DNA of 64,000 nt from Burkholderia puraquae (lineage in GTDB: Bacteria; Pseudomonadota; Gammaproteobacteria; Burkholderiales; Burkholderiaceae), in NCBI RefSeq assembly GCF_002099195.1, contig NZ_NBYX01000002.1, positions 372,001 to 436,000 of the forward strand, given 5' to 3'. A program made the position numbers and the translations under genes. Positions 1 to 64,000 of this stretch are shown one piece after another. Position 1 is the stretch's first letter; every line of letters starts with the position of its first letter. The notes beneath the pieces were generated by a model. The model saw nothing but the letters and a program-made list of their open reading frames with translations, had not been told where the DNA came from and ran no database searches.

Positions 1-35
1 AGCGCGATCTGCCGGCTCAGGCCATCGAGCTTCAC
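1..35 (-). CDS. Start of a probable sensor histidine kinase (partial)
   Basis: A reading frame begins with GTG two bases after the stop of the response regulator and stays open to the window edge, reading MKLDGLSRQIA. A short polar lead-in of this kind is common before the first membrane segment of a sensor kinase, and response regulator followed closely by kinase is the usual two-component order. Only 11 codons are visible, so the identity rests on position alone. Confidence 0.4.
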   Translation of the reverse strand, partial: MKLDGLSRQIA

Positions 36-37
36 GC

Positions 38-775
38 TCAGCTCCAGAGCTTGTAGCCGACGCCGCGCACGCTGACGGGTACGCCCGGCATGCCGAGATC
101 GTCCAGCTTCTTGCGCAGCTTGCTGACGTGGCTGTCCACCGTGCGTTCCAGCGCGTCGCCTTCCGGCAGGCAGGTGGCCATCAGCTCGGCGCGGCTGAAC
201 ACGCGCCGCGGCGCGCGCGCAAGCTGCGCGAGCAGCTTGAACTCGGTGAGCGTCAGCACGAGCGTGTGCCGCTCGCTGCCCACTTCGAGCGTGGCTTCGT
301 GGTGTTCGAGATCGATCTCGAACGGCGCGACCCGCAGCACGCGCTGTTCTTCCTGGCGGGCGCCGGCCATCGAACGGCGCAGCACCGCCTGCGCGCGCGC
401 GACGACTTCGGCGGGATTGAACGGCTTCACCACGTAGTCGTCGGCGCCGATGCGCAGGCCGGTGAGCTTGTCGATGTCCTGGTCGAGCGCGGTCAGCATG
501 ATCACGGGCGTGTCGCCGCGATGACGGATTTCGGCGAGCACCTTCCAGCCGTCGACGTGCGGCATCTGCACGTCGAGCAGCACGAGGTCGGGCTTCAGTT
601 GCAGGTGCAGTTCCAGTGCGCGGCGGCCGTCGGCGGCGTGCACGGTGCGCAGGCCGCCGCGCGCGAGATAGGCGGTCAGGATCTCGGCGATCTCGGGTTC
701 GTCCTCGGCGATGAGGACGAGCGCCTGGGCGTCCTGGCCGGCGCTGGAAGGGGGCGGGAGATCAGGCAGGGCCAT
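38..775 (-). CDS. OmpR/PhoB-family two-component response regulator
   Basis: This 245-residue protein is a phosphorylation-controlled DNA-binding transcription factor. The receiver domain (about residues 18-130) has the acidic pocket at Glu24-Asp25, phospho-acceptor Asp68 in the LLDVQMP motif, Thr95 and Lys117. A winged-helix effector domain (about 145-245) ends in the typical RGVGYKL wing. The start at MALPDL is preferred to a longer upstream ATG because the extra 44 residues are low-complexity and outside the family. A kinase gene appears to start just downstream. The spacing of features recalls BaeR/AdeR-type regulators, but the target genes cannot be told from the sequence. Confidence 0.9.
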   Translation of the reverse strand: MALPDLPPPSSAGQDAQALVLIAEDEPEIAEILTAYLARGGLRTVHAADGRRALELHLQLKPDLVLLDVQMPHVDGWKVLAEIRHRGDTPVIMLTALDQDIDKLTGLRIGADDYVVKPFNPAEVVARAQAVLRRSMAGARQEEQRVLRVAPFEIDLEHHEATLEVGSERHTLVLTLTEFKLLAQLARAPRRVFSRAELMATCLPEGDALERTVDSHVSKLRKKLDDLGMPGVPVSVRGVGYKLWS

Positions 776-993
776 TCGTGTGCGTCCATCGGGGTTTCCA
801 TCGAGTCGCCATACTACCGCATGGGAAACGCCGTCGAGCAGAGGTGGGGCGGCGGTCATCGCGTGTCGAGCGCGGTGGGCAGCGGCGGGTGCGGAGGCTG
901 GGTGCAAGCGGGCTGCGGTGTGGCCCGAAAGCGTAACGCCTGAGGAATGCCGTTCGCCCTAAAATCGGCTTTCCTGTCTCCAGCGGCCATCTA

Positions 994-1494
994 ATGCTGA
1001 TGCTCACCCTTCACCCGCTTTCCGGCGAGTCGGCCAGCGACCGTGCCGACGTCTGGCGTGTCTTCACCGAAGCGCCTTCGTACGCGCAAACCGTCGAAGG
1101 CCGTTTGCCGACCGAGGAAGACGTCGACGATTTTTTCGACGGCAAGCCTGCCGCCAAGGCGGCGGCCGACAAATCGGTGTTCGGGTTGTGCGTCGACCAG
1201 CACATGATCGGCTGCGCGGATGTCATCCGGGCCTATCCGGACGACGACTGCCTTTGGATCGGTCTGCTGTTGCTCTCGGAAGCGCATCAGCGGCGCGGTT
1301 ACGGCAAGGCCGCGTTGGGGCTGCTCCTCGACATGGGGAGGAAATGGGGCTACCGCGTCGCGCAACTGGCCGTCATTTCGACCAATCCTCGAGCCCAGGC
1401 CTTCTGGCAGCGCGAAGGCTTCGACGAGATTCGTCGCACGGTGAATCCGAGGTTTTCCGGCGACGTGATCGTCATGCAGCGCACGATCCGGTAG
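994..1494 (+). CDS. GNAT-family N-acetyltransferase
   Basis: This is a 166-residue cytoplasmic acetyltransferase of the Gcn5-related fold. The acetyl-CoA pyrophosphate-binding motif A is visible as QRRGYGKAA (about 99-107), preceded by a beta-strand with LWIGLLLL, and the C-terminal motif NPRAQAFWQREGF is the usual motif B. The substrate cannot be predicted. It stands alone, divergent from the response regulator, with about 220 bases of promoter space between them. The start could be either of two ATG codons six bases apart. Confidence 0.85.
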   Translation: MLMLTLHPLSGESASDRADVWRVFTEAPSYAQTVEGRLPTEEDVDDFFDGKPAAKAAADKSVFGLCVDQHMIGCADVIRAYPDDDCLWIGLLLLSEAHQRRGYGKAALGLLLDMGRKWGYRVAQLAVISTNPRAQAFWQREGFDEIRRTVNPRFSGDVIVMQRTIR

Positions 1495-1539
1495 CACACC
1501 GCTTCCCGATCCGTAGAAACGGAAGCCGCCGCAACGCAC

Positions 1540-1878
1540 CTATGAATAGTCGAAATACTTCGCGACCCCGTGCCTGTCGCCATCGAAATCGATGGTGGGA
1601 CAGGTGCCGATCTCGGGGCGCCCGCCCCAGGTGAGATGCAGCACCGAATAACGGCCAGGCTCGTCGACATGGGTGCAGATCACGTCGTCGCAACCCAGTG
1701 CGTGAGCGATCACTTTGAGATTGCGCCGGTAGAACGGATGCTCGGGGTGGATTTCGGTTTCAAGTTCCGCCTGGATGCGTGCGTGATCCGTATCGCACTC
1801 GCGTGACGGATCGTCGAACGTGCACCACCCGTCCGAACCCGCAGCCTGATCCAGCTTCGTTTCGCCGTCGGAGGTCAA
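1540..1878 (-). CDS. Conserved hypothetical protein, 112 aa
   Basis: I do not recognise a family. The protein is acidic, without a signal peptide or membrane segment, and its second half (from HARIQAELETEI onward, ending DGDRHGVAKYFDYS) has the look of a folded alpha/beta domain with three Cys and several His. The frame begins with TTG (no internal Met is available), with only a weak AGG upstream, so the start is uncertain. Codon choice in the C-terminal two thirds fits a real gene in this genome. Confidence 0.5.
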   Translation of the reverse strand: MTSDGETKLDQAAGSDGWCTFDDPSRECDTDHARIQAELETEIHPEHPFYRRNLKVIAHALGCDDVICTHVDEPGRYSVLHLTWGGRPEIGTCPTIDFDGDRHGVAKYFDYS

Positions 1879-2050
1879 GGGTTGCCTATTTCGTGGGTAA
1901 CGATGATCGACGACGCGCGGTTCGCGTCGTTTCCGTGAATCGACTGCCGGCCATCCAGGTGTCGGGACGGAAACGTTCGTGCATGGCTGGCAGGGCCGGT
2001 CGTCATTATTTCATGTGAAACCCGGCCGGCCCGGCTGTCACGCCGCAGGC

Positions 2051-2206
2051 TCAGATGCGATCCAGCAGCACGAGCACGACGACGATGATGACGATGAGCC
2101 CGACGGTGCTCGAGGGCCAGTAGCCCCAACTTCGGCTGTGGGGCCATGCAGGAAACGCACCGATGAGTATCAGAATCAGAATGATGATAAGGATCGTACC
2201 GAGCAT
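2051..2206 (-). CDS. DUF3309-type small hydrophobic membrane protein
   Basis: This 51-residue protein is almost entirely hydrophobic. It has two predicted membrane segments (about 2-16 and 33-49) joined by a short polar loop with PHSRSWGYWPS, which is the recognisable signature of the DUF3309 family of unknown function. The internal start at MLGTIL is chosen because a strong AGGAGGGG ribosome site lies just upstream, whereas a longer frame adds only low-complexity residues. Confidence 0.75.
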   Translation of the reverse strand: MLGTILIIILILILIGAFPAWPHSRSWGYWPSSTVGLIVIIVVVLVLLDRI

Positions 2207-2414
2207 CGCACCCCTCCTGGAATGGATTGAACATCGCGGTTCTCCCGCCGGAGGCGATTGGAGCAATGCGTGTGCCGCGATGACGCGGCCCGAACAGCGG
2301 CAAGGCCCGGAGCGGGGTGAATTCACGAAATGAATACCCCAGGATTCAGAAAATAAAGTTTAAAAATGCGTCCCCGCCCCCTATGCTGAATCCTTCTGAT
2401 CTGGCGGGCAGGCG

Positions 2415-3089
2415 ATGGCTGAACTTTTTCTGGTACGGCACGGGCAGGCGTCCTTCGGCACGGACGACTACGACCGGTTGTCCGCGGCGGGCGAGCAGCA
2501 GGGCGTCTGGCTCGGCGAATACTTCGCGCAGCAAGCGCTCACATTCGACCGCGTGATCTGCGGCACGCTGAACCGCCACGCACAGACGGTCGACGCGATC
2601 CTGCGCGGGATGGGCCGCGAAGGCGCGCCCGTCGACCGCCACCCGGGCCTGAACGAATACGACTTCCACGGCCTGTTCGCGGCCGCCGCGCACGACTACC
2701 CCGACATCGCCCGCCTCGCGGCCGGCTCGATGAAGGAGCATTTCCGCGCGCTTCGGCAGGTGCTGCAGCTCTGGTCGGAAGACAAGCTCGGCGAATCGGC
2801 GCCCGAGACCTGGGCACACTTCCAGCAGCGCGTGGCCGATGCCCGCGCGGCGATCCGCCACGGCGGCAGCCAGCGCGTGCTGGCGGTGAGCTCCGGCGGC
2901 CCGATCGCGGTCACCGTGCAGCAGGTGCTGGCCGCCCCGCCGTCGAGCGCGATCGCGCTGAACCTGCAGATCCGCAACAGCAGCCTTTCGCAGTTTTTCT
3001 TCAACGCCGATGCGTTCCACCTCGCGTCGTTCAACGGTATCCCGCATCTGGAGGATCCCGAACGACATGCACTGCGAACCTACGGCTGA
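2415..3089 (+). CDS. Histidine phosphatase superfamily protein (PGAM-like)
   Basis: This 224-residue cytoplasmic protein starts with the phosphohistidine motif LVRHGQ (His9), followed by the DRLSAAGEQQ helix typical of the superfamily. The position that usually carries the second catalytic histidine (S-H-G-G) reads SSGGPI near residue 160, so catalysis may be altered. It is first in an operon with an APH-like kinase, two SDR enzymes and an acyl-CoA dehydrogenase; the kinase frame begins at or before its stop codon. Substrate is unknown. The operon context suggests a phosphorylated acyl-CoA intermediate. Confidence 0.9.
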   Translation: MAELFLVRHGQASFGTDDYDRLSAAGEQQGVWLGEYFAQQALTFDRVICGTLNRHAQTVDAILRGMGREGAPVDRHPGLNEYDFHGLFAAAAHDYPDIARLAAGSMKEHFRALRQVLQLWSEDKLGESAPETWAHFQQRVADARAAIRHGGSQRVLAVSSGGPIAVTVQQVLAAPPSSAIALNLQIRNSSLSQFFFNADAFHLASFNGIPHLEDPERHALRTYG

Positions 3090-3108
3090 CCCACGAACGA
3101 TCGCGACG

Positions 3109-4140
3109 ATGACGAACCCTACCCAGCAACTCGACGTAGCCCGCCTCACGCGCTATCTGGAAGCGCACGTGCCGGGCTTCGAAGGCCCGGTCGACACGGA
3201 GAAGTTTGCCGGCGGCCAGTCGAATCCGACTTTCCTGCTGCACGCGAAGAGCGGCCGCTACGTGCTGCGCCGCCAGCCGCCGGGCGAACTGCTGAAGTCT
3301 GCGCACGCGGTCGACCGCGAATTCCGCGTGCTCACCGCGCTGTCGGGCACCGCGGTGCCGGTCGCGCGTCCGTATCACCTCTGCGAAGACCGCGACGTGA
3401 TCGGCAGCCTGTTCTACGTGATGAGCTTCGAGGACGGCCGGATCTTCTGGGATCCGGCGCTGCCGGAACTGCCGAAGGCCGATCGCGCGGCGTGCTACGA
3501 CGCGTTGCTGAAAACGATGGCCGCGTTGCACGACATCGATGTCGATGCGGTGGGCCTCGCCGACTACGGCCGCCCGGGCAACTACTTCGAGCGCCAGATC
3601 GGCGTGTGGACGAAGCAGTACCGCGCGGCAGAAACGGAGCGCATCGACGCGATGGAAACGCTGATCGACTGGCTGCCGAAGGCGTGCCCGGAGGACACGG
3701 GCCGGCCGGCACTGGTGCACGGCGATTTCCGGATCGACAACCTGATGTTCGCGCGCGACAGCTATCGCGTGCAGGCCGTGCTCGACTGGGAACTGTCGAC
3801 GCTCGGCAACCCGCTCGCCGATCTCGCGTATCTCTGCATGTGCCTGCGGCTGCCGTCCGGCGGGCAGGTGCGCGGGCTCGCGGGCCAGGATCGCGCCGAA
3901 CTCGGCGTGCCGGACGAAGCGGCGATCGTCGCGCGCTATTGCGAACTGCGCGGCATCGAGCCGATCCGCGACTGGCACTTCTACCTCGCATTCAGTTTCT
4001 TCCGGCTCGCGTCGATCGCGCAGGGTGTGAAGGCGCGCGCGCTGCAGGGCAACGCGTCGAGCGAGCAGGCGCTGCGCGTCGGTGCAATGGCCGGGCGGCT
4101 CGCCGAACTGGCCGTCGGCGTGATCGACGCGCATCGCTGA
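3109..4140 (+). CDS. APH-family kinase (ACAD10/11 kinase-like)
   Basis: This 343-residue protein has the aminoglycoside phosphotransferase fold. The catalytic loop is HGDFRIDN (about 210-217) and the metal-binding segment is VLDWELSTLGNP (about 230-241). The N-terminal FAGGQSNPTF nucleotide loop is typical of the ACAD10/ACAD11 kinase subgroup and of LvaA in levulinate catabolism, which phosphorylate the 4-hydroxyl of acyl-CoA. An acyl-CoA dehydrogenase of the matching subgroup sits three genes downstream. An ATG 42 bases upstream has a GGAGG at long spacing and overlaps the phosphatase gene, so the start is not certain. Confidence 0.9.
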   Translation: MTNPTQQLDVARLTRYLEAHVPGFEGPVDTEKFAGGQSNPTFLLHAKSGRYVLRRQPPGELLKSAHAVDREFRVLTALSGTAVPVARPYHLCEDRDVIGSLFYVMSFEDGRIFWDPALPELPKADRAACYDALLKTMAALHDIDVDAVGLADYGRPGNYFERQIGVWTKQYRAAETERIDAMETLIDWLPKACPEDTGRPALVHGDFRIDNLMFARDSYRVQAVLDWELSTLGNPLADLAYLCMCLRLPSGGQVRGLAGQDRAELGVPDEAAIVARYCELRGIEPIRDWHFYLAFSFFRLASIAQGVKARALQGNASSEQALRVGAMAGRLAELAVGVIDAHR

Positions 4141-4183
4141 AGCCGCCGGGCACGACAACACATCAATGGAGGAGCACAGCAAC

Positions 4184-4948
4184 ATGGCAACGAATCTGTT
4201 CGACCTGACGGGCAAGATCGCACTGGTGACGGGCGCGAGCCGCGGCATCGGCGAGGAAATCGCGAAACTGCTCGCGGAGCAGGGCGCGCACGTGATCGTG
4301 TCGAGCCGCAAGCGCGACGACTGCCAGGCCGTGGCCGACGAGATCGTCGCGGCAGGCGGCCGCGCCGAGGCGCTGGCCTGCCACGTCGGGCGGCTCGAGG
4401 ACATCGCCGCGACGTTCGAGCACATCCGCGGCAAGCACGGCCGCCTCGACATCCTCGTGAACAACGCGGCCGCGAACCCGTATTTCGGGCACATCCTCGA
4501 TACCGACGTCGCCGCGTACGAGAAGACGGTCGACGTGAACATCCGCGGCTACTTCTTCATGTCGGTCGAGGCCGGCAAGCTGATGAAGACGCACGGCGGC
4601 GGCGCGATCGTCAACACGGCATCGGTGAACGCGCTGCAGCCGGGCGACCGGCAGGGCATCTACTCGATCACGAAGGCCGCGGTCGTCAACATGACGAAGG
4701 CCTTCGCGAAGGAATGCGGGCCGCTCGGCATCCGCGTCAACGCGCTGCTGCCGGGCCTCACGAAGACGAAGTTCGCGGGTGCGCTGTTCGCCGACAAGGA
4801 CATCTACGAAAACTGGATGGCGAAGATCCCGCTGCGCCGCCACGCGGAGCCGCGCGAAATGGCCGGTACCGTGCTGTACCTCGTGTCGGACGCGGCGAGC
4901 TACACGAACGGCGAGTGCATCGTCGTCGACGGCGGCCTGACGATCTGA
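4184..4948 (+). CDS. SDR-family oxidoreductase
   Basis: This is a 254-residue classical short-chain dehydrogenase/reductase. It has the TGASRGIGE cofactor loop near the N-terminus, the NNAA motif, Ser/Tyr/Lys catalysis through ASVNA and YSITKAA, and the C-terminal NGECIVVDGG. An arginine after the second strand (SSRKRDD) hints at NADP(H), which is an inference. GGAGGAG lies nine bases before the chosen ATG. It is in the middle of the kinase/acyl-CoA dehydrogenase operon and seven bases from the next SDR gene, which suggests oxidation or reduction of a hydroxyacyl-CoA intermediate. Confidence 0.93.
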   Translation: MATNLFDLTGKIALVTGASRGIGEEIAKLLAEQGAHVIVSSRKRDDCQAVADEIVAAGGRAEALACHVGRLEDIAATFEHIRGKHGRLDILVNNAAANPYFGHILDTDVAAYEKTVDVNIRGYFFMSVEAGKLMKTHGGGAIVNTASVNALQPGDRQGIYSITKAAVVNMTKAFAKECGPLGIRVNALLPGLTKTKFAGALFADKDIYENWMAKIPLRRHAEPREMAGTVLYLVSDAASYTNGECIVVDGGLTI

Positions 4949-4955
4949 GCGCGCG

Positions 4956-5714
4956 ATGAAGATCGACAGCTATGCCGGACAAGCCGTGATGATCACCGGC
5001 GCCGCAAGCGGCTTCGGCGCGTTGCTCGCGAGCGAGCTGGCCGCGATGGGCGCGCGCCTCGCGCTTGGCGACCTGAACGGCGACGCGCTCGAGCGCGTGG
5101 CCGCGCCGCTGCGCGCGGCCGGCGCCGACGTGATCGCGCAGCGCTGCGACGTGCGCGTCGAGGCCGAGGTGGCATCGCTGGTGCACGCGGCGGCCGAGCG
5201 TTTCGGCCGCCTCGACGTCGGCATCAACAACGCGGGCATCGCGCCGCCGATGAAGGCGCTGATCGACACCGACGAAGCCGATCTCGACCTGAGCTTCGCG
5301 GTGAACGCGAAGGGCGTGTTCTTCGGGATGAAGCACCAGATCCGCCAGATGCTCGCGCAGCGCGAAGGCGTGATCCTGAACGTCGCGTCGATGGCCGGGC
5401 TCGGCGGTGCGCCGAAGCTGGCGGCCTATGCGGCGTCGAAGCATGCGGTGGTCGGGCTCACGAAGACGGCCGCCATCGAATACGCGCGCCACGGCATTCG
5501 CGTGAATGCGGTGTGCCCGTTCTACAGCACGACGCCGATGGTCACCGACAGCGATATCGGCGACCGCCAGGACTTTCTCGCGCAGGGCTCGCCGATGAAG
5601 CGGCTCGGCCGGCCCGAGGAAATCGTCGCGACGATGCTGACGCTGTGCGCGAAGGAAAACACTTATCTGACCGGGCAGGCCGTCGCCGTCGACGGCGGTG
5701 TCTCGGCCTTCTGA
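4956..5714 (+). CDS. SDR-family oxidoreductase (second)
   Basis: This is a second classical SDR of 252 residues. Visible motifs are TGAASGFG, NNAGIAPP, the catalytic Ser in NVASMAG, YAASK, and a closing AVDGGVSAF. The acidic residue in LGDLNGD after the second strand suggests NAD(H). It starts seven bases after the preceding SDR stop without a clear ribosome site, so it is probably translationally coupled. Two different SDRs in one short operon suggest two redox steps on neighbouring carbons of the same substrate. Confidence 0.93.
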   Translation: MKIDSYAGQAVMITGAASGFGALLASELAAMGARLALGDLNGDALERVAAPLRAAGADVIAQRCDVRVEAEVASLVHAAAERFGRLDVGINNAGIAPPMKALIDTDEADLDLSFAVNAKGVFFGMKHQIRQMLAQREGVILNVASMAGLGGAPKLAAYAASKHAVVGLTKTAAIEYARHGIRVNAVCPFYSTTPMVTDSDIGDRQDFLAQGSPMKRLGRPEEIVATMLTLCAKENTYLTGQAVAVDGGVSAF

Positions 5715-5747
5715 CGGAACCGGACAAACGGAATCGAGGAGTCGATC

Positions 5748-6992
5748 ATGGACTTTGGCTACACCCCGAAAGTGGAAGAACTGCGCAGCCGCGTGCGCGC
5801 ATTCATGGACGCGCACATCGTGCCGCGCATCCGCCAGTGGAACGAGGAAGTGCACGCGGGCCAGTATCCCGTGTCGTTCATGGAGGAACTGAAGGAGTGC
5901 GCGAAGGCGGAAGGGCTGTGGAACCTGTTCCTGCCGCACCTGAAGGACGACGAGCCCGGCACGGGCCTGACGAACCTCGAATACGCGCCGCTCGCCGAGA
6001 TCATGGGGCGCGTGGGCTGGGCGTCGGAGGTGTTCAACTGCAACGCGCCGGACACCGGCAACATGGAGCTGCTGCACATGTTCGCGTCGCCCGGGCAGCG
6101 CGAACAGTGGCTGAAGCCGCTGCTGCGCGGCGAGATCCGGTCGGCGTTCGCGATGACGGAGCCGGATGTGGCGTCGTCGGATGCGACGAACATCACGACG
6201 CGCATCGAGCGCGTGGGCGACGAGTACGTGATCAACGGCCGCAAGTGGTTCATCACGAACGCCGCGCATCCGAACTGCAGGATCCTCATCGTGATGGGCA
6301 AGACCGATCCCGAGGCCGCGTCGCACCAGCAGCAGAGCATGATCCTCGTGCCGCGCGACACGCCGGGCGTGACGATCGTGCGCAACATCACGGTGGTCAA
6401 TCACTACGCGCCGGAAGGGCACTGCGAGATCACGTTCGACAACGTGCGCGTGCCGGCGAGCAACCTGCTCGGCGAGGAAGGCAGCGGCTTCGCGCTCGCG
6501 CAGGCACGCCTCGGCCCGGGCCGCATCCACCACTGCATGCGTTCGATCGGCGCGGCCGAGCTTGCGCTGGAACTGATGGTCGACCGCGCGCAGTCGCGCG
6601 TCGCGTTCGGCAAGCCGCTGAACAAGCACGGCACGGTCGGCGAATGGATCGCACGCTCGCGCATCGAGATCGAGCAGGCGCGTTTGCTCGTGCTGAAGGC
6701 CGCGTGGATGATCGACAAGGTCGGCGCGAAGGCCGCCCGCAAGGAAATCTCGATGATCAAGGCGCTGGTGCCGACCGTCTATACGGACGTGTGCGACCGC
6801 GCGATGCAGGTGTTCGGCGCGGCGGGCCTGAGCCCCGATACGCCGCTCGCCGACCACTGGACCTGGGGCCGCGCGCTGCGCTTTGCCGACGGCCCGGACG
6901 AGGTGCACCTGCAGGCGATCGCGCGAATGGAAATCAAGGACGGCGAGCCGGGTTCGACGGCCCCGTACCTGACGCCGCCGCCGCGTGCCTGA
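5748..6992 (+). CDS. Acyl-CoA dehydrogenase, ACAD10/11-like
   Basis: This 414-residue FAD enzyme has the acyl-CoA dehydrogenase signatures: the [15 protein letters not shown] substrate loop (about 134-148), the KWFITNAA flavin strand, [15 protein letters not shown], and the C-terminal [12 protein letters not shown], which marks the ACAD10/ACAD11 and LvaC subgroup rather than ordinary chain-length ACADs. With the separate APH kinase in the same operon it reconstitutes the two domains fused in mammalian ACAD11. The expected role is elimination of a phosphorylated 4-hydroxyl to give an enoyl-CoA. GAGGAG precedes the ATG. Confidence 0.93.
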
Positions 6993-7068
6993 GCGTCACG
7001 TCAGGATGCGCAGGGCCGTGGACGAACGGGAGGCGCACGCCGTAAGATGCCGGCAAGGAGATCCGGCG

Positions 7069-7974
7069 ATGCGCCTTTCGAAGATTGACCTGAACCTGTT
7101 CGTCGTATTCGACGCGATCTACACCAAGCGCAACCTGACGCGGGCGGCCGAGGTGCTGAATCTCACGCAGCCGGCCGTCAGCAACGCGCTGGCGCGGCTG
7201 CGCAAGACCCTGAACGATCCGCTGTTCGTCAGCACGCCGGGCGGGATGATGCCGACGCCGCTGGCCGAGAACATCGTCGGCCGTGTGCGCGAAGCGATGC
7301 AGCTGCTCGATTCGAGCGCGCACGAAGGCGACGTGTTCGATCCGGCGTCGTCGACGCGCGTGTTCCGGATGAGCATGAGCGACCTGACCGAGGCGCTGCT
7401 GCTGCCCGCGCTCGGCGAACTGCTGCAGACGCATGCGCCCGGCATGCACGTGCGCAGCTACACGATGGACCGCCGCGAAGTCGCGACCGCGCTCGCGAAC
7501 GGCTCCGTCGACATCGCGATCGACGCGCCGCTGATCGGCGATCCGCACCTGCACCAGGCGCTGCTCGTGCGCGACCGCTATGCGTGCATGATCCGCGACG
7601 ATCACCCGTTCAAGGGCGACACGCTCACCATGGACGACTACCTGTCGATGGGGCACATCCACGTGTCGAGCCGCCGCAAGGGCAGCGGGCACGTCGACGC
7701 GGAGCTGACGCGACTCGGGCTGCGCCGCACCATCCAGATGCGCGTGCAGCACTACATGGTCGCGCCGCTGATCGCGATGCGCGGCGATCTCGCGCTGACC
7801 GCGCCGCTGCGGCTGCTGCAGCGCTATCCGGCGCGGATTCTCGAACTGCCGTTCGAGATGCCGGGCCTCGAATACTTCTGCTACTGGCACCGCAGCGCCG
7901 ATCAGGATCAGGGCAGCCGGTGGCTGCGCGAGCAGCTGATGATGCTGATGGGCGGGATCGGCGAGTCGGAGTGA
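7069..7974 (+). CDS. LysR-family transcriptional regulator
   Basis: This 301-residue protein has an N-terminal winged helix with RNLTRAAEVLNLTQPAVSNALARLR (DNA-recognition helix about 20-44), linker helix and an effector-binding domain to the C-terminus. The LNLFVVFDAIY opening places it in the NodD/LinR-like subgroup. AAGGAG lies eight bases before the ATG. It follows the acyl-CoA dehydrogenase by 76 bases on the same strand, so it may be co-transcribed and may control the upstream operon. The inducer is unknown. Confidence 0.92.
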   Translation: MRLSKIDLNLFVVFDAIYTKRNLTRAAEVLNLTQPAVSNALARLRKTLNDPLFVSTPGGMMPTPLAENIVGRVREAMQLLDSSAHEGDVFDPASSTRVFRMSMSDLTEALLLPALGELLQTHAPGMHVRSYTMDRREVATALANGSVDIAIDAPLIGDPHLHQALLVRDRYACMIRDDHPFKGDTLTMDDYLSMGHIHVSSRRKGSGHVDAELTRLGLRRTIQMRVQHYMVAPLIAMRGDLALTAPLRLLQRYPARILELPFEMPGLEYFCYWHRSADQDQGSRWLREQLMMLMGGIGESE

Positions 7975-8383
7975 CGGAGCGACGGAGACGGGCGTGTCGG
8001 CGTGATGCGTGCCGCACGTCGAGATCGTCATCAGTTTCGCAACGCGCGCGCCGGCATCTTCGCCACATGCACAGCCTGCGTCTGTGCGCCGCCCGCGACG
8101 ACGATCGCGCTTTCGGCCCGCGCATGCAGGGCCGGCCGCAGCGACCGCTCGGCCTTCGCCTGCGACGCATCGTCATGCTCGGCTTCGTCGCCGAAGCTGC
8201 CGGCCGTCCCGCAGCATGACGAGTCGACCGGCGACACCTTCAAGGCGCTGGAGGCGCTCGCGGCGATCCTGCGGCGGCATCTGCTCGAAAAGCGCGACGC
8301 GGTGTTGTTGCTGCACGCGGAAGTGCGCGCACAGTCACACGCCGCACGCGAAGCGCCATGGCGTCGCGCCGGCGTGTGCCGGC
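7975..8383. other. Intergenic stretch, no gene supported
   Basis: About 410 bases separate the LysR gene from the convergent porin gene. Open frames exist on both strands, but none has a ribosome site plus a plausible protein. A short stretch in one forward frame (about 8220-8350, reading FKALEALAAILRRHL) has the look of an amphipathic helix and may be a remnant of an old gene. Confidence 0.35.
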
Positions 8384-9481
8384 TCAGAACGCCGTGCGCA
8401 GGCCGAGCCCGGCCGAATCGCCGTTCCCGTAACCGCTCGCGCGGTCGCGCATGTACGCGACGTAGACGTCGGTCCGTTTCGACAGCCGGTAGTCGTAGCC
8501 GAGCGCCCAGGTTGTTCTCGACGGGCGGTCACGGCCGTGGCTTTTCGCGGCCATCACCGATGCGAGCACCGTGCCGAAGCCGAGCGGCACCGCCGCGCCC
8601 ACTTGCCCGCTATGCGTGCCGAGCCCGCCGCCGTCGATCGCGTCGTGCACGTACTGGTAGAACGCGGTGAACTTCACGAACTTCAGGTCGTAGCCGACAC
8701 CGGCCAGCACGGCGTCCTGCTGCGTGAAGCCGGCGATCGACCCATTCAGGTCGCCCGGTGTCCGATCGTACTTCGCCTGCTGGAACGCGAGCGTCGCGCT
8801 GAACGCGCGGTGCCCGTCGTAGGTGACGCTGCCGCCCCACTGGTTCGCGCCGGTGTGGCCCGGCGCGTTGCCGGTCGCATAGATCAGGCTCGCCTGCAGT
8901 ACGTGCTCGCCGGGTGTCGAATACAACACCGAATTGCTCCAGCCGTTGTCGCCGACGAGGCCCTGCCCCGCTACGCCCTTGTACATCTGGTTCAATGCCG
9001 GCGAAAAACCGAACGATGTCGAGAACGGGTTGAAGCGCACGACGGAGATGTAATACGGCGTCGTGTTGCGTCCGGCGCGCAGCACACCGTACGGCGTCGC
9101 GACGCCGACATACGCATTGCGCCCGAAGAACGTATCGCCGCTGAAGCGGCCGGCGCCGCCGTTCGACGGGCGCATGAATGCTTCGAGCGCGAATTGCAGC
9201 GCATAGCCGCCGCCGAGATCCTCGCGGCCGCCGATCCCCCAGAAGCTCGTCGTGAAGCCGCCCGAATTCATCGCGTACGCGCGCGGCTTGCCGAGACTCT
9301 TTTGCGTGCCGACGTACACGTCGGCCAGCCCATACAGCGACACGGACGACTGGGCCGTCGCGTCGTCCGCAATCGCGCAGGCGATCACCGAGGCGCCGAC
9401 AGTCGATAGCAGCCGGCGGTTGACTGCCGGTGCGAGCCGATGGCGTCGCCGGCACTTGTTCTGGTTCGATTGAGTAGGCAT
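8384..9481 (-). CDS. Gram-negative trimeric porin (OmpC-like)
   Basis: This is an outer-membrane general porin of 365 residues. After an unusually long, basic N-terminus (about 25 residues rich in Arg) comes a signal-like segment ending DDATAQ, then the typical mature start SSVSLYGLADVYVG. Alternating beta-strands, the GGREDLGGGYALQFALE segment and a terminal aromatic (LRTAF) fit a 16-stranded barrel. It lies next to a second porin on the same strand with a 115-base gap. The extended pre-sequence is odd; a start at a later codon is possible but no later Met precedes the hydrophobic core. Confidence 0.85.
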   Translation of the reverse strand: MPTQSNQNKCRRRHRLAPAVNRRLLSTVGASVIACAIADDATAQSSVSLYGLADVYVGTQKSLGKPRAYAMNSGGFTTSFWGIGGREDLGGGYALQFALEAFMRPSNGGAGRFSGDTFFGRNAYVGVATPYGVLRAGRNTTPYYISVVRFNPFSTSFGFSPALNQMYKGVAGQGLVGDNGWSNSVLYSTPGEHVLQASLIYATGNAPGHTGANQWGGSVTYDGHRAFSATLAFQQAKYDRTPGDLNGSIAGFTQQDAVLAGVGYDLKFVKFTAFYQYVHDAIDGGGLGTHSGQVGAAVPLGFGTVLASVMAAKSHGRDRPSRTTWALGYDYRLSKRTDVYVAYMRDRASGYGNGDSAGLGLRTAF

Positions 9482-9596
9482 GCTGATCAATTGGTGTGAA
9501 GGAAGCGGATCGGTAGCGGCGCTGCATCGATGCTTCGCCGCGTTTGCCGAACGGCTGACGGCAGGCATCACGCCTGACCGTCAGCCGTCGCGAACG

Positions 9597-10697
9597 TCAG
9601 AACGCGTGCCGGATGCCGGCGCGGCCCACCGCCTGCTTCTGGTTGCCGGACGGATTGAAGCCCGCGATCTGCGCGACCGGCGCATCGCCCGCCGCCTTCT
9701 GGAACGCGCCCATCACATAGACGCTCGTGCGCTTGGACAGCGCGTATTCGACGCTCAGGTTGAACTGGTGATACTTCGGCTCCGCGTTCGTCGCGTGATC
9801 GCGTCCCGTCGTGTATGTATAGCCCGCGCCGATCGTCACGGCCGGCGACGGCGTGACCAGCGTCGACAGCTCGTAGTTCTGGAACGTCGCGTCGTGCCCC
9901 GCGCTGCCTTGCTGGAAGTTCGTGTTCGTGAAGTCGGCCAGCAGCTTGAGCCACTGCACGACCTGGTACGACGCGCCCACGCCGAACACCTTCTGCGCGC
10001 GTGCCGCATCGAGGTAGTTGCCGTAGATCGCGTTCGTGAAGCCCGGATAGTTCTGGTAGCCCTGTGTCGACACGCCCGGGTTGTTGATCCGCAGATAGCC
10101 GATGCCGAAGCCGACCGGGCCCGCTGCATAGCTTGCACCGACGCTGAACGTCGCGTTGTCCGAGAAGCGGCCGGGTTGCCCGCCGAATGCATAGAGGCCG
10201 CCGAACGTGACGCCGGCGATCGTCGGGCTGCGGTACTTCACCGCGTTCGAGATCGGGAAGCCGTTGTCGGTGTTGTCCATGTCGTTCGGGTGCGCGAAGT
10301 AATAGCCGCCGATGTTGCCGTTCAGCGTGAACGGCTCGACGTAGTCGACGATCGAATCCCACTGGCGGCCGAGCGTGAGCGTGCCGAGCTTCGTGTCATT
10401 CAGGCCGACGTACGCGTTGCGCGAGAACGCGAGGCCGCTGCCGAGCCGGCCCGAGTTGATGTCGAAGCCGCTTTCGAGCCGGAAGATCGCGCTCAGGCCG
10501 CCGCCGAGATCCTCGGTGCCGCGCACGCCCCAGCGGCTACCGGCCGTCACGCCCGACGCGAGCTGCACGAGGTGCTTGCCCTGCACGTTCGACACGTAGT
10601 CGACGCCGTCTTCGACGATGCCGTACAGCGTGACGCTGCTTTGCGCGTGGGCGGTGGCGGCCGCGGCGAGCGGCAGCGCGAACAGGAGTTTTTTCAT
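9597..10697 (-). CDS. Gram-negative trimeric porin (OmpC-like)
   Basis: This 366-residue porin has a clean signal peptide (MKKLLFALPLAAAATAHA, cleavage before QSSVTLYG), the WGVRGTEDLGGGLSAIFRLE strand-turn region with the constriction loop after it, and ends RHAF with the terminal Phe required for barrel assembly. It lies about 170 bases downstream of the MIO-less lyase on the same strand and could serve as the outer-membrane entry for the same substrate, though a GC-rich hairpin lies between them and no shared operator was found upstream. Confidence 0.93.
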   Translation of the reverse strand: MKKLLFALPLAAAATAHAQSSVTLYGIVEDGVDYVSNVQGKHLVQLASGVTAGSRWGVRGTEDLGGGLSAIFRLESGFDINSGRLGSGLAFSRNAYVGLNDTKLGTLTLGRQWDSIVDYVEPFTLNGNIGGYYFAHPNDMDNTDNGFPISNAVKYRSPTIAGVTFGGLYAFGGQPGRFSDNATFSVGASYAAGPVGFGIGYLRINNPGVSTQGYQNYPGFTNAIYGNYLDAARAQKVFGVGASYQVVQWLKLLADFTNTNFQQGSAGHDATFQNYELSTLVTPSPAVTIGAGYTYTTGRDHATNAEPKYHQFNLSVEYALSKRTSVYVMGAFQKAAGDAPVAQIAGFNPSGNQKQAVGRAGIRHAF

Positions 10698-10790
10698 GAT
10701 GATGTTCCGGTGCGGAGTGGTTGAAAGGCGGCGAGCGGTGGTGCGATGCGGTTGCGTGCGAATGGGCGATATGACGAACGTGCGGACGTG

Positions 10791-10827
10791 CCCGCCGCCG
10801 CAATCAAACGACGATCGCGGCGGCGGG
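10791..10827 (-). terminator. GC-rich hairpin after the lyase operon
   Basis: Perfect 11-bp arms CCCGCCGCCGC and GCGGCGGCGGG enclose a 15-base loop, about 45 bases beyond the stop of the lyase gene and upstream of the porin gene. There is no T-tract on either side, so it could be a pause or mRNA-end stabiliser rather than a true intrinsic terminator. Confidence 0.4.
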
Positions 10828-10870
10828 TGCAGCAGCTAAGGGGTGAAACGAAGGAAGGGCGGTGCGCCGC

Positions 10871-12505
10871 TCAGTCGCGATACGCGCGCAGCAGCGTATC
10901 GGCGGCGCGGAAGTCGGGGGTGAGCGGGCGGTCGCGCTGGAGGAACGCGACCTTCGTGCGCAGCGCGCGGTACAGCGGCTGCGTGGCCGGCGCGAGCGTG
11001 AACGACGGCTGCTTGCGCTGGCGCAGGTCGATCGCCTGCGCGGCTTCGATCAGTTCGAGGCCGAGCAGGGTATAGCTCGCGTCGATCTGCTGCTGCACGC
11101 GCTGCACGACTTGAGGCGCGTTCGTCGCGACGTCCTCGATGCCGCCGGCAACCGGCAGGTAGTCGAGCGACACGGGCATCGCGAGCGATTTCACCGTCAT
11201 CGCGAGCGCGGTCGGCGGCTTTTCCATCGCGCCGAACGCGTGCACGGTTTCCTCGGTGCCGAGGAAGCGCGAGAGGCCGGTGAGGTGCGGGTCGTTCAGC
11301 TTGACGATGCGCTGCGCGGACGCGAGCGCATTGTGGCCGAGCGCGAGCCCGAGTTGCTCGAACGCAAGCACCCACGGCAGCGGCTCGAAGTTCGCGCTCG
11401 GCAGCACCGCGCCGCCGCCGTCGACGTAGCCGGCCGCATCCTGCACGCGGTTCGACTTCGGCGTGACACCCACCGCGACGCCCGGATTGTCGTCGCTCGA
11501 ATTGAGTTGCACCTGCAGCAGCGTGCGCGCTTCGTCGTAGGTGCGATCCTCTTCGCCGAGCAGATAGACGCCGGAACGGAAGCTGAGCGGATCCTGCAAC
11601 GGCCGGTCCGGATCGCGGTTCCACAGGCTGCTGCCCGCGAGCAGCGTGCGCAGCGCCGCGCCCGCGTGCCGCGTGGCCGGGAACGGCCGCAGCGCGAGCG
11701 TGTCCTCGCGGAACGGCGATACGTTGCCGTTCAGCCCCTGCAGGCTCAGCGCGAACACGACCTTCGACACCTGCGCGAGACGTGCCATGTCGGTGAGCGC
11801 CAGCGCACCCATGCCGGCCGAATACGCGTTGGAACTGAGGATGGCGAGCGCATCCTTGCCGTACGGGCGAATCGTCGCGATGCCGGCCGACTTCAGCGCA
11901 TCGGCGGCCGCGACCTTGCGGCCCTGGTAATAGACGTCGCCTTCGCCGAGCATCGCGAGGCCGACGTGGCTCAGGATCGTGATGTCGGCTTCGCCGATCG
12001 ACCCGTCCGCCGGCATCGCTGGCGTGACGCCGCGATTGAGGAACTGCGCGTACGCATCGACGATCGCGGGCTGCACGCCGGCGCCGCCGTCGAGCATCGC
12101 GTTCAGGCGTGCGGCCATCGCGGCGCGGGCCACGCGCACGCTCATGTCGGGGCCGACGCTGCCCGAGTGCGCGTGGATCAGCCCGATGTTGAAGCGCATC
12201 GACGCATCGATGACCTCCTGGCTCAGCTTGCCGTGCGCGTCGACCATCTCGCGGTCTTTATTGAGGCCGACGCCGACCGTCAGACCGTAGATCTGCTGGC
12301 CGGCCGCGGCCGCCTTCAGCAGCACGTCGTGCGCGGCGACGACCCGCTGGCGGGCGGCCGGCGCGATCGACACGGCTTCGCCGTCGGCGATGCGCGCGAT
12401 CGATTCGGGCGTGACGGACCGGCCGTCGAGCGTGACGTCCGCGAAGGCCGGGACGGCGGCGAAAAGCGCGAGCGCGATCGCGCTCCGCATGAGGAAGCGT
12501 TGCAT
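10871..12505 (-). CDS. Exported MIO-less aromatic ammonia-lyase homologue; candidate ergothionase
   Basis: This 544-residue protein has the histidine/phenylalanine ammonia-lyase fold. Matching landmarks are YGLTVGVG (Tyr73), SFRSGVYLLGEE and SSDDNPGV. The segment that should contain the self-cyclising Ala-Ser-Gly reads GSIGEADITILSH (168-180), one residue shorter, so no MIO cofactor can form. Ergothionase, which removes trimethylamine from ergothioneine, is a known MIO-free member of this fold. The neighbours (urocanase-like, DUF917, hydantoinase, carbamoylase) supply the later steps of ergothioneine breakdown. Residues 1-22 (MRSAIALALFAAVPAFA core) look like a signal peptide, so this protein would act in the periplasm. 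GGAG lies eight bases before the ATG. The substrate is an inference. Confidence 0.78.
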   Translation of the reverse strand: MQRFLMRSAIALALFAAVPAFADVTLDGRSVTPESIARIADGEAVSIAPAARQRVVAAHDVLLKAAAAGQQIYGLTVGVGLNKDREMVDAHGKLSQEVIDASMRFNIGLIHAHSGSVGPDMSVRVARAAMAARLNAMLDGGAGVQPAIVDAYAQFLNRGVTPAMPADGSIGEADITILSHVGLAMLGEGDVYYQGRKVAAADALKSAGIATIRPYGKDALAILSSNAYSAGMGALALTDMARLAQVSKVVFALSLQGLNGNVSPFREDTLALRPFPATRHAGAALRTLLAGSSLWNRDPDRPLQDPLSFRSGVYLLGEEDRTYDEARTLLQVQLNSSDDNPGVAVGVTPKSNRVQDAAGYVDGGGAVLPSANFEPLPWVLAFEQLGLALGHNALASAQRIVKLNDPHLTGLSRFLGTEETVHAFGAMEKPPTALAMTVKSLAMPVSLDYLPVAGGIEDVATNAPQVVQRVQQQIDASYTLLGLELIEAAQAIDLRQRKQPSFTLAPATQPLYRALRTKVAFLQRDRPLTPDFRAADTLLRAYRD

Positions 12506-12522
12506 GAAGCAGTTCTCCGGTT

Positions 12523-13845
12523 TCAGGCGTGACGTGACGTGGAAGACAGCGCGGCGATCGACGCGAGCGCGATGACGCTCGCGGCCATCACATACCAGGC
12601 GGGCGCGAACGGGTTGCCCGACCGTTGCGTAAGCCACGCGAGGATCGCGGGCGCGAAGCCGCCGAAGATCGTCGTGGCGATGTTGTAGGACAGCGACATG
12701 CCGGTCGCGCGCACCTTGGTCGGGAACAGCTCCGACAGCGCGGCGGGCGCGACGCCCGTGAAGATCGCGACCATCACGCAGAACGCGCTCTGTACGACGA
12801 TCAGCGCAGCGAGCGTGTGCACGTCGGCGAGCCAGTGCAGCAGCGGATATACCGACACGAGCATCAGCACGGCACCGGCCGTCAGCACCGTGCGCCGGCC
12901 GATGCGGTCCGACCAGCTCCCCGCGCACACGCAGGTGACGGCCATCAGGCAGTTGCCGACCAGCGACGCGATGAACGCATCGCGCCCGTCGAAGTGCAGC
13001 GCGCGCTGCACGTGGGTCGGCATGTAGATCACCAGCGCATACACGCACACGGCCCACAGCACCGAGAACCCGGTGCCGACCACGAGCGCACGCGGATAGT
13101 CGCGCACAACCTGCAGCAGCGGCGCCTTGCGTTCGGCCGGCGCATGCGCGGCACGCGCCATCTCCGCACGGAAATGCGGCGTTTCGTCGAGCGTCTTGCG
13201 CAGCCACAGGCCGACCGGCGCGATCGCGAGGCCGAGGATGAACGGAATCCGCCAGCCCCAGTCGCCGATCTGTTCGCGCGACAGCGTGAGCGTCACGGCG
13301 GTGGCGACCAGCGCGCCGAGGATGTTCGACGCGGCCATGCTGGCCTGCAGCCACGATGCGTAGCGGCCCTTGCGGTCCGCCGGCGCGTGCTCGATCAGGA
13401 ACGCCGCGGCGCCGCCCACTTCGCCGCCGGCCGAGAAGCCCTGCAGCAGGCGGCCGCACAGGATCAGCAGCGGCGCGCCGACGCCGATCGCGGTGTACGG
13501 CGGCGCGAACGCGATGATGCCGGTGCCGGCCGCCATCACGAGGATGGTCAGCGTCAGCGCGGCCTTGCGGCCTGCGCGATCGCCGTACACGCCGATCGCG
13601 AGCGCGCCGAGCGGCCGGGCGATGAAGCCGATCCCGAACGCCATGAATGCCTCGACCAGCTCGGTGCCCGTGTCGCCGCGATGGAAGAAGTTCTGCGCGA
13701 TATACACGGCAAAGAACGCGTAGACGGAAAAGTCGTACCACTCCAGCGCGTTGCCGATCGACGCCGCGGCGATCGCTCGCCCGGCACTCGAGGTAGGGGG
13801 CGACACGGCATCGGCCGTGTCGAGGGGAACCGCGGTTTGCTTCAC
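12523..13845 (-). CDS. MFS transporter, metabolite:H+ symporter (MHS/ProP-like)
   Basis: This is a 440-residue inner-membrane symporter with about 12 membrane helices. The NALEWYDFSVYAFFA first helix, GDRAGRKAALT loop and RLLQGFSAGGEVGGAA are hallmarks of the metabolite:proton symporter family, whose members carry betaines, dicarboxylates and aromatic acids. It lies between the lyase (18 bases downstream) and the urocanase-like gene (36 bases upstream), all on one strand. If the lyase acts in the periplasm, the likely cargo is thiourocanate or a related acid; if not, it may be ergothioneine itself. Confidence 0.9.
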   Translation of the reverse strand: MKQTAVPLDTADAVSPPTSSAGRAIAAASIGNALEWYDFSVYAFFAVYIAQNFFHRGDTGTELVEAFMAFGIGFIARPLGALAIGVYGDRAGRKAALTLTILVMAAGTGIIAFAPPYTAIGVGAPLLILCGRLLQGFSAGGEVGGAAAFLIEHAPADRKGRYASWLQASMAASNILGALVATAVTLTLSREQIGDWGWRIPFILGLAIAPVGLWLRKTLDETPHFRAEMARAAHAPAERKAPLLQVVRDYPRALVVGTGFSVLWAVCVYALVIYMPTHVQRALHFDGRDAFIASLVGNCLMAVTCVCAGSWSDRIGRRTVLTAGAVLMLVSVYPLLHWLADVHTLAALIVVQSAFCVMVAIFTGVAPAALSELFPTKVRATGMSLSYNIATTIFGGFAPAILAWLTQRSGNPFAPAWYVMAASVIALASIAALSSTSRHA

Positions 13846-13881
13846 TTCGATCTCCTGTCCTGTCGTCGTGCGAGCCGGCCG

Positions 13882-15534
13882 TTACAGCCGGATATGCGGA
13901 ATCTGCTTGCGTTGCGCTTCGTCGAGCGCTTCTTCGTAGCCGGCGTCCGCGTAGCGGATCACGCCGAGCGCGGTGTCGTTGGTCATCGACAGCGTCAGCC
14001 GCTCGTCCGCGGCTGCGCTACCGTCGGCGACGACGGTGACGCCCGCGCTCGTCATGTAGCCGCTGTAGCCGCCGCCGCCCGAATGGATCGCGACGAGATC
14101 GGCCATCGACGAGCAGCTCATCATCGCGTTCAGCAGCGGCCAGTCGGCCACCGCATCGGAGCCGTCGCGCAGGTTCTCGGTCATGATGTTCGGGTGCGCC
14201 ATCGCGCCGGCGTCGAGGTGGTCGCGCGTGAAGGCGACCGGCCCGGCCAGCACGCCGTCGCGCACCATCGCGTTGACCGCCAGCGCGAGCCGCGTGCGCT
14301 CGCCATGGCCGAGCCATGCGATGCGTGCCGGCAGCCCTTCGAACGGCACGCATTCGCGCGCTTTCTGGATCCAGTTCGTGACGATCCGGTTATCCGGGAA
14401 GTGTTCGAGCAGGTAGTCGTCGATGACGCGGATGTCGTTCGGGTCGTTCGACAGCGCAATCCAGCGGAACGGGCCGATCGCGCGGCAGAACAGCGGCCGC
14501 AGGAAGGCTTCGGTGAACACCGGAATCTCGAACGCGCGTGCGACGCCGCCGTCCTTCGCATGCGTGCGGATCAGGTTGCCGTTGTCGAACACGATCGCGC
14601 CGCGATCCTTGAAGCCGAGCATCGCTTCGACGTGCCGCACGATCGACGCGCGGCTCGCGTCCATCAGCTTCGTGCGGTCGCTGTCGCGCAGCGCGCGAAC
14701 GTCGTCCAGCGTGTAGCCCGACGGCACGTAGCCGTACACGAGATCGTGCGCGGCCGTCTGGTCGGTGACGATGTCCGGCACGACGCCGCGCGCCAGGATC
14801 GCCGGGAACACGTCGGCCGCGTTGCCGAGCAGGCCGACCGAGATCGGCTCGCGCCGGGCCTGCGCGTCGCGGATCAGTGCGAGTGCCTCGTCGAGATCGC
14901 GCGCCTGCCGCTCGAGAAAGCCGATCTGCAGCCGCTTGTCGATGCGCGTCTGGTCGATCTCGACGACGAGCGTCGCCGCGTTGGCCATCCGCCCTGCGAG
15001 CGGCTGCGCGCCGCCCATGCCGCCGAGGCCGGCCGTCAGGATGAAGCGCCCGCGCAGGTCGTTGTCGAAATGGCGCTCGGCGATCCGCGAGAAGATTTCG
15101 TAGGTGCCCTGGATCACGCCCTGCGAGCCGATGTACTGCCAGTCGCCGGCCGTGAGGCCGCCCCAGCAGATCAGGTTGCGCCGTTCCAGTTCGTAGAAGT
15201 GCTCGGCTTTCGCCCACTGGCCGATCAGGTTGCAGTTCGCCATCACGACGAGCGGCGCGCTCGCATGCGTGCGCAGCAGCGCGACGGGCTTGCCGGACTG
15301 CACGACGAGCGTCTCGTTCTCGTCCATCGTCTTCAGCGTGCGCACGATCGCGTCGTGCGACGGCCAGTCGCGCGCCGCGCGGCCGAGCGCCGCATAGACG
15401 ATCAACTGGTCGGGATCCTCGCCGACGGCGAGTACGTTCTCGAGCAGCCGCAGCAGCGCTTCCTGGCGCCAGCCCTTGCAGCGCAGCGTGGTGCCGGACG
15501 TGACTTCGAAGGTGCGGGTCATCTGGTTCGTCAT
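13882..15534 (-). CDS. Urocanate hydratase homologue; candidate thiourocanate hydratase
   Basis: This 550-residue protein matches urocanase along its length: KGWRQEALLRLL, VVYAALGRAARDW-type start, the NAD-binding loop GLGGMGGAQPLAG, and LFCRAIGPFRW. The loop that in HutU usually reads GYSQHAG is GYMTSAG here (492-498), and the preceding HHGGGVGM is HSGGGGYS, so the active-site surroundings differ from canonical urocanase. In the cluster context the expected substrate is thiourocanate (or its S-methyl form), giving a 2-thioxo-imidazolone propionate. It has no signal peptide and so acts in the cytoplasm. The DUF917 gene starts the operon 13 bases upstream. Confidence 0.88.
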   Translation of the reverse strand: MTNQMTRTFEVTSGTTLRCKGWRQEALLRLLENVLAVGEDPDQLIVYAALGRAARDWPSHDAIVRTLKTMDENETLVVQSGKPVALLRTHASAPLVVMANCNLIGQWAKAEHFYELERRNLICWGGLTAGDWQYIGSQGVIQGTYEIFSRIAERHFDNDLRGRFILTAGLGGMGGAQPLAGRMANAATLVVEIDQTRIDKRLQIGFLERQARDLDEALALIRDAQARREPISVGLLGNAADVFPAILARGVVPDIVTDQTAAHDLVYGYVPSGYTLDDVRALRDSDRTKLMDASRASIVRHVEAMLGFKDRGAIVFDNGNLIRTHAKDGGVARAFEIPVFTEAFLRPLFCRAIGPFRWIALSNDPNDIRVIDDYLLEHFPDNRIVTNWIQKARECVPFEGLPARIAWLGHGERTRLALAVNAMVRDGVLAGPVAFTRDHLDAGAMAHPNIMTENLRDGSDAVADWPLLNAMMSCSSMADLVAIHSGGGGYSGYMTSAGVTVVADGSAAADERLTLSMTNDTALGVIRYADAGYEEALDEAQRKQIPHIRL

Positions 15535-15546
15535 CGCGCCCCCCGT

Positions 15547-16638
15547 TCAGCGCGCGAGCGCATAGTCGGCGATCGAGATGCCGAGCGCGGCTTCGACCGG
15601 CGGATACACGGCAGGATCGAACACCGACGACGACAGCGGAATGTGCGCCTTCGCCACGCGCAGCACGTGGATCTCCATCCCCTCCTTCAATTGGCCCGCG
15701 CTGACGGGGCGGCCTTCGGCATCGAGCGTCGTGATCACGTCCGGGTAGGTCGCGATCCGCGCGCCGTGCGCGTCGTCCACCGCCATGTGTTCGTTCATCA
15801 CATGAATGACCGCGCGCTGCGCGCCGCTGCCGAGGTAGACGAGGCCGACGTCGAACGCTTCGCGCGTGTATTCGAGCGTGTTGCGCTCGACCTTGCCGCT
15901 CGCGATGATCTCGCCGTGCGTGGCTGCGCAGATCGCGTCGATCACCGCGCGGCCGCCGCGCCGCTCGGCGTCGATGATCGCTTCGCCGAGTGCGAGCGCA
16001 CGGCCGATGCCGCCGAGCGCCGCATGCTGGCGCACGTACGACGCGCGAATCGGGTTGCGGCAGCTCGCGATGAAGCCGCCCGCCATGTCGGCCGCCTTGC
16101 GCAGCACCGGCGATACTTTCGCGGTCGCGCCGCGCACGACCACTTCCATGTATGCGTGCTGTGCGCGGTTGCCGCCGGCCGCCGCCTGGATCATCGGCGT
16201 CGTGCTCGACGCGAGCCCGAGCGAGCCCATGTCGCCGGTCGGATGGGCGCGGATGTCGCCCACCGCGTCGACCACCTTGGTGCCGAGCAACGCGGACGGC
16301 AGCCACGCGTTCAGCGTGCTCGACATCCCGTTCTGCCCGATGATGAGCCCCGCGAGCGGCGCGCCGAGCGCGTCCTGCACGAGTTGCGCGGCCTTCACGT
16401 AGTCGGCGCCGAGCATTTGCCAGTCGGTGAGGCCGCCCGGCGCGCCGATCGCGGCGGCCGTGGCGATCCACGCGTCGTCCGGCAACTCGTCGATGGTCAC
16501 CAGTTCGGGGCGGCCGATCGTGACCGCGAGCGTGCCGAGTTCACGGCCGTGGTCGGCCCAGCCGCCGCCGCCGCATGCGAAAACCGAACCGCCCTTGACG
16601 GCGGCTTCGACGTCCTTCGAAGACAGAATGCGTCCCAT
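15547..16638 (-). CDS. DUF917-family protein; candidate thiohydantoin desulfurase
   Basis: This is a 363-residue cytoplasmic protein of the DUF917 family, recognised by ACGGGGWADHG, IGAPGGLTDWQM and GQNGMSSTLNAWLPSA near the front and the tail domain with PDVITTLD. DUF917 proteins have been tied to sulfur removal from S-methyl-thiohydantoins, and Burkholderia sp. HME13 is reported to have a desulfhydrase acting after thiourocanate hydratase. Here the gene heads the operon DUF917, urocanase-like, transporter, lyase, under a promoter region that carries a palindromic LysR-type box. The role is inferred from family and neighbours. Confidence 0.85.
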   Translation of the reverse strand: MGRILSSKDVEAAVKGGSVFACGGGGWADHGRELGTLAVTIGRPELVTIDELPDDAWIATAAAIGAPGGLTDWQMLGADYVKAAQLVQDALGAPLAGLIIGQNGMSSTLNAWLPSALLGTKVVDAVGDIRAHPTGDMGSLGLASSTTPMIQAAAGGNRAQHAYMEVVVRGATAKVSPVLRKAADMAGGFIASCRNPIRASYVRQHAALGGIGRALALGEAIIDAERRGGRAVIDAICAATHGEIIASGKVERNTLEYTREAFDVGLVYLGSGAQRAVIHVMNEHMAVDDAHGARIATYPDVITTLDAEGRPVSAGQLKEGMEIHVLRVAKAHIPLSSSVFDPAVYPPVEAALGISIADYALAR

Positions 16639-16763
16639 GTGTCGTTTGTCCTGAGAGAGGAAAAGGGCTGTACGCGCCGGCCGGAAAGCCTTGTGTGGCG
16701 GTACTGTCCAAACGATTCTAGGGACGCCGAATATTGAGCGTTATTGCTATTTTATGGAGACTT

Positions 16764-16780
16764 CATAACGCGATGTTAAG
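16764..16780 (+). promoter_or_regulatory. Candidate LysR operator at the DUF917 promoter
   Basis: The sequence CATAAC-GCGAT-GTTAAG is an interrupted palindrome 126 bases before the DUF917 ATG. The same half-sites with the same 5-base spacing recur at the divergent LysR/hydantoinase promoter. An overlapping inverted repeat TTATG-N7-CATAA (16752-16768) extends it to the left. This is the expected form of a T-N11-A LysR box. Confidence 0.55.
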
Positions 16781-16898
16781 CGTAGGGTAATCCCGGTGAC
16801 GCTTGAACGCCGGATGGCGAACGGGGTAATCCGCCGCTGTCGGCTGGACGGCGAAACGCAGGCTGGGCAATGGTTTCAGCCTGTTCGGGCAACGAAAT

Positions 16899-17789
16899 TC
16901 ACGCGTCGGCGGAGAGCGCGTGCAGCGTGTCGATGAACTCGTGCGCGAGGCGCGACAGCGGTGCAAGCACGGGGTGCAGCACGCTGACCGGCGCGGCAAT
17001 GGTCGGCACGATCGGCTTCACGACGATCTGCGGCCACACCGGGCCCGCGACCGTCAGCTCGTCGATCAGCGCGATGCCGGTGCCGGCCTGTGCGAGCGCG
17101 CAGGCGACATGCGCCTGCTGCACTTCGATCTTGACCTGCGGCACGAGCCCTTCGTCGCTGAACAGCCGCCGCACCAGCTGCCCGAGCGGGATGTCGCTGC
17201 CATAGCCGATCAGCGGCTGGTTCGCGAGATCGCGCACGGCCAGCGTCTTGCGGCGCGCGAACGGGTGCGATGCGGGCACGGCCGCGACCATCCGGTTCTC
17301 ATAGAGGCGCTGGCTTTCGACATTCGGGTGCGTGTCTTCCAGGAACGCGATGCCGAGTTCGACCTGCTGCGTGAGCACCGCCTGCAGCAGCACGTTCGGG
17401 ATCATCGTGTGCAGGATGATGCGCACGTCGGGAAAACGTTCGTAGAACGCGGCGATTGCGCGCGGCAGCAGCGATTGGCCGAGATTGGGGCTGCACGCGA
17501 TGCGCAGGTGGCCCATCCGGTTCTCGATCAGGTCTTCCGCGATTTCGTTGACGCGCTGCACGCCCTGGTACACCGCGTTCACTTCGACGAACAGACGCTG
17601 CGCTTCCGGCGTCGGGTAGAGCCGCCCCTTGATGCGCTCGAACAGCGCGAGGCCGAGCCGCTGCTCGGCATACGAAATGAGCCGCGAGACAGCCGGCTGC
17701 GATACGTGCAGCAGCTTCGCGGCGCCGCTGATCGAGCCGGTCAGCATGATGGCGCGAAACACCTCGATCTGGCGCAGGTTCAGACGCAC
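16899..17789 (-). CDS. LysR-family regulator of the lyase/hydantoinase cluster
   Basis: This 296-residue protein has the winged helix TGSISGAAKLLHVSQPAVSRLISYAEQ (about 17-43) and a two-lobed effector domain, close in style to OccR/NocR-type regulators. It starts with GTG; the GGAG ribosome site lies inside the CATAAC-N5-GTTAAG box at its own start, which suggests autorepression. It sits between the two arms of the cluster: DUF917 operon downstream on the same strand and hydantoinase-carbamoylase operon divergent. It therefore most likely senses the substrate or an intermediate of the pathway. Confidence 0.92.
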   Translation of the reverse strand: MRLNLRQIEVFRAIMLTGSISGAAKLLHVSQPAVSRLISYAEQRLGLALFERIKGRLYPTPEAQRLFVEVNAVYQGVQRVNEIAEDLIENRMGHLRIACSPNLGQSLLPRAIAAFYERFPDVRIILHTMIPNVLLQAVLTQQVELGIAFLEDTHPNVESQRLYENRMVAAVPASHPFARRKTLAVRDLANQPLIGYGSDIPLGQLVRRLFSDEGLVPQVKIEVQQAHVACALAQAGTGIALIDELTVAGPVWPQIVVKPIVPTIAAPVSVLHPVLAPLSRLAHEFIDTLHALSADA

Positions 17790-17792
17790 AGC

Positions 17793-17809
17793 CTTAACTC
17801 CATGTTATG
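17793..17809 (-). promoter_or_regulatory. Candidate LysR operator at the divergent promoter
   Basis: Read on the minus strand this is CATAAC-ATGGA-GTTAAG, the same half-sites and spacing as the box before DUF917. It ends three bases from the LysR GTG and overlaps its ribosome site, and is 80 bases from the hydantoinase ATG. Confidence 0.55.
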
Positions 17810-17888
17810 TGGGGGCGATAAATCGGCATGAGACATTCTGGCAGAGCGCTGCCTAAACTGCTCGTGATCAAAAAAGCAGGAGGCGCAG

Positions 17889-19274
17889 ATGAGCGAATTC
17901 GAACAGGTGGTGCGCGGCCGGTTGGTCGATGCGCGCGAGGTGGTCGACGACGGCTGGCTCGCGATCAGGAGCGGGCGGATCGCCGCACGTGGCACGGGCG
18001 CGCCGCCGGCGGCACGCGACACGATCGATGCGCGCGGGCAGTGGGTGCTGCCGGGCGTCGTCGACGGGCAGGTGCATGCGGCCAGCCAGGCGAACCAGGA
18101 GGGGCTCGGTCACGCGTCGCGTGCCGCCGCCGCCGGGGGCGTGACGGTGATGGTCGACATGCCGTACGACGATCCGGAGCCGGTTGCGTCGCGCGCGCAG
18201 CTCGACCGGAAGATCGCGGAAGCCGAACGCGATTGCCACGTCGACGTCGCGCTGTACGGCACGCTCAACGCGAAACACGGCCTCGAGGCGGCGGCCGGGC
18301 TGATCGACGGCGGCGTGTGCGCGTTCAAGTTCTCGACGTTCGAGGCGACGCCCGGCCGGTTCCCGCGCGTCGAAGAAGACGTGCTGTACGACGCATTCCG
18401 GCTGATCGCGCCGTCGGGCCTCGCATGCGGCGTGCACAACCAGATGCAGGACATGACGCGCAAGAACGTCGCGCGGATGATCGAGGCCGGCGACACGGGC
18501 TGGGACGCATTCCTGCGCGCGCACCCGCCGCTGATCGAGAACCTCGCGACCGCGCTGATCTACGAGATCGGCGCGGAAACGGGCGCCCGCGCGCACGCGG
18601 TGCACGTGTCGACGTCGCGTGGCTTCGCGCTGTGCAACATGTTCCGGCAGGCCGGCCACCGCGCGAGCATCGAGACCTGCGTGCAGTACCTGATGCTCGA
18701 CCACGAAACGCATACGAAGCGCTTCGGCGCGAAAACCAAGCACTATCCGCCGATCCGGCCGCGCGCCGAGCAGGAACGGCTGTGGACGCACATCGCGCGC
18801 GGCGAATGCACGTTCGTGTCGTCGGATCACGTGAGCTGGGGGCTCGAACGCAAGGGCGACCCGAACGTGTTTCGCAACGCGTCGGGCGGCCCGGGGCTCG
18901 AAACGCTGCTGCCGGCGTTCTGGACCGGCTGCGAGCAGCATGGCATCGCGCCGACGCGGGTGGCCGAGCTGCTGGCGACGAACCCCGCGCGGCATTTCCT
19001 GCTCGACGACCGCAAAGGGTCGCTCGATATCGGCGCCGATGCGGATTTCGTGATCCTCACGCCGGAGCGTCATGCGTTCGATCCGTCGCGCAGCCTGTCG
19101 GCCGTGCAATGGAGCGCGTTCGAAGGGATGGAATTCACGGTGCGGATCGCCGCCACGTACTGCCGCGGCGCGCTCGTGTACGACGGCGAGCGCATCGTCA
19201 ACCCGGCGGGCTCGGGCCGCTTCCTGAAGCCGCACGGCAACCGGTCGATCGCCACGCAACTGGAGCATGCATGA
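17889..19274 (+). CDS. Cyclic amidohydrolase (hydantoinase/allantoinase-like)
   Basis: This 461-residue protein is of the amidohydrolase superfamily. It has the small N-terminal sandwich, the VLPGVVDGQVH metal segment (59-63), a candidate carboxylated Lys147 in CAFKFST, HAVHVST, and SSDHVSWG with the catalytic Asp. The first metal-binding His of the usual D-x-H-x-H is Gln61, which is unusual. In the proposed pathway it opens hydantoin-5-propionate to N-carbamoyl-glutamate. AGGAGG precedes the ATG. It overlaps the next gene by four bases (ATGA). Confidence 0.88.
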   Translation: MSEFEQVVRGRLVDAREVVDDGWLAIRSGRIAARGTGAPPAARDTIDARGQWVLPGVVDGQVHAASQANQEGLGHASRAAAAGGVTVMVDMPYDDPEPVASRAQLDRKIAEAERDCHVDVALYGTLNAKHGLEAAAGLIDGGVCAFKFSTFEATPGRFPRVEEDVLYDAFRLIAPSGLACGVHNQMQDMTRKNVARMIEAGDTGWDAFLRAHPPLIENLATALIYEIGAETGARAHAVHVSTSRGFALCNMFRQAGHRASIETCVQYLMLDHETHTKRFGAKTKHYPPIRPRAEQERLWTHIARGECTFVSSDHVSWGLERKGDPNVFRNASGGPGLETLLPAFWTGCEQHGIAPTRVAELLATNPARHFLLDDRKGSLDIGADADFVILTPERHAFDPSRSLSAVQWSAFEGMEFTVRIAATYCRGALVYDGERIVNPAGSGRFLKPHGNRSIATQLEHA

Positions 19275-20542
19275 ATCCGACAGTCTTCCCGCCGCTGAAC
19301 GCCGAACGCCTGAACGCGCGCGTCGAGCGACTGGCGCGCTTTACGCGGCCCGACGTCCCGTGGACGCGCCGCGCGTTCTCGCCGCTGTTCACGGAGGCGC
19401 GCGCATGGCTCGCCGCGCAGTTTGCCGAAGCCGGCCTTGCCGTGTCGATGGACGCGGGCGGCAACCTGATCGGCCGCCGCGAAGGCAGCGGCCGTTGCAC
19501 GAAACCGCTCGTCACGGGCTCGCATTGCGACACGGTGGTCGGCGGCGGCCGCTTCGACGGGATCATTGGCGTGCTCGCGGGCATCGAGGTCGCGCATACG
19601 CTGAACGAGCAAGGGGTCGTGCTCGACCATCCGTTCGAGGTGATCGACTTCCTGTCCGAAGAACCCAGCGACTACGGCATCTCGTGCGTCGGCAGCCGTG
19701 CGCTCTCGGGCGTGCTCGACGCCGGCATGCTGCGCGCAACGAACGCCGAAGGCGAAACGCTCGCCGATGCATTGCGACGCATCGGCGGCAACCCGGACGC
19801 GCTGCACGAACCGCTGCGTGCGCCGGGCAGCACGGCCGCGTTCGTCGAGCTGCATATCGAACAGGGGCCCGTGCTCGAGACGCGCGGCTTGCCGATCGGC
19901 GTCGTGACCAACATCGTCGGCATCCGGCGCGTGCTGATCACCGTGACCGGGCAGCCCGACCATGCGGGCACGACGCCGATGGACATCCGTCGCGACGCGC
20001 TCGTCGGCGCCGCGCACCTGATCGAGGCCGCGCATGCGCGCGCGTCGGCGCTGTCGGGCAATCCGCACTACGTCGTCGCGACGATCGGGCGGATCGCGAC
20101 GACGCCGAACGTGCCGAACGCGGTGCCGGGGCATGTCGAGCTGATGCTCGAAGTGCGCAGCGACAGCGACGCGGTGCTCGACGCTTTCCCCGAGGCGCTG
20201 CTGGCCGGTGCGGCCGCGCGGCTCGACGGGTTGCGGTTGAGCGCGCGCGCCGAGCACGTGAGCCGCGCGCGGCCGACCGATTGCCAGCCGCTCGTGATGG
20301 ACGCGGTCGAACAGGCGGCCACGCAGCTCGGCTATCCGAGCATGCGGCTGCCGAGCGGCGCGGGGCACGACGCCGTATACGTCGCGCCGACTGGGCCGAT
20401 CGGGATGATCTTCATTCCGTGCCTGGGCGGCCGCAGCCATTGCCCGGAAGAATGGATCGAGCCGCAGCAACTGCTCGATGGCACGCGCGTGCTGTATCAA
20501 ACGCTCGTGGCGCTCGATCGTTCACTCGCGGGGGCGGCGTAA
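19271..20542 (+). CDS. M20-family hydantoinase/carbamoylase (N-carbamoyl amino acid hydrolase)
   Basis: This 423-residue metal-dependent amidase belongs to the carbamoylase/allantoate amidohydrolase group. Visible metal and catalytic motifs are GSHCDTVVGGGRFDG, LSEEPSDYG (Glu-Glu), FVELHIEQGPVLE, DHAGTTPMD in the lid domain and SGAGHDAVY near the end. It is translationally coupled to the hydantoinase gene. The expected reaction is hydrolysis of N-carbamoyl-L-glutamate to glutamate, CO2 and ammonia, the last step of the proposed route. Beta-ureidopropionate or allantoate are alternatives for the family. Confidence 0.92.
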   Translation: MNPTVFPPLNAERLNARVERLARFTRPDVPWTRRAFSPLFTEARAWLAAQFAEAGLAVSMDAGGNLIGRREGSGRCTKPLVTGSHCDTVVGGGRFDGIIGVLAGIEVAHTLNEQGVVLDHPFEVIDFLSEEPSDYGISCVGSRALSGVLDAGMLRATNAEGETLADALRRIGGNPDALHEPLRAPGSTAAFVELHIEQGPVLETRGLPIGVVTNIVGIRRVLITVTGQPDHAGTTPMDIRRDALVGAAHLIEAAHARASALSGNPHYVVATIGRIATTPNVPNAVPGHVELMLEVRSDSDAVLDAFPEALLAGAAARLDGLRLSARAEHVSRARPTDCQPLVMDAVEQAATQLGYPSMRLPSGAGHDAVYVAPTGPIGMIFIPCLGGRSHCPEEWIEPQQLLDGTRVLYQTLVALDRSLAGAA

Positions 20543-20569
20543 CGTAATCGCAGCCGCTCGGCGAGGCAA

Positions 20570-21589
20570 TTACGCCGGCCGCTGCCCTTCCCGCGGCCCG
20601 TGCCCCGTCCACCGCTTGAACGCGCGCCGGAAGTTGTGTGCATCGCTGAACCCGACTTCGTGCGCGACGTCCTCGATCGACAGCCGCGGGTTGCTCAGCA
20701 GCGTGAACGCGCGCTTGCGGCGGATCGTGTCGATCACCGTTTGATACGACACGCCCTGGTCGGCAAGCCGCCGCCGCAGGGTGCGCTCGCTCATGCACAG
20801 TTGCGCGGCGATCGCCGCGAGCGACGGCGCATGCCGCAGGTCGCGCCGCATGATCCGTTCGATCGATTCGAGAAATTCGGTGCCTTCGGGTTCGGGCGGC
20901 AGCGCATCCTGCAGGAATTCGAGCGCCTGGCGATGCGCGAGCGGATCGTGGGTCGCGATCGGGCGGTTGCCGAGCGCGGCGTCGCATGAAAACAGGTTCT
21001 GCTCCTGTTCGAACCGCACCGGGCACGGGAACACGCGCGCGTACTGCTCCGCATAGGCCGGCGGCGGATAGCTGAGATCGACGCCCTTCGGCTGGAACGC
21101 GGGGCCGACGAGCGAGCGCCCGATCTTCATGAAGCTGCCGAACGCTTCCTCGACGAGGAACGCCTCGATGTCGGCTTCGAGGAATACGTTGGTCGCGCGG
21201 ATCGACAGCGTGCGCGCATCCGAGACCACGTCGAAGCGCATCAGCGGCCCCGTGTGGCGCTGCAGCTCGATGCCGGCCACGATCGCGTCCTTCAGCGTCG
21301 GGCTCGTCAGCATCGCATAGCCGACCAGCCCGATCGACGCGATCGTCTCGCTCGTGCCGAGTTCGAGGCCGAGCGCCCGCCCGGGCGCCATGTCGAGCGC
21401 GCGGCGGATCATCGTGCTCGCCTGGCGCAATGAAATCCGGCACGACGGATTCGACAGGTCAGCGACGTCGAAGCCGAGCCCGAGGCACAGCCGCGTGGGA
21501 TCGATGCCCAGTTCCTTGCTTGTCTCCGCGAGGCACCGCAACAGATGGACCGGCAGATTCGCCGTCGTATAACGGTCGGGTTCGTCCAT
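20570..21589 (-). CDS. AraC-family transcriptional regulator
   Basis: This 339-residue protein has an Arabinose_bd-type N-terminal domain (about 1-210) like that of OruR/ArgR-type and VirS-type regulators, and a C-terminal pair of helix-turn-helix motifs with LCMSERTLRRRLADQG and IEDVAHEVGFSDAHNFRRAFKRWTG. CGGAG lies five bases before the chosen ATG. It is convergent with the carbamoylase gene and has a porin gene upstream on the same strand; that porin is a plausible target. Confidence 0.9.
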   Translation of the reverse strand: MDEPDRYTTANLPVHLLRCLAETSKELGIDPTRLCLGLGFDVADLSNPSCRISLRQASTMIRRALDMAPGRALGLELGTSETIASIGLVGYAMLTSPTLKDAIVAGIELQRHTGPLMRFDVVSDARTLSIRATNVFLEADIEAFLVEEAFGSFMKIGRSLVGPAFQPKGVDLSYPPPAYAEQYARVFPCPVRFEQEQNLFSCDAALGNRPIATHDPLAHRQALEFLQDALPPEPEGTEFLESIERIMRRDLRHAPSLAAIAAQLCMSERTLRRRLADQGVSYQTVIDTIRRKRAFTLLSNPRLSIEDVAHEVGFSDAHNFRRAFKRWTGHGPREGQRPA

Positions 21590-21689
21590 GGATGCTCCGT
21601 ATTTTTTTCCATGGATTGTACTCGTCCCGCCCGGCCGGAGACCCGCTGCCGCCCCGGCCGCGATCGCCCACATCCTGCGCGGCCCCGCT

Positions 21690-22886
21690 TCAGAAGTAGT
21701 GGCGCAGGCCGACCGTCGCGCCGAGCTGCGTGGTGCTCGTGCTCGGCGACTGCCCGTTGATGCCGACCAGTTGCGTGCCGACCAGGCCGCCGCGATAGAT
21801 CGCATAGTCGACTTCCGCGTAGAGCATGCTGCGCTTCGACAGGCTGTAGCCGGCGATCACCTGGAACTGGCGCGCGCGGCCGTCGAAATCCGGCGTGTAG
21901 CCGGACTGCGTGGTCCACCATGCGTTGACGGCGGCCGTGAACGCCGGCGTGAACCGGTAGGTCAGCCCCGCGAGCGCCATCTTGCGGCGCCGGAACCCGC
22001 CGGGCACCGACGGATCGACCACCTGCGCGGGCGAGATGATGCCGAGCGCGGCGAGATCGGTCGGGCTGAACGGGCCGTTCGCGAACGACGTGAAGTCGTT
22101 GTCGCGCGCGTTCTCGATATAGCCGGCGTTGACGGTCGCGTTGCCGAGCGTCACCGAGCCGCCGCCGCCGTACACGTCGAACTTGCCGTGCGTGACGTCG
22201 TCCCAGCTGCGCATGAACGATGCGCCGACCGTGAACGGCCCCTTGTCCGGCGCATACGCGACCGCCGCGCCGGCCTGGCCGCCGAGCACGCCGCCGCCCG
22301 CATGGCCGCCGGGCGAATACTGTGCGAGCAGGTACAGGCTGCCGAGCTGCGCGCCGTACTGGATCATGTTGCTGGTGCGCGAGCCGGCGAGCATCGTCTG
22401 CTCCGGCTTGAACAGGTTGAAGTACGGATCCTGCGGGCCGGCCCACAGGTTCGAGCCGTAGGTCAGCGACACCATCTCGAACGGCACGTTGTACTGGCGG
22501 CCGAGCGTGAGCTGGCCGAGCGACGTCGACGTCAGCCCCACGTATGCGACCTCGAAGAAGTTCGGCGAGCCGGCCGGCACGATGCTGCCGCTGTTGGGGC
22601 CGAAGTGGCTCTCGACGTTGAACTGCGCGGACAGCCCGCCGCCGAGATCCTCCTGCCCCTTGAGGCCCCAGTAGCTTTCCGTCAGGCCGCCGCCGTCGGC
22701 CATCGAGATCTTGCGGCCCGTCGACACCGGCGAACCGTCGGCGCCGTAGGACACGCCGTGCGTTTCGTAGCGGATGCCCGCGTCGATCACGCCGTACAGC
22801 GTCACGTTGCTTTGCGCGTGTGCGCCGGTACCGGCCAGGGCCATCATCGCGCAGCACGCGGCGCGAACGCTATCGTGACGATTCAT
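21690..22886 (-). CDS. Gram-negative trimeric porin (OmpC-like)
   Basis: This is the third porin of the window (398 residues). The signal peptide ends GTGAHA before QSNVTLYGVIDAGIRY; SYWGLKGQEDLGGGLSAQFNVE precedes the constriction loop, and the chain ends GLRHYF with the terminal Phe. It is longer than the other two by about 32 residues, mainly in extracellular loops rich in glycine. It stands between an AraC regulator and the MFS/oxidase group and appears to have its own promoter. Confidence 0.93.
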   Translation of the reverse strand: MNRHDSVRAACCAMMALAGTGAHAQSNVTLYGVIDAGIRYETHGVSYGADGSPVSTGRKISMADGGGLTESYWGLKGQEDLGGGLSAQFNVESHFGPNSGSIVPAGSPNFFEVAYVGLTSTSLGQLTLGRQYNVPFEMVSLTYGSNLWAGPQDPYFNLFKPEQTMLAGSRTSNMIQYGAQLGSLYLLAQYSPGGHAGGGVLGGQAGAAVAYAPDKGPFTVGASFMRSWDDVTHGKFDVYGGGGSVTLGNATVNAGYIENARDNDFTSFANGPFSPTDLAALGIISPAQVVDPSVPGGFRRRKMALAGLTYRFTPAFTAAVNAWWTTQSGYTPDFDGRARQFQVIAGYSLSKRSMLYAEVDYAIYRGGLVGTQLVGINGQSPSTSTTQLGATVGLRHYF

Positions 22887-23023
22887 TACTCTGGACTCCG
22901 CATCGAACAGGGGGCGGACGGCTCGCACCGTCGTGAACGAATGTAGAAAGCCAAATTTGCGCGGGCCAAGGCCGCGGCGGCCATTCTCGTGGTGCGTCGC
23001 GGCCACGCCATGGCGCACTGCGG

Positions 23024-24214
23024 TCAGGGCGACGGCGACGCGCTCGCCACCGCACCGGGCGCCGCGCGGCGCAGCGCAAGCCGCACGAACGGGGCGGCGG
23101 CCAGCACGGCCACGCACAGCACGTGGGCGACGCGCGTGCCGCCGAAACGGCCGAGCAGCGCGCCCGACAGCGCGGTGCCGATACCGGCCGCGAAGAACGT
23201 GACGACGAGCGTGCGCGCGACCAGCGAGCCGTCCGGGTCGACGTCGGACAGCATGCCGGTGAGGAACGGCACGATCACGAAGAACGCACTGTTCAGCACG
23301 AACTGGCTCAGGAAGTACGCACTGCCGCCGCGCGCGCCGAAGAACCATTCGATCGACGCGATCATCGCGAGCTGCGCGGCCCAGATCAGCACAAGGCGGT
23401 GCGGGTGGCTGGCCGGATGCGACGGAATCGCCGCGCCGACGAAGCCGAGCAGCGACGACACCGACAGCAGCACGCCGATCGTCGTCGGTGACAGCCCGGC
23501 ACGCTCGCCGACGAAGCCGGCGATCGCCCATTGCGACGCCTGTACGCCGTAGACGAGCGCCGTCACGACCCAGATCGCGATCACCGGCCGCCACGGCAGC
23601 GTGCCGGCGCGCACGCGGGTCTGCGCCGGCGCGCTCGCGAACGCGTCGATACCGCGGATCGCGGGTGCCAGCATGGCGACGACGGCCGCCAGCAGCGCGA
23701 ACACCCAGCGCCCGAGCCAGGCGGCCGGCAACGTGGAGATCAGCACGAGGATGCCGCCGTTGATGACGCCCGCGAGCAGGTTGATTTGCCCCCACAGGCG
23801 GTCGGTCGATGCGCGCTGCGACACGCCGGAGGCGACGACGACGAACAGCATCCCTTCGAACAGCCCCGTCATCCCGCGCGCGACCGCCGCGGACACGATG
23901 CCGGGCGCGACCGCGCCGAGCGCCTGGCCGGCGATCGTGCCGACCAGGCCGGCCAGCGTGAACGACCGTGCGGCGCGCGCGATCCGGTGCGACAGCAGTG
24001 CGCAACTGATCGCGATGCCGAGGATCTCGGCGCTCACGAGCGCGGTCGCGGTGCCTTCGTCGAGCCGGAAGCGCGTCATCACGGCCGCAACGAGGAACGG
24101 CGACAGGATCAGGCCGTTGGTGGCCGCCGCGAACGCGAGCGCAAGGCGAACGACGGCGCCCGTCGACGGATCGGGGCGCGACTGCGCGGCCGCGTGCAGG
24201 GGGGCGGTGCTCAT
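23024..24214 (-). CDS. MFS transporter (YbfB/sugar-efflux-like)
   Basis: This 396-residue inner-membrane protein has about 12 hydrophobic helices and the MFS features LDEGTATALVSAEILG and a central charged loop. It shares a four-base overlap (ATGA) with the flavoprotein gene before it, and has CCAGGAGG just upstream of its ATG inside that gene. It is the last gene of a three-gene unit with a PLP protein and an aldonolactone-oxidase-like enzyme, so it probably moves their substrate or product. Confidence 0.9.
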   Translation of the reverse strand: MSTAPLHAAAQSRPDPSTGAVVRLALAFAAATNGLILSPFLVAAVMTRFRLDEGTATALVSAEILGIAISCALLSHRIARAARSFTLAGLVGTIAGQALGAVAPGIVSAAVARGMTGLFEGMLFVVVASGVSQRASTDRLWGQINLLAGVINGGILVLISTLPAAWLGRWVFALLAAVVAMLAPAIRGIDAFASAPAQTRVRAGTLPWRPVIAIWVVTALVYGVQASQWAIAGFVGERAGLSPTTIGVLLSVSSLLGFVGAAIPSHPASHPHRLVLIWAAQLAMIASIEWFFGARGGSAYFLSQFVLNSAFFVIVPFLTGMLSDVDPDGSLVARTLVVTFFAAGIGTALSGALLGRFGGTRVAHVLCVAVLAAAPFVRLALRRAAPGAVASASPSP

Positions 24215-25623
24215 GAGGCCTCCTGGCTGGATCGCGGCCGATCGTGTGTGACGCCGGCCGTTTTGTGCATCGGGTGTATCCCTCGGTGGGGCGGCGTGGC
24301 GCGCGCCGTTGCGGTGGCGGCTGCGCTTGCGTCTTGCGTCAGGCCGAACAGCGTGCGCAGGTACGGCGTCAGGAAGCGGCCGTGCGGGTCCATCCGCTCG
24401 CGCAGCGCGAGGAAATCGTCCCAGTGCGGATAGCATGCCGCCAGCTCGGCGGCCTTCATCGCATGCACCTTGCCCCAGTGCGGCCGCCCGCCGTGATTGC
24501 GGCAGATCGCCTGCACGCCCGTGAAGTACGCGTCGAACGGCATCCCGCGATACTGGTGCACCGAGATGCGCACGCTGTCGCGCCCGTAGTCGGGGCTCAG
24601 CCAGATGTCGTCGCCGCGCACCCACCGGTATTCGATCGGGAACATCAGCGGGAAGCTGCGGCGCGCGATGAACGCGCGGATTTCGCGCAGCGCGTCGGCG
24701 CCGCGTTCGGCCGGCACCGACCATTCCATTTCGTTGAAGCGCACGCGGCGCACCGACGACAGCATCGCGTAGCTCGCATCCACGTGCCGGCCGGCCGACA
24801 CGGTCGACGCGCACAGCCGGCTCAACGCCGGGCACAGCGACGGCACGCGCCGGCCGAGCCCGCACAACGCGCCGAACACCGTGTTCTCGAGGAACGACTC
24901 GGAGGCGCGGCTCACCCAGTGCACCGAGTCGGCCGGCTCGTCGGTCATGTCCCACGCCTTGGTCAGCACGGTGTCCGTATGCGGGAACCAGTAGAACTCG
25001 AACGAGCGATGCCGGGCGATCAGCGCATCCGCTTGCGCGAGGCAATCGTCGAGCGGCATGCCGCCGCGCTCGAGGCGCAGCTTGAACGCGGGTACGAGGC
25101 GCAGGCCGATCTCGGTCAGCACGCCGAGCGCACCGAGCCCGATCCGGCCGCCCGCGAACAGGTCGGGATGCGTGTCGGCGCTCGCGCGGATCTCGCTGCC
25201 GTCCGCGCACATGAAGGCCAGGCTGTCGATCTGCGTCGACAGGTTGCCGAGCGTGATGCCGGTGCCGTGCGTGCCGGTGCTGGTCGCGCCGGCGATCGAC
25301 TGCACGTTGATGTCGCCGAGGTTCTCCATCGCGAGGCCGTGCGCGGCGAGCGCCGGGCCCAGCGCCCATAGCCGCGTGCCGGCATGCACGCGTGCGACGC
25401 GCCGGTCGCGGTCGACGTCGATCACGCCCTGCATCGCGTCGAGCGACAGGATCACGTCGTCGGTCTGCACGAGCGGCGAGAACGAATGACCGGCGCCGGC
25501 CGCGCGCACGGTGACGCCGGCTGCCGCCGCGTCGCGCAGCACGGCCGCGAGCCCGGCGTGCGACGCAGGCTTCGACACGGTTGCATCAGGACTGCAGACA
25601 TATCCCGACCAGTTGCGCCACAT
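24211..25623 (-). CDS. FAD-linked oxidase, D-arabinono-1,4-lactone oxidase family
   Basis: This 470-residue flavoprotein has a PCMH-type FAD-binding domain with RAAGAGHSFSP (His46 in the place where vanillyl-alcohol-oxidase-type proteins attach FAD), GATSTGTHGTG, and a C-terminal ALO domain ending WGKVHAM and MDPHGRFLTPYL. Family members oxidise sugar lactones or alditols with O2. About 50 residues follow the usual end (low-complexity, His and Arg). It is flanked by a PLP protein gene (65 bases upstream) and an overlapping MFS gene. Substrate cannot be named. Confidence 0.9.
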   Translation of the reverse strand: MWRNWSGYVCSPDATVSKPASHAGLAAVLRDAAAAGVTVRAAGAGHSFSPLVQTDDVILSLDAMQGVIDVDRDRRVARVHAGTRLWALGPALAAHGLAMENLGDINVQSIAGATSTGTHGTGITLGNLSTQIDSLAFMCADGSEIRASADTHPDLFAGGRIGLGALGVLTEIGLRLVPAFKLRLERGGMPLDDCLAQADALIARHRSFEFYWFPHTDTVLTKAWDMTDEPADSVHWVSRASESFLENTVFGALCGLGRRVPSLCPALSRLCASTVSAGRHVDASYAMLSSVRRVRFNEMEWSVPAERGADALREIRAFIARRSFPLMFPIEYRWVRGDDIWLSPDYGRDSVRISVHQYRGMPFDAYFTGVQAICRNHGGRPHWGKVHAMKAAELAACYPHWDDFLALRERMDPHGRFLTPYLRTLFGLTQDASAAATATARATPPHRGIHPMHKTAGVTHDRPRSSQEAS

Positions 25624-25688
25624 GGCATTGTCTCCGTGGTTGTCGTTTGAATGGGTTGATCGGTCTGGACGACGGGCAGCGCGGCCCG

Positions 25689-26915
25689 CTAGAAGAAGCT
25701 CTTGCCTTCGCCGCGATAGGTGGGCGCCTCGCCGACCACGCGGCCGCCGCGGATCAGCAGCAGCGTGTTGAAGCGTTCGCACAGTTCGCCGGCTTTCGCG
25801 TGGCGGAACAGGATCGGATCGCCGATCGCCGGCGCGACGCCGCGCGGCACGCGCACGGGCGTCTGCACCTCGCCCGCGCCTTCGTTGCCGATCAGCGCGC
25901 AGCCGGCCGGCAGCCACGGCCGCGGCAGGCGGCTCTTGCCGGCCGGGCCGGACGCGATGTAGCCGCCGCCCGAGCAGGTCACGATGCCCGGCTGCGGAAT
26001 CCGCACGACCGGCAGCGCGAAGCCGGCGGCCGGCTGCGCGTGAAACGCCGCGTAGTGATCGAACAGCGCCGGCGCGTAGAGGCCGGAGCCGGCCGCGAGC
26101 TCGGTGACCGACGCGTCGCCGAGCGTGCTTTCGAAGCTGCCGGTGCCGCCGCCGTTCACGAAGCGCAACGTGTGGCCCGCCGCCGCGAGCGCCTGCACGG
26201 CCGCCTGGCGGCGCGCGTTGATCTCGCGCGCCGAGCGGCGCTTCAGGTGGCGCACCAGCGCGTTGCGCGCGCCGCTGCCCGGCTCCGTGTCGGCCACGCC
26301 GGCAATCTGTCCTTCGTAGCCCATCAGCCCGTCGAGCCGCACGTGCTGCCGCTCGCCGATGCGGTTCGCGAGTGCGAGTGCGCCGGCCACGTCGCGCACC
26401 GGCGAGCGGTACATGCCGAAGTACAGGCCCGGATACGCGGACGACATGTCGAGATCGATTGCGAGCGGGATCGTCACGCGCTCCTCGTGTGCGAGGCGGT
26501 CGATTGCGTCGACCTGCGCGGCGTCGTCGACCATCAACGTGATCGAGCGGCCGCACCTGAGCTGCGCAGCCACCGCGCGCAGGTCGTCGGGCTCGACGGT
26601 CGGATACGCGACGACGATGTCGTCGAACCCGCCGTCCGCGAGCCATGCGGCTTCCGCCGCCGAGTAGCACAGCAGCCCCTGCATGAACGGGCCGGCGGCG
26701 AGCACCGCGCCGATCAGTTCGCGCGAGCGCACCGACTTCGTCGCGAGCCGGATCGGCAGGCCGCGTGCGCGGCGCTTCAGGTCGGCGAGGTTCGCGTCGA
26801 GGCAATCGAGGTCGACGAATGCGGCGGGCAGCCGGCGGCCCGCGAGCGCGTCGCGATAGGTCGGATAGTCGTGGGCGGCGGCGGGTGCGCGATGCGGCAG
26901 GTCTGCACGGCTCAT
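25689..26915 (-). CDS. PLP-dependent amino acid deaminase/aldolase-like protein (fold type III)
   Basis: This 408-residue protein belongs to the D-threonine-aldolase / D-serine-dehydratase-like group with an alanine-racemase barrel. The cofactor lysine is likely Lys60 in RLATKSVRS, and FVNGGGTGSF is the phosphate-binding loop. The C-terminal beta domain holds NEGAGEVQTPV and the metal-site style ending GDPILFRHAKAGELCE. It heads a unit with a FAD oxidase and an exporter, and this pairing of PLP protein with ALO-family oxidase looks like a conserved module of unknown function. Confidence 0.88.
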   Translation of the reverse strand: MSRADLPHRAPAAAHDYPTYRDALAGRRLPAAFVDLDCLDANLADLKRRARGLPIRLATKSVRSRELIGAVLAAGPFMQGLLCYSAAEAAWLADGGFDDIVVAYPTVEPDDLRAVAAQLRCGRSITLMVDDAAQVDAIDRLAHEERVTIPLAIDLDMSSAYPGLYFGMYRSPVRDVAGALALANRIGERQHVRLDGLMGYEGQIAGVADTEPGSGARNALVRHLKRRSAREINARRQAAVQALAAAGHTLRFVNGGGTGSFESTLGDASVTELAAGSGLYAPALFDHYAAFHAQPAAGFALPVVRIPQPGIVTCSGGGYIASGPAGKSRLPRPWLPAGCALIGNEGAGEVQTPVRVPRGVAPAIGDPILFRHAKAGELCERFNTLLLIRGGRVVGEAPTYRGEGKSFF

Positions 26916-27345
26916 GGAGCGGGCTCGGCTGGGTAGGGTGTGCGTCGCGCCGACCGTTCGGCGCGTGTCGGAATCCAGCATAGGGCCGGCCAAAATGACG
27001 ACCAAGCGCTCAGCGGGTCGTTCGACGGGTCTTATCCGGCCATCCGTATCGGCCACGCCCGCGCGTGACGGTCGTGCGCCGCGCGGCTGGATCGCTGCTT
27101 GCTTGGTGTCGCGGCACACATGGCGCGTGCGGGCCCGACCCACCGCCGGGCGGGCGTGGCGCGCGACAGTACGCGCTTGCCGAAGCGACAACGAAACGCG
27201 TTTCAAACGATTTTCCGGGCATGGCCGATGCGCGCAGGTTTAGTGCCTGCGTTCTAGCGCCGCTTTTGACTGCATGCCGGATTCGACCTAGAACCTACTC
27301 GCGGATGCACCGGCGAAGAACGGCATGACGTGACGAGGAGGCGAC
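26916..27345. other. Divergent intergenic region
   Basis: About 430 bases separate the PLP protein gene and the anchored helical protein gene, which diverge. No convincing gene is present. The part nearest the rightward gene (27230-27330) is where its promoter must lie; no clear sigma-70 consensus was found. Confidence 0.4.
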
Positions 27346-28059
27346 GTGAAGAAGAACAGGGCACTCTGGCGGCGCACGGGCGCGATCGCGGCGATCGGCG
27401 TGGCCGTCGTTGCGGTCTGGCGCTATGAAGCGGCGACACCGGCGCAAGCCGCGTCATCCGGCACGACGGCCGCGACCGCGAGCGCGCAGCCAGGCGCGGC
27501 CGATACGTTCGGCACCGGCGCCGCGACGCCCGGCCCCGAGGAGCGGCGGCTCGACGTCGACGCGCTGCGCCGCAGCCTCGCGGGGCGCCCCGATGCGGAT
27601 GCCGAAGTGAAGCGCATCGTCGCGTTTGCGCGTTTCCGCGACGAGGTTGCCGCGTACGGCGATCGCCGCAACGTCCTGACGCCAGCCGAGCGCAGCGCGC
27701 TCGCGCGCCGGATTCTCGACGAACTCCCCGACCATGTCGCGCGCAACGAGATCGTGCCCGTGCAGGCCGAAGCGCTGAGCGCGGCGCTGCTGACCGACAC
27801 CGACGCCGACCCTGCGACGCGCAGCGCGGCGATCCGGTCGATGCGCGCGCAATGGGACGCGTATGCGCAGCAGACGGTCGGCCCGTCGCCGGCGCAGGAC
27901 CCGCGCTATCTCTCGTACGAACGACAAAGCCGCGACGTCGTCCGGCAGGTTCAGGCGAGCATTCCCGATCCCGATCAGCAACAAGCCGTCATCGCGCAGC
28001 GCCTTCAGGCGTTGCGCGTCCAGCTGTTCGACGGCGCTTCACCGTCCGGCGTGCACTGA
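27346..28059 (+). CDS. Membrane-anchored helical periplasmic protein, lipase-foldase-like
   Basis: This 237-residue protein starts with GTG behind GAGGAGG. It has a single N-terminal membrane anchor (about 11-25), an Ala/Thr-rich linker to about residue 60, and then an almost all-helical domain rich in Arg, Glu and Gln (DVDALRRSLAGRPDADAEVKR, then DPRYLSYERQSRDVVRQVQ). This layout matches lipase-specific foldases and PlcR-type accessory proteins, though the RXXFDY motif of the lipase foldases is not seen. The next gene is a secreted esterase, so a dedicated folding helper is a reasonable guess. Confidence 0.75.
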   Translation: MKKNRALWRRTGAIAAIGVAVVAVWRYEAATPAQAASSGTTAATASAQPGAADTFGTGAATPGPEERRLDVDALRRSLAGRPDADAEVKRIVAFARFRDEVAAYGDRRNVLTPAERSALARRILDELPDHVARNEIVPVQAEALSAALLTDTDADPATRSAAIRSMRAQWDAYAQQTVGPSPAQDPRYLSYERQSRDVVRQVQASIPDPDQQQAVIAQRLQALRVQLFDGASPSGVH

Positions 28060-28125
28060 GCGCCGAATCCGCGACGCCGGGGCGAAGCCCGGCGCCCGCG
28101 TCATGTCCATCGACAAGGAGGGGAG

Positions 28126-29502
28126 ATGTCCACAGCACGATGCTTGCTGCGCGCGGCCGTTGCCACGCTGCTCGCTTGCGCGGCACTGAACGGTCACGCG
28201 GCCGATACGACGATGCCGGATCCGTCGATTCCCTATTATTCGTGGTACGAAGTGACGTTGCCGGAAAGCACCGGTGCATCGTGCGGCAACGGCACGCCGA
28301 TGCGCTTCTACATCAATCGCGCGCAGTCCGACAACCTGCTGTACATGATGGAACCGGGCGGCGCGTGCTGGGACTACGGCACCTGCACGCAGACGTCGAC
28401 CGGTGCCGAGGCCGGCCTCGGCGGCTTCAACCCGGACGGCATCCCGCACAACTACATGAACGGCACCGCGAACGAGGCGCTGCTGTCGTCGTTCCTGTCG
28501 CCGCTGCTCACGCGGATGGACCTCGCGCACATTCTCGTCGGCGAGCCGAAGGTCGAGACGCAGCAGTGGACACAGGTTTTCGTGCCCTATTGCACCGGAG
28601 ATATCCACATGGGCAGCGCGGTGCGCAACTACACGTCGCCGACCGGCGACTGGCGATTGCAGCACTACAGCGGGCTGAAGAACATCCAGGCCGTCGCGCA
28701 GTGGCTGACGTCCCACGGCTTCGGCAAGCCGAACCGGTTGCTCGTATACGGGATGAGCGCGGGCGGCTACGGCACGCTCGCGAACTACGCGACGCTGCGC
28801 AACACGCTGCAGCCGCAGGCACATAGTTCGCTGCTCGACGACGCCGGCACCGTGTTCAACACGCCGTTCGATGCGGACGCGGCCACGCATCCGTCGGTCG
28901 GCCTGTACGACCGGGTGCGCACCGAGTGGGGGATGACGGGCCCCGACGGCATGATCACCGTGAACAGCCGGCTGACCAGCCGGTTCGATCCCGGCAACAT
29001 GGGGAGCGCGTACGCGGCGCTGTCGGCGACATTCCCGCACGACCGCTTCGGCTTCTCGAGCTACCAGCGCGACAAGATCATCGCCGCGTATCACTATCGC
29101 GCGTTCGTGCCGGCCGTGATCGCGGCGCCCGACGACGCGACGAAGGATGTGCTGTCGCTCGCGATGTTCGACAAGGAGCTGGACGGGCTGAAGCAGACGC
29201 TGAACCCGCTGCCGAACTTCGGCTACTTCATGCCGTGGGCGCGCAACGACTTCATCGACAACCACCAGGTGACGGCGGTCAGCTTCACCGGGTCGGGGAT
29301 CCACGAGAACGGCATCGACGCGGATATCGGCACGTTCGTCGACAACCTGCTGAACCAGCAGGACCCGGCCGATACGCCGGTGATGAAGGCATTCCGCACG
29401 CAGCAGTGGTCGGATTTCACGTTCTCGACGTTTCTTGCGTGGATCGACAGCGTATTCAACCTGACCGGCGAAGCGGGGCCGATCTCGGGGCATCGGGCGT
29501 GA
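28126..29502 (+). CDS. Secreted pectinacetylesterase-family hydrolase
   Basis: This 458-residue protein has a Sec signal peptide (cleavage near NGHAADTT) and an alpha/beta-hydrolase core. MEPGGACWDYGTC near the front forms the oxyanion region of the pectinacetylesterase family, GMSAGGYG holds the nucleophile Ser, and FTGSGIHENG near the end supplies a candidate catalytic His. Such enzymes remove acetyl or other acyl groups from polysaccharides; some related bacterial proteins act on polyesters. It follows the anchored helical protein by 66 bases with AAGGAGGGGAG as ribosome site, so the two are an operon. Confidence 0.85.
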   Translation: MSTARCLLRAAVATLLACAALNGHAADTTMPDPSIPYYSWYEVTLPESTGASCGNGTPMRFYINRAQSDNLLYMMEPGGACWDYGTCTQTSTGAEAGLGGFNPDGIPHNYMNGTANEALLSSFLSPLLTRMDLAHILVGEPKVETQQWTQVFVPYCTGDIHMGSAVRNYTSPTGDWRLQHYSGLKNIQAVAQWLTSHGFGKPNRLLVYGMSAGGYGTLANYATLRNTLQPQAHSSLLDDAGTVFNTPFDADAATHPSVGLYDRVRTEWGMTGPDGMITVNSRLTSRFDPGNMGSAYAALSATFPHDRFGFSSYQRDKIIAAYHYRAFVPAVIAAPDDATKDVLSLAMFDKELDGLKQTLNPLPNFGYFMPWARNDFIDNHQVTAVSFTGSGIHENGIDADIGTFVDNLLNQQDPADTPVMKAFRTQQWSDFTFSTFLAWIDSVFNLTGEAGPISGHRA

Positions 29503-29578
29503 AGCGGTGGGCCTGAACGGGTGACGGCGGCGCGCCGGTGCGTGCCGCCATGCCGGCCGGAAGAATGCGCGTGCGTGT

Positions 29579-30712
29579 TCAGAACGGCTCGCCGTCGAAG
29601 CGGGACGCAGCCGGACGGCGCTTCATGTCCTTCAGCCAGCCCCGGACCTTTTCCGGATCGTCGAACTCGCGCAGCGCCATGGTCAGGTCGTGGTTGCTGC
29701 GCTGCATGCCGGCAATGTCGCGCGCGAGCATGCGCATCACGGTATCGGGCGCCACCTTGACGGACGGTGCGATCCCGTAGGTCCGCCGGAAACCGGTCTC
29801 GACGTGCTGGATCTCCTGATCCAGCTCGCGGATCTGTTCCTCGAGGATGCCGTTGTAGCGCGCCAGCCGTTCTTCGCTCAGGCCGTCGATCGCGCGCCGG
29901 TCGATCTGTTCGATCTCCAGCTGCAACTCCAGCAACTGCAGGAGATTGCCCTTCGCATACGCGTGGTTGACCCGCTGCATCAGCACGGTCTTGCGCGCCT
30001 GTTCCTGCGGATCGGTTTCGCGATCGGGATGCAGCGCGCTCGCGAGCTTGCGATAGACCTCGCGGATCGACTTGCTCGATTCGGCCTGCTCGGCTTCGCG
30101 TTTGGCCACCGCGGCCGATTGCCGGGGCGCTTTCTTGCGCTCGGCGCGCTGCGCCTCGCGAGCCTCGTGGGCAGCCATGTCGCGCCTGAACTGTTCATCG
30201 AGGTCGGCTTGCATGCGCTCGGCGAGTTCGTCGGGCGACAGCGTGTCGAGATCGTCTTTCGGTGCAACCTCAGGCGCCGGCGCCGGCGCCGGTTCCGGCT
30301 TCGTCGGCGTGCGATCGACGGCTTCGTATTCGTCGCCGCCGGAGGCACCGTGCCGGTTGTAGATGACCTTCAGCTGCGCGTCGTCGCTGACGTCGAGCAA
30401 GTCGCGAGCCATGCCGGCGATGAGTTCGGACAGCGTGCGCTGTTCGGCCTTGCTCAATCCCTTTTGCAGGAACGCGTCGTCGAGCAGATTGAGCAAGCGG
30501 ATCCGCAACGCCGTCGACGCCTGTTCGAGCGGCAGCAGCCCGTCGACGAATTTCTTCTGGAAGTCCGGCATCACGGCTTCCCATGCGCCGAGACGCTCGC
30601 GCCGCTTCTCGATCTGCTTGACGAGCGTATTGAACGCTTTCTGGGCTTTCGACAGGCTGGCTGTTTCGTGGCCGGGCGCAATGGCGACCGCGGCACCGCG
30701 ACGTGCGGTCAT
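29579..30712 (-). CDS. J-domain (DnaJ-like) protein
   Basis: This 377-residue cytoplasmic protein has an N-terminal helical region (20-125), a Pro/Ala spacer (137-152), a charged coiled-coil stretch, and a J domain near 215-260 where REVYRKLASALHPDRETD contains the His-Pro-Asp tripeptide (228-230) that stimulates DnaK. A further helical region follows (270-377). The position of the J domain in the middle of a long helical protein, without Gly/Phe or zinc-finger regions, makes this a specialised type III co-chaperone. Client is unknown. Confidence 0.85.
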   Translation of the reverse strand: MTARRGAAVAIAPGHETASLSKAQKAFNTLVKQIEKRRERLGAWEAVMPDFQKKFVDGLLPLEQASTALRIRLLNLLDDAFLQKGLSKAEQRTLSELIAGMARDLLDVSDDAQLKVIYNRHGASGGDEYEAVDRTPTKPEPAPAPAPEVAPKDDLDTLSPDELAERMQADLDEQFRRDMAAHEAREAQRAERKKAPRQSAAVAKREAEQAESSKSIREVYRKLASALHPDRETDPQEQARKTVLMQRVNHAYAKGNLLQLLELQLEIEQIDRRAIDGLSEERLARYNGILEEQIRELDQEIQHVETGFRRTYGIAPSVKVAPDTVMRMLARDIAGMQRSNHDLTMALREFDDPEKVRGWLKDMKRRPAASRFDGEPF

Positions 30713-30819
30713 GATGAGGATCCTCCGGCCGCGGCGGGAGGCGCAGCAGGCCGGTATTTTAGCCGGACGGGCTGCGGGAGGCCCGCAAGGCGTGCTTCCC
30801 CGCCGCGACCGGTGGCGCG

Positions 30820-31143
30820 TTACTGCTTCACCGCCGCAACGGCCGGCGCGCCCGACTCCGAGGCCGATGCGCCGTTCGACCCGTAGGCCGCTTGGGCGTT
30901 CTTGCGTTCGGCGACGCGCTTGGCGGCCAGGCGTTCCTGCGCGGCGACGATGTCGCCCGGATAGTTTTCGCCGTCGGCGGCGATCGGCTCGTAGCCGACC
31001 GATTCGAGATCGAACAGTTCCTGGCGCACCTGGGCGCGCGTGAGCGTCGAGTGCGACGACTGCGCGTACGACGCGGACGGTGCGGCGAGGAGAACGGTGG
31101 CGGTAGCGGCGACGGTGGCGATGGTGACGATGATGGATTTCAC
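30820..31143 (-). CDS. DUF4148 secreted small protein
   Basis: This 107-residue protein starts with GTG preceded by GAGGAAACC. The signal peptide ends SASYAQ. The mature part has TLTRAQVRQELFDLESVGYEP, the signature of DUF4148, a family largely restricted to Burkholderiales. Function is unknown; many paralogues occur per genome. The tail is Ala/Ser-rich. Confidence 0.87.
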   Translation of the reverse strand: MKSIIVTIATVAATATVLLAAPSASYAQSSHSTLTRAQVRQELFDLESVGYEPIAADGENYPGDIVAAQERLAAKRVAERKNAQAAYGSNGASASESGAPAVAAVKQ

Positions 31144-31296
31144 GGTTTCCTCAGACAGTTTCGTTACGGTCCTGCACGCATTCGCTTGGCTGAACCGACG
31201 ACGCAAGTTTAGGAACCCGGACTGCCCGGATAAATGGAGAATCCGTGCCTGCAGTGTTTCAGAATCAGCAAGAGTGGGCCGGGCGGCGTCGTTGCG

Positions 31297-33681
31297 TCAG
31301 TCGCCGAACAACTGCCCCTGCCCGGAGATCACGCGTTCGAAATCGTCGCGCAGGAACGGCAGGATCGCGTCGGCCACGGGCTGCAACTGGCGGCTCAGGT
31401 AGAACGCGTAGTCGATCGGCGAGCGCATCGTTTCGAGCGGCTCGGGGCCGGCCGTCGTCATCACGTAGCTGATCCAGCCGCCGCGCTGATACTGCAGCGG
31501 CCGGCCCTGCGCGTGGTTGAACTCGTCGGCGATCCGCGCCGCGCGCACGTGCGGCGGCACGTTGCGCTCGTATTCGCGCAGCGGCCGGCGCACGCGCTTG
31601 CGGTAGACGAGCTGGTCGTCGAATTCGCCGGCCAGCGTGCGCCGCACGGTGTCGCGGATGAAATCCTGGTACGGCTCGCGGCCGAACACGCGCCGGTACA
31701 ACTCGCGCTGGAATTGCTGCGCGAGCGGCGTCCAGTCGGTGCGCACCGTTTCGAGCCCCTTGAAGACGAGATCCTCGCCGCCGTCGGCCGCTGCCGCGAG
31801 GCCCGCGTAGCGCTTCTTGCTGCCTTCCTCCGCGCCGCGCACGGTCGGCATCAGGAAGCGGCGGTAGTGCCGCTCGTACTGCAGCTCCAGCGCGCTCTCG
31901 AGCCCGAAGTGGTCGCGCAGGTGCGCCTGCCACCAGCGGTTCACGTGTTCGACGAGCGCGCGGCCCTTGGCGCCGGCTTCGTCGTCGTCGTGCGCGCGAC
32001 CGAGCCACACGAACGTCGAATCGGTATCGCCGTAGATCACTTCGTAGCCCTGCGCTTCGATCAGCTCGCGCGTGCGGTGCATGATCTCGTGCCCGCGCAT
32101 CGTGATCGACGACGCGAGGCGCGGGTCGAAGAAACGGCAGCCCGTCGAGCCGAGCACGCCGTAGAACGAATTCATGATGATCTTCAGCGCCTGCGACAGC
32201 GGCGCGTTGCGCTGCCGCTTCGCATCGTCGCGGCCCTCCCACACGCGGCGCACGACATCGGGCAGGCAGTGCGCGGTACGCGAGAAGCGCGCGCCGAGAA
32301 AGCCGGGCACCGATGCATCGTCGCCGGGATTCGCGAGCCCTTCGATCAGCCCCACCGGATCGATCAGGAACGTGCGGATGATCGACGGATAGAGGCTCTT
32401 GTAGTCGAACACGAGCACCGAGTCGTAGAGCCCGGGGCGCGAATCCATCACGAAGCCGCCGGGGCTGTTTTGTCCCGTCACGTCGCCGAGGTTCGGCGCG
32501 ACATAGCCGAGCCGGTGCATGCGCGGCAGGTACAGGTGCGTGAAGGCTGCCACCGACCCGCCGGTGCGATCGGCCGCGAGGCCTGTCACGCTCGCGCGTT
32601 CGAGCGCGAAGGACAGCAGGTCGGCCTTGTCGAAGATGCGCGTGACGAGCTCGCAGTCCTTCAGGTTGTAGCGCGCGAGCGCCGGCTTGTCGTGATCGAA
32701 GCGGCGCTGGATCTCGTCCATCCGCTGGTACGGGTTGTCGATCGACTTGCCTTCGCCGAGCAGCGCCTGCGACACGTATTCGAGGCTGAACGACGGGAAT
32801 GTCCACGTCGCGGATTTCAGCATGTCGATGCCGTCGAGAATCAGCCGGCCGGCCGCGCCCGCGAAGAAGTGGTCGGGCTGCTGGCCGTGCGCGCGCCAGT
32901 CGAGCACGCTGCCGCCGCGCCCGAGCTTCAGCGGCACGCCGAACTGCTCCGCGTGCGCATGCAGGATGCGCAGGTCGAACTGCACGAGGTTCCAGCCGAT
33001 CACGGCATCGGGATCGTGTTCGTCGAACCACGCGTTGAGCCGCGCGAGCATCGCGGGCCGGCTGTCGCAGTAGTCGAGGCGGAAGTCGCTGACGCCTGCT
33101 TCATCGCTGTCGTCCCCGTTCGGCGGGCCGAGCATGTAGACCTGCCGTTGCCCGCAGCCTTCGAGCGCGATCGAGTACAGCTCGCCATGGACGCTGGTTT
33201 CGATGTCGAGCGACACGCAGCGCAGCGCCGGGCGATAGCCGGTCGCGGTTTTCAGCTCGGCGCCGGTCAGCGTGCCGTCGCGGCCGGGCTGGCCGCGAAA
33301 CTGCACGCAGGCCGTGATGAAGCGCTCCATCGCGTAGCGGTCGGGCGGCTGCACGTCGGCTTCGTAGACGTCGACGCCGGCCGCCGCGAGGCGCTTCTGG
33401 AGCCCGGACAGGTGGCGATAGCGCTTGCAATAGAGGCCGACGACCGGGCGCTGCCGGAAATCGCGCAGCGCGAGCGGGCGCAGTTCGGCCTCGTGCTCGC
33501 CGGCCAGTGCGTGTTCGGCAAGCGCCCGCTGTTCGGCCGGAATGAACGCGACGGCTTCCTGCGGGCGCAACCGCACGCGGCGCGGACCGTGTTCGGTTGC
33601 CAGCCAGAACTCGATCTCGATGCCGGATGCGGTGTCCCGCCAGTGGCGGGTGAGGATGAAACCCTGCTCGAACGCCGTCAA
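31297..33681 (-). CDS. polB: DNA polymerase II (family B)
   Basis: This 794-residue protein is the damage-tolerant, proofreading polymerase II. The exonuclease motif Exo I is SLDIETS (about 165-171), and NPDAVIGWNLVQFDL is Exo II. Polymerase motif A is DYKSLYPSII, motif B includes IMNSFYGVLG, and motif C is YGDTDS with both catalytic aspartates. Length is close to that of E. coli PolB (783). All residues needed for both activities appear present. It stands alone here without an adjacent SOS gene. Confidence 0.96.
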   Translation of the reverse strand: MTAFEQGFILTRHWRDTASGIEIEFWLATEHGPRRVRLRPQEAVAFIPAEQRALAEHALAGEHEAELRPLALRDFRQRPVVGLYCKRYRHLSGLQKRLAAAGVDVYEADVQPPDRYAMERFITACVQFRGQPGRDGTLTGAELKTATGYRPALRCVSLDIETSVHGELYSIALEGCGQRQVYMLGPPNGDDSDEAGVSDFRLDYCDSRPAMLARLNAWFDEHDPDAVIGWNLVQFDLRILHAHAEQFGVPLKLGRGGSVLDWRAHGQQPDHFFAGAAGRLILDGIDMLKSATWTFPSFSLEYVSQALLGEGKSIDNPYQRMDEIQRRFDHDKPALARYNLKDCELVTRIFDKADLLSFALERASVTGLAADRTGGSVAAFTHLYLPRMHRLGYVAPNLGDVTGQNSPGGFVMDSRPGLYDSVLVFDYKSLYPSIIRTFLIDPVGLIEGLANPGDDASVPGFLGARFSRTAHCLPDVVRRVWEGRDDAKRQRNAPLSQALKIIMNSFYGVLGSTGCRFFDPRLASSITMRGHEIMHRTRELIEAQGYEVIYGDTDSTFVWLGRAHDDDEAGAKGRALVEHVNRWWQAHLRDHFGLESALELQYERHYRRFLMPTVRGAEEGSKKRYAGLAAAADGGEDLVFKGLETVRTDWTPLAQQFQRELYRRVFGREPYQDFIRDTVRRTLAGEFDDQLVYRKRVRRPLREYERNVPPHVRAARIADEFNHAQGRPLQYQRGGWISYVMTTAGPEPLETMRSPIDYAFYLSRQLQPVADAILPFLRDDFERVISGQGQLFGD

Positions 33682-33824
33682 AACGCTTGCTCGTTGTGGA
33701 TGCCCAGGCGGCGGATTTTAGCGCTTGGGCGGGGGGCTTGCCGGAATGGAGTGCGAGATGTCGTACCCGGTATGGCGAGCAATGATCGTAAGATTCGGGG
33801 TCGATTCGACCAGCCAGGCATCGT

Positions 33825-34076
33825 CTAATGAAAATCACGATGGATCGTGTCGCACGTGGCGCCGCGCATACTGTTGTCGCGGCCTGTCCATGTGGAGGCG
33901 GGAGCACGATATTCGCGGCTCCGAAACTGAAGATACTGCCGGCAGCCACCGAAGCCGACGAATTCGATCACGGCCGGGTGCGGCTTCATGGCGCGAGGTG
34001 CGTCATTGTCGAGTGTCACGACGCTGCCGGGGTAGAGGTGCGAATGGGTTGTGCGCAGCAGTACGGTGGTGTGCAT
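33825..34076 (-). CDS. Hypothetical protein, 83 aa
   Basis: I do not recognise this. The chosen ATG has GGAG eight bases upstream, and the first 50 residues (MHTTVLLRTTHSHLYPGSVV onward) look protein-like with moderate hydrophobicity; the tail is rich in Arg and polar residues. It lies just upstream of polB on the same strand. It may be a short real gene or a chance frame. Confidence 0.4.
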   Translation of the reverse strand: MHTTVLLRTTHSHLYPGSVVTLDNDAPRAMKPHPAVIEFVGFGGCRQYLQFRSREYRAPASTWTGRDNSMRGATCDTIHRDFH

Positions 34077-34644
34077 CGAAGGCGCTCCGAGCGTTGTAGT
34101 GCGACGGTGGCGTGTCATTGCTGACGGCATTCACGAGAACGAGCGGCAAATTCAGGTTTTCAATTATTTGAATTACGCCCGATTGACTTCACAGAATCAT
34201 CATTCGTAGAATCGCCGATCAATAACAACATTACTCTGAGAGAGGCGCCATGAATGCGCACCGCGTGGTCGAAGTCATTGCGGAAGGGCCGGCTCGGCAG
34301 GAGCCGCTTCTCAAGTTCAATACCCGGCTTGGCAGTCATGCTCGGATTCCCCGCCGGAGGGCCGGGCAGTCTCGCATCGGTCGCGACGACGTGCCAACAC
34401 ATCGAGCAGGCTGTGTGAGCGCGCATCGCGTATCTCGACCTGACGCGGTCGGCCTCGTTTCCGATCGCCGCATGTGAGCGCCCCGTTCTGCAGGCGCCAG
34501 GCAACTCGCTCGACATGAGCGAAGGCAATCGACCGCAAAAACTACACGCATCCGCTGACCCGATTGAATTCGGTTGGCTGTCCCGCTTGCCTGGAAGGCT
34601 GGCGCCGCACGCATTGCTGACGAACTCATTAACCCGGACTCCCC
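34077..34644. other. Intergenic stretch with AT-rich patch
   Basis: The part around 34150-34250 is clearly lower in GC than the rest of the window. A 75-codon frame at 34250-34477 (plus strand) has GAGAGAG upstream and a plausible first 25 residues (MNAHRVVEVIAEGPARQEPL), but then becomes Arg-rich and unconvincing. I see no other gene. Confidence 0.3.
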
Positions 34645-35547
34645 ATGACCTCACAATCCCGACAATTCTCGTTACCCGGTGCCGCCGCGCTCATCGCGGC
34701 GGTCATTACCACTGCGCAGTTTCTGCTCGGCCTCTACGTGTGGTCGACGAAGTCATCGCCGTCCGTGACCATGCTGGCCGTGCAACTGTCCAGTTTCTTC
34801 GGGGGCCTGGTATTTCGAACCGGCCTGGTTTTCCTGATCGTCCGATGGCACGGAGAGAAGCGGGATCAGCTTGCATTCCGCCGCCCGGCGTTGCCGCTGA
34901 CCGCCTATGCGTTATGCCTGCTGGTCTGGCAGGCCGCACAGATACTGATATTCCAGGCGCTGGTGGCAATGCTGAGCAGCGGTGCCCTCAGCCTCGCGCA
35001 CATCGGGACGATCATTGCGCCGCTGAATGCCGTCCTCTATGCGCTCGTGGCCTGGCTTGCGTGGTGGCTCGTCACCCACCTGTTCCGCCACGATGCGTTG
35101 CCCGGAGCGCCGCGCGGTAATGCACGACGACGCATTGCGGGTCTCGCGGCTTGGCTGTTTGTCAGCGCATTGCAGCTCTTCATGCCGCAAGCCGTGATGA
35201 TGTTGCTCGACTACTATGACGACGGACTCAAGCTCGTGATGTTGAACTACGTCGGAGGCGTTGTCCTTTGCGCCGCGGTCGTCTTCGCGGGGGCGATGTT
35301 CGGCCTGCCGCGCGATCTCGGTCGACTGCACGTCCGGCGCATGGTGGGGGCGTCGCTTGCGTCGGTGGTATCTGTTTTGCTGCTGGCTTATGGGGTACTG
35401 CGCGTGCTGGGCAACGTGCTCGGGACAGTCAGTTTGATGTCCGGAATGATGCCGATTGTCGTTCTCGCCGGAATCGGCGTGGCCTACTGGGTATGGTTCC
35501 GTGTGTTCTATGCCGGTGCGCGACGAGAGATTGCCGAAGCGTCTTAA
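34645..35547 (+). CDS. Multi-spanning membrane protein of unknown function
   Basis: This 300-residue inner-membrane protein has seven or eight hydrophobic segments (near 12-32, 46-68, 83-103, 118-140, 166-186, 198-218, 238-258 and 268-290). No transporter or enzyme motif is recognised. Codon use is less biased to G/C at third positions than in the core genes, in keeping with the accessory character of this area. Confidence 0.7.
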   Translation: MTSQSRQFSLPGAAALIAAVITTAQFLLGLYVWSTKSSPSVTMLAVQLSSFFGGLVFRTGLVFLIVRWHGEKRDQLAFRRPALPLTAYALCLLVWQAAQILIFQALVAMLSSGALSLAHIGTIIAPLNAVLYALVAWLAWWLVTHLFRHDALPGAPRGNARRRIAGLAAWLFVSALQLFMPQAVMMLLDYYDDGLKLVMLNYVGGVVLCAAVVFAGAMFGLPRDLGRLHVRRMVGASLASVVSVLLLAYGVLRVLGNVLGTVSLMSGMMPIVVLAGIGVAYWVWFRVFYAGARREIAEAS

Positions 35548-35665
35548 CACATGCCTTCGTCATGAAAGCCACAAGCGGATACGGCGTGATCCGCATGCAC
35601 GACAATACGACCCGTGCCGGCCGCGAACCGGCAAGCCTGAATCGACATGACGTAAAGAACGAATC

Positions 35666-36043
35666 ATGCGGATGACAATCTTGATACGCACGTGCATCGC
35701 GATGCTTGCGATCGGTGCTGGCCTGGGCGCGAACGGCGCGCACGCAAAAAACGCGGTGGACTGCGCAAAGCTCAACGCGGCAACGAGCGGCCCGGAAGAC
35801 AACTTCCGGCCGCCGGCTTCCGGCACGGTCATCGGTGCGGGGCGCGCGTACTTCTACTCGGCGCCCGATGTGCAATGCATGACGAAGCGAACCTTCATCA
35901 TTCCCGGCGATTCGGTGACCGTCTACAAGTCGCACGGGCGCTGGTACAACATCATGTACATGAACGGCAAGACCGGCGAGGACTTCGAAGGCTGGATCGA
36001 GCAGGGCCGCGTACACCTCGACGGTCAATACGGTGCGCAGTAG
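35666..36043 (+). CDS. Secreted SH3-like small protein
   Basis: This 125-residue protein has a signal peptide ending GANGAHA. The mature part has SGTVIGAGRAYFYSAPDVQC, PGDSVTVYKSHGRWYNIMYM and FEGWIEQGRV, a run of short beta-strands that is typical of bacterial SH3-like domains. Two cysteines may form a disulfide. Such proteins often bind cell-wall fragments; nothing here proves it. A second ATG six bases in is an alternative start. Confidence 0.72.
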   Translation: MRMTILIRTCIAMLAIGAGLGANGAHAKNAVDCAKLNAATSGPEDNFRPPASGTVIGAGRAYFYSAPDVQCMTKRTFIIPGDSVTVYKSHGRWYNIMYMNGKTGEDFEGWIEQGRVHLDGQYGAQ

Positions 36044-36057
36044 CCGTCGGTGCGTAT

Positions 36058-36273
36058 GCGTCGACGGCAACGCCCGCTACACCGACGCCCACGCAACATC
36101 CTCCTTCGGATGCTCCACCCGCTGCGGCCGCTGATACAGATAACCTGCGCATACTGAATCCCGACCGCATGCAGTGCGCGATGCTGCACGTCGGTCTCCA
36201 CGCCCTCCGCGATGAGCTTCAGGTCGTAGTGATGCGCAACGGACGCGATCCCTTCGATCAATCCCGCACTGTC
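36058..36273 (-). pseudogene. Remnant of an EAL-domain gene (3' end)
   Basis: The stretch translates to [20 protein letters not shown] and on to GIQYAQ, nearly identical to the C-terminus of the intact CSS-EAL phosphodiesterase about 4.5 kb away. One base is missing after the Gly-Ile-Gln-Tyr-Ala-Gln codons, which shifts the frame. The similarity stops at both sides, so only about 200 bases of a duplicate remain and no start or active-site part is present. Confidence 0.8.
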
Positions 36274-36524
36274 CCGACGGACGAGATCATTTCCGTTCAT
36301 CGGCAATCGGGCCGCGTGTATCGGATAATGCGTCGGCCTGGGGAGCCGTCGCGGATTTTATGCCGTGTCGATGGCCGAAGGCGATCGACGACGCGACACG
36401 CCGCCATGAATACACCGATCCACTCGCCCGTGCGGCAACGGAGGCCCGCTCGCTCGATACGCTTGCGCCTCGGGCCCGTATGCGTGCGCGTGACTGCCGG
36501 TGCGGCATGTGCGGGTCGTCCCGT

Positions 36525-36740
36525 TCAACCAAACTGGGCGGTCAGCCATCGTTCGGCCCATTTTGTTGCGTATGCAACCGCGTCGTCACGCGCATCGAAA
36601 CCGGCCAGATCGCCGCTGGTGTGTACTTCCTGCTCATCTCCATCCAGAAGGGTCGTGGTGATCCTCACATGCGCGATGTACTCTCCATCTGCCCTGCGAG
36701 GGGTTGGATCGATTCGGAACCGTGTCAAATTGAATAGCAT
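36525..36740 (-). CDS. Conserved hypothetical protein, 71 aa
   Basis: GGGAGGAA lies immediately before the ATG, a strong ribosome site. The protein reads as a compact alpha/beta fold with EYIAHVRITTTLLDGDEQEV, FDARDDAVAYATKWAERWL, where the last part is an amphipathic helix. It has no signal or membrane segment. I cannot name the family; small proteins of this type are common in Burkholderia accessory regions. Confidence 0.65.
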   Translation of the reverse strand: MLFNLTRFRIDPTPRRADGEYIAHVRITTTLLDGDEQEVHTSGDLAGFDARDDAVAYATKWAERWLTAQFG

Positions 36741-37437
36741 GGGTTCCTCCCAGTCGGGTTACCGCGAGTCAGGCTGTCGCGGGAGCAGCGCAAGAAAGCG
36801 TCAGACATCAAGCAGTGCGATGATCTGGCACACGTCCTGACCGGAATCACGACCTGCCGTCCCGGTTCGCAGCGTGGCGCGCGACCGGACACGAACGTCG
36901 GGAAATCATCCGTATCGACCTCGCAGCGAGGGTCACGGATAGGCTGGCGAATGACATGTCGCCTGGGGGAAGGGGAATCCGTTGCTTCGGCAACCCTTCG
37001 GAGCAATGCTCAGGCGGCGGGACAAGAGGGGCGCGTCGACGCCATTCAGTGGCGCCCGGACGCTGGGTCACGGTGAGGGGCCAGACCGCATTCAGAGGGT
37101 ATGCCGAGCGATGCGCCGGAATCAGTCACCGGTCATCCGACCGTTTGATCGTACGCCGTTCCATACGTTTGTATAGCGAATTTTCGAGGAACGCCCGCAG
37201 CCGAAGCAGGCATTCGGGTTGCCGCGAAGGTGTGCGCGACGGCGGCAGCGCGTATAGTGGGGCTAGCCTTGTCGCCGGTTCCATGGAACAGTCCTCGCAT
37301 TCAGGGGTGACATTGTCCGGGCGTCGGGCCGTGCAGGGGCGTCGATGTTCCAGGTTGGCATTGTGAATGTGTCGTCGACTTTGAAGCAGGCAGTGCCCTG
37401 GCTTGCACGAACCGGATCCGGACGAAACGGCGCCCCC
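36741..37437. other. Long intergenic stretch, no gene supported
   Basis: Nearly 700 bases carry several open frames on both strands, but all are rich in Arg, Ser and Gly and lack ribosome sites. It may contain decayed genes. Nothing is supported as functional. Confidence 0.35.
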
Positions 37438-37722
37438 ATGAAAATCGATCGCAGCTCCATTCCCTGCTACCTCGTCCTTCGTGACGGCTGGCCCCCCTAT
37501 GTATTGAATGCGGACCGCCTGGTGCTCCGCCGCGAAGCGAGCCCGTTGTTGCGCGCGTTTGCGCGAGCGCGCGGACGGTTCGCGCATGTCGACGACGTCG
37601 CGTGGAACGTATTCTCCGCCGCCGAGGGGCTGTCGGTGGTCGAGCGTCGGGAGACCGGGTTCTTTGCGCTGATCAATGGAACCGAGACCGAGCATCAGTT
37701 GCATTTGCTGGCCACCCTCTGA
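37438..37722 (+). CDS. Hypothetical protein, 94 aa
   Basis: The frame reads MKIDRSSIPCYLVLRDGWPP onward with a clear mixture of strands and helices and ends HQLHLLATL. There is no signal peptide. The start is taken at the Met that begins the protein-like part, although a frame runs 31 codons further upstream. I do not recognise the family. It lies just ahead of the cold-shock gene promoter. Confidence 0.55.
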   Translation: MKIDRSSIPCYLVLRDGWPPYVLNADRLVLRREASPLLRAFARARGRFAHVDDVAWNVFSAAEGLSVVERRETGFFALINGTETEHQLHLLATL

Positions 37723-37827
37723 TGTCGCCGCCGGCGTGGCCATGGTCGACGAGCGCTGCTCCGGTCTGGTCGACGATCAATGGGGGCCGGACGACGGCCG
37801 CGTGGTCGGCCCTTCGGTTGAAAGCGC

Positions 37828-37856
37828 TTGACACGCTCTGTGATGACACGTACTGT
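37828..37856 (+). promoter_or_regulatory. Sigma-70 promoter of the cold-shock gene
   Basis: TTGACA and TACTGT are separated by exactly 17 bases. The predicted start of transcription near 37863 gives a leader of about 128 bases before the ATG, in keeping with the long structured 5' leaders of cold-shock mRNAs. Confidence 0.6.
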
Positions 37857-37990
37857 CAGCCGGTGAAGTATTCAAGAAGCGCGATTGCTGCTCATCATTG
37901 ACCGTAGCCTGCGGTATTCCTTCTCCTCCTTGATTCTTTGCCCGCGTCCGCTTGGGGCGCATACGCTCGTCCATTTTCAGGAGATCTAAC

Positions 37991-38194
37991 ATGGATACCG
38001 GTACCGTCAAGTGGTTCAACGACAGCAAGGGCTTCGGCTTCATCACGCCCGACAAGGGCGGCGACGATCTGTTCGCGCACTTCTCCGAGATTCGCGGCGA
38101 CGGCTTCAAGACCCTCGCCGAAGGCCAGAAAGTCAGCTACGAGACAAAGAGCGGCCCCAAAGGCTTGCAGGCGTCGAACATTACCCCTCTGTAA
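37991..38194 (+). CDS. cspA: Cold-shock protein (CspA family)
   Basis: This 67-residue single-domain protein binds single-stranded RNA and DNA and acts as an RNA chaperone. Both RNA-binding motifs are intact: KGFGFI (RNP1) and DLFAHF (RNP2), as is the opening [14 protein letters not shown] lies before the ATG. It has its own promoter with a long leader and a candidate terminator after the stop. Confidence 0.96.
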
Positions 38195-38222
38195 TCGACC
38201 TGATTCGTTCGCCTCGTTCACG

Positions 38223-38247
38223 GAGCGGCGGGTCACCGCCGCTTCTT
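38223..38247 (+). terminator. Candidate terminator after the cold-shock gene
   Basis: An 8-bp stem (AGCGGCGG with CCGCCGCT) around a GTCA loop is followed by TCTT, 30 bases past the cold-shock stop codon. The U-tract is weak. Confidence 0.5.
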
Positions 38248-38365
38248 GCGCTACGCGCTGTCGTCGCGGGCGCCGCGTGTCTCGATGCCGGCCCGGCAAG
38301 GCCAGCCGTTTCGCATCGGGAAGTCGAACCCGCGTGCAGGCCTGTGCGCCAACCGCCTTCGTAGC

Positions 38366-38408
38366 GCGTGCATGATCGGACGAGCAGCGCTCGTCCGATC
38401 ATGCACGC
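38366..38408. repeat. Perfect 20-bp inverted repeat
   Basis: The arms GCGTGCATGATCGGACGAGC and its exact reverse complement are separated by only three bases (AGC). No T-tract follows on either strand. It lies 20 bases before the start of a 51-aa gene, so the structure would sit just ahead of that gene's ribosome site. Confidence 0.85.
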
Positions 38409-38428
38409 AGCGCAGCAGGAGAACCCGC

Positions 38429-38584
38429 ATGACCCGAAATCAGTCTCGCAGCAACAAGGCGCCGCCGCGCGTCAAGCCGGTCATGGTGCTGCCCAAGCTC
38501 GGCACGGCATTGAACTGGGTGCCGCCCAAGCCGGCCGTGGCCGCGAAATCGCGTCCGAAAAAGCGCACGCCGGCGCCGCAGTAG
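38429..38584 (+). CDS. Small basic protein, 51 aa
   Basis: The ATG has AGGAGA eight bases upstream. The product is rich in Lys, Arg and Pro (MTRNQSRSNKAPPRVKPVMV start; tail with PKKRTPAPQ) and is probably disordered or nucleic-acid binding. I do not know a family. The large hairpin just upstream might control its translation. Confidence 0.6.
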   Translation: MTRNQSRSNKAPPRVKPVMVLPKLGTALNWVPPKPAVAAKSRPKKRTPAPQ

Positions 38585-38987
38585 CGACCGGAATCGTCCC
38601 GCATGACGAGGGGCAGCCTCCGGCTGCTTCGCCAGGAATGCGATTCGTGCGACGCTGGCCGGATCGTGGCCGTATTCGTCCGGACAAGGCGATACCCTCC
38701 GCCCGATACCTCGCCATCCAGCATCGTGCGCCTGCCGGCACCCCCGTCCGCTGTTGTGCGCAATCCGGAATAAGTTGGACGCCCGACAAACGATGCGCGT
38801 ATGATGGGTTTATCCGATCGAACCTGGTGCTCCGGTCGCTCGCCCCTCCATCTACCCGCTTGCTGCATCGCCCCGCCTCCGCGCTGCAACGTTGTCCCTT
38901 TCACCCCACTGGCCCGCCTCGTAATGGGGTATTGGCCAGTTGCGTTCGCTCGTGCGTTTCGTCGCGGCCGAATGCCAGGAGCTTGTC
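38585..38987. other. Intergenic stretch, no gene supported
   Basis: About 400 bases with several Arg/Pro-rich frames on both strands but no ribosome site or recognisable protein. The promoter for the following run of small genes should lie here. Confidence 0.3.
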
Positions 38988-39266
38988 ATGAGCATGCATG
39001 TCTACCGTGGATTCGAGATCTATCCATTGATTTACCCCCACGTGCCGGCGCTGGACGGCTGCCCGCACAACTACGATGCCGGTTTCGATGCGGCAGTCAA
39101 GATTTGCCTTCGCAGCGATACGCTGACGCGCAGCCAGACTTTCAGATTGCGCGACAACGCCCCGTTCGGCAGCGCTGGCGATGCACGTCGTGCGTCGGTG
39201 CGCTATGCGGAAAACATCATCGACGACAATCGCGACAAACAAGGCTTCTTTTCCGGCACGCCTTGA
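38988..39266 (+). CDS. Hypothetical protein, 92 aa
   Basis: CAGGAG lies before the ATG. The protein begins MSMHVYRGFEIYPLIYPH, contains several aromatic residues and a long helix toward the end (SVRYAENIIDDNRDKQGFF). No signal peptide or membrane segment. It opens a run of four small same-strand genes that includes ribosomal protein S21. Family unknown. Confidence 0.6.
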   Translation: MSMHVYRGFEIYPLIYPHVPALDGCPHNYDAGFDAAVKICLRSDTLTRSQTFRLRDNAPFGSAGDARRASVRYAENIIDDNRDKQGFFSGTP

Positions 39267-39313
39267 GATGAGTCATCCAGGTAACGCGATGAATTGGCAA
39301 TTCGGAGGACGAA

Positions 39314-39523
39314 ATGATCATCGACGAACTGCTCGGCTTGATCAGCCGGCGTGAGGTTATCCGGGCCGACGCCACCCTGCCTGCGGGAATGGCCGATTCA
39401 GCGCAGTGCCATCAGCAGGAGCTGCAAATGTTCGCGGCGGTACGCGCGCTGTCGATCGGGGCTGGATATTCGGAGTTCGAGTCCGACGAGATAGCAAGTG
39501 CCGTCATGACACGACTCGGCTAG
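39314..39523 (+). CDS. Hypothetical protein, 69 aa
   Basis: CGGAGGA lies before the ATG. The product is an acidic, mostly helical protein (MIIDELLGLISRREVI, then QMFAAVRALSIGAGYSEFE, ending VMTRLG). It lies directly ahead of the S21 gene with a 33-base gap. I do not recognise it. Confidence 0.6.
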   Translation: MIIDELLGLISRREVIRADATLPAGMADSAQCHQQELQMFAAVRALSIGAGYSEFESDEIASAVMTRLG

Positions 39524-39556
39524 TTTTCCGTTCTACCATTCCAAAACAGGATCACC

Positions 39557-39769
39557 ATGACAACCATTACGCTAAAGGTCAACGAACCGATCGATGTCGC
39601 GCTGCGGCGATTCCGGCGCAACATCGAGAAAACCGGGCTGATTCGGGAGCTGCGCAGTCGCACCGGCTACGAGAAGCCCACGACGGAACGCAAACGGAAA
39701 AAGGCGAGCGCCGTTGCCAGGCAGCGCTTGCGGGCAAAACGCATGTTGCCGCCTCGCAAAATGTACTAG
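39557..39769 (+). CDS. rpsU: 30S ribosomal protein S21 paralogue
   Basis: This 70-residue protein matches S21 throughout: [37 protein letters not shown], then a Lys/Arg-rich tail with [17 protein letters not shown]21 sits near the anti-Shine-Dalgarno end of 16S rRNA and influences initiation. The gene is not beside dnaG or rpoD as in many bacteria but within a run of small hypothetical genes, so it is probably an accessory copy. Confidence 0.93.
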
Positions 39770-39778
39770 GAGAGCATC

Positions 39779-39985
39779 GTGTTCAACATGCCGGCCGAGG
39801 CGCCCCCGTTTTTCCCGCTGACGAAATGCGAAGTCGATTTCGATCAGCAGAAGGACATGGTGACGCTGCTACCGAGCTTCTATGCGTTCGGATGCGAGTA
39901 CACCAGCCGCGGCTTTCTGATCGGACGCGACGATGCGTTCAAATTGATTGCCGCGCTAGAGAAGGCGCTCAGCATCCAGGGATGA
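39779..39985 (+). CDS. Conserved hypothetical protein, 68 aa
   Basis: The gene starts with GTG behind AGGAGA and begins nine bases after the S21 stop, so the two are co-translated. The protein is a small alpha/beta type (FFPLTKCEVDFDQQKDMVTL; ending KLIAALEKALSIQG) without signal or membrane segment. Function unknown; the tight link suggests a shared role with S21 in stress or stationary phase, which is inference only. Confidence 0.65.
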   Translation: MFNMPAEAPPFFPLTKCEVDFDQQKDMVTLLPSFYAFGCEYTSRGFLIGRDDAFKLIAALEKALSIQG

Positions 39986-40031
39986 GCTGACGACGACACA
40001 CGCGCGAGCATTGACAACCAAAAGATGAGCT

Positions 40032-40346
40032 ATGCGCGTCGCGACGAAGTACGTGGATCTACTCTATTTCCTTGTTGTCCTGCAACTCGTCACGCAAAGG
40101 CAGACTCGCGAGTGGCTGTCGCCGTTCCAACTCGTCGAATCGCTGCAAGCCTGGCTGGTTATCCACCGTGCGAAATGCGAGTGGCGCGATCGCGTCTGGA
40201 TAGGACATGCGTCTCTTCAGATAGCGAAGTTGGCCCGCCCGGTCGACAACGCTGCATCGGCAGAGACGGGCGCTCCACGGGATGCCCTGGCAGACCGGTC
40301 GAGTTTGCGGATGAAGTGCATCCGCTACCTTCGGGAGCATGTCTGA
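40032..40346 (+). CDS. Hypothetical protein, 104 aa
   Basis: The frame begins [20 protein letters not shown] with a hydrophobic stretch, followed by an aromatic-rich region ([18 protein letters not shown]). AAAGATGAG lies nearby but there is no strong ribosome site. It may be real or a fragment of a helical protein. The C-terminal third looks less protein-like. Confidence 0.4.
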
Positions 40347-40711
40347 TCGTGGTCGCGCTCCCACGGGCGGCACGCAGGTTCCGGTCGCCAATCAGCGCGG
40401 GCCGCTCGTCCTTGTGCAGCCCGGCCGTGCCGTTGCTCCTCCCGAGGCACTTGTCCGCAAGGATCGGCGGCACGCCCGTCACGACGATCACCGCGAGCCC
40501 GAGCGCGACGCCGGCCAGGCCGTGCTTCGCGATCACGTAGAGATCGGATCCCGTTGCCGTGCGCGAAGCCGATCCGGAGCAGCGCCCCGCGCCGGCGAAC
40601 GGCGGCGCCTTGAACACCGCGACGTCGGCCGCACCGGGATCGTGTGTGCACGCGCCGAGCACGCGGTGGTCATGCAGGATCGAGCATGCGGCGACGCCGC
40701 TACACCGACAC
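40347..40711. other. Intergenic stretch with possible gene remnant
   Basis: About 365 bases precede the end of the phosphodiesterase gene. On the minus strand a segment near 40430-40540 reads as a hydrophobic helix ([20 protein letters not shown]), but the frame around it is not protein-like. It may be a remnant of a membrane protein gene. Confidence 0.3.
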
Positions 40712-42274
40712 CTACGCAAACTCCTCCTTCAAATGCTCCACCCGCTGCGGCCGCTGATACAGATAGCCCTGCGCATACTGAATCCCGACCGCATGCAGCG
40801 CGCGATGCTGCACCTCGGTCTCCACACCTTCCGCGATGATCTTCAGGTCGTAGTGGTGCGCCACGGACGCGATCCCTTCGATCAACCCCGAGCTGCCGCC
40901 GTTCAGTTGCGAGACGAACTGGCGGTCGATCTTCACGTAGTCGAACGGAAAGCGCGACAGCATGTCGAGATTGCTGTGATGCGTGCCGAAATCGTCGATC
41001 GCGAACTTCGCGCCTTTCGCTCTCAGCGCATGGAAGATCGCGGTGGTCCGCGCGTTCTTTTCAAGCAGGATGCGCTCGGTGACTTCGAGCACCAACGTAC
41101 AGCCGGGCGGCAGCGCGCGGATCGCATCCTCGACGACGGACACGAATCGCGTGCGCTCGAGATCCTTCGGCGCGATGTTGATGGCGATGCGCAGCGGCAC
41201 GGCGGGCGTCAGCGCGGACAGTTCCGACACGGCTGTCCTTAGCACGAATTCCGTCACTTTCGGCAGCACCGCACTGGATTCGACCTGCGGGATGAATACG
41301 GCCGGGCTGATGGCCCCCCACTTGGGATGCTGCCAGCGCAGCAGCGCCTCGACGCCGATGGTCCTGCGCGTCTCGACCTCGACGATCGACTGGTACACGA
41401 CATGGAGCTCGTCGCGCCTCAGCGCGTTGCGAACGGCCTTCAGCAACAGCCGGCGCGGTGCCATTGCCAGCAGATAGGCGGCCATCACGAGGCCGTCCGC
41501 CAGCAGCACGATCGTGATGCCGATCAGCCGATAGTGGTGCCGCACCTGGGACGCATAGTGCGCGGAAGCGGCAACCCGCACCGTGAACGGCCAGCGCGGC
41601 GACACGATCGTGCTTCCGCCTGCAGGCTCCGTGGCCGACTCCGGCGAAAACTTTCCGTGCTGATCGAGATGGCCCGAACCCGCGATCGACAGCGTCGCGG
41701 TTTCCGTCCCGTAGCGGGCGCCGTGCGCGAGCGCGTCGGCCACGTAGTCGCCTTCGATCAGGTAGAGCACGCCCGCGCCCGGCGCAGTGGCGTAAAACAC
41801 GGGCAGCACCGGGATGCCCTGCTGGAACGGCGTCTGGCGCAGCAGCGTGACGAGCGTCGAGCCCGTTTCCGGCTCGTGTGTGTATGCGCCGAGCGGCAAG
41901 TCGATCGCCCCCAGCGCCGACGAGCACATGACGCGGCCGTCGTGCACCAGCGCGACGGCGCGCAGGTAGCGCAGGCGCGTACCGATCTCTGCGAGCGTCC
42001 GGAATACCGTCGCGCATGGCCGCCCGACGAGCGCGGTCAGCTCGTCCACATGTCGCAGGCGCGCACCGTCCAGGATGCGATCCACCGATGCCACGATGTC
42101 GTTCGCGATGACGCGTTCATGCTGGGTGACGGTATCGCGCGCGTAGCGGTCGGCCAGCGCGATCGCGAAGGCCGGCACGAGCACGCAAACGATTACGGCG
42201 ACAAAAAAGGCGACCCGCGGCCACGCACCGCTGTGCTGGAAAACTGGCTTCGAGCCTGGCGTGAACGCCGACAT
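40712..42274 (-). CDS. CSS-motif EAL-domain c-di-GMP phosphodiesterase
   Basis: This 520-residue inner-membrane enzyme has membrane helix 1 (about 20-41), a periplasmic CSS domain with Cys117-Ser-Ser, helix 2 (about 245-270) and a cytoplasmic EAL domain. The EAL signature is EALLRW, with [14 protein letters not shown], and [10 protein letters not shown] in place of the usual DDFGTGYSS, followed by VKIDR and AEGVET. CSS-EAL proteins (PdeB/C/D type in E. coli) sense periplasmic redox state and degrade c-di-GMP to pGpG. The catalytic metal ligands appear present. A decayed copy of its 3' end lies at 36.1-36.3 kb. Confidence 0.93.
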
Positions 42275-42517
42275 TCCCGCGGTCGCCTTTGGTGTTGTGT
42301 GTATGGAAACGCAAGTCGAACCGGCCGGTACACCAACGATGCGCGTGCGTCATGCCGGGTTTCGGGCTATGTGCTGCGCGCGCCGGTATCGCGATGCGAT
42401 CGATTCTACGGTCGCGACGGGCATCTGCGGCAGCCTCGTCGCAATCGGCCGTTCATTCCGGAGGCTTGCCTCTATAAACATGTGCATTCAGCGCATCTAT
42501 ATTGACGTAGCACACCG

Positions 42518-42551
42518 AAAAAACCCCCGGCCGCATGGTCTTGCGGCCGGG
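42518..42551 (-). terminator. Intrinsic terminator, leftward
   Basis: The 10-bp stem CCCGGCCGCA / TGCGGCCGGG with a 6-base loop is followed, on the minus strand, by GGG and then six T. This is the strongest intrinsic terminator seen in the window. Confidence 0.75.
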
Positions 42552-42586
42552 ACAAAAAACACCGTCTCTTGGCACGAGGATGGTGC
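42518..42586 (-). ncRNA. Candidate small RNA or short leader transcript
   Basis: A sigma-70-like promoter points leftward and a strong intrinsic terminator follows within about 70 bases, with no open reading frame between them. The transcript would carry GTTTTTTG before the terminator stem. It could be an independent sRNA or an attenuated leader of the phosphodiesterase gene, which starts some 245 bases further on. Confidence 0.45.
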
Positions 42587-42592
42587 GCGGCA

Positions 42593-42620
42593 AGTATAAG
42601 ATGTGATGAGAGATTGTGAA
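42593..42620 (-). promoter_or_regulatory. Sigma-70-like promoter, leftward
   Basis: On the minus strand TTCACA and TATACT are 16 bases apart in a locally AT-rich stretch. The predicted start is near 42586. Confidence 0.5.
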
Positions 42621-42763
42621 ATATTGTTATTCAACAATTGGTGTAGTTTTGTCATTGTGTCTCGACAGGAAGCATTCTTTCGGGATGCTGTCTATGCCGG
42701 CCTGCCGGCGGCCTGCGAGCGGTCGCCGCGCGATACGGTCGCGCGTCTCGCCGGAGCTTCGGG

Positions 42764-43060
42764 ATGGAAGAAAATACCGTGCCTGTGGTCATCGTGACCG
42801 ATGGTGCAGCCGCAGCCGATGGCGGCTCGCTGTGGATCCGGATTGCCGTGAACGGGCAGGCCCGCAACTACCTGCTCGATCGCGCGCTCACGTCGCGCGG
42901 TACGCCGCGCTACAACACCATCAGCGGCGAACACGGGCCGCTTTCGAAAGGTGACCGAAAGGAATTGCTCGCACTGCTGCGCAGCATTGCCGACCCTGCG
43001 ATGTGGGCCGGCATCGCAGGCGCGTTCGTGCAGGTGCTGCAGGCGTCCGATGATGAATGA
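42764..43060 (+). CDS. Conserved hypothetical protein, 98 aa
   Basis: CCGGAG lies seven bases before the ATG. The protein has an N-terminal beta-rich part (VVIVTDGAAAADGGSLWIRI) and a C-terminal helix (KELLALLRSIADPAMWAGI). It has no signal peptide. I do not recognise the family. Confidence 0.6.
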   Translation: MEENTVPVVIVTDGAAAADGGSLWIRIAVNGQARNYLLDRALTSRGTPRYNTISGEHGPLSKGDRKELLALLRSIADPAMWAGIAGAFVQVLQASDDE

Positions 43061-43095
43061 GCGATGCGGTGCCGGTGTGTCGCGCGGGCCGTGAT

Positions 43096-43401
43096 TCAGA
43101 AATCGTTACGCATCTTGCGCAGCAGGCTGCCGGCCGACTGGTGCGTGTCTACCGCGGTGAGGACGTCGGTCAGGAACCACGGCAGGTTCAGTTGCGTATT
43201 GGAATCGCCGACACATACGCGGATCGGCGGCGCCTTCGACGGCGAGCGGGCGTCGGGCGTGGCGTCACGGGACGGGACGCAGTTTTTCGCGTGGGCTTGA
43301 ACGGGAACCGGCTCGGCGCTGCCGGATGCTGCACCGGCGGCGGCCGGCAAGCTGACGGCGGCAAGCAGGGTCAAGACAGCGACAGGGGCAACGCGTTTCA
43401 T
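43096..43401 (-). CDS. Small secreted protein, 101 aa
   Basis: CCGGAG lies before the ATG. The signal peptide (MKRVAPVAVLTLLAAVSLPAA) is clear, with cleavage near AGAAS. The mature part has a Pro/Ser-rich middle and two cysteines (KNCVPS and RVCVGD) that may pair, then a helical tail (SAGSLLRKMRNDF). Function unknown. It is convergent with the preceding hypothetical gene. Confidence 0.68.
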   Translation of the reverse strand: MKRVAPVAVLTLLAAVSLPAAAGAASGSAEPVPVQAHAKNCVPSRDATPDARSPSKAPPIRVCVGDSNTQLNLPWFLTDVLTAVDTHQSAGSLLRKMRNDF

Positions 43402-43474
43402 GGGATTCTCCGGCGATGCTCGTTCGACCGCACGGGCGGACGCGAGTTCGTCGGGGCATGCTTGCGAGCCGCGC

Positions 43475-44524
43475 TCAGCCGCGCGCGACGTGCGCTGCCC
43501 GTGCAGGTTGCCGGCTGCGCCATTGCCGAGGCGATTCGCCCGTCCAGCGCCGAAAGGCGCGCGTAAATGCGCTGTGTTCCGAATAGCCGAGCAGCCACGC
43601 GACTTCCGCGAGCGTCAGCCGCGGATCGTTCAGGTGGTCGATCGCGAGCCGCCGCCGCGTGTCCTCACGCAGTATCCGGAAGTTGAGCCCGAGTTCGGCA
43701 AGGCGCCGATGCAGCGTGCGCGACGATACATGCAGGCCCGCGGCGATCTGTTCGATGCTCGCTTCTTCGCCTTGCGTCAGCAGGCGTGCGACGGCTTCGC
43801 GCACCGACTGTTCGAGATCGTCCGTCTGCCGCAGCTCGGCAAGCAGCGCGCTCGCCTGGCGTTCCATCATCTGCAGCAGCGCGTCGTCCGGTTGGCGCAG
43901 CGGCTGCGCGAGCAGGTGCAACGGGAATGCGAGGCGGTTCACCGGCTGGCCGAACCGCACCGGGCAGCCGAAATAATCGACGTACGGCCGTTCGTCGCCG
44001 GGCGACGGGTGCACGAAGCAGACTTCGACGAGCCCGTGACGCGTGCCGGTGATATTGCGTGCGAACTGGACGATGGCCGTCAGCGCGACTTCGTCGACGA
44101 GCGGGCCGAGCGGCTCGGGCGCGTCGTGCCATTCGATCGCGACCGACGTCGCCTCGACCCGCACTTCCATGCGCGCGACGTTCGCGATCAGGTGTTCGTA
44201 TTGCTGCCAGCGTGCGAGTGCGGCGCCGGCATCGCGGCATGCATGCAGCGCGTAACCGAGCGCGCCGAGATGGGCGGGCGTGATCCGCTGGCCGACGTGC
44301 AGGCCGAGCAGCGGATCGTCGAGTGCGCGGACCGCGGATTCGAGCAGGCGCCGCCAGTGCGCGCTCGCATATAGCGTGAGCCCGCGATCGTCCTCGGGCG
44401 GCCGCGCCTCGCCGAGCACGTGCGCGGCATCCTCGCCCTGCTCGGACAGGTAGTCGAACAGCAGCCGCACGTAGGTGCTCGAGTAGTAGACGCGCTGTGT
44501 CGATAGCGGGGAGGCGGCGGGCAT
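43475..44524 (-). CDS. AraC-family regulator
   Basis: This 349-residue protein has an Arabinose_bd-type N-terminal sensor domain and two C-terminal helix-turn-helix motifs (IEQIAAGLHVSSRTLHRRL and LAEVAWLLGYSEHSAFTRAF). The start at MPAASP is taken in preference to a TTG 36 bases upstream, because the region between contains a direct repeat likely to be its operator. It diverges from a sterol-desaturase-type hydroxylase gene, its probable target. Confidence 0.9.
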   Translation of the reverse strand: MPAASPLSTQRVYYSSTYVRLLFDYLSEQGEDAAHVLGEARPPEDDRGLTLYASAHWRRLLESAVRALDDPLLGLHVGQRITPAHLGALGYALHACRDAGAALARWQQYEHLIANVARMEVRVEATSVAIEWHDAPEPLGPLVDEVALTAIVQFARNITGTRHGLVEVCFVHPSPGDERPYVDYFGCPVRFGQPVNRLAFPLHLLAQPLRQPDDALLQMMERQASALLAELRQTDDLEQSVREAVARLLTQGEEASIEQIAAGLHVSSRTLHRRLAELGLNFRILREDTRRRLAIDHLNDPRLTLAEVAWLLGYSEHSAFTRAFRRWTGESPRQWRSRQPARAAHVARG

Positions 44525-44530
44525 GGCGGA

Positions 44531-44560
44531 AAGTGTCAAGTAATCGTCGGCAAGTGTCAA
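44531..44560 (+). promoter_or_regulatory. Direct repeat, candidate AraC-type operator
   Basis: AAGTGTCAA occurs twice with a 21-base period (44531-44539 and 44552-44560) between the divergent regulator and hydroxylase genes. Direct repeats two helical turns apart are the usual binding site of AraC-family dimers. On the minus strand each repeat also contains TTGACA. Confidence 0.55.
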
Positions 44561-44618
44561 CGCGGGTCGTCCCGTGCGCGACGATACTGCCGGTCAGTTC
44601 TTGATCGAGGCCGCGAAC

Positions 44619-45638
44619 ATGCCGACCGAGTTGATGACGTGGCTCCATGCGTTCCTGGGTAACGACGTGGACTGGAAGCAGGTGTTGCTGATCGGCATGA
44701 CGCCGGTCTTCCTGATCGCGTTCGCGATCGAATACGCGGTGATGACCGGGCGCGGCCGTCGTGAGCCGTTTCGCTGGAGGGAGATCGTCGCGAACCTGTC
44801 GCTCGGCGCCGGCTATCAGGTGGCCGAAACCGCGATGGGGCTCCTGTTCACGGGTGCGATCTTCGCGTGGGTCTACCAGCACCGCCTGTTCGACGTGCCG
44901 GTGAACGGCTTCACGATCGTGCCGATCTTCGTCGCCGTGGAGTTCTGCTATTACTGGTTTCATCGCACGTCGCATCGCGTGCGCTGGTTCTGGGCCGCGC
45001 ACGTGCCGCATCACAGCGGTGAAGTGATGAACTTCACGACGGCGATGCGGCAGTCGCTGCTGAACGCGTTCGTCGGCGTGTTCGTGTTCTACCTGCCGCC
45101 GGTCTGGCTCGGCATCCCGCCCGCGGTCGTGCTGTTCCTGCTCGCGGTCGATCTCGCGTACCAGTACTTCGTGCATACCGAAGCGATCGGGCGGCTGCCG
45201 CGCTGGTTCGAGTACGTGTTCGATACGCCGTCGAATCATCGCGCGCATCACGGCCGCAATCCGCGCTATATCGACAGGAACTACGGCGGCGTGCTGATCA
45301 TCTTCGATCGCCTGTTCGGCACGTATGTCGAGGAAACGGAGCCGGTCGACTACGGGATCACGCAGCAGATTCGTTCGTACAACTTCCTGGTGTTGAACCT
45401 GCATGAATTCGTCGACATGTGGCGCGACGTGCTCGCACCCGGGCCGGTCCTGCAGCGGCTGAAGCACCTGTGGATGCCGCCCGAATGGGAGCGGCCGGGG
45501 CATCGGCCGATTCATACGTGGAGCGTCGAGCGCAAGGGCGAGGACGCGGCTGCGGCAGCACCGCGTGCCATGCCTGGCGAGGATGCGTCGGCACAACGGC
45601 GCAAGATCGTACAAGCCACGCGCACGCGCTCAGGCTAA
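44619..45638 (+). CDS. Sterol desaturase / fatty acid hydroxylase superfamily protein
   Basis: This 339-residue membrane enzyme has several hydrophobic helices and the histidine clusters of the non-heme di-iron hydroxylases: FHRTSH, HVPHHSGE, and NHRAHHGRNPRY. These bind two irons that activate O2 for hydroxylation or desaturation of a lipid. The C-terminal 40 residues are hydrophilic and low in complexity. The divergent AraC gene and its repeat suggest inducible expression. The lipid substrate is not known. Confidence 0.88.
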   Translation: MPTELMTWLHAFLGNDVDWKQVLLIGMTPVFLIAFAIEYAVMTGRGRREPFRWREIVANLSLGAGYQVAETAMGLLFTGAIFAWVYQHRLFDVPVNGFTIVPIFVAVEFCYYWFHRTSHRVRWFWAAHVPHHSGEVMNFTTAMRQSLLNAFVGVFVFYLPPVWLGIPPAVVLFLLAVDLAYQYFVHTEAIGRLPRWFEYVFDTPSNHRAHHGRNPRYIDRNYGGVLIIFDRLFGTYVEETEPVDYGITQQIRSYNFLVLNLHEFVDMWRDVLAPGPVLQRLKHLWMPPEWERPGHRPIHTWSVERKGEDAAAAAPRAMPGEDASAQRRKIVQATRTRSG

Positions 45639-45674
45639 CCTGCGTGCTTTCCTCGGCGAAAGGCTCGGCGGGCA

Positions 45675-46355
45675 ATGACGAAGAAAGTATTCTGGGACGA
45701 TCCCTACCGGACCACGCTGGATACCGTCGTCAGCCACGTCGACGGCGAGCGCGTGCAGGTGGACGCGACCCTCTTCTTTGCGTTTTCGGGCGGGCAGGAA
45801 AGCGATGCGGGGTCGCTCGGCGGCTATCCGGTCATCCAGGCCGAAAAGCAGGGCCTCGACATCGTCTACACGCTGCCGCACGATCATGCGTTGAGCGTCG
45901 GCGATCACGTGACCTGGCGCATCGACTGGACGCGGCGGTACCGGCTGATGCGTCTGCACTTCGCGGCCGAAATGGTGCTGCAGCTGGTCTATCGGCTCAG
46001 GCCCGGCATCGAGCGCATCGGTGCGCATATCGGGCAGGACAAGGCGCGCATCGACTTCGCGAGCGACACGAGCGTGGCGCCGCTGTTTCCCGAAATCGAA
46101 TCGGCCGCGGCCGACCTGTCGAAGCGCGACCTGCGCATCGTGACCGACTTCAGCGATGTCGGCGCGCAACGCAGGTTCTGGACGGTCGACGGCTTCGCGA
46201 CGATGGCGTGCGGCGGCACGCATCCGGCGTCGACCGGTGAGATCGGCATGCTGACGCTCAAGCGCAGGAATACCGGGAAGGGCAAGGAGCGGATCGAGGT
46301 GATGCTGGTCGAACCGGAGATGGCCGGCGGGCAGCGGGGCGAGCGGGTCGCGTAA
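45675..46355 (+). CDS. AlaX-like alanyl-tRNA editing domain protein
   Basis: This 226-residue cytoplasmic protein resembles free-standing editing domains of alanyl-tRNA synthetase, which hydrolyse Ser- or Gly-tRNA(Ala). The start FSGGQESDAGSLGG corresponds to the conserved glycine-rich segment. The zinc motif CGGTH is intact (179-183), but the other motif, normally HxxxH, reads HFAAE (95-99), so Glu replaces the second His. It begins 36 bases after the hydroxylase stop. Editing activity is plausible but may be changed. Confidence 0.85.
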   Translation: MTKKVFWDDPYRTTLDTVVSHVDGERVQVDATLFFAFSGGQESDAGSLGGYPVIQAEKQGLDIVYTLPHDHALSVGDHVTWRIDWTRRYRLMRLHFAAEMVLQLVYRLRPGIERIGAHIGQDKARIDFASDTSVAPLFPEIESAAADLSKRDLRIVTDFSDVGAQRRFWTVDGFATMACGGTHPASTGEIGMLTLKRRNTGKGKERIEVMLVEPEMAGGQRGERVA

Positions 46356-46373
46356 CCCGTCGCCCGCATCACC

Positions 46374-47993
46374 TCACTGATACCCGTAACACCGCTTCAA
46401 CCCCGCGTAGTCGTAGAAGTGGCTACCCGATGCGATCTTCGCGCCGTCGCACGCGGCCTGGAAATCCGTTTCGCGCTCGTTGTACAGCATCTTCACGATG
46501 AGCCGCGAGCCGTTGCGGTAGACATCCCACTGCATGTTCGCGGCCATCGGCGACACCTGATCACCGCGCCACGGATTGTTCGCGTACGTGTAGGTCTGTG
46601 CCTGCGGTGTCGGCACGAACACGTTCTTCAGGTTCATGATCGACGCGAACGGAATCACGATCTCTGCATGCGTGAAGCGCAGCTTCGCGGCGCGGGTCAG
46701 GTCGCCGCGCGCGATCGCATCGACTTCGCCGAAGAAGTCGTCCTGCAGCACCTTCGCCATCCGGTACGTGACGGGGTTCGCCTCCTGGATGCCGGGCCCC
46801 TTCTGGTAGTAGTCCTCGGCATCCTGCAGATACGCGAGATACTGCGCCTGCTCCGCGCCGATGTACTTCTCCATCGTGACGCCACCGGTTTCCGCCGTCA
46901 TCGCGGGTGCGACCTGCAGCAGGTTGTACAGCACGTTCACCGCATCGACGGCCGTCGCGATCTTCGTCTTGCCGTCACCCTTCAGCGTGTTGGTGAACTT
47001 GCCGTCCGCCGACGTGAACGCATAGGTGCCCGTGTTCGCGAACGTGTAGCCGTCGGTGCCGAGCTTCGCGATGAAGGCCTGCGACACGAGCGCGGACAGC
47101 ACCGTTTGCGCGACGTCGGCTGCCCTCGGCGCGGCCTTGATCGCGTTGAGCTTCGCAGTCACCGTCGCGTCGTTCGAATAGGCCTGGTACGCCTGGCTCG
47201 CCTGGTAGGTCGCGTAGTACGGATCGCCGGCATCGGTCACGAGGTCGGTGGCCGGCTTCAGCGAGTGGAAATACAGCAGGAAGCGTTGGGTGCCGGCCGG
47301 CTGCGCGACCGGCGCGTTCGCCGGATAGCCGGACGGCGCGGCCGGCAGCGTGATCGCCGGGGCCAGCGCGGGCTGCGCGGCCACGAGCGACGCGGAGAAA
47401 TACGTCGAACTGTCGACCGCGCGATCCTGGCCCGAGTTGACGACGACGACCTGCCGGTTGCCAGCCGAGAACAGTGCGGGCAGCCGCTGCGCGAGGCGGG
47501 CGGCGAGTTGCTGGTGTTCGCGGATGCCGGTTTGCGTGAGGTTGCCGTACCCCGGCGTCGAGATGCCCGCCACGCCGTAGCCGAGCAGCGCATTGGCCTT
47601 CATCATCGCGTACGTGTCGGCCTTGAGCTGAGCGCCGAGCGTGGTCAGCGCACCGTCGGCCTCGGCCTTGACCAGCATCGCGTAGATCGCGCCGTCATAC
47701 TTGAAGCCCGACAGCCCGCGCGAGCCGTGGCGCGCGACGAGTTCGGTATAGACGGGCGCGTAGCCGGCGGGCGGCGCTTCGTACGTCGCGGCGTCCTGCT
47801 GCGGACGGTACGGCGTCTTTGTCTGGTAGTAAGTCGTGGGTGCCGGCGTCGGCTGGGGTTGCGGCTGCGGTGCTGGCGTCGAGCCGCCGTGGTCGGCAGA
47901 GGCCGCGGGCGGCGTCGAGTCTTCCCCGCCGCAAGCGGCGAGCAGCAGGCAGGCAATCGCGAGGGCGGTGGCGGTGCGGGTCGGGTGTGTCAT
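46374..47993 (-). CDS. Histidine acid phosphatase lipoprotein, MINPP-like
   Basis: This 539-residue protein has a lipoprotein signal ending LLLAAC (Cys21) and a Pro/Gln-rich tether (about 39-52). The catalytic motif ARHGSRG (His89) marks a histidine acid phosphatase. The proton-donor motif is HAE (FTHAEIVIP, near residue 450) rather than the HD of typical acid phosphatases; HAE is a mark of multiple inositol-polyphosphate phosphatases (MINPP). It likely removes phosphate from phytate or other inositol phosphates at the cell surface. A TTG 12 bases upstream is an alternative start. Confidence 0.85.
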   Translation of the reverse strand: MTHPTRTATALAIACLLLAACGGEDSTPPAASADHGGSTPAPQPQPQPTPAPTTYYQTKTPYRPQQDAATYEAPPAGYAPVYTELVARHGSRGLSGFKYDGAIYAMLVKAEADGALTTLGAQLKADTYAMMKANALLGYGVAGISTPGYGNLTQTGIREHQQLAARLAQRLPALFSAGNRQVVVVNSGQDRAVDSSTYFSASLVAAQPALAPAITLPAAPSGYPANAPVAQPAGTQRFLLYFHSLKPATDLVTDAGDPYYATYQASQAYQAYSNDATVTAKLNAIKAAPRAADVAQTVLSALVSQAFIAKLGTDGYTFANTGTYAFTSADGKFTNTLKGDGKTKIATAVDAVNVLYNLLQVAPAMTAETGGVTMEKYIGAEQAQYLAYLQDAEDYYQKGPGIQEANPVTYRMAKVLQDDFFGEVDAIARGDLTRAAKLRFTHAEIVIPFASIMNLKNVFVPTPQAQTYTYANNPWRGDQVSPMAANMQWDVYRNGSRLIVKMLYNERETDFQAACDGAKIASGSHFYDYAGLKRCYGYQ

Positions 47994-48136
47994 CGTGGCG
48001 TGCAACGGGCGGGATCGGTCGAGCCCCGAAGTGTTGCAAGCAACTTTGACAGCAGAATGTCAGGATTCGGTCGGGCAATCGTCGGACTGCCGCCGAATCG
48101 CGGCGAGCCGGCCACAGCCGGCTCGTGTGCCGGCGT

Positions 48137-48571
48137 TCAATGCAGGCCGGCCGATGCGATCGAGCGCACGGTGTCGTTGATGTTCACGCAGCGCGACAGG
48201 CCGAAATGCTCGGCTTCGCGGCGCTCCGGTTCGCTGCTCGCAATCGCCACCGCGCGCTCGGGCGGCACGCCGAGCGCCTGCAGCGCGACGTCGAAAGGAT
48301 GCTGGTTTGATCCGGAGTCCTTTTGATTCGAGTCCGTGACGACGACCGAGAAGCGGTCGAGGTTCGCGCGGCCGAACTGGCCTTCGAACATGTCGCTGAG
48401 CCGTGCAGCCGGCAGCGTCGTGACGAGACCGAGTCGATATCCTTCTTCCGATGCTCGGTCGAGCCACTGGATGATCGCATCGCGTTGATGGCGCGACTCA
48501 TGCGAATCCGGTGTTGCTTCGATTTGCGCGAATGCAGCGTCGAGACGGGTGACGATGGCTTCGATAACCAC
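48137..48571 (-). CDS. HAD-like protein lacking the nucleophile region
   Basis: This 144-residue protein resembles the C-terminal two thirds of phosphoglycolate-phosphatase-like HAD hydrolases: LGLVTT corresponds to motif II, HPFDVALQALGVPPERAVAI to motifs III-IV. The N-terminal DxD nucleophile motif is absent, and motif IV has SEPE rather than DD. It is thus probably not a phosphatase. It has no signal peptide. An element similar to the one ahead of the LysR gene at 50.3 kb lies 80 bases upstream. Confidence 0.6.
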   Translation of the reverse strand: MVIEAIVTRLDAAFAQIEATPDSHESRHQRDAIIQWLDRASEEGYRLGLVTTLPAARLSDMFEGQFGRANLDRFSVVVTDSNQKDSGSNQHPFDVALQALGVPPERAVAIASSEPERREAEHFGLSRCVNINDTVRSIASAGLH

Positions 48572-48650
48572 GGTGATTCCTCTTCAGAGACGTGATGATC
48601 CGTTCGCCGACGGGAATGCCACACACCTTAGCGTCGATCCGGAAATCGCG

Positions 48651-48690
48651 ACCAATTAATATTTATATCCGACTCATACGATTTGACTAA
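48651..48690. promoter_or_regulatory. Element A, similar to the ndh/LysR intergenic element
   Basis: Forty bases align without gaps to 50331-50370 with 30 identities; the core is TTTATA-N3-GACTCATA. It lies upstream of the HAD-like gene. Confidence 0.4.
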
Positions 48691-48828
48691 TGAATCGGGC
48701 GGTGAGCCAGCGTGGGCGCGGGATGCGTGTTGCACGGGATATTCCGCGCGAATGGCATCTTATCGACGGCCTTCGATGTGATGCACCAGATTCGCGCATG
48801 CGGTGAATGCACCGCACATGCGCATATG

Positions 48829-48867
48829 AAAAAACGGCATATCGAGCGATGCACGCGCGATATGCCG
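48829..48867 (-). terminator. Intrinsic terminator of the NADH dehydrogenase gene
   Basis: CGGCATATCG and CGATATGCCG form a 10-bp stem with a 13-base loop, followed on the minus strand by six T. It lies about 30 bases past the dehydrogenase stop. Confidence 0.72.
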
Positions 48868-48897
48868 CCTTGCGATACTGCGTGTGAACCGGCGCGA

Positions 48898-50256
48898 TCA
48901 GTGCAGCTTGATCGACGGCTGGTTGCGGCTTTGCAGCCAGTGGCTCAGCGACTGGAACAGCGCGCGCTTCACGCCGACCACGCTGAACAGGTGCTTGCGA
49001 TACAGGAACTTGTACAGGCCGATCGCGGCAAGCCCGTCGACGATCAGCGAGCGCGAACGCACGCTGATATCGGCCTGGTACACGGCGCCCGCATGCCCGA
49101 GCGACACGACGGTGCCTGCATCGCGGAACGTGAAGCCGGCCACCGGCTTGCCGGCGACGCGGCGCGCGAACGCGTTGACCAGATACACGGCCTGCTGGTA
49201 CGCGACCTGCGCGCGCGGCGGCAGGAAGCCGCTCGCGCCGGCCGTCGGGCACGCGGCGCAGTCACCGAACGCATACACGCGCGGGTCGTCCGGCGTCTGC
49301 AGCGTATCGGTCACGATCACCTGGTTCGAACGATTGAGCGTGATGTCGCCGATCTCCCGCAGGATCGCGGGGCCCGCCACGCCGGCCGCCCAGATCGTGA
49401 TGTCGCTCGCGAGCCGTTCACCCGTCGAGGTCGTCACGGCGTCCGCGCCGACTTCCGCCACGCGAGTATCGGTCAGCACGTCGACGCTCAGCGCGCGAAG
49501 CTGCGCGTGCATCTTGCCGGACAGCCGTTCGTCGAGCGCCGGCAGGATGCGCGGGCCGCCTTCGATCAGCCGGATGTGCACGTCGCGCGCGGACACCAGC
49601 GCCTTGAAGCGGTACGTCGTCAGCTGCTGGATCGCATGCCGCAATGCCGCCGCCAGCTCGACGCCCGTCGCGCCCGCACCGATCACGTTGATGCAGATCG
49701 GCGCCGCGCGCCGCGCGGGCTGCTGCTCGGCCAGGTGATTCGCCTTCGTGCAGGCCGCGAGGAACTTCCGGCGGAAATCCTCGGCCTGGTCGAGGTTTTC
49801 GAGCGGCAGTGCATGGCGCGCCGCGCCCGGCACGTTGAAGAAGTTCGTCACGCTGCCGACGGCGAGCACGAGGTCGTCATAGCCGAGCTCGCGCTGCGGC
49901 AGAATTTCCGTGCCGTCCGCGTCGTGCACGGCCGCGATCGTCGTCGTGCGAGCCGCGCGGTCGACCCGCTGCAGCGCGCCCTGCACGAAGCGGAACCCGT
50001 GGCGCTTCGCTTGCGCCGCGTATTCGATCGTGTGGGAGGCCGGGTCGCGATGGCCCGATGCGGCTTCGTGCAGCAGCGGCTTCCAGAAGTGCGTCGGATA
50101 GCGGTCGACGAGCACGATTTCGGCATGCCCGCGGCGTCCGACCGTATCGCCGAGACGCGTGGCGAGGTGCAGGCCGCCAGCGCCGCCGCCGACGATCACG
50201 ATGCGCGGCACGCGCGGTGCGCGATCCGTTGCAAGGGTAGGCGTGATGTTGTCCAT
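48898..50256 (-). CDS. Type II NADH dehydrogenase-like flavoprotein
   Basis: This 452-residue membrane-associated protein has two Rossmann folds: RIVIVGGGAGGLHLATRL (FAD, about 18-35) and INVIGAGATGVELAAAL (NADH, about 190). VYAFGDCAACP is the second FAD motif typical of NDH-2. The C-terminal basic amphipathic region (LYKFLYRKHLFSVVGVKR) should attach to the membrane. It transfers electrons from NADH to quinone without pumping protons. GGGAG precedes the chosen ATG. It diverges from a LysR regulator and ends at a clear terminator. Confidence 0.9.
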   Translation of the reverse strand: MDNITPTLATDRAPRVPRIVIVGGGAGGLHLATRLGDTVGRRGHAEIVLVDRYPTHFWKPLLHEAASGHRDPASHTIEYAAQAKRHGFRFVQGALQRVDRAARTTTIAAVHDADGTEILPQRELGYDDLVLAVGSVTNFFNVPGAARHALPLENLDQAEDFRRKFLAACTKANHLAEQQPARRAAPICINVIGAGATGVELAAALRHAIQQLTTYRFKALVSARDVHIRLIEGGPRILPALDERLSGKMHAQLRALSVDVLTDTRVAEVGADAVTTSTGERLASDITIWAAGVAGPAILREIGDITLNRSNQVIVTDTLQTPDDPRVYAFGDCAACPTAGASGFLPPRAQVAYQQAVYLVNAFARRVAGKPVAGFTFRDAGTVVSLGHAGAVYQADISVRSRSLIVDGLAAIGLYKFLYRKHLFSVVGVKRALFQSLSHWLQSRNQPSIKLH

Positions 50257-50330
50257 GTTGTGGCTCCCGCTGAATGACGATTCGGATGACATTGCTCAAG
50301 AACCGACGATATAGTTTCGAACCCACACGA

Positions 50331-50370
50331 ACAATTTAATGTTTATAAGCGACTCATATGTATTCACTTA
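50331..50370. promoter_or_regulatory. Element B at the LysR start
   Basis: This is the partner of element A. It overlaps the LysR ATG and contains TATAAG and CTTATA in inverted orientation 17 bases apart. Position suggests an autoregulatory site. Confidence 0.4.
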
Positions 50371-51311
50371 TAGGAAAGACCGCGACGTTCCGGCAGCTGA
50401 AGGCGCTGGACATGATTGCGCGGCTCGGCAGCGTGTCGCGGGCGGCCGAGGAGCTGAACCTGACGCAGCCGGCCGTGTCGCTGCAGGTTCGCCTGCTCGA
50501 GCAGGCGGTGGGTGCTGCGTTGCTGCAGCGGGTGGGGCGCGGCGTGCAACTGACCGCGGCCGGCGAGATCGTGTCGCGCTATGCGCGCGAGATCCTGCAT
50601 CTGTGGAGCGAGGCTGGCGACGAAGTGGCCGCGCTGACGGGGGATCTCGGCGGCACGCTGCGGATTGGCGCGATCACGACGGCCGAGTACCTGATCCCGC
50701 CGCTGCTCGTGAAATTCACCGCGACGCGTCCGCATGTGAAGACCTATTTCAAGGTTGGCAATCGCGACGACATCATCCGCATGCTCGCGACGCATGAAAT
50801 CGATCTCGCGGTGATGGGCAGCGCGCCGAAGGAGCTGCGCACGCATGCGGTCGAGTTCGCGAAGCATCCGATGGTGTTCGTCGCGGCGCCCGGCCATCCG
50901 CTGATGCAGCGCAAGCGCGTCGCGCTGAAGGATCTCGAATCCGCGCACCTGCTCGTGCGCGAACGCGGCGCGGGCACGCGCTCGACCGTCGAGAGCCTGT
51001 TCAAGAACGCGGGTTACCGGTTCCATGTGGGCTCCGAACTGTCGAGCAACGAGGCCATCAAGCAGATGGCCGAAGCGGGGCTCGGCGTTGCATTCCTGTC
51101 GTTGCACGCGTGTGCACTCGAACTGCGCACCGGGCTGCTCGGGCAGCTGCCGTTCCCCGGCAACCCGATCGAGCGCGAATGGTATGTCGTCACGCTCGCC
51201 GACCGGCGCATCTCGCAGGTCACGGGGCTGTTCCGCGATTTCCTGATCAAGCAGGGCGCACCGGTGATCGACGGCGCGACGGTGGCGCCGCATGAGCGGC
51301 GGCGCAAGTAG
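50358..51311 (+). CDS. LysR-family regulator (CbbR-like)
   Basis: This 317-residue protein has TFRQLKALDMIARLGSVSRA and LNLTQPAVSLQVRLLEQ (winged helix, about 9-60) and an effector domain with ITTAEYLIPPLL, which is close to CbbR/CysB-group regulators. It diverges from the NADH dehydrogenase gene with 100 bases between them and probably controls it, possibly in response to a reduced-cofactor signal as in CbbR; this is inference. Confidence 0.92.
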   Translation: MYSLIGKTATFRQLKALDMIARLGSVSRAAEELNLTQPAVSLQVRLLEQAVGAALLQRVGRGVQLTAAGEIVSRYAREILHLWSEAGDEVAALTGDLGGTLRIGAITTAEYLIPPLLVKFTATRPHVKTYFKVGNRDDIIRMLATHEIDLAVMGSAPKELRTHAVEFAKHPMVFVAAPGHPLMQRKRVALKDLESAHLLVRERGAGTRSTVESLFKNAGYRFHVGSELSSNEAIKQMAEAGLGVAFLSLHACALELRTGLLGQLPFPGNPIEREWYVVTLADRRISQVTGLFRDFLIKQGAPVIDGATVAPHERRRK

Positions 51312-51337
51312 GCGGACGATGCCGGCCGGGCGGCCGG

Positions 51338-51538
51338 TCAGACGAGCCCGAAGTCGTCGTTGCTGTCGGGGATCGACGCGAGCAGCCGTTCGAGCCGGTA
51401 CCAGCCGACGATGCGCAGGCACCAGGCGGCGAGCGCGGTGCGGTCGTTGCGGGAGCGGGGGCCGGATGAAGCGCGGCGGGCGGCAGCAGGCGAGGACGTG
51501 GTGAACGCGGCGCGTTGCACAAGGCACTGGTGGGGCAT
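51338..51538 (-). CDS. Small protein, 66 aa
   Basis: CGGAGA lies before the ATG. The first half is Ser/Ala/Arg-rich and likely disordered; the second half has an amphipathic helix with aromatic residues (WCLRIVGWYRLERLLASI) followed by an acidic tail. This resembles the layout of small DUF1127-type regulators but the match is loose. It is convergent with the LysR gene. Confidence 0.5.
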   Translation of the reverse strand: MPHQCLVQRAAFTTSSPAAARRASSGPRSRNDRTALAAWCLRIVGWYRLERLLASIPDSNDDFGLV

Positions 51539-51733
51539 GACGGTCTCCGTAGGTGTCGGATGGGGCCATCGTAAGCGGCGCGGGGCCCGCCGGCGCACAC
51601 GCAAGGATGGCCCCGAGCAGAATCGGATGATCTTTTTCTGCTCGATCCGGGTACGGCTGGGGCAAGCCGCGGCGGGCGGTCCGAAAACGCGTCACAATGC
51701 GCGTTCGACATCCCCGTCCACTGGAGGAAGGCC

Positions 51734-52621
51734 ATGAGCGATGCGATTCTTGCCGCGCCGACGGACAACGGCGTCCCGGTCAGCCTGCGCTCCAGCCGCG
51801 GGCTCGGCTGGCACGGCTTCGGCGCGTCGCTGCTGGAAATCCGCGCGGGCACCTACCGGATTCCGGCGGCCGAGCATCACCGGATCGGCGTGCATATCGG
51901 GTCGCCCGTTCGAGCGGATTGCGTGTGCGACGGCGAGCGCGTGTCGCGCATCCAGGCGCATGGCGACGTCGACGTGATTCCGGCCGGCCTGCCCGGCCAG
52001 TGGACCGACAGCGCCGACTGCCGGATCCTCCATATCGCGCTCAGCGACACGTTCGTGCGGCGGACCGTCGAACAGCTCGAGCTGAAACCGTCGCAAGGGC
52101 AGATCCGCCGCCGGCTGCAGGTGCGCGACCCGCGCCTGCAGCACATCGCGTGGGCGATGGCCGCCGAACTCGAGGCGGAAGACGCGTCGGATCCGCTCTA
52201 TGCGGAAAGCCTGTGCACGGCGCTCGTCGCGCGGCTGGTCGACGGCCAGCCGGCGTTTCGCGAGCGCCGCCGCACGCTCGCGCCGAAGGCCGCCGCGCGC
52301 GTGATCGACTATGTCGAAGCGAACCTCGATCGGCGCATGACGCTTGCCGAACTCGCGGCGCTCGTGTCGATCAGCGTGCCGCATTTCAAGGTGCTATTCC
52401 GCGAAACGCTCGGGATGCCGGTGCACCAGTACGTCGTGCGGCGCCGGGTCGAGCGCGCGAAGGCGTTGCTGCTCGAAGGCCGGCTCAGCATTAGCCAGAT
52501 CGCGCTCGAAGCCGGGTTTGCGCATCAGAGCCACATGGCGAGCTGGATGAATCGCGTGCTCGGCGCGACGCCGACGGAGATCGCGCGGTCGGGGGCGCGG
52601 GGCGGACTGCGGCTGGCTTAG
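51734..52621 (+). CDS. AraC-family regulator (short form)
   Basis: This 295-residue protein has an N-terminal cupin-like sensor part and a C-terminal AraC domain (LAELAALVSISVPHFKVLF and ISQIALEAGFAHQSHMASW). GGAGGAAGG is the ribosome site. Unlike the other two AraC proteins here it lacks the Arabinose_bd domain. An NmrA-like gene follows on the same strand after 390 bases and may be its target. Confidence 0.92.
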   Translation: MSDAILAAPTDNGVPVSLRSSRGLGWHGFGASLLEIRAGTYRIPAAEHHRIGVHIGSPVRADCVCDGERVSRIQAHGDVDVIPAGLPGQWTDSADCRILHIALSDTFVRRTVEQLELKPSQGQIRRRLQVRDPRLQHIAWAMAAELEAEDASDPLYAESLCTALVARLVDGQPAFRERRRTLAPKAAARVIDYVEANLDRRMTLAELAALVSISVPHFKVLFRETLGMPVHQYVVRRRVERAKALLLEGRLSISQIALEAGFAHQSHMASWMNRVLGATPTEIARSGARGGLRLA

Positions 52622-53011
52622 GGTGGCGAGGGCAGCGGGAGCGGCGCGTAATGGAGCGGTGACACCGCGCCCGGAGATGAGTGGTCGCGTTGGCGCCTGG
52701 GCATTTCTCCAACAGGCTGTTGGACAATCGCCGCATTCGCCCTCATCCGGAAAGCGCTTCATCGTCTCCCGTCTCGACGAGCCTGCTGAAGCGCAACGTC
52801 ATGAACGTGAGCGACGCATCCATCGCGAGTGTGTCGTTGCGCGTCATCGGCAGGCCGTCCGATTCGAAGCGTCAGGCGACGCAGCGGACCATGCGCATGG
52901 CAGCCACCGCCCAATCCTTCATCCTTTCCTGCTCTGTTCATCCCTCCCTGCGCGCCGTTGCGTCCGCCCAACCGGACAATCACCGCACCTTCATCCCCTC
53001 AGGAGCGAATC
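52622..53011. other. Intergenic stretch before the NmrA-like gene
   Basis: About 390 bases without a supported gene. On the minus strand a piece near 52740-52850 reads in a protein-like way (MTRNDTLAMDASLTFMTLRF) and ends at a stop, so a gene remnant is possible. Confidence 0.3.
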
Positions 53012-53899
53012 GTGTTCGTGATCTTCGGTGCATCCGGCAACGTCGGCCAGTCGACCGTGACGGCCTTGCGCAACGCCGGCCATCCCGTGCGCGCGGTGTT
53101 GCGCGACGCACGCCATCGTGAACGTTTCACGCAGCTCGGCTGCGACGTCGTGATCGCCGGGCTGACGGACGCGAACGCGGTCGCTTCGGCAATCGACGGT
53201 GCGCAGGCCGTGCAGCTGCTGTGCCCGGTACCCGTCGCCGACCCCGATCCGGCCGCGACGATGACGCGGACGATCGACGTCGCGACCGCCGCGCTCGCCG
53301 CCAATCCGCCGCCGGTGCTGCTCGCGCTGTCGGACTACGGTGCGGAGCGCGACGGCAATACGGGCATCACCCGGCTGTTTCATCACTTCGAAGCGCGACT
53401 GAAGACGATCTCGACGCACCTGACTCTGCTGCGTTCGGCCGAGCATCTGCAGAACTGGACGCGCATCCTGCCGGTTGCGCTCGGCACCGGCGTGCTGCCG
53501 AGCTTTCACCATCCGGTCGGCAAGGTGTTCCCGACGGTCTGGGCGCCCGATGTGGGCGTCGTCGCGGCGCGGCTGCTGCTCGATGTGCCCGAACGCGGCA
53601 ACGGGCCGCGCGTCGTCAGTGTCGAAGGGCCGCGGCGGGTGAGCGTGACGGCGATCGCCGATACGCTCGGCGTGGCGGCGGGCAGGACGATCGTCGCGCA
53701 TGAACTGCCGCGCGACACCTGGGCCGCGACGCTACTGCGCGCGGGCCTCAGCGAACGCCACGCACAGTTGATCGTCGATCTCTACGACGTGCACAACGCC
53801 GGGCAGATCGACGTCGAGGATGGCGTGTCGGAGCGGCTTTACGGGACGACGACACTGACCGATGCGCTCGCGCAACTGGTGCGCCAGCACGTGCGGTAA
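53012..53899 (+). CDS. NmrA-like NAD(P)-binding protein
   Basis: This 295-residue protein starts with GTG behind CAGGAG. The opening VIFGASGNVGQSTVTAL is the dinucleotide-binding loop of atypical SDR proteins of the NmrA/QOR2 type, and RAVLRDARH after the second strand suggests NADP(H). The usual Tyr-x3-Lys pair is replaced (YGAERDG), so it is either a quinone-reductase-like enzyme or a redox sensor. It is convergent with benE. Confidence 0.88.
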   Translation: MFVIFGASGNVGQSTVTALRNAGHPVRAVLRDARHRERFTQLGCDVVIAGLTDANAVASAIDGAQAVQLLCPVPVADPDPAATMTRTIDVATAALAANPPPVLLALSDYGAERDGNTGITRLFHHFEARLKTISTHLTLLRSAEHLQNWTRILPVALGTGVLPSFHHPVGKVFPTVWAPDVGVVAARLLLDVPERGNGPRVVSVEGPRRVSVTAIADTLGVAAGRTIVAHELPRDTWAATLLRAGLSERHAQLIVDLYDVHNAGQIDVEDGVSERLYGTTTLTDALAQLVRQHVR

Positions 53900-53924
53900 T
53901 AGTGGAGGCGGCGCGCGTTGTGCA

Positions 53925-55127
53925 TCACGCCTGTCGCCGCACCTTGTTCAGTACCGCATACGAAAGCGACCCGATCACGATTCCCCAGAACGCGGAGCCG
54001 AGCCCGAGCCACGTCATGCCCGACGCGGTCGCGAGGAACGTGATCAGCGATGCCTCGCGGTGGTTTTCGTCCTCGAAGATCCCGTGCACGTTCGCGCCGA
54101 TCGCGCCGATCAGCGCGAGCCCCGCGAGGATCGCGACGAATGCCTTCGGCAGCGCGAAGAACACCGTGACGATCGTGCCCGCGAACAGCCCGCCGATCAG
54201 GTAGATCGCCCCGTTCGCGAGCCCGGCGATGTAGCGCCGGTCCGGATCCTCGTGCGCGTCCTTGCCGGTGCAGAGCGCGGCCGTGATCGCCGCGACGACG
54301 ATCGTGATCCCGCCGAAGCACGCAACGACGAGCGACATCACGCTGGTCGCGGTGATGATCGGCCGCGCGGGTGTGTGATAGCCGGACACGCGCAGGATCG
54401 TCATGCCCGGCAGGAACTGGCCGGTGAGGCTGACGACGACGAGCGGCAGCGCGAGGCTGAGCGTCGTGCCGAGCGTCCATTCGGGCGCGATGAAGATCGG
54501 GTGCGCGATGCTCGCCGACACGTTGCCGAGATGCGTCATCCCGAGCAGCGTCGCGAGCGCGGCGCCCGTCAGCAATACGAGCACGATGCTGTAGCGCGGC
54601 AGCAGGCGCCTGAAGATCACGTAGGCCGCGATCATCCCGAACGCGAGCGCGGGCTGCTCCGACGCGGCGGCGAATGCATGCGTGCCGAACGGCAGCAGGA
54701 TGCCGGCCATCATCCCGCACGCGATGCCGCGCGGAATGTGGCGCACGAGCCGGTCGAAATAGCCGGTCACGCCGATCAGCAGGATGATCAGTGCGGCCGT
54801 GATGTACGCGCCGACAGCCTGGTTGAGCGTCAGTTGCGGAAACAGGCCGACGAGCAGCGCGGTGCCGGGCGCCGACCACGCGGTGATGACCGGTACCTTC
54901 AGCTTCCAGCTCGCGAACAGGCCCGATACGCCCGCGCCGATCGAGATCGCCCAGACCCACGACGACACCATCGCGTTGGACGCATGCGCCGCCTGCGCGG
55001 CCTGGAAGAAGATCGCGAGCGGGCCTGCATACGAAATCAGTACCGCGAGAAAGCCCGCGGTAATCGCGGAAACGGACCAGTCGTTGCCGATCGCGCGGAT
55101 TGCGCCGGGCGGGGTGTTCGGTTGCAT
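53925..55127 (-). CDS. benE: Benzoate:H+ symporter
   Basis: This 400-residue inner-membrane protein has about 12 hydrophobic segments and the BenE signatures ISYAGPLAIFFQAAQAAH, TAWSAPGTALL and LTGQFLPGMTILRVSGY. BenE proteins take up benzoate with protons. No benABCD or catechol genes lie nearby, so the copy is isolated and its substrate may differ. Confidence 0.92.
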   Translation of the reverse strand: MQPNTPPGAIRAIGNDWSVSAITAGFLAVLISYAGPLAIFFQAAQAAHASNAMVSSWVWAISIGAGVSGLFASWKLKVPVITAWSAPGTALLVGLFPQLTLNQAVGAYITAALIILLIGVTGYFDRLVRHIPRGIACGMMAGILLPFGTHAFAAASEQPALAFGMIAAYVIFRRLLPRYSIVLVLLTGAALATLLGMTHLGNVSASIAHPIFIAPEWTLGTTLSLALPLVVVSLTGQFLPGMTILRVSGYHTPARPIITATSVMSLVVACFGGITIVVAAITAALCTGKDAHEDPDRRYIAGLANGAIYLIGGLFAGTIVTVFFALPKAFVAILAGLALIGAIGANVHGIFEDENHREASLITFLATASGMTWLGLGSAFWGIVIGSLSYAVLNKVRRQA

Positions 55128-55348
55128 CGTCGTGGGGGAGTGCGGCGCGCGGGCCGGGGGCAGAGCCGGGGCGAATGATTGTTGGAAGCTCCGGACGAGC
55201 CGTCATTCTGGCCATTGCCGACGCAATTGGCAATGTGCGGGTGCGAGCGATGTTGTTGGTGTTTCGTAAGGAAAGTCGGGCGGTGTGGGCGAATCGGCGG
55301 CCGTGCGGCCCGTTTCCCCTCCGCTGAATCTCGCACCCGCACCGAACG

Positions 55349-56374
55349 TCACGTACTGATCTGCAACACCTTGTCGACCACCGCCACCTTCACGCCGCTG
55401 CCCGTCGACAACGACGCCGTGCCCTGGTCGAACGGATGCACGGGCGTATCGGTCGGCGTCCACGCATGGCGTGCCAGCAGTTCGCCGTACCCGCCGCGAA
55501 TCACGAAGCCGCCGCACTTCTGCGCATACGCGTCGCGGCGCATCCGGTACGCGCGCGGCAGGTCGTACCACGGCAGCTTCGGCAGGTCGTGATGGACGAG
55601 ATGATAGTTGTTGTTCAGGTACAGCAGTCGCATCGCGAAGCCCGCTTCATTGATCGCGATGCGCGCCTTCGGATGCGGCGCGGCGCGATGCTCGTACAGC
55701 GAGCGAATCATCGCGATCGACAACGCGGGCCACGTGACCGCGAGCAGGTAATACCACCACGGCACGCCGATCGCCCATTGCAGCCACGCGAGCAGCGCGA
55801 CCACGCAGGCGACGTGCGTCGCCCACATCGGCAGATAGCGGAAGTCGCCGCGACGAAACGCGGCGAATGCGTCGACGCCCATCGCGGCGATGCTCAGCGG
55901 CGGCCCGGCGATGAAGCGTCCGACGAAGGTCTTGCGTGCGACCGTCAGCACGCGGCGCCAGCGCGGCAGCTGCGACCAGCGTTCGCGCGTGACGTAGTTC
56001 GTTTCCGGATCGACGCCCGGCACGGTCAGGTCTTCGTCGCGGTGATGGTCGAGATGCGTGTCGCGATACAGCGTGTACGGATACCAGGCCGTCAGCGGCG
56101 GATAGCCGAGCAGCTTGTTCACGAGGGCGGAGCGCGTCGGATGGCCGTGCAGCAGTTCGTGCTGCAGCGACATATGCCATGCGCCGAGCAGGATCAGCGG
56201 CGGCGTTGCGGCCGCGAGCGGCAGGGCCCCGGTGCGCACGAGCAGCAGCACGGCGAGCCAGCCGCCGTAGATCGCGACGACCAGCAGCCAGGTCGGCCAC
56301 TCGGTGCGGGCAGTGAAGCGGGTGTCGAGCGCGGCGATCGCACGCGCGTGGTCGACGTCGAAGTATTCGGCCAT
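55349..56374 (-). CDS. Fatty acid desaturase
   Basis: This 341-residue membrane protein has the three histidine boxes of the acyl-lipid desaturases: HELLH (about 91-95), HLDHH (about 126-130) and HLVHH (near 265). Four hydrophobic segments lie between them. The product inserts a double bond into a lipid acyl chain, or is a related hydroxylase. It has no strong ribosome site; the start is taken at the Met that begins the conserved part. It diverges from the PhnD-like gene. Confidence 0.88.
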   Translation of the reverse strand: MAEYFDVDHARAIAALDTRFTARTEWPTWLLVVAIYGGWLAVLLLVRTGALPLAAATPPLILLGAWHMSLQHELLHGHPTRSALVNKLLGYPPLTAWYPYTLYRDTHLDHHRDEDLTVPGVDPETNYVTRERWSQLPRWRRVLTVARKTFVGRFIAGPPLSIAAMGVDAFAAFRRGDFRYLPMWATHVACVVALLAWLQWAIGVPWWYYLLAVTWPALSIAMIRSLYEHRAAPHPKARIAINEAGFAMRLLYLNNNYHLVHHDLPKLPWYDLPRAYRMRRDAYAQKCGGFVIRGGYGELLARHAWTPTDTPVHPFDQGTASLSTGSGVKVAVVDKVLQIST

Positions 56375-56674
56375 GGCGTTGAGGCGGGATGGAACAGGCA
56401 GCGCGGGGAACGCGCGGTTGAACCGGTGCGCTCGGCCCGGGTGCGCAGGTGTCGCGCGGATCACGGTCGGCCTGTCCGGCAACACGCGCGGTGGCGATGC
56501 TCGGGTGGGCATCAGAACGGTACCGGGATCCCGCCGCGCGGCCAACCAACCGATTCGCATTTGCTTATCGTCGCGCGGCCGATATGCTTCGCGCGTGCTG
56601 CGCCACGTTCGGCCCCCGTTTTGCGGGATCGAACCGGGTTCCGCTGTGCGAGCGGCGATGCGTAGAATGCCCGC

Positions 56675-57499
56675 ATGAGCCCATGGATCGCCGCCCTGCC
56701 GATGTACAACGTGACGCCGCGCCACGACGCGCTTTGGCGCGCGCTGCTGCGCGACGCGCTCGATGCGTTCGCGAACGCGGGTGGGCCTGCCGATGTCGCG
56801 CTCCCCGGCGAACCGTTCGACGACCTGCATGCGCTGTGGCGGCGCGACGATCTGCTGCTGTCGCAGACCTGTGGCTATCCGTACCGGATGCTGGGCCTGA
56901 GCGATGTCGTGCGACTGATCGCGACACCCGTGTTCGATGCGGACGGCTGCCGCGGCGCGCACTACAGCAGTGTGCTGGTCGTGTCGGCACGCGCGTATTC
57001 GAGCGGCGCGACGACGCTCGCCGCATGCCGCGGGCTGCGGGCCGCATTCAACGGTCGAGATTCGCACAGCGGGATGAACGCACTCCGGCATGCGGTGGCG
57101 CCCCATGCGCGCGACGGACGATTCTTCGGATCGGTTGCCGCGCTCGGCTCGCACCTGAACGTGCTGCGCGCGCTGGCTTCAGGCGACGCCGATTGCGCGG
57201 CGATCGACTGCGTGACGTTCGCGTACGTGCGGGACGCACTGCCGGAATTGCTGGAGGGCATCCGGATCGTCGGGATGACGGCGTCCGCCCCGGGGTTGCC
57301 GTTCGTCGCATCGCGGGCGCTGTCGGACACGCAGGCCGCCGCATTGCGGGATGCGCTCGACCGCGCGGTCGAGGCCGATGCGGAACGGGCGCGCGTGCTG
57401 CGGCTGAAGGGGTTCGAACGGCTGTCGCCGGGCGACTACGACACGATTGCGCGGTTCGAGCGCGAGGCGGCTGCGCACGGGTATCCGGAACTGGCGTGA
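56675..57499 (+). CDS. PhnD-like substrate-binding domain protein without signal peptide
   Basis: This 274-residue protein has the periplasmic phosphate/phosphonate-binding fold: SQTCGYPYRM, HYSSVLVV, and FNGRDSHSGMNALR match the ligand loop of PhnD-type proteins. It begins directly with ALPMYNVTP and has no signal peptide, so it would stay in the cytoplasm. No permease or ATPase gene is nearby. The stop codon opens a tandem repeat. Confidence 0.82.
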   Translation: MSPWIAALPMYNVTPRHDALWRALLRDALDAFANAGGPADVALPGEPFDDLHALWRRDDLLLSQTCGYPYRMLGLSDVVRLIATPVFDADGCRGAHYSSVLVVSARAYSSGATTLAACRGLRAAFNGRDSHSGMNALRHAVAPHARDGRFFGSVAALGSHLNVLRALASGDADCAAIDCVTFAYVRDALPELLEGIRIVGMTASAPGLPFVASRALSDTQAAALRDALDRAVEADAERARVLRLKGFERLSPGDYDTIARFEREAAAHGYPELA

Positions 57500-57570
57500 T
57501 GCGAGGGTAATGCGAGGGTAATGCGAGGGTAATGCGAGGGTAATGCGAGGGTAATGCGAGGGTAATGCGA
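57499..57570. repeat. 11-bp tandem repeat, six copies plus a partial
   Basis: The unit ATGCGAGGGTA is repeated six times without change from the last base of the PhnD-like stop codon, and a seventh partial copy ends ATGCGA. Each junction contains TAATG. It lies between two convergent genes. Confidence 0.92.
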
Positions 57571-57619
57571 CGGAGCGCAGGCCGAGCGCGCCGCGTGAGT
57601 GCCGCGGCGCGCGCCGGCA

Positions 57620-59017
57620 TCACTCCTCGTCCATCAACCGGACCTTGACCCGCTTGCCCTTGATCTTCCCCGCATTGAGCTTGCGCAGCGCGTCGTGCGC
57701 AACACCACGCTCGATCGCGACATAGGTCGAGAACTCGGTCACGTTGATCTTGCCGATCTGCTTGCCGTCGAACCCGGCGTCGCCGGTCAGCGCGCCGAGC
57801 ACGTCGCCCGGGCGGATCTTGTCCTTGCGCCCGCCGAGGATCTGCAGCGTTTCCATCGGCGGCGTCAGCACGCTGTCGTCCGCCGGCTTCAGTTCCGCGA
57901 GCGGATGCCATTCGACGTCGCGCTTCTGCGCCTGCTCGATCCCGCCGACACGGCCCATCTCGTCCATGCTCGCCAGGCTCAGCGCCCAGCCGTCCTGATC
58001 CGCACGGCCGGTGCGGCCGATGCGGTGCACGTGCACTTCGGGGTCGGGCGTCACGTCGACGTTGATCACCGCTTCGAGCTGCGCGATGTCGAGCCCGCGC
58101 GCGGCGACGTCGGTTGCGACCAGCACCGAGCAGCTGCGGTTCGCGAACTGGATCAGCACCTGGTCGCGCTCGCGCTGGTCGAGCTCGCCGTGCAGCGCGA
58201 GCGCGTGGAAGCCCTGCGCGTGCAGCACGTCGAGCAGGTCGCGGCACTGCTGCTTCGTGTTGCAGAACGCGATCGTGCTCACCGGCCGGTAGTGGTTCAG
58301 CAACTGGCCCACGGCATGCAGCCGCTCGTCCTCGGTCACTTCATAGAAGCGCTGGCGGATCTTGCTGTCGTCGTGACGCTCCGCGAGCTTCACTTCCTTC
58401 GGGTTGCGCAGGAACTGCTGGCTCAGCTTCGCGATGCCGTCCGGATAGGTCGCCGAGAACAGCAGCGTCTGGCGCGTCGTCGGGCACATCCGTGCGACCT
58501 TCGCGATGTCGTCGAAGAAGCCCATGTCGAGCATCCGGTCGGCTTCGTCGAGCACGAGGGTATTCAGCGCGTCGAGCTTCAGGTTGCCGCGATCGAGGTG
58601 ATCCATGATGCGGCCCGGCGTGCCGACGACGATGTGCGCGCCGTGCTCGAGGCTCTGCGTCTGCGGGCGCATCGGCGTGCCGCCGCACAGCGTCAGCACC
58701 TTCACGTTCTCCTCGGCGCGCGCGAGGCGGCGCACTTCCTGCGTGACCTGGTCGGCGAGCTCGCGCGTCGGGCACAGGATCATCGCCTGTACGTCGAAGC
58801 GGCGCGCGTCGAGGCGCGCCAGCAGCGCGAGCGAGAACGCGGCGGTCTTGCCGCTGCCCGTCTTCGCCTGCGCGATCAGGTCCTGGCCGGCCAGCGCGAT
58901 CGGCAGGCTCGCGGCCTGGATCGGCGTCATGTCGACGTAGCCGAGCTGCGCGAGGTTCGCGAGCATGGCGGGCGTCAGCGACAGCGCGCTGAAGGGGGTG
59001 GCGGTCGGCTGGGTCAT
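57620..59017 (-). CDS. dbpA: ATP-dependent RNA helicase DbpA
   Basis: This 465-residue DEAD-box helicase has the Q motif (TPIQAASLP), Walker A AKTGSGKT, DEAD (VLDEADRM), SAT, and HRIGRTGR. The C-terminal domain (about 390-465, GKINVTEFSTYVAIERGVA) is the DbpA RNA-binding domain that recognises hairpin 92 of 23S rRNA, so it works in 50S assembly. It overlaps the zinc-ribbon gene by four bases (ATGA). Confidence 0.96.
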   Translation of the reverse strand: MTQPTATPFSALSLTPAMLANLAQLGYVDMTPIQAASLPIALAGQDLIAQAKTGSGKTAAFSLALLARLDARRFDVQAMILCPTRELADQVTQEVRRLARAEENVKVLTLCGGTPMRPQTQSLEHGAHIVVGTPGRIMDHLDRGNLKLDALNTLVLDEADRMLDMGFFDDIAKVARMCPTTRQTLLFSATYPDGIAKLSQQFLRNPKEVKLAERHDDSKIRQRFYEVTEDERLHAVGQLLNHYRPVSTIAFCNTKQQCRDLLDVLHAQGFHALALHGELDQRERDQVLIQFANRSCSVLVATDVAARGLDIAQLEAVINVDVTPDPEVHVHRIGRTGRADQDGWALSLASMDEMGRVGGIEQAQKRDVEWHPLAELKPADDSVLTPPMETLQILGGRKDKIRPGDVLGALTGDAGFDGKQIGKINVTEFSTYVAIERGVAHDALRKLNAGKIKGKRVKVRLMDEE

Positions 59018-59211
59018 TCCAGGTCTCCGAGGTAAGGGCGGCCGGCCATCTGCTCGTAGACGACCGTGCCGTCTTCGGCATCGAAGCGTTCGAGGTAGTT
59101 GCGTGCGCCGCACAGCGGGCAGCGGAACAGCAGCCCCTGGCCTTCGTCCTTGATGACGACGTCGGATTGCTCCCACTGCGTGCCGCAGCTCTGGTTTCGG
59201 CAGGTAAACAC
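59014..59211 (-). CDS. Zinc-ribbon small protein, 65 aa
   Basis: This protein has two Cys pairs, CRNQSC and CPLC, spaced as in a zinc ribbon (about residues 4-9 and 31-34). It starts with GTG behind GGAGA and is translationally coupled to dbpA, so it may help the helicase or share its regulation. No further family assignment is possible. Confidence 0.82.
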   Translation of the reverse strand: MFTCRNQSCGTQWEQSDVVIKDEGQGLLFRCPLCGARNYLERFDAEDGTVVYEQMAGRPYLGDLE

Positions 59212-59648
59212 GGTCTTTCTCCAGCTGAATTCGGTTGTGCGCCCTTTGCGGGCGGGCGTGGGCGTCGCACGGCCACGGCGGTCGCGTGCGCCCGCGGGAA
59301 CGGGGCGGTGCGGACGGTGGCGTGAGGGTGCGACGCTGCGGATGATGGATCGGGAGGGCGATTCGGGATCGCGCGTGCCGCAATTCTAGCGGATACCGCG
59401 CGCGGTGCCGGGTCGGATGCGGTGGAATCGGCGCAATCGGTCGATTTCGCCCGGGCGGCGCGACTGATCGGCCGATGGCACGCGCCACGGCGACGGTCGC
59501 CGACGCAAAAGCGGCCATCCTCACGGATGGCCGCAGATTGCCGACCGCCTCCCCGTTCTTCGGAGCGAGAGGCAGTCCGTCTTTCAGGCGAAACGGGACG
59601 GAACGGGCAACGGCCTGCCCGTCGCGTGATGCGTCGCCGTTCGGCGGA
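59212..59648. other. Intergenic stretch between the zinc-ribbon gene and mqo
   Basis: About 440 bases hold the promoter of the zinc-ribbon/dbpA operon (near 59220-59400) and the end of the mqo unit. No gene is supported. Confidence 0.35.
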
Positions 59649-61295
59649 TTACAGCGCCATGTCGGCCGCTGCCTTGGCCGGCCGGGCCGGCGCGGCAGCG
59701 GCACCCGACGGGGCGGGCACGCTGAGGTCGATCTTCGGCGGCGGCGACAGCTGCAGCACGTCGCTCGTGTAGGTCCATTCCTCGACGACCTTAGCCGGGC
59801 TGTCGTTCAGCTTCGTGCCGTAGCTCGGCACGATCTGGCGGATCTTCTGCTGCCACTCGGGCGTTGCGACCTTGTCCTTGAACACCTTCTTCATCAGGTT
59901 CAGCATGATCGGCGCGGCCGTCGACGCGCCCGGCGACGCGCCGAGCAGGCCCGCGATGCTGCCGTCCTGCGAGCTGACGATCTCGGTGCCGAGCTTCAGC
60001 ACGCCACCCTTGACCGGGTCGCGCTTGATGATCTGCACGCGCTGGCCGGCCTGCCACAGGCGCCAGTCTTCCTTCTTCGCGTTCGGGAAGTATTCCTTCA
60101 GCGCGTTGAAGCGGTCGTCATCGGACAGCATCAGCTGGCCGGCCAGGTACTGGACCAGCGGGAATTCGTCGACGCCCACGCGCATCATCGGCGCGACGTT
60201 GTGCGTGTTGGTGCTCTTGAGCAGGTCGAAGTACGAGCCGTTCTTCAGGAACTTGGTCGAGAACGTCGCGAACGGCCCGAACAGGATGATCTTCTTGCCG
60301 TCGATGATCCGCGTGTCGAGGTGCGGCACCGACATCGGCGGCGAGCCGACCGACGCCTTGCCGTACGCCTTCGCGAGATGCTGCTTCACGACCTCGGGGT
60401 TGTCGGTCACGAGGAACGAGCCGCCAACCGGGAATGCGCCGTAGTCCTTCGCCTCGGGGATGCCCGACGCCTGCAGCAGGTGCAGCGCACCGCCGCCCGC
60501 GCCGATGAACACGAACTTCGCGTCGACCGACTGCGCCGGTTCATCCGAGTGCAGCTTGACCCAGCTCACGTGCCACGTGCCGTCGGCGTTGCGCGAGATC
60601 TCGCGCACTTCGCTCGACAGCGACAGCGTGAAGTTCGGCTGCGTCTTCAGGTAGCCGACGAACTGGCGCGTGATCTCGCCGAAGTTCACGTCGGTGCCGA
60701 TCGGCGTCCACGTTGCCGCGACCTTCTGGTTGCGGTCGCGGCCTTCCATCATCAGCGGCACCCACTGCTTGATCTGGTCGTAGTCTTCCGAATACTGCAT
60801 CCCGCGGAACAGCGGGCTGGCCTGCAGCGCCTCGTAGCGCTTCTTCAGGAAGCGGACATTGTCGTCGCCCCACACGAAGCTCATGTGCGGCGTCGAGTTG
60901 ATGAACGAGTGCGGGTTCTTCAGCACGCCCTGCTTGACCTGCCACGCCCAGAACTGGCGCGAGATCTGGAACGACTCGTTGATCTCGATCGCCTTCGAGA
61001 TGTCGATCTTGCCGTCCGCCTTTTCCGGCGTGTAGTTGAGTTCGGCGAGCGCCGAGTGGCCGGTGCCGGCGTTGTTCCAGCCGTTCGAGCTTTCCAGCGC
61101 GACGCCGTCGAGGCGCTCGACCATCGTCATCGACCAGTCAGGCTGAAGCTCGTGCAGCCACACGCCGAGCGTCGAGCTCATGATGCCGCCGCCCACCAGC
61201 AGGACGTCGACCTTCTTCGTATCGGCGGCATGCGCGGACGACGCGGCGACGCACAGCGCGAGCGCCGACAGTATTACCCGTAATGTTTTGATCAC
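59649..61295 (-). CDS. mqo: Malate:quinone oxidoreductase with an N-terminal signal-like segment
   Basis: This 548-residue FAD protein oxidises malate to oxaloacetate and passes electrons to quinone. [19 protein letters not shown] (30-48) is the FAD loop; [24 protein letters not shown] and [14 protein letters not shown] are Mqo signatures. It starts with GTG; residues 1-24 ([21 protein letters not shown] with AHA) look like a Sec signal, which cytoplasmic-face Mqo of E. coli lacks. The tail (510-548) is Pro/Ala-rich. Export or membrane anchoring is an inference. Confidence 0.93.
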
Positions 61296-61824
61296 AGCAG
61301 ATCCCTTCTTCAACTTGGATGCATCGGTTTGCCAAGCCGCCCGGCACGCGTGCCGATCGCGGCGAAACACGGATCCGGAGATCCGGATCGCGAATCCGGA
61401 ATTCCGGATCGACGCCGCACGCCGTTGCATTTGCGCACGCGAAACCGTCGGGAAGGACACCTTCGGATCGGCTTCCTGCGGGCAGGCAAGCGCCTGCGTC
61501 ACAGTGGCGCACAACGCGCCCGGGCCCTTGCGGCAAGCCTGGGCGGAAGGCGCTTCAGGCTGCGTGGAAAGAGGCCGCGCGCGACGCGTTTTGCGGGGGC
61601 GGGGTGGCAAGGGGCGCGTAATGTAACCGAACTCGTTTGCTGTGTCACAAACGAAAAATACCGTTGTTTTTGTGGGGTTTTTTGCGTGTCCGGGTTTCCG
61701 GAATGGCGGTCGCCGGAAGCGGGAAAGATGTGGATAACTGCGCGGGATCGGGAGGGCTTTTCGGGCGCGATCGTGTCGTGTCGCGGCAGCGCGCGGCGGC
61801 ACGATCGCGTGACGTCATGTCACT
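61296..61824. other. Upstream region of mqo
   Basis: About 530 bases without a gene. It contains four TCCGGA hexamers arranged as two pairs (see separate entry) and, further out, a patch with AAAAATACCG near 61655 that may be part of a promoter. Confidence 0.4.
61374..61408. promoter_or_regulatory. Paired TCCGGA sites upstream of mqo
   Basis: Four copies of the palindrome TCCGGA begin at 61374, 61382, 61395 and 61403. Each pair has an 8-base period, and the pairs repeat at 21 bases. The right pair forms the 16-bp palindrome ATCCGGAATTCCGGAT. They lie 80-115 bases before the mqo start. Confidence 0.5.
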
Positions 61825-62136
61825 TTACTTCGCGGCACCGTTCCGGCAGAACTGGTCATACGCTTGCGCCGAATTTGCGAAGCCCTTCTGTTTCGCGAGT
61901 TCCCACGGGCGCTCGCATTGTTGCGTCGTTTCGCACCACGAATAGCCCGCCGAGCCAATGCAGCCGTGCGCATCGCGATCGCCGCCGACCATCGGCGGCG
62001 CTGCCTGGGCGGTCTGCGTGTCCTGCCCGGCGATATTGGGCGGGAGAGGGGCGGGCGGTTGTGTCGCGCATGCGCTCAAAGCAACAGCGAATGCGATCGC
62101 GGCGGCAATCGGCGCGGAAGGAATGAGATGTTTCAT
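61825..62136 (-). CDS. Small lipoprotein, 103 aa
   Basis: GGAG lies nine bases before the chosen ATG, while an ATG 15 bases upstream overlaps that ribosome site. The lipobox is LSAC. The mature part has a Pro-rich spacer and a compact Cys-rich domain (GCIGSAGYSWCETTQQCERPWE) with four cysteines. Such domains occur in small secreted proteins of many Proteobacteria; function is not known. Confidence 0.78.
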   Translation of the reverse strand: MKHLIPSAPIAAAIAFAVALSACATQPPAPLPPNIAGQDTQTAQAAPPMVGGDRDAHGCIGSAGYSWCETTQQCERPWELAKQKGFANSAQAYDQFCRNGAAK

Positions 62137-62197
62137 TGCTTGGTGCTCCATGGAATGACGATCAGCGGTGGATGCCCGTGCACGGGCGAAGGGGCGT

Positions 62198-62686
62198 TCA
62201 CGCGTCCGGCACCGGCACGCGCGACGAGAACTTCACTTCGCGCAACGCGAGGCTCGACTGGATCGACGACACCCCCGGCTGCTTGCGCAGCACGCGCTCG
62301 ACGAATTCCGCATACGCATCGAGATCCGCCGCGACGACCTGCAGGATGTAGTCGGCCGCACCGGTGATCTTGTGGCAGGACGTCACTTCGTCGTGACGCC
62401 GCATCACGTCCTCGAAGTGATCGGAATCCTGGTCGGAATGCATGTTGAACGTCACCTGCACGAACGCGAACACGTTCATGCCGAGCGCGCGCCGGTCGAG
62501 ATTCGCCTGGTAGCCGGTGATCACGCCTTCGTCCTCGAGCCGCTTGCGGCGCCGCCAGCACGGCGTGACGCTCAGCGACAGCTTCTCGCCGAGCGTCGCG
62601 TTCGACAGCGCGCCGTCGTCCTGCAGCAGGCGCAGCATGGCGCGGTCGACGCCATCCAGTTCGGCCGAAACGCGATTTTTGCTCAT
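62198..62686 (-). CDS. Lrp/AsnC-family transcriptional regulator
   Basis: This 162-residue protein has the N-terminal helix-turn-helix (LLQDDGALSNATLGEKLSLS, about 20-39) and the RAM ligand-binding domain with VFAFVQVTF, CHKITGAADYIL. CWRRRKRLEDEGVI is typical of the subgroup. It diverges from the chimeric histone-deacetylase remnant, which in related genomes may be its target, now lost. Confidence 0.92.
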   Translation of the reverse strand: MSKNRVSAELDGVDRAMLRLLQDDGALSNATLGEKLSLSVTPCWRRRKRLEDEGVITGYQANLDRRALGMNVFAFVQVTFNMHSDQDSDHFEDVMRRHDEVTSCHKITGAADYILQVVAADLDAYAEFVERVLRKQPGVSSIQSSLALREVKFSSRVPVPDA

Positions 62687-62801
62687 TTCCGGGGTTTCGT
62701 AGGCGGTTTTCTCAAAATTGTATGAAAGACGCGCGTCGAAGGCAAAGCTGTTGCCGGTTGCCGTCAATAAACTGTTGCCACCCTCACCGCAACGGCCAAC
62801 C

Positions 62802-63209
62802 ATGCTCACGGTCTATAGCAGCGATCACCAACTGCATTGCGGCGTCGAACTGAAGGATGGCGCGATCACCGATTCGTTCGAAAACCCCCTTCGCGCCGAA
62901 ACGGTGCGCGCTGCCGGCCTCGGCGACGTGATCGGGCCGAAGCCGTTCGGCCGCGCGAACTACGCGGCCGCGCACAGCGCGCGCTACGTCGATTTCCTCG
63001 CCGGCGCGCGGGACGAATGGACCGCGACGGGTCGCACCTGCCAGGCGCTGCCGCTCGTGTGGCCGGTGCGCGCGATGCCGGCCGCCGACTATCGCGGCGT
63101 GATCGGTGAAACGAGCTTCACGCCGCACGGCGACCTGAAGCATGGCGCGATGTCGGTGTTCACGTACAAGAGCGGCAAGAAGGCGCTGCTCGATATCGTG
63201 AAGATGTGA
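62802..63209 (+). pseudogene. Chimeric remnant: HDAC-family N-terminus joined to LivK-type C-terminus
   Basis: Residues 1-93 match the front of histone-deacetylase/acetylpolyamine-amidohydrolase family proteins (MLTVYSSDHQLHCGVELKDG; YVDFLAGARDEWTATGRT; LPLVWPVRAMP). Residues 95-135 match the end of branched-chain amino-acid binding proteins (ADYRGVIGETSFTPHGDLKH and ending LLDIVKM). The junction is in frame near 63080. All catalytic and zinc residues of the deacetylase are missing, as are the signal and ligand site of the binding protein. It was probably made by a deletion. Confidence 0.75.
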
Positions 63210-63240
63210 TGCGGCGGCGACGTCACGTACGACGTCGCAG

Positions 63241-63269
63241 GGCCGCGAAGCGGGATGGGCTTCGCGGCC
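63241..63269. terminator. Hairpin between convergent genes
   Basis: GGCCGCGAAGC and its exact complement form an 11-bp stem with a 7-base loop. It lies between the convergent remnant and channel genes and could stop transcription from both sides. No T-tract is present. Confidence 0.4.
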
Positions 63270-63277
63270 GCCGCCGT

Positions 63278-64000
63278 TTACAGCGCGCGCGTTTGCGCGC
63301 GATCGGCGCGACGCTCCGTGTCGTGCACGATGTGCAGCTCGCGCGTGCGGATCGGCAGTGCGCAGTTCGCGTCGGCGAGCGTCTTGCGCACCTGGCGCGC
63401 GAGGCGCCAGCGCATCGCCCAGAACTTGTCGGTGTGCGTCCATACGCGCATGTTCGCGACGGCCGTGCTGTCGTCGAAGCGCATCACCATCACGTCCGGC
63501 GCGGGATCCTGCAGCACGTCGGGATCGGCCGCGGCCAGCGCGCGCAGCGCGTCGAGCGCGCGATCGATATCGTCATGCACCGATACTTCCACTTCGAGAT
63601 CGAGGCGGCGGGTGGGGTTGCGCGTGTAGTTGCGGATCGAACTGCCCCACAGCGCGCTGTTCGGCACGTATTCGCAGATGCCGTCCGGTTTCGTCAGCCG
63701 TGTCATGAAGAGCCCGACCTCGTCGACGGTACCCGCGACACCCGTGCCGCCGTCGATATAGTCGCCGACCTTGAACGGCCGCAGCAGCAGAAGCATGATG
63801 CCGGCCGCGATGTTCTGCATCGTGCCTTGCAGCGCGAGCCCGATCGCGAGGCCGGCCGCGCCGAGCACTGCGACGATGCTCGCGGTTTCGATGCCGAGCT
63901 GCGACAGCGCGCCGACGATGGCGACGATGCGGACGCCCCACACGGCGACGTCGCAGAGGATCGGCCGCAGCGTGTCGTCGACGCGCTCCTTGTTCGAGAG
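63278..64000 (-). CDS. MscS-family mechanosensitive channel (partial)
   Basis: The visible 240 residues are the C-terminal part of an MscS-type channel. The pore helix is AVLGAAGLAIGLALQGTMQN, followed by the beta domain (RPFKVGDYIDGGTGVAGTV) and the cytoplasmic alpha/beta cage. The frame is open to the window edge (LSNKERVDDTLRP), so the N-terminal membrane helices lie outside. Such channels release solutes on hypo-osmotic shock. Confidence 0.92.
   Translation of the reverse strand, partial: LSNKERVDDTLRPILCDVAVWGVRIVAIVGALSQLGIETASIVAVLGAAGLAIGLALQGTMQNIAAGIMLLLLRPFKVGDYIDGGTGVAGTVDEVGLFMTRLTKPDGICEYVPNSALWGSSIRNYTRNPTRRLDLEVEVSVHDDIDRALDALRALAAADPDVLQDPAPDVMVMRFDDSTAVANMRVWTHTDKFWAMRWRLARQVRKTLADANCALPIRTRELHIVHDTERRADRAQTRAL

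Follow-up and report, generated by a model that had tools for sequence, protein, structure and literature searches.

A LysR-linked ergothioneine utilization cluster of Burkholderia puraquae with a predicted exported ergothionase

Seven adjacent genes of Burkholderia puraquae probably constitute a LysR-controlled regulon that converts ergothioneine to glutamate and carries out its first step outside the cytoplasm. In the proposed scheme, ergothioneine would pass the outer membrane, perhaps via an adjacent porin, and in the periplasm a secreted ergothionase lacking MIO would cleave it to thiourocanate and trimethylamine. An MHS proton symporter would then move thiourocanate across the inner membrane into the cytoplasm, where thiourocanate hydratase would form thiohydantoin propionate, a DUF917 enzyme would take off sulfide, ErtD would open the hydantoin and ErtE would remove the carbamoyl group, yielding L-glutamate, CO2 and ammonia. 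LysR would bind T-N11-A sites ahead of both operons.

Ergothioneine, an antioxidant from mushrooms and the diet, may be a source of trimethylamine. Its five-step catabolism in bacteria was reportedly reconstituted in vitro by Beliaeva, Leisinger and Seebeck in 2021, in work said to deal with the enzymes and not with compartment or regulon, and the downstream ergothioneine enzymes of Burkholderia sp. HME13 have reportedly been published. The pathway is therefore already known, and the cluster as described in the earlier note is one more member of it. The same five enzyme types occur in the same order as in the pathway of Beliaeva et al. 2021, but the lyase carries a predicted signal peptide and its partner is an MHS symporter. 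HME13 belongs to the same genus as the host of the cluster; according to PMC13405746, which cites Muramatsu et al. (2013) for the HME13 ergothionase and gives BAM63550 as its accession, Burkholderia shows ergothionase activity when ergothioneine is the sole nitrogen source but none in LB. The novelty attached to the gene set by the earlier note was overstated, as curated NCBI models already carry ergothioneine names for four of the enzymes, while its idea of a single regulon gained from a shared LysR box. What is added here, as far as sequence can indicate, is this evidence for one regulon and a compartment reading of the lyase and the symporter. A search of open-access full text returned no paper joining ergothioneine with a signal peptide or with periplasmic among other terms, which is no proof of absence from print.

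Gene cluster and assignment of the pathway

All seven genes, read as open reading frames with their translations, are present and open at 10871-20542 of the window (the whole 64,000-nt stretch of contig NZ_NBYX01000002.1 that was analysed), in agreement with the lyase, MHS transporter, urocanase-like, DUF917, LysR, hydantoinase and carbamoylase genes listed earlier. The features are as follows.

9597-10697, minus strand: general porin, 3' of the lyase (PF13609, 169.7 bits)
10871-12505, minus strand: lyase of 544 aa, ergothionase-like (trimethylamine lyase), with EAD in place of the MIO tripeptide and a Sec-like signal peptide (PF00221, PDB 6s7j, MIO comparison)
12440-12505, minus strand: predicted Sec signal peptide of the lyase, residues 1-22, MQRFLMRSAIALALFAAVPAFA, cleavage between AFA and D (sequence, home-made hydropathy rule and controls)
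12523-13845, minus strand: MHS-family metabolite:H+ symporter, putative thiourocanate importer (TIGR00883, TcuC and ProP models all under cut-off; linkage pattern)
13882-15534, minus strand: thiourocanate hydratase, urocanase-like (NF058530; PDB 7ned)
15547-16638, minus strand: thiohydantoin desulfurase, DUF917/S-Me-THD-like (NF058529; PF06032 and PF20906)
16719-16780, minus strand: predicted LysR site (62 bp) in front of the desulfurase-hydratase-MHS-lyase operon, with the TAAC-N5-GTTA dyad at 16766-16778 (profile score 52.1, in training set)
16899-17789, minus strand: LysR-type regulator (PF03466, 157.5 bits; PF00126, 67.7 bits)
17793-17854, plus strand: predicted LysR site (62 bp) in front of the ErtD-ErtE operon, with the TAAC-N5-GTTA dyad at 17795-17807 (profile score 73.8, in training set)
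17889-19274, plus strand: ErtD, hydantoin-5-propionate amidohydrolase (NF058538)
19271-20542, plus strand: ErtE, N-carbamyl-L-glutamate amidohydrolase, M20 family (NF058540)

The ErtD and ErtE genes share an ATGA overlap. An AraC gene and a second porin follow at 20570-22808, with no established tie to the ergothioneine pathway.

The four late enzymes exceed the cut-offs of the NCBIfam ergothioneine models: the hydratase scores 1053.9 bits with NF058530 (cut-off 930), the desulfurase 605.6 with NF058529 (440), ErtD 693.7 with NF058538 (600) and ErtE 649.6 with NF058540 (520). The best PDB match of the hydratase is 7ned (818.6 bits; next 614), which we take to be the thiourocanate hydratase of Beliaeva et al. 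2021. The lyase belongs to the aromatic-lyase family (PF00221, 400.8 bits) and has as its closest structural relative by sequence the Treponema denticola ergothionase (PDB 6s7j/6s7q; 269.6 bits with 6s7j, next match 168.8). The NCBIfam scan returned no ergothionase model for it. The lyase looks like an ergothionase predicted to release trimethylamine from ergothioneine: it lacks the MIO tripeptide, as an ergothionase of this family should, and reads GSIG-EAD-ITILSH where Ala-Ser-Gly would be expected (GSIGEGD in T. denticola against GSIGEAD here), so that the earlier label of a MIO-less lyase is borne out. The tripeptide is likewise missing from the lyases of the related clusters and is kept as ASG in the HAL paralogs examined, among them L001 of the same genome (GSVG-ASG-DLAPLAH). 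The four model scores and the 6s7j match together uphold the reading of a route from ergothioneine to glutamate. The same four scores, together with a gene order that recurs in loci of Burkholderia, Paraburkholderia, Trinickia, Caballeronia, Pseudomonas gingeri and Serratia, put the gene set beyond chance. A chance neighbourhood was rejected on this repeated order together with the LysR box in both promoters.

Two other substrates were weighed. The hydratase and the DUF917 enzyme have sister families that serve S-methyl-ergothioneine, the alternative named in the earlier note; since the two cluster proteins fall below the S-methyl cut-offs (766.7 against 880 for NF058531 and 276.4 against 450 for NF058532) while passing the ergothioneine models, this route was rejected and is very improbable as the true one. 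A cluster built on a histidine-type ammonia lyase and a urocanase, serving ordinary histidine degradation or that of a related imidazole, would account for the PF00221 and urocanase domains and for a hutU score of 709.8 (cut-off 375), but the hydratase scores higher on the thiourocanate model than on hutU, the lyase is without the Ala-Ser-Gly that marks histidine ammonia-lyases and reaches only 258.2 with hutH (cut-off 539.15), and the separate ASG lyase L001 adjoins a urocanase-like gene elsewhere in the genome. On these grounds histidine degradation was dismissed as very unlikely. To our knowledge a desulfurase has no role in it, which also counts against this alternative.

The LysR box and the candidate regulon

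A T-N11-A dyad, TAAC-N5-GTTA, precedes each of the two operons; the window contains two such boxes, one per promoter, against an expectation of 0.03. The box is present in both promoters of every one of the 47 clusters compared (the window and duplicate records included), chosen for a desulfurase, ErtD and LysR at at least 55% identity, several of them being one genome fetched twice; their 94 sites comprise 60 distinct sequences. The box common to both promoters strengthens the earlier proposal of one catabolic unit and suggests that both operons form one LysR regulon, to which LysR presumably binds in response to an inducer. In Janthinobacterium 344 and Bordetella trematum it also stands before the units of lyases that lie apart from the cluster, and so offers a means of finding unlinked parts of the regulon, having located these two lyases here. 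Further members in the B. puraquae genome were considered and rejected: its 12 TAAC-N5-GTTA dyads are fewer than the 44 of a reversed control pattern, and the 62-bp profile gives a positive score to just two of them, the window sites (73.8 and 52.1, each a training-set member), and no more than -8.0 to the remaining ten.

The lyase leader and its transporter partner

The N-terminus of the lyase has the positive region, hydrophobic core and small-x-small cleavage site of a Sec signal peptide, as judged by a home-made hydropathy rule that yields predictions and is not SignalP. The start codon is well placed for such a peptide, with GGAGA 8 bases upstream. None of 384 homologs of the five other non-transporter cluster proteins (duplicates from genomes fetched twice included) passes the rule at the nearest start; accepting any Met within reach as the start lets 2 of the 384 through. 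We infer that the lyase is periplasmic. The earlier note was silent on this leader, and likewise on the conserved downstream porin (9597-10697), which lies beside the lyase at 89-99% identity in all 13 loci from L044 to L056 and all 8 from L063 to L070, several entries being repeat fetches of one genome; the porin is a possible outer-membrane entry for ergothioneine.

The leader, overlooked in the earlier note, alters the probable cargo of the MHS symporter. The symporter falls under the cut-offs of TIGR00883 (398.4 against 443.45), TcuC (357.8 against 445) and ProP (284.7 against 544), and the TcuC and ProP scores are at best a weak guide to cargo. Among 80 named loci, the MHS symporter (counted at at least 45% identity) is present in 24 of 24 with an intact signal-bearing lyase and in 0 of 32 with a signal-less lyase, signal status having been entered by hand from the results of the home-made rule. 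With transporter types assigned via Pfam of representatives, 6 of these 32 have betaine importers (an OpuAC betaine ABC transporter in five, a BCCT betaine transporter in one), and the other 26, mostly Rhizobiaceae, have neither these nor MHS. The MIO-less lyase is absent from the fetched stretch in 22 of the 80 loci, partly because contigs end; MHS occurs in 10 of them, UbiD in 10 and both in 4. A whole-genome lyase search covered 14 genomes; of the ten lyase-less MHS loci, L084, L085 and L094 lay outside it. Two genomes of Pandoraea and one each of Herbaspirillum, Janthinobacterium and Acinetobacter were found to keep MHS with lyase matches all at or below 34% identity. A different ergothionase may occur in three of them, since some weak matches in Janthinobacterium S3T4 and Acinetobacter are MIO-less of another type (GSVGY) and three in Herbaspirillum are unread fragments.

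These patterns bear on an alternative that places all five enzymes in the cytoplasm, with ergothioneine itself as the MHS cargo and no part in export for the hydrophobic N-terminus of the lyase. In its favour, ergothioneine is a betaine, one member of the MHS family is the betaine transporter ProP (its model giving the sub-threshold 284.7), and the T. denticola chain starts almost at the catalytic domain, aligning from residue 5 and without the leader predicted for the cluster lyase. We nevertheless consider this arrangement rather unlikely: signal-type leaders, though dissimilar in sequence, persist in lyases of as little as about 40% identity, signal-bearing lyases pair with an MHS symporter that is absent alongside betaine importers, and MHS is kept in genomes without a close ergothionase. 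Against the exported reading, the cluster lyase has only 269.6 bits to the T. denticola ergothionase, to which the signal-less lyase of L088 is much closer (490.7 bits). Linkage favours a periplasmic lyase, with MHS importing the cut product thiourocanate rather than ergothioneine.

Deviating relatives and the wider reading

In a lyase tree built by a quick method, with long branches flagged, the signal-bearing lyases form one clade, and the association of signal and MHS therefore rests mainly on one transition. The tree left out near-copies, the split Raoultella lyase L093, L203 (N run), L204 (stop inside the match) and the MIO-bearing L211. Reinekea L103 is nested in the signal-bearing clade, yet stands with a betaine ABC transporter; its N-terminus satisfies the lax rule but shows no convincing cleavage site. 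The beta-proteobacterial MAG L088 shares its LysR, boxes and late enzymes with the cluster, but its lyase lacks the signal and adjoins a BCCT transporter, and a search of its genome gave no match to the MHS symporter. In three small genomes from a single Burkholderiales family, signal-bearing relatives adjoin redox proteins with export signals; these lyases of the exported type stand next to flavoprotein reductases and, in four instances, a tetraheme cytochrome c as well.

Taken jointly, the comparisons lean towards an exported ergothionase clade in soil- and plant-associated beta- and gammaproteobacteria, which would cut ergothioneine in the periplasm, free trimethylamine outside the cytoplasm and leave only thiourocanate for import by MHS, while the reductase-linked lyases would suggest thiourocanate respiration. 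Three arrangements would then exist: a cytoplasmic lyase with betaine importers, a periplasmic lyase with an acid importer and a periplasmic lyase paired with a reductase in the same compartment. Should the lyase be periplasmic, its products trimethylamine and thiourocanate would be freed where neighbours can take both, the assumption that degraders must first import ergothioneine would fail for the signal-bearing group, and degraders of that group would escape a search keyed to betaine transporters.

Enzymes of the cluster

The seven-gene arrangement read in the earlier note is borne out by seven open genes at window positions 10871–20542, in a source genome of 8.1 Mb and 82 contigs:

10871–12505, minus strand, lyase
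12523–13845, minus strand, metabolite:H+ symporter (MHS)
13882–15534, minus strand, thiourocanate hydratase
15547–16638, minus strand, thiohydantoin desulfurase (DUF917)
16899–17789, minus strand, LysR regulator
17889–19274, plus strand, hydantoinase (ErtD)
19271–20542, plus strand, carbamoylase (ErtE)

The lyase start (12505) has GGAGA 8 bases upstream, and the ErtE start (19271) overlaps the ErtD stop. Curated NCBI models exist for four enzymes of the ergothioneine route, and the hydratase, the desulfurase, ErtD and ErtE each score above the curated cut-off of their own model, which supports ergothioneine as the substrate; S-methyl-ergothioneine, offered as an alternative in the earlier note, is ruled out by the same scan, in which neither of the two S-methyl models was passed. 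The nearest structure to the hydratase is PDB entry 7ned (818.6 bits; second best 614) and that to the lyase is ergothionase 6s7j. At the MIO-forming ASG position of histidine ammonia-lyases (HAL) the window lyase reads EAD; the HAL paralog of the same genome (L001) keeps ASG. Taken together, these model, PDB and MIO-site results for five enzymes predict that the cluster encodes every step of the known ergothioneine-to-glutamate pathway. The pathway itself is already known, reportedly published by Beliaeva et al. in 2021 and in the HME13 papers. According to PMC13405746, Burkholderia shows ergothionase activity when ergothioneine is the only nitrogen source, but not in LB. The cluster is patchily distributed: the desulfurase exceeds its cut-off in 14 of 65 genus genomes and six of 398 in the phylum sample, and the lyase is found at E <= 1e-50 in 3/369 class and 6/399 order genomes, each count taking in the own genome.

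Predicted export of the lyase, and the paired transporter

The N-terminus of the window lyase, MQRFLMRSAIALALFAAVPAFA-DVTLDG, is a typical predicted Sec signal. Leaders of the same kind of lyase in Trinickia, Caballeronia, Serratia, Pseudomonas gingeri, Achromobacter, Comamonas and Polaromonas differ in sequence and are similarly hydrophobic, whereas lyases of Rhizobiales, Thioclava and locus L088 start 4–9 residues ahead of the catalytic domain; the exception, from Endobacterium (L139), has a longer, non-hydrophobic leader. Lyases were called signal-bearing by a home-made hydropathy rule, the same for all proteins. None of 384 homologs of five other cluster proteins (hydratase 84, desulfurase 85, LysR 49, ErtD 91, ErtE 75) passes it at the nearest start, and two pass if any Met within reach is allowed; the window's porin passes, as expected for an exported protein.

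Transporter pairing was counted over 80 named loci, with MHS called at >=45% identity. All 24 loci with an intact signal-bearing lyase have MHS, and none of the 32 with a signal-less lyase does; five of the latter carry an OpuAC betaine-binding ABC system and one a BCCT betaine transporter. In Reinekea the signal is ambiguous and OpuAC is present, Raoultella has MHS and a split lyase with a leader, and 22 loci have no MIO-less lyase within the fetched stretch. Searches for MHS gave best matches of 29–35% identity in the genomes of L105, L106, L119, L131 and L142, and zero matches in those of L088 and Reinekea (L103). A quick-search tree, with SH-aLRT as its sole support measure and L119, L103 and L165 flagged as long branches, places the signal-bearing lyases in a single clade (97). 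The signal-less L088 lyase is sister to this clade (95), and the Reinekea lyase is nested within it. The pairing thus comes down mainly to a single evolutionary change and a doubtful reversal, and the locus counts overstate its weight. A pathway split between periplasm (lyase) and cytoplasm is a well-supported prediction.

The Raoultella lyase (L093, 14189–15852) lies in two pieces in different frames, which may reflect a sequencing error or gene decay. Comamonas testosteroni (L087) has two distinct signal-bearing lyases by one cluster (14251–16071 and 18669–20366), which share 44% and 66% identity with the window lyase. A proteobacterial-type ert cluster with MHS and signal-bearing lyase (L102) is on a contig filed under an actinobacterial MAG, perhaps misbinned. 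Loci of Polaromonas, Achromobacter and Comamonas (L074, L075, L076, L078, L079, L082, L086, L087) have a protein of metallo-beta-lactamase fold next to MHS and lyase, and the gene for such a protein, at 6401–7720 of L169, precedes the unlinked lyase of Bordetella trematum; the Pfam match was seen in L074, L079 and L169.

Clusters without a lyase and lyases without a cluster

MHS is retained in ten of the 22 lyase-less loci, and a lyase was sought in seven of these ten genomes. Two, Janthinobacterium 344 and B. trematum, have a signal-bearing lyase elsewhere; in two Pandoraea, Herbaspirillum, Janthinobacterium S3T4 and Acinetobacter the search returned only matches of <=34% identity, most with ASG. 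On the simplest reading, MHS would import thiourocanate that is either produced in the periplasm or acquired from other organisms. Some of these genomes may instead have another lyase, given GSVGY-type MIO-less matches in Janthinobacterium S3T4 (one) and Acinetobacter (two) and three Herbaspirillum fragments whose MIO-site motif was unread. The source genome has a second MIO-less paralog of GSVGY type (L165, 8496–9989, contig C29; the same gene as L002), with a MIO site three residues shorter; its neighbours are an ABC transporter of amino-acid type and a GntR regulator. Acinetobacter (L158, L161) and Janthinobacterium (L156) have proteins similar to this paralog. A UbiD-type decarboxylase is present in ten ert clusters (L080, L081, L085, L089, L100, L104, L108, L122, L125, L137) whose fetched stretch shows no MIO-less lyase. 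In L089 a UbiX-like flavoprotein accompanies it, and L100 contains a TRAP transporter together with a lyase that does bear MIO. These clusters possibly serve another entry compound.

Support for the periplasmic reading also comes from the predicted redox neighbours of six signal-bearing lyases (L205–L210) in three small Burkholderiales genomes (G954, G989, G1128), around which the 11–20 kb fetched held no ert genes. In L205, L207, L208 and L209 the gene order runs from a flavoprotein whose leader contains RR, through a cytochrome with four CxxCH motifs, to the lyase. Since c-type cytochromes acquire their heme outside the cytoplasm, a neighbour of the exported lyase would work there in at least these four loci. 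In L206 and L210 a divergent FMN_bind plus FAD_binding_2 protein adjoins the lyase, a domain set that resembles urocanate reductase. The six lyases are MIO-less wherever the site was read; that of L209 has AND in place of ASG and only ~30% identity to the window lyase. The placing of these lyases beside predicted FAD reductases, in four cases with a tetraheme cytochrome c, suggests respiration on thiourocanate, and an ergothioneine/thiourocanate respiration module is possible.

LysR box and predicted regulon

A 13-bp dyad, TAAC-N5-GTTA, constitutes a T-N11-A box and occurs twice in the window, once per promoter (16766–16778 and 17795–17807), against 0.03 expected by shuffling. Both promoters carry it in all 47 clusters used (window and duplicate records included; 60 distinct site sequences). 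About 20 bases past the dyad, on the regulated-gene side, there is another conserved block (GCATAAGACATT-like), which the desulfurase promoter of Burkholderia shows in weak form. With a 62-base profile the same site was detected at four places outside the training set: upstream of the transcription unit of the out-of-cluster lyase in Janthinobacterium 344 (score 53.1); in B. trematum, upstream of the metallo-beta-lactamase-like gene preceding the out-of-cluster lyase (54.9); in L088, about 760 bases ahead of the BCCT–lyase pair with a hydratase-like fragment in between (57.8); and ahead of MHS in Pandoraea L080 (51.3). In the own genome, zero dyads apart from the two window sites score above 0. 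What the analysis adds is this defined box with its predicted LysR regulon over both operons, together with the predicted split of the pathway between periplasm and cytoplasm.

Elsewhere in the window, Pfam assigns the gene at 31297–33681 (minus strand) to the family B DNA polymerases, as DNA polymerase II, and the stretch at 34001–40000 has a GC content of 0.61–0.62 against ~0.67 in its surroundings and is possibly foreign.
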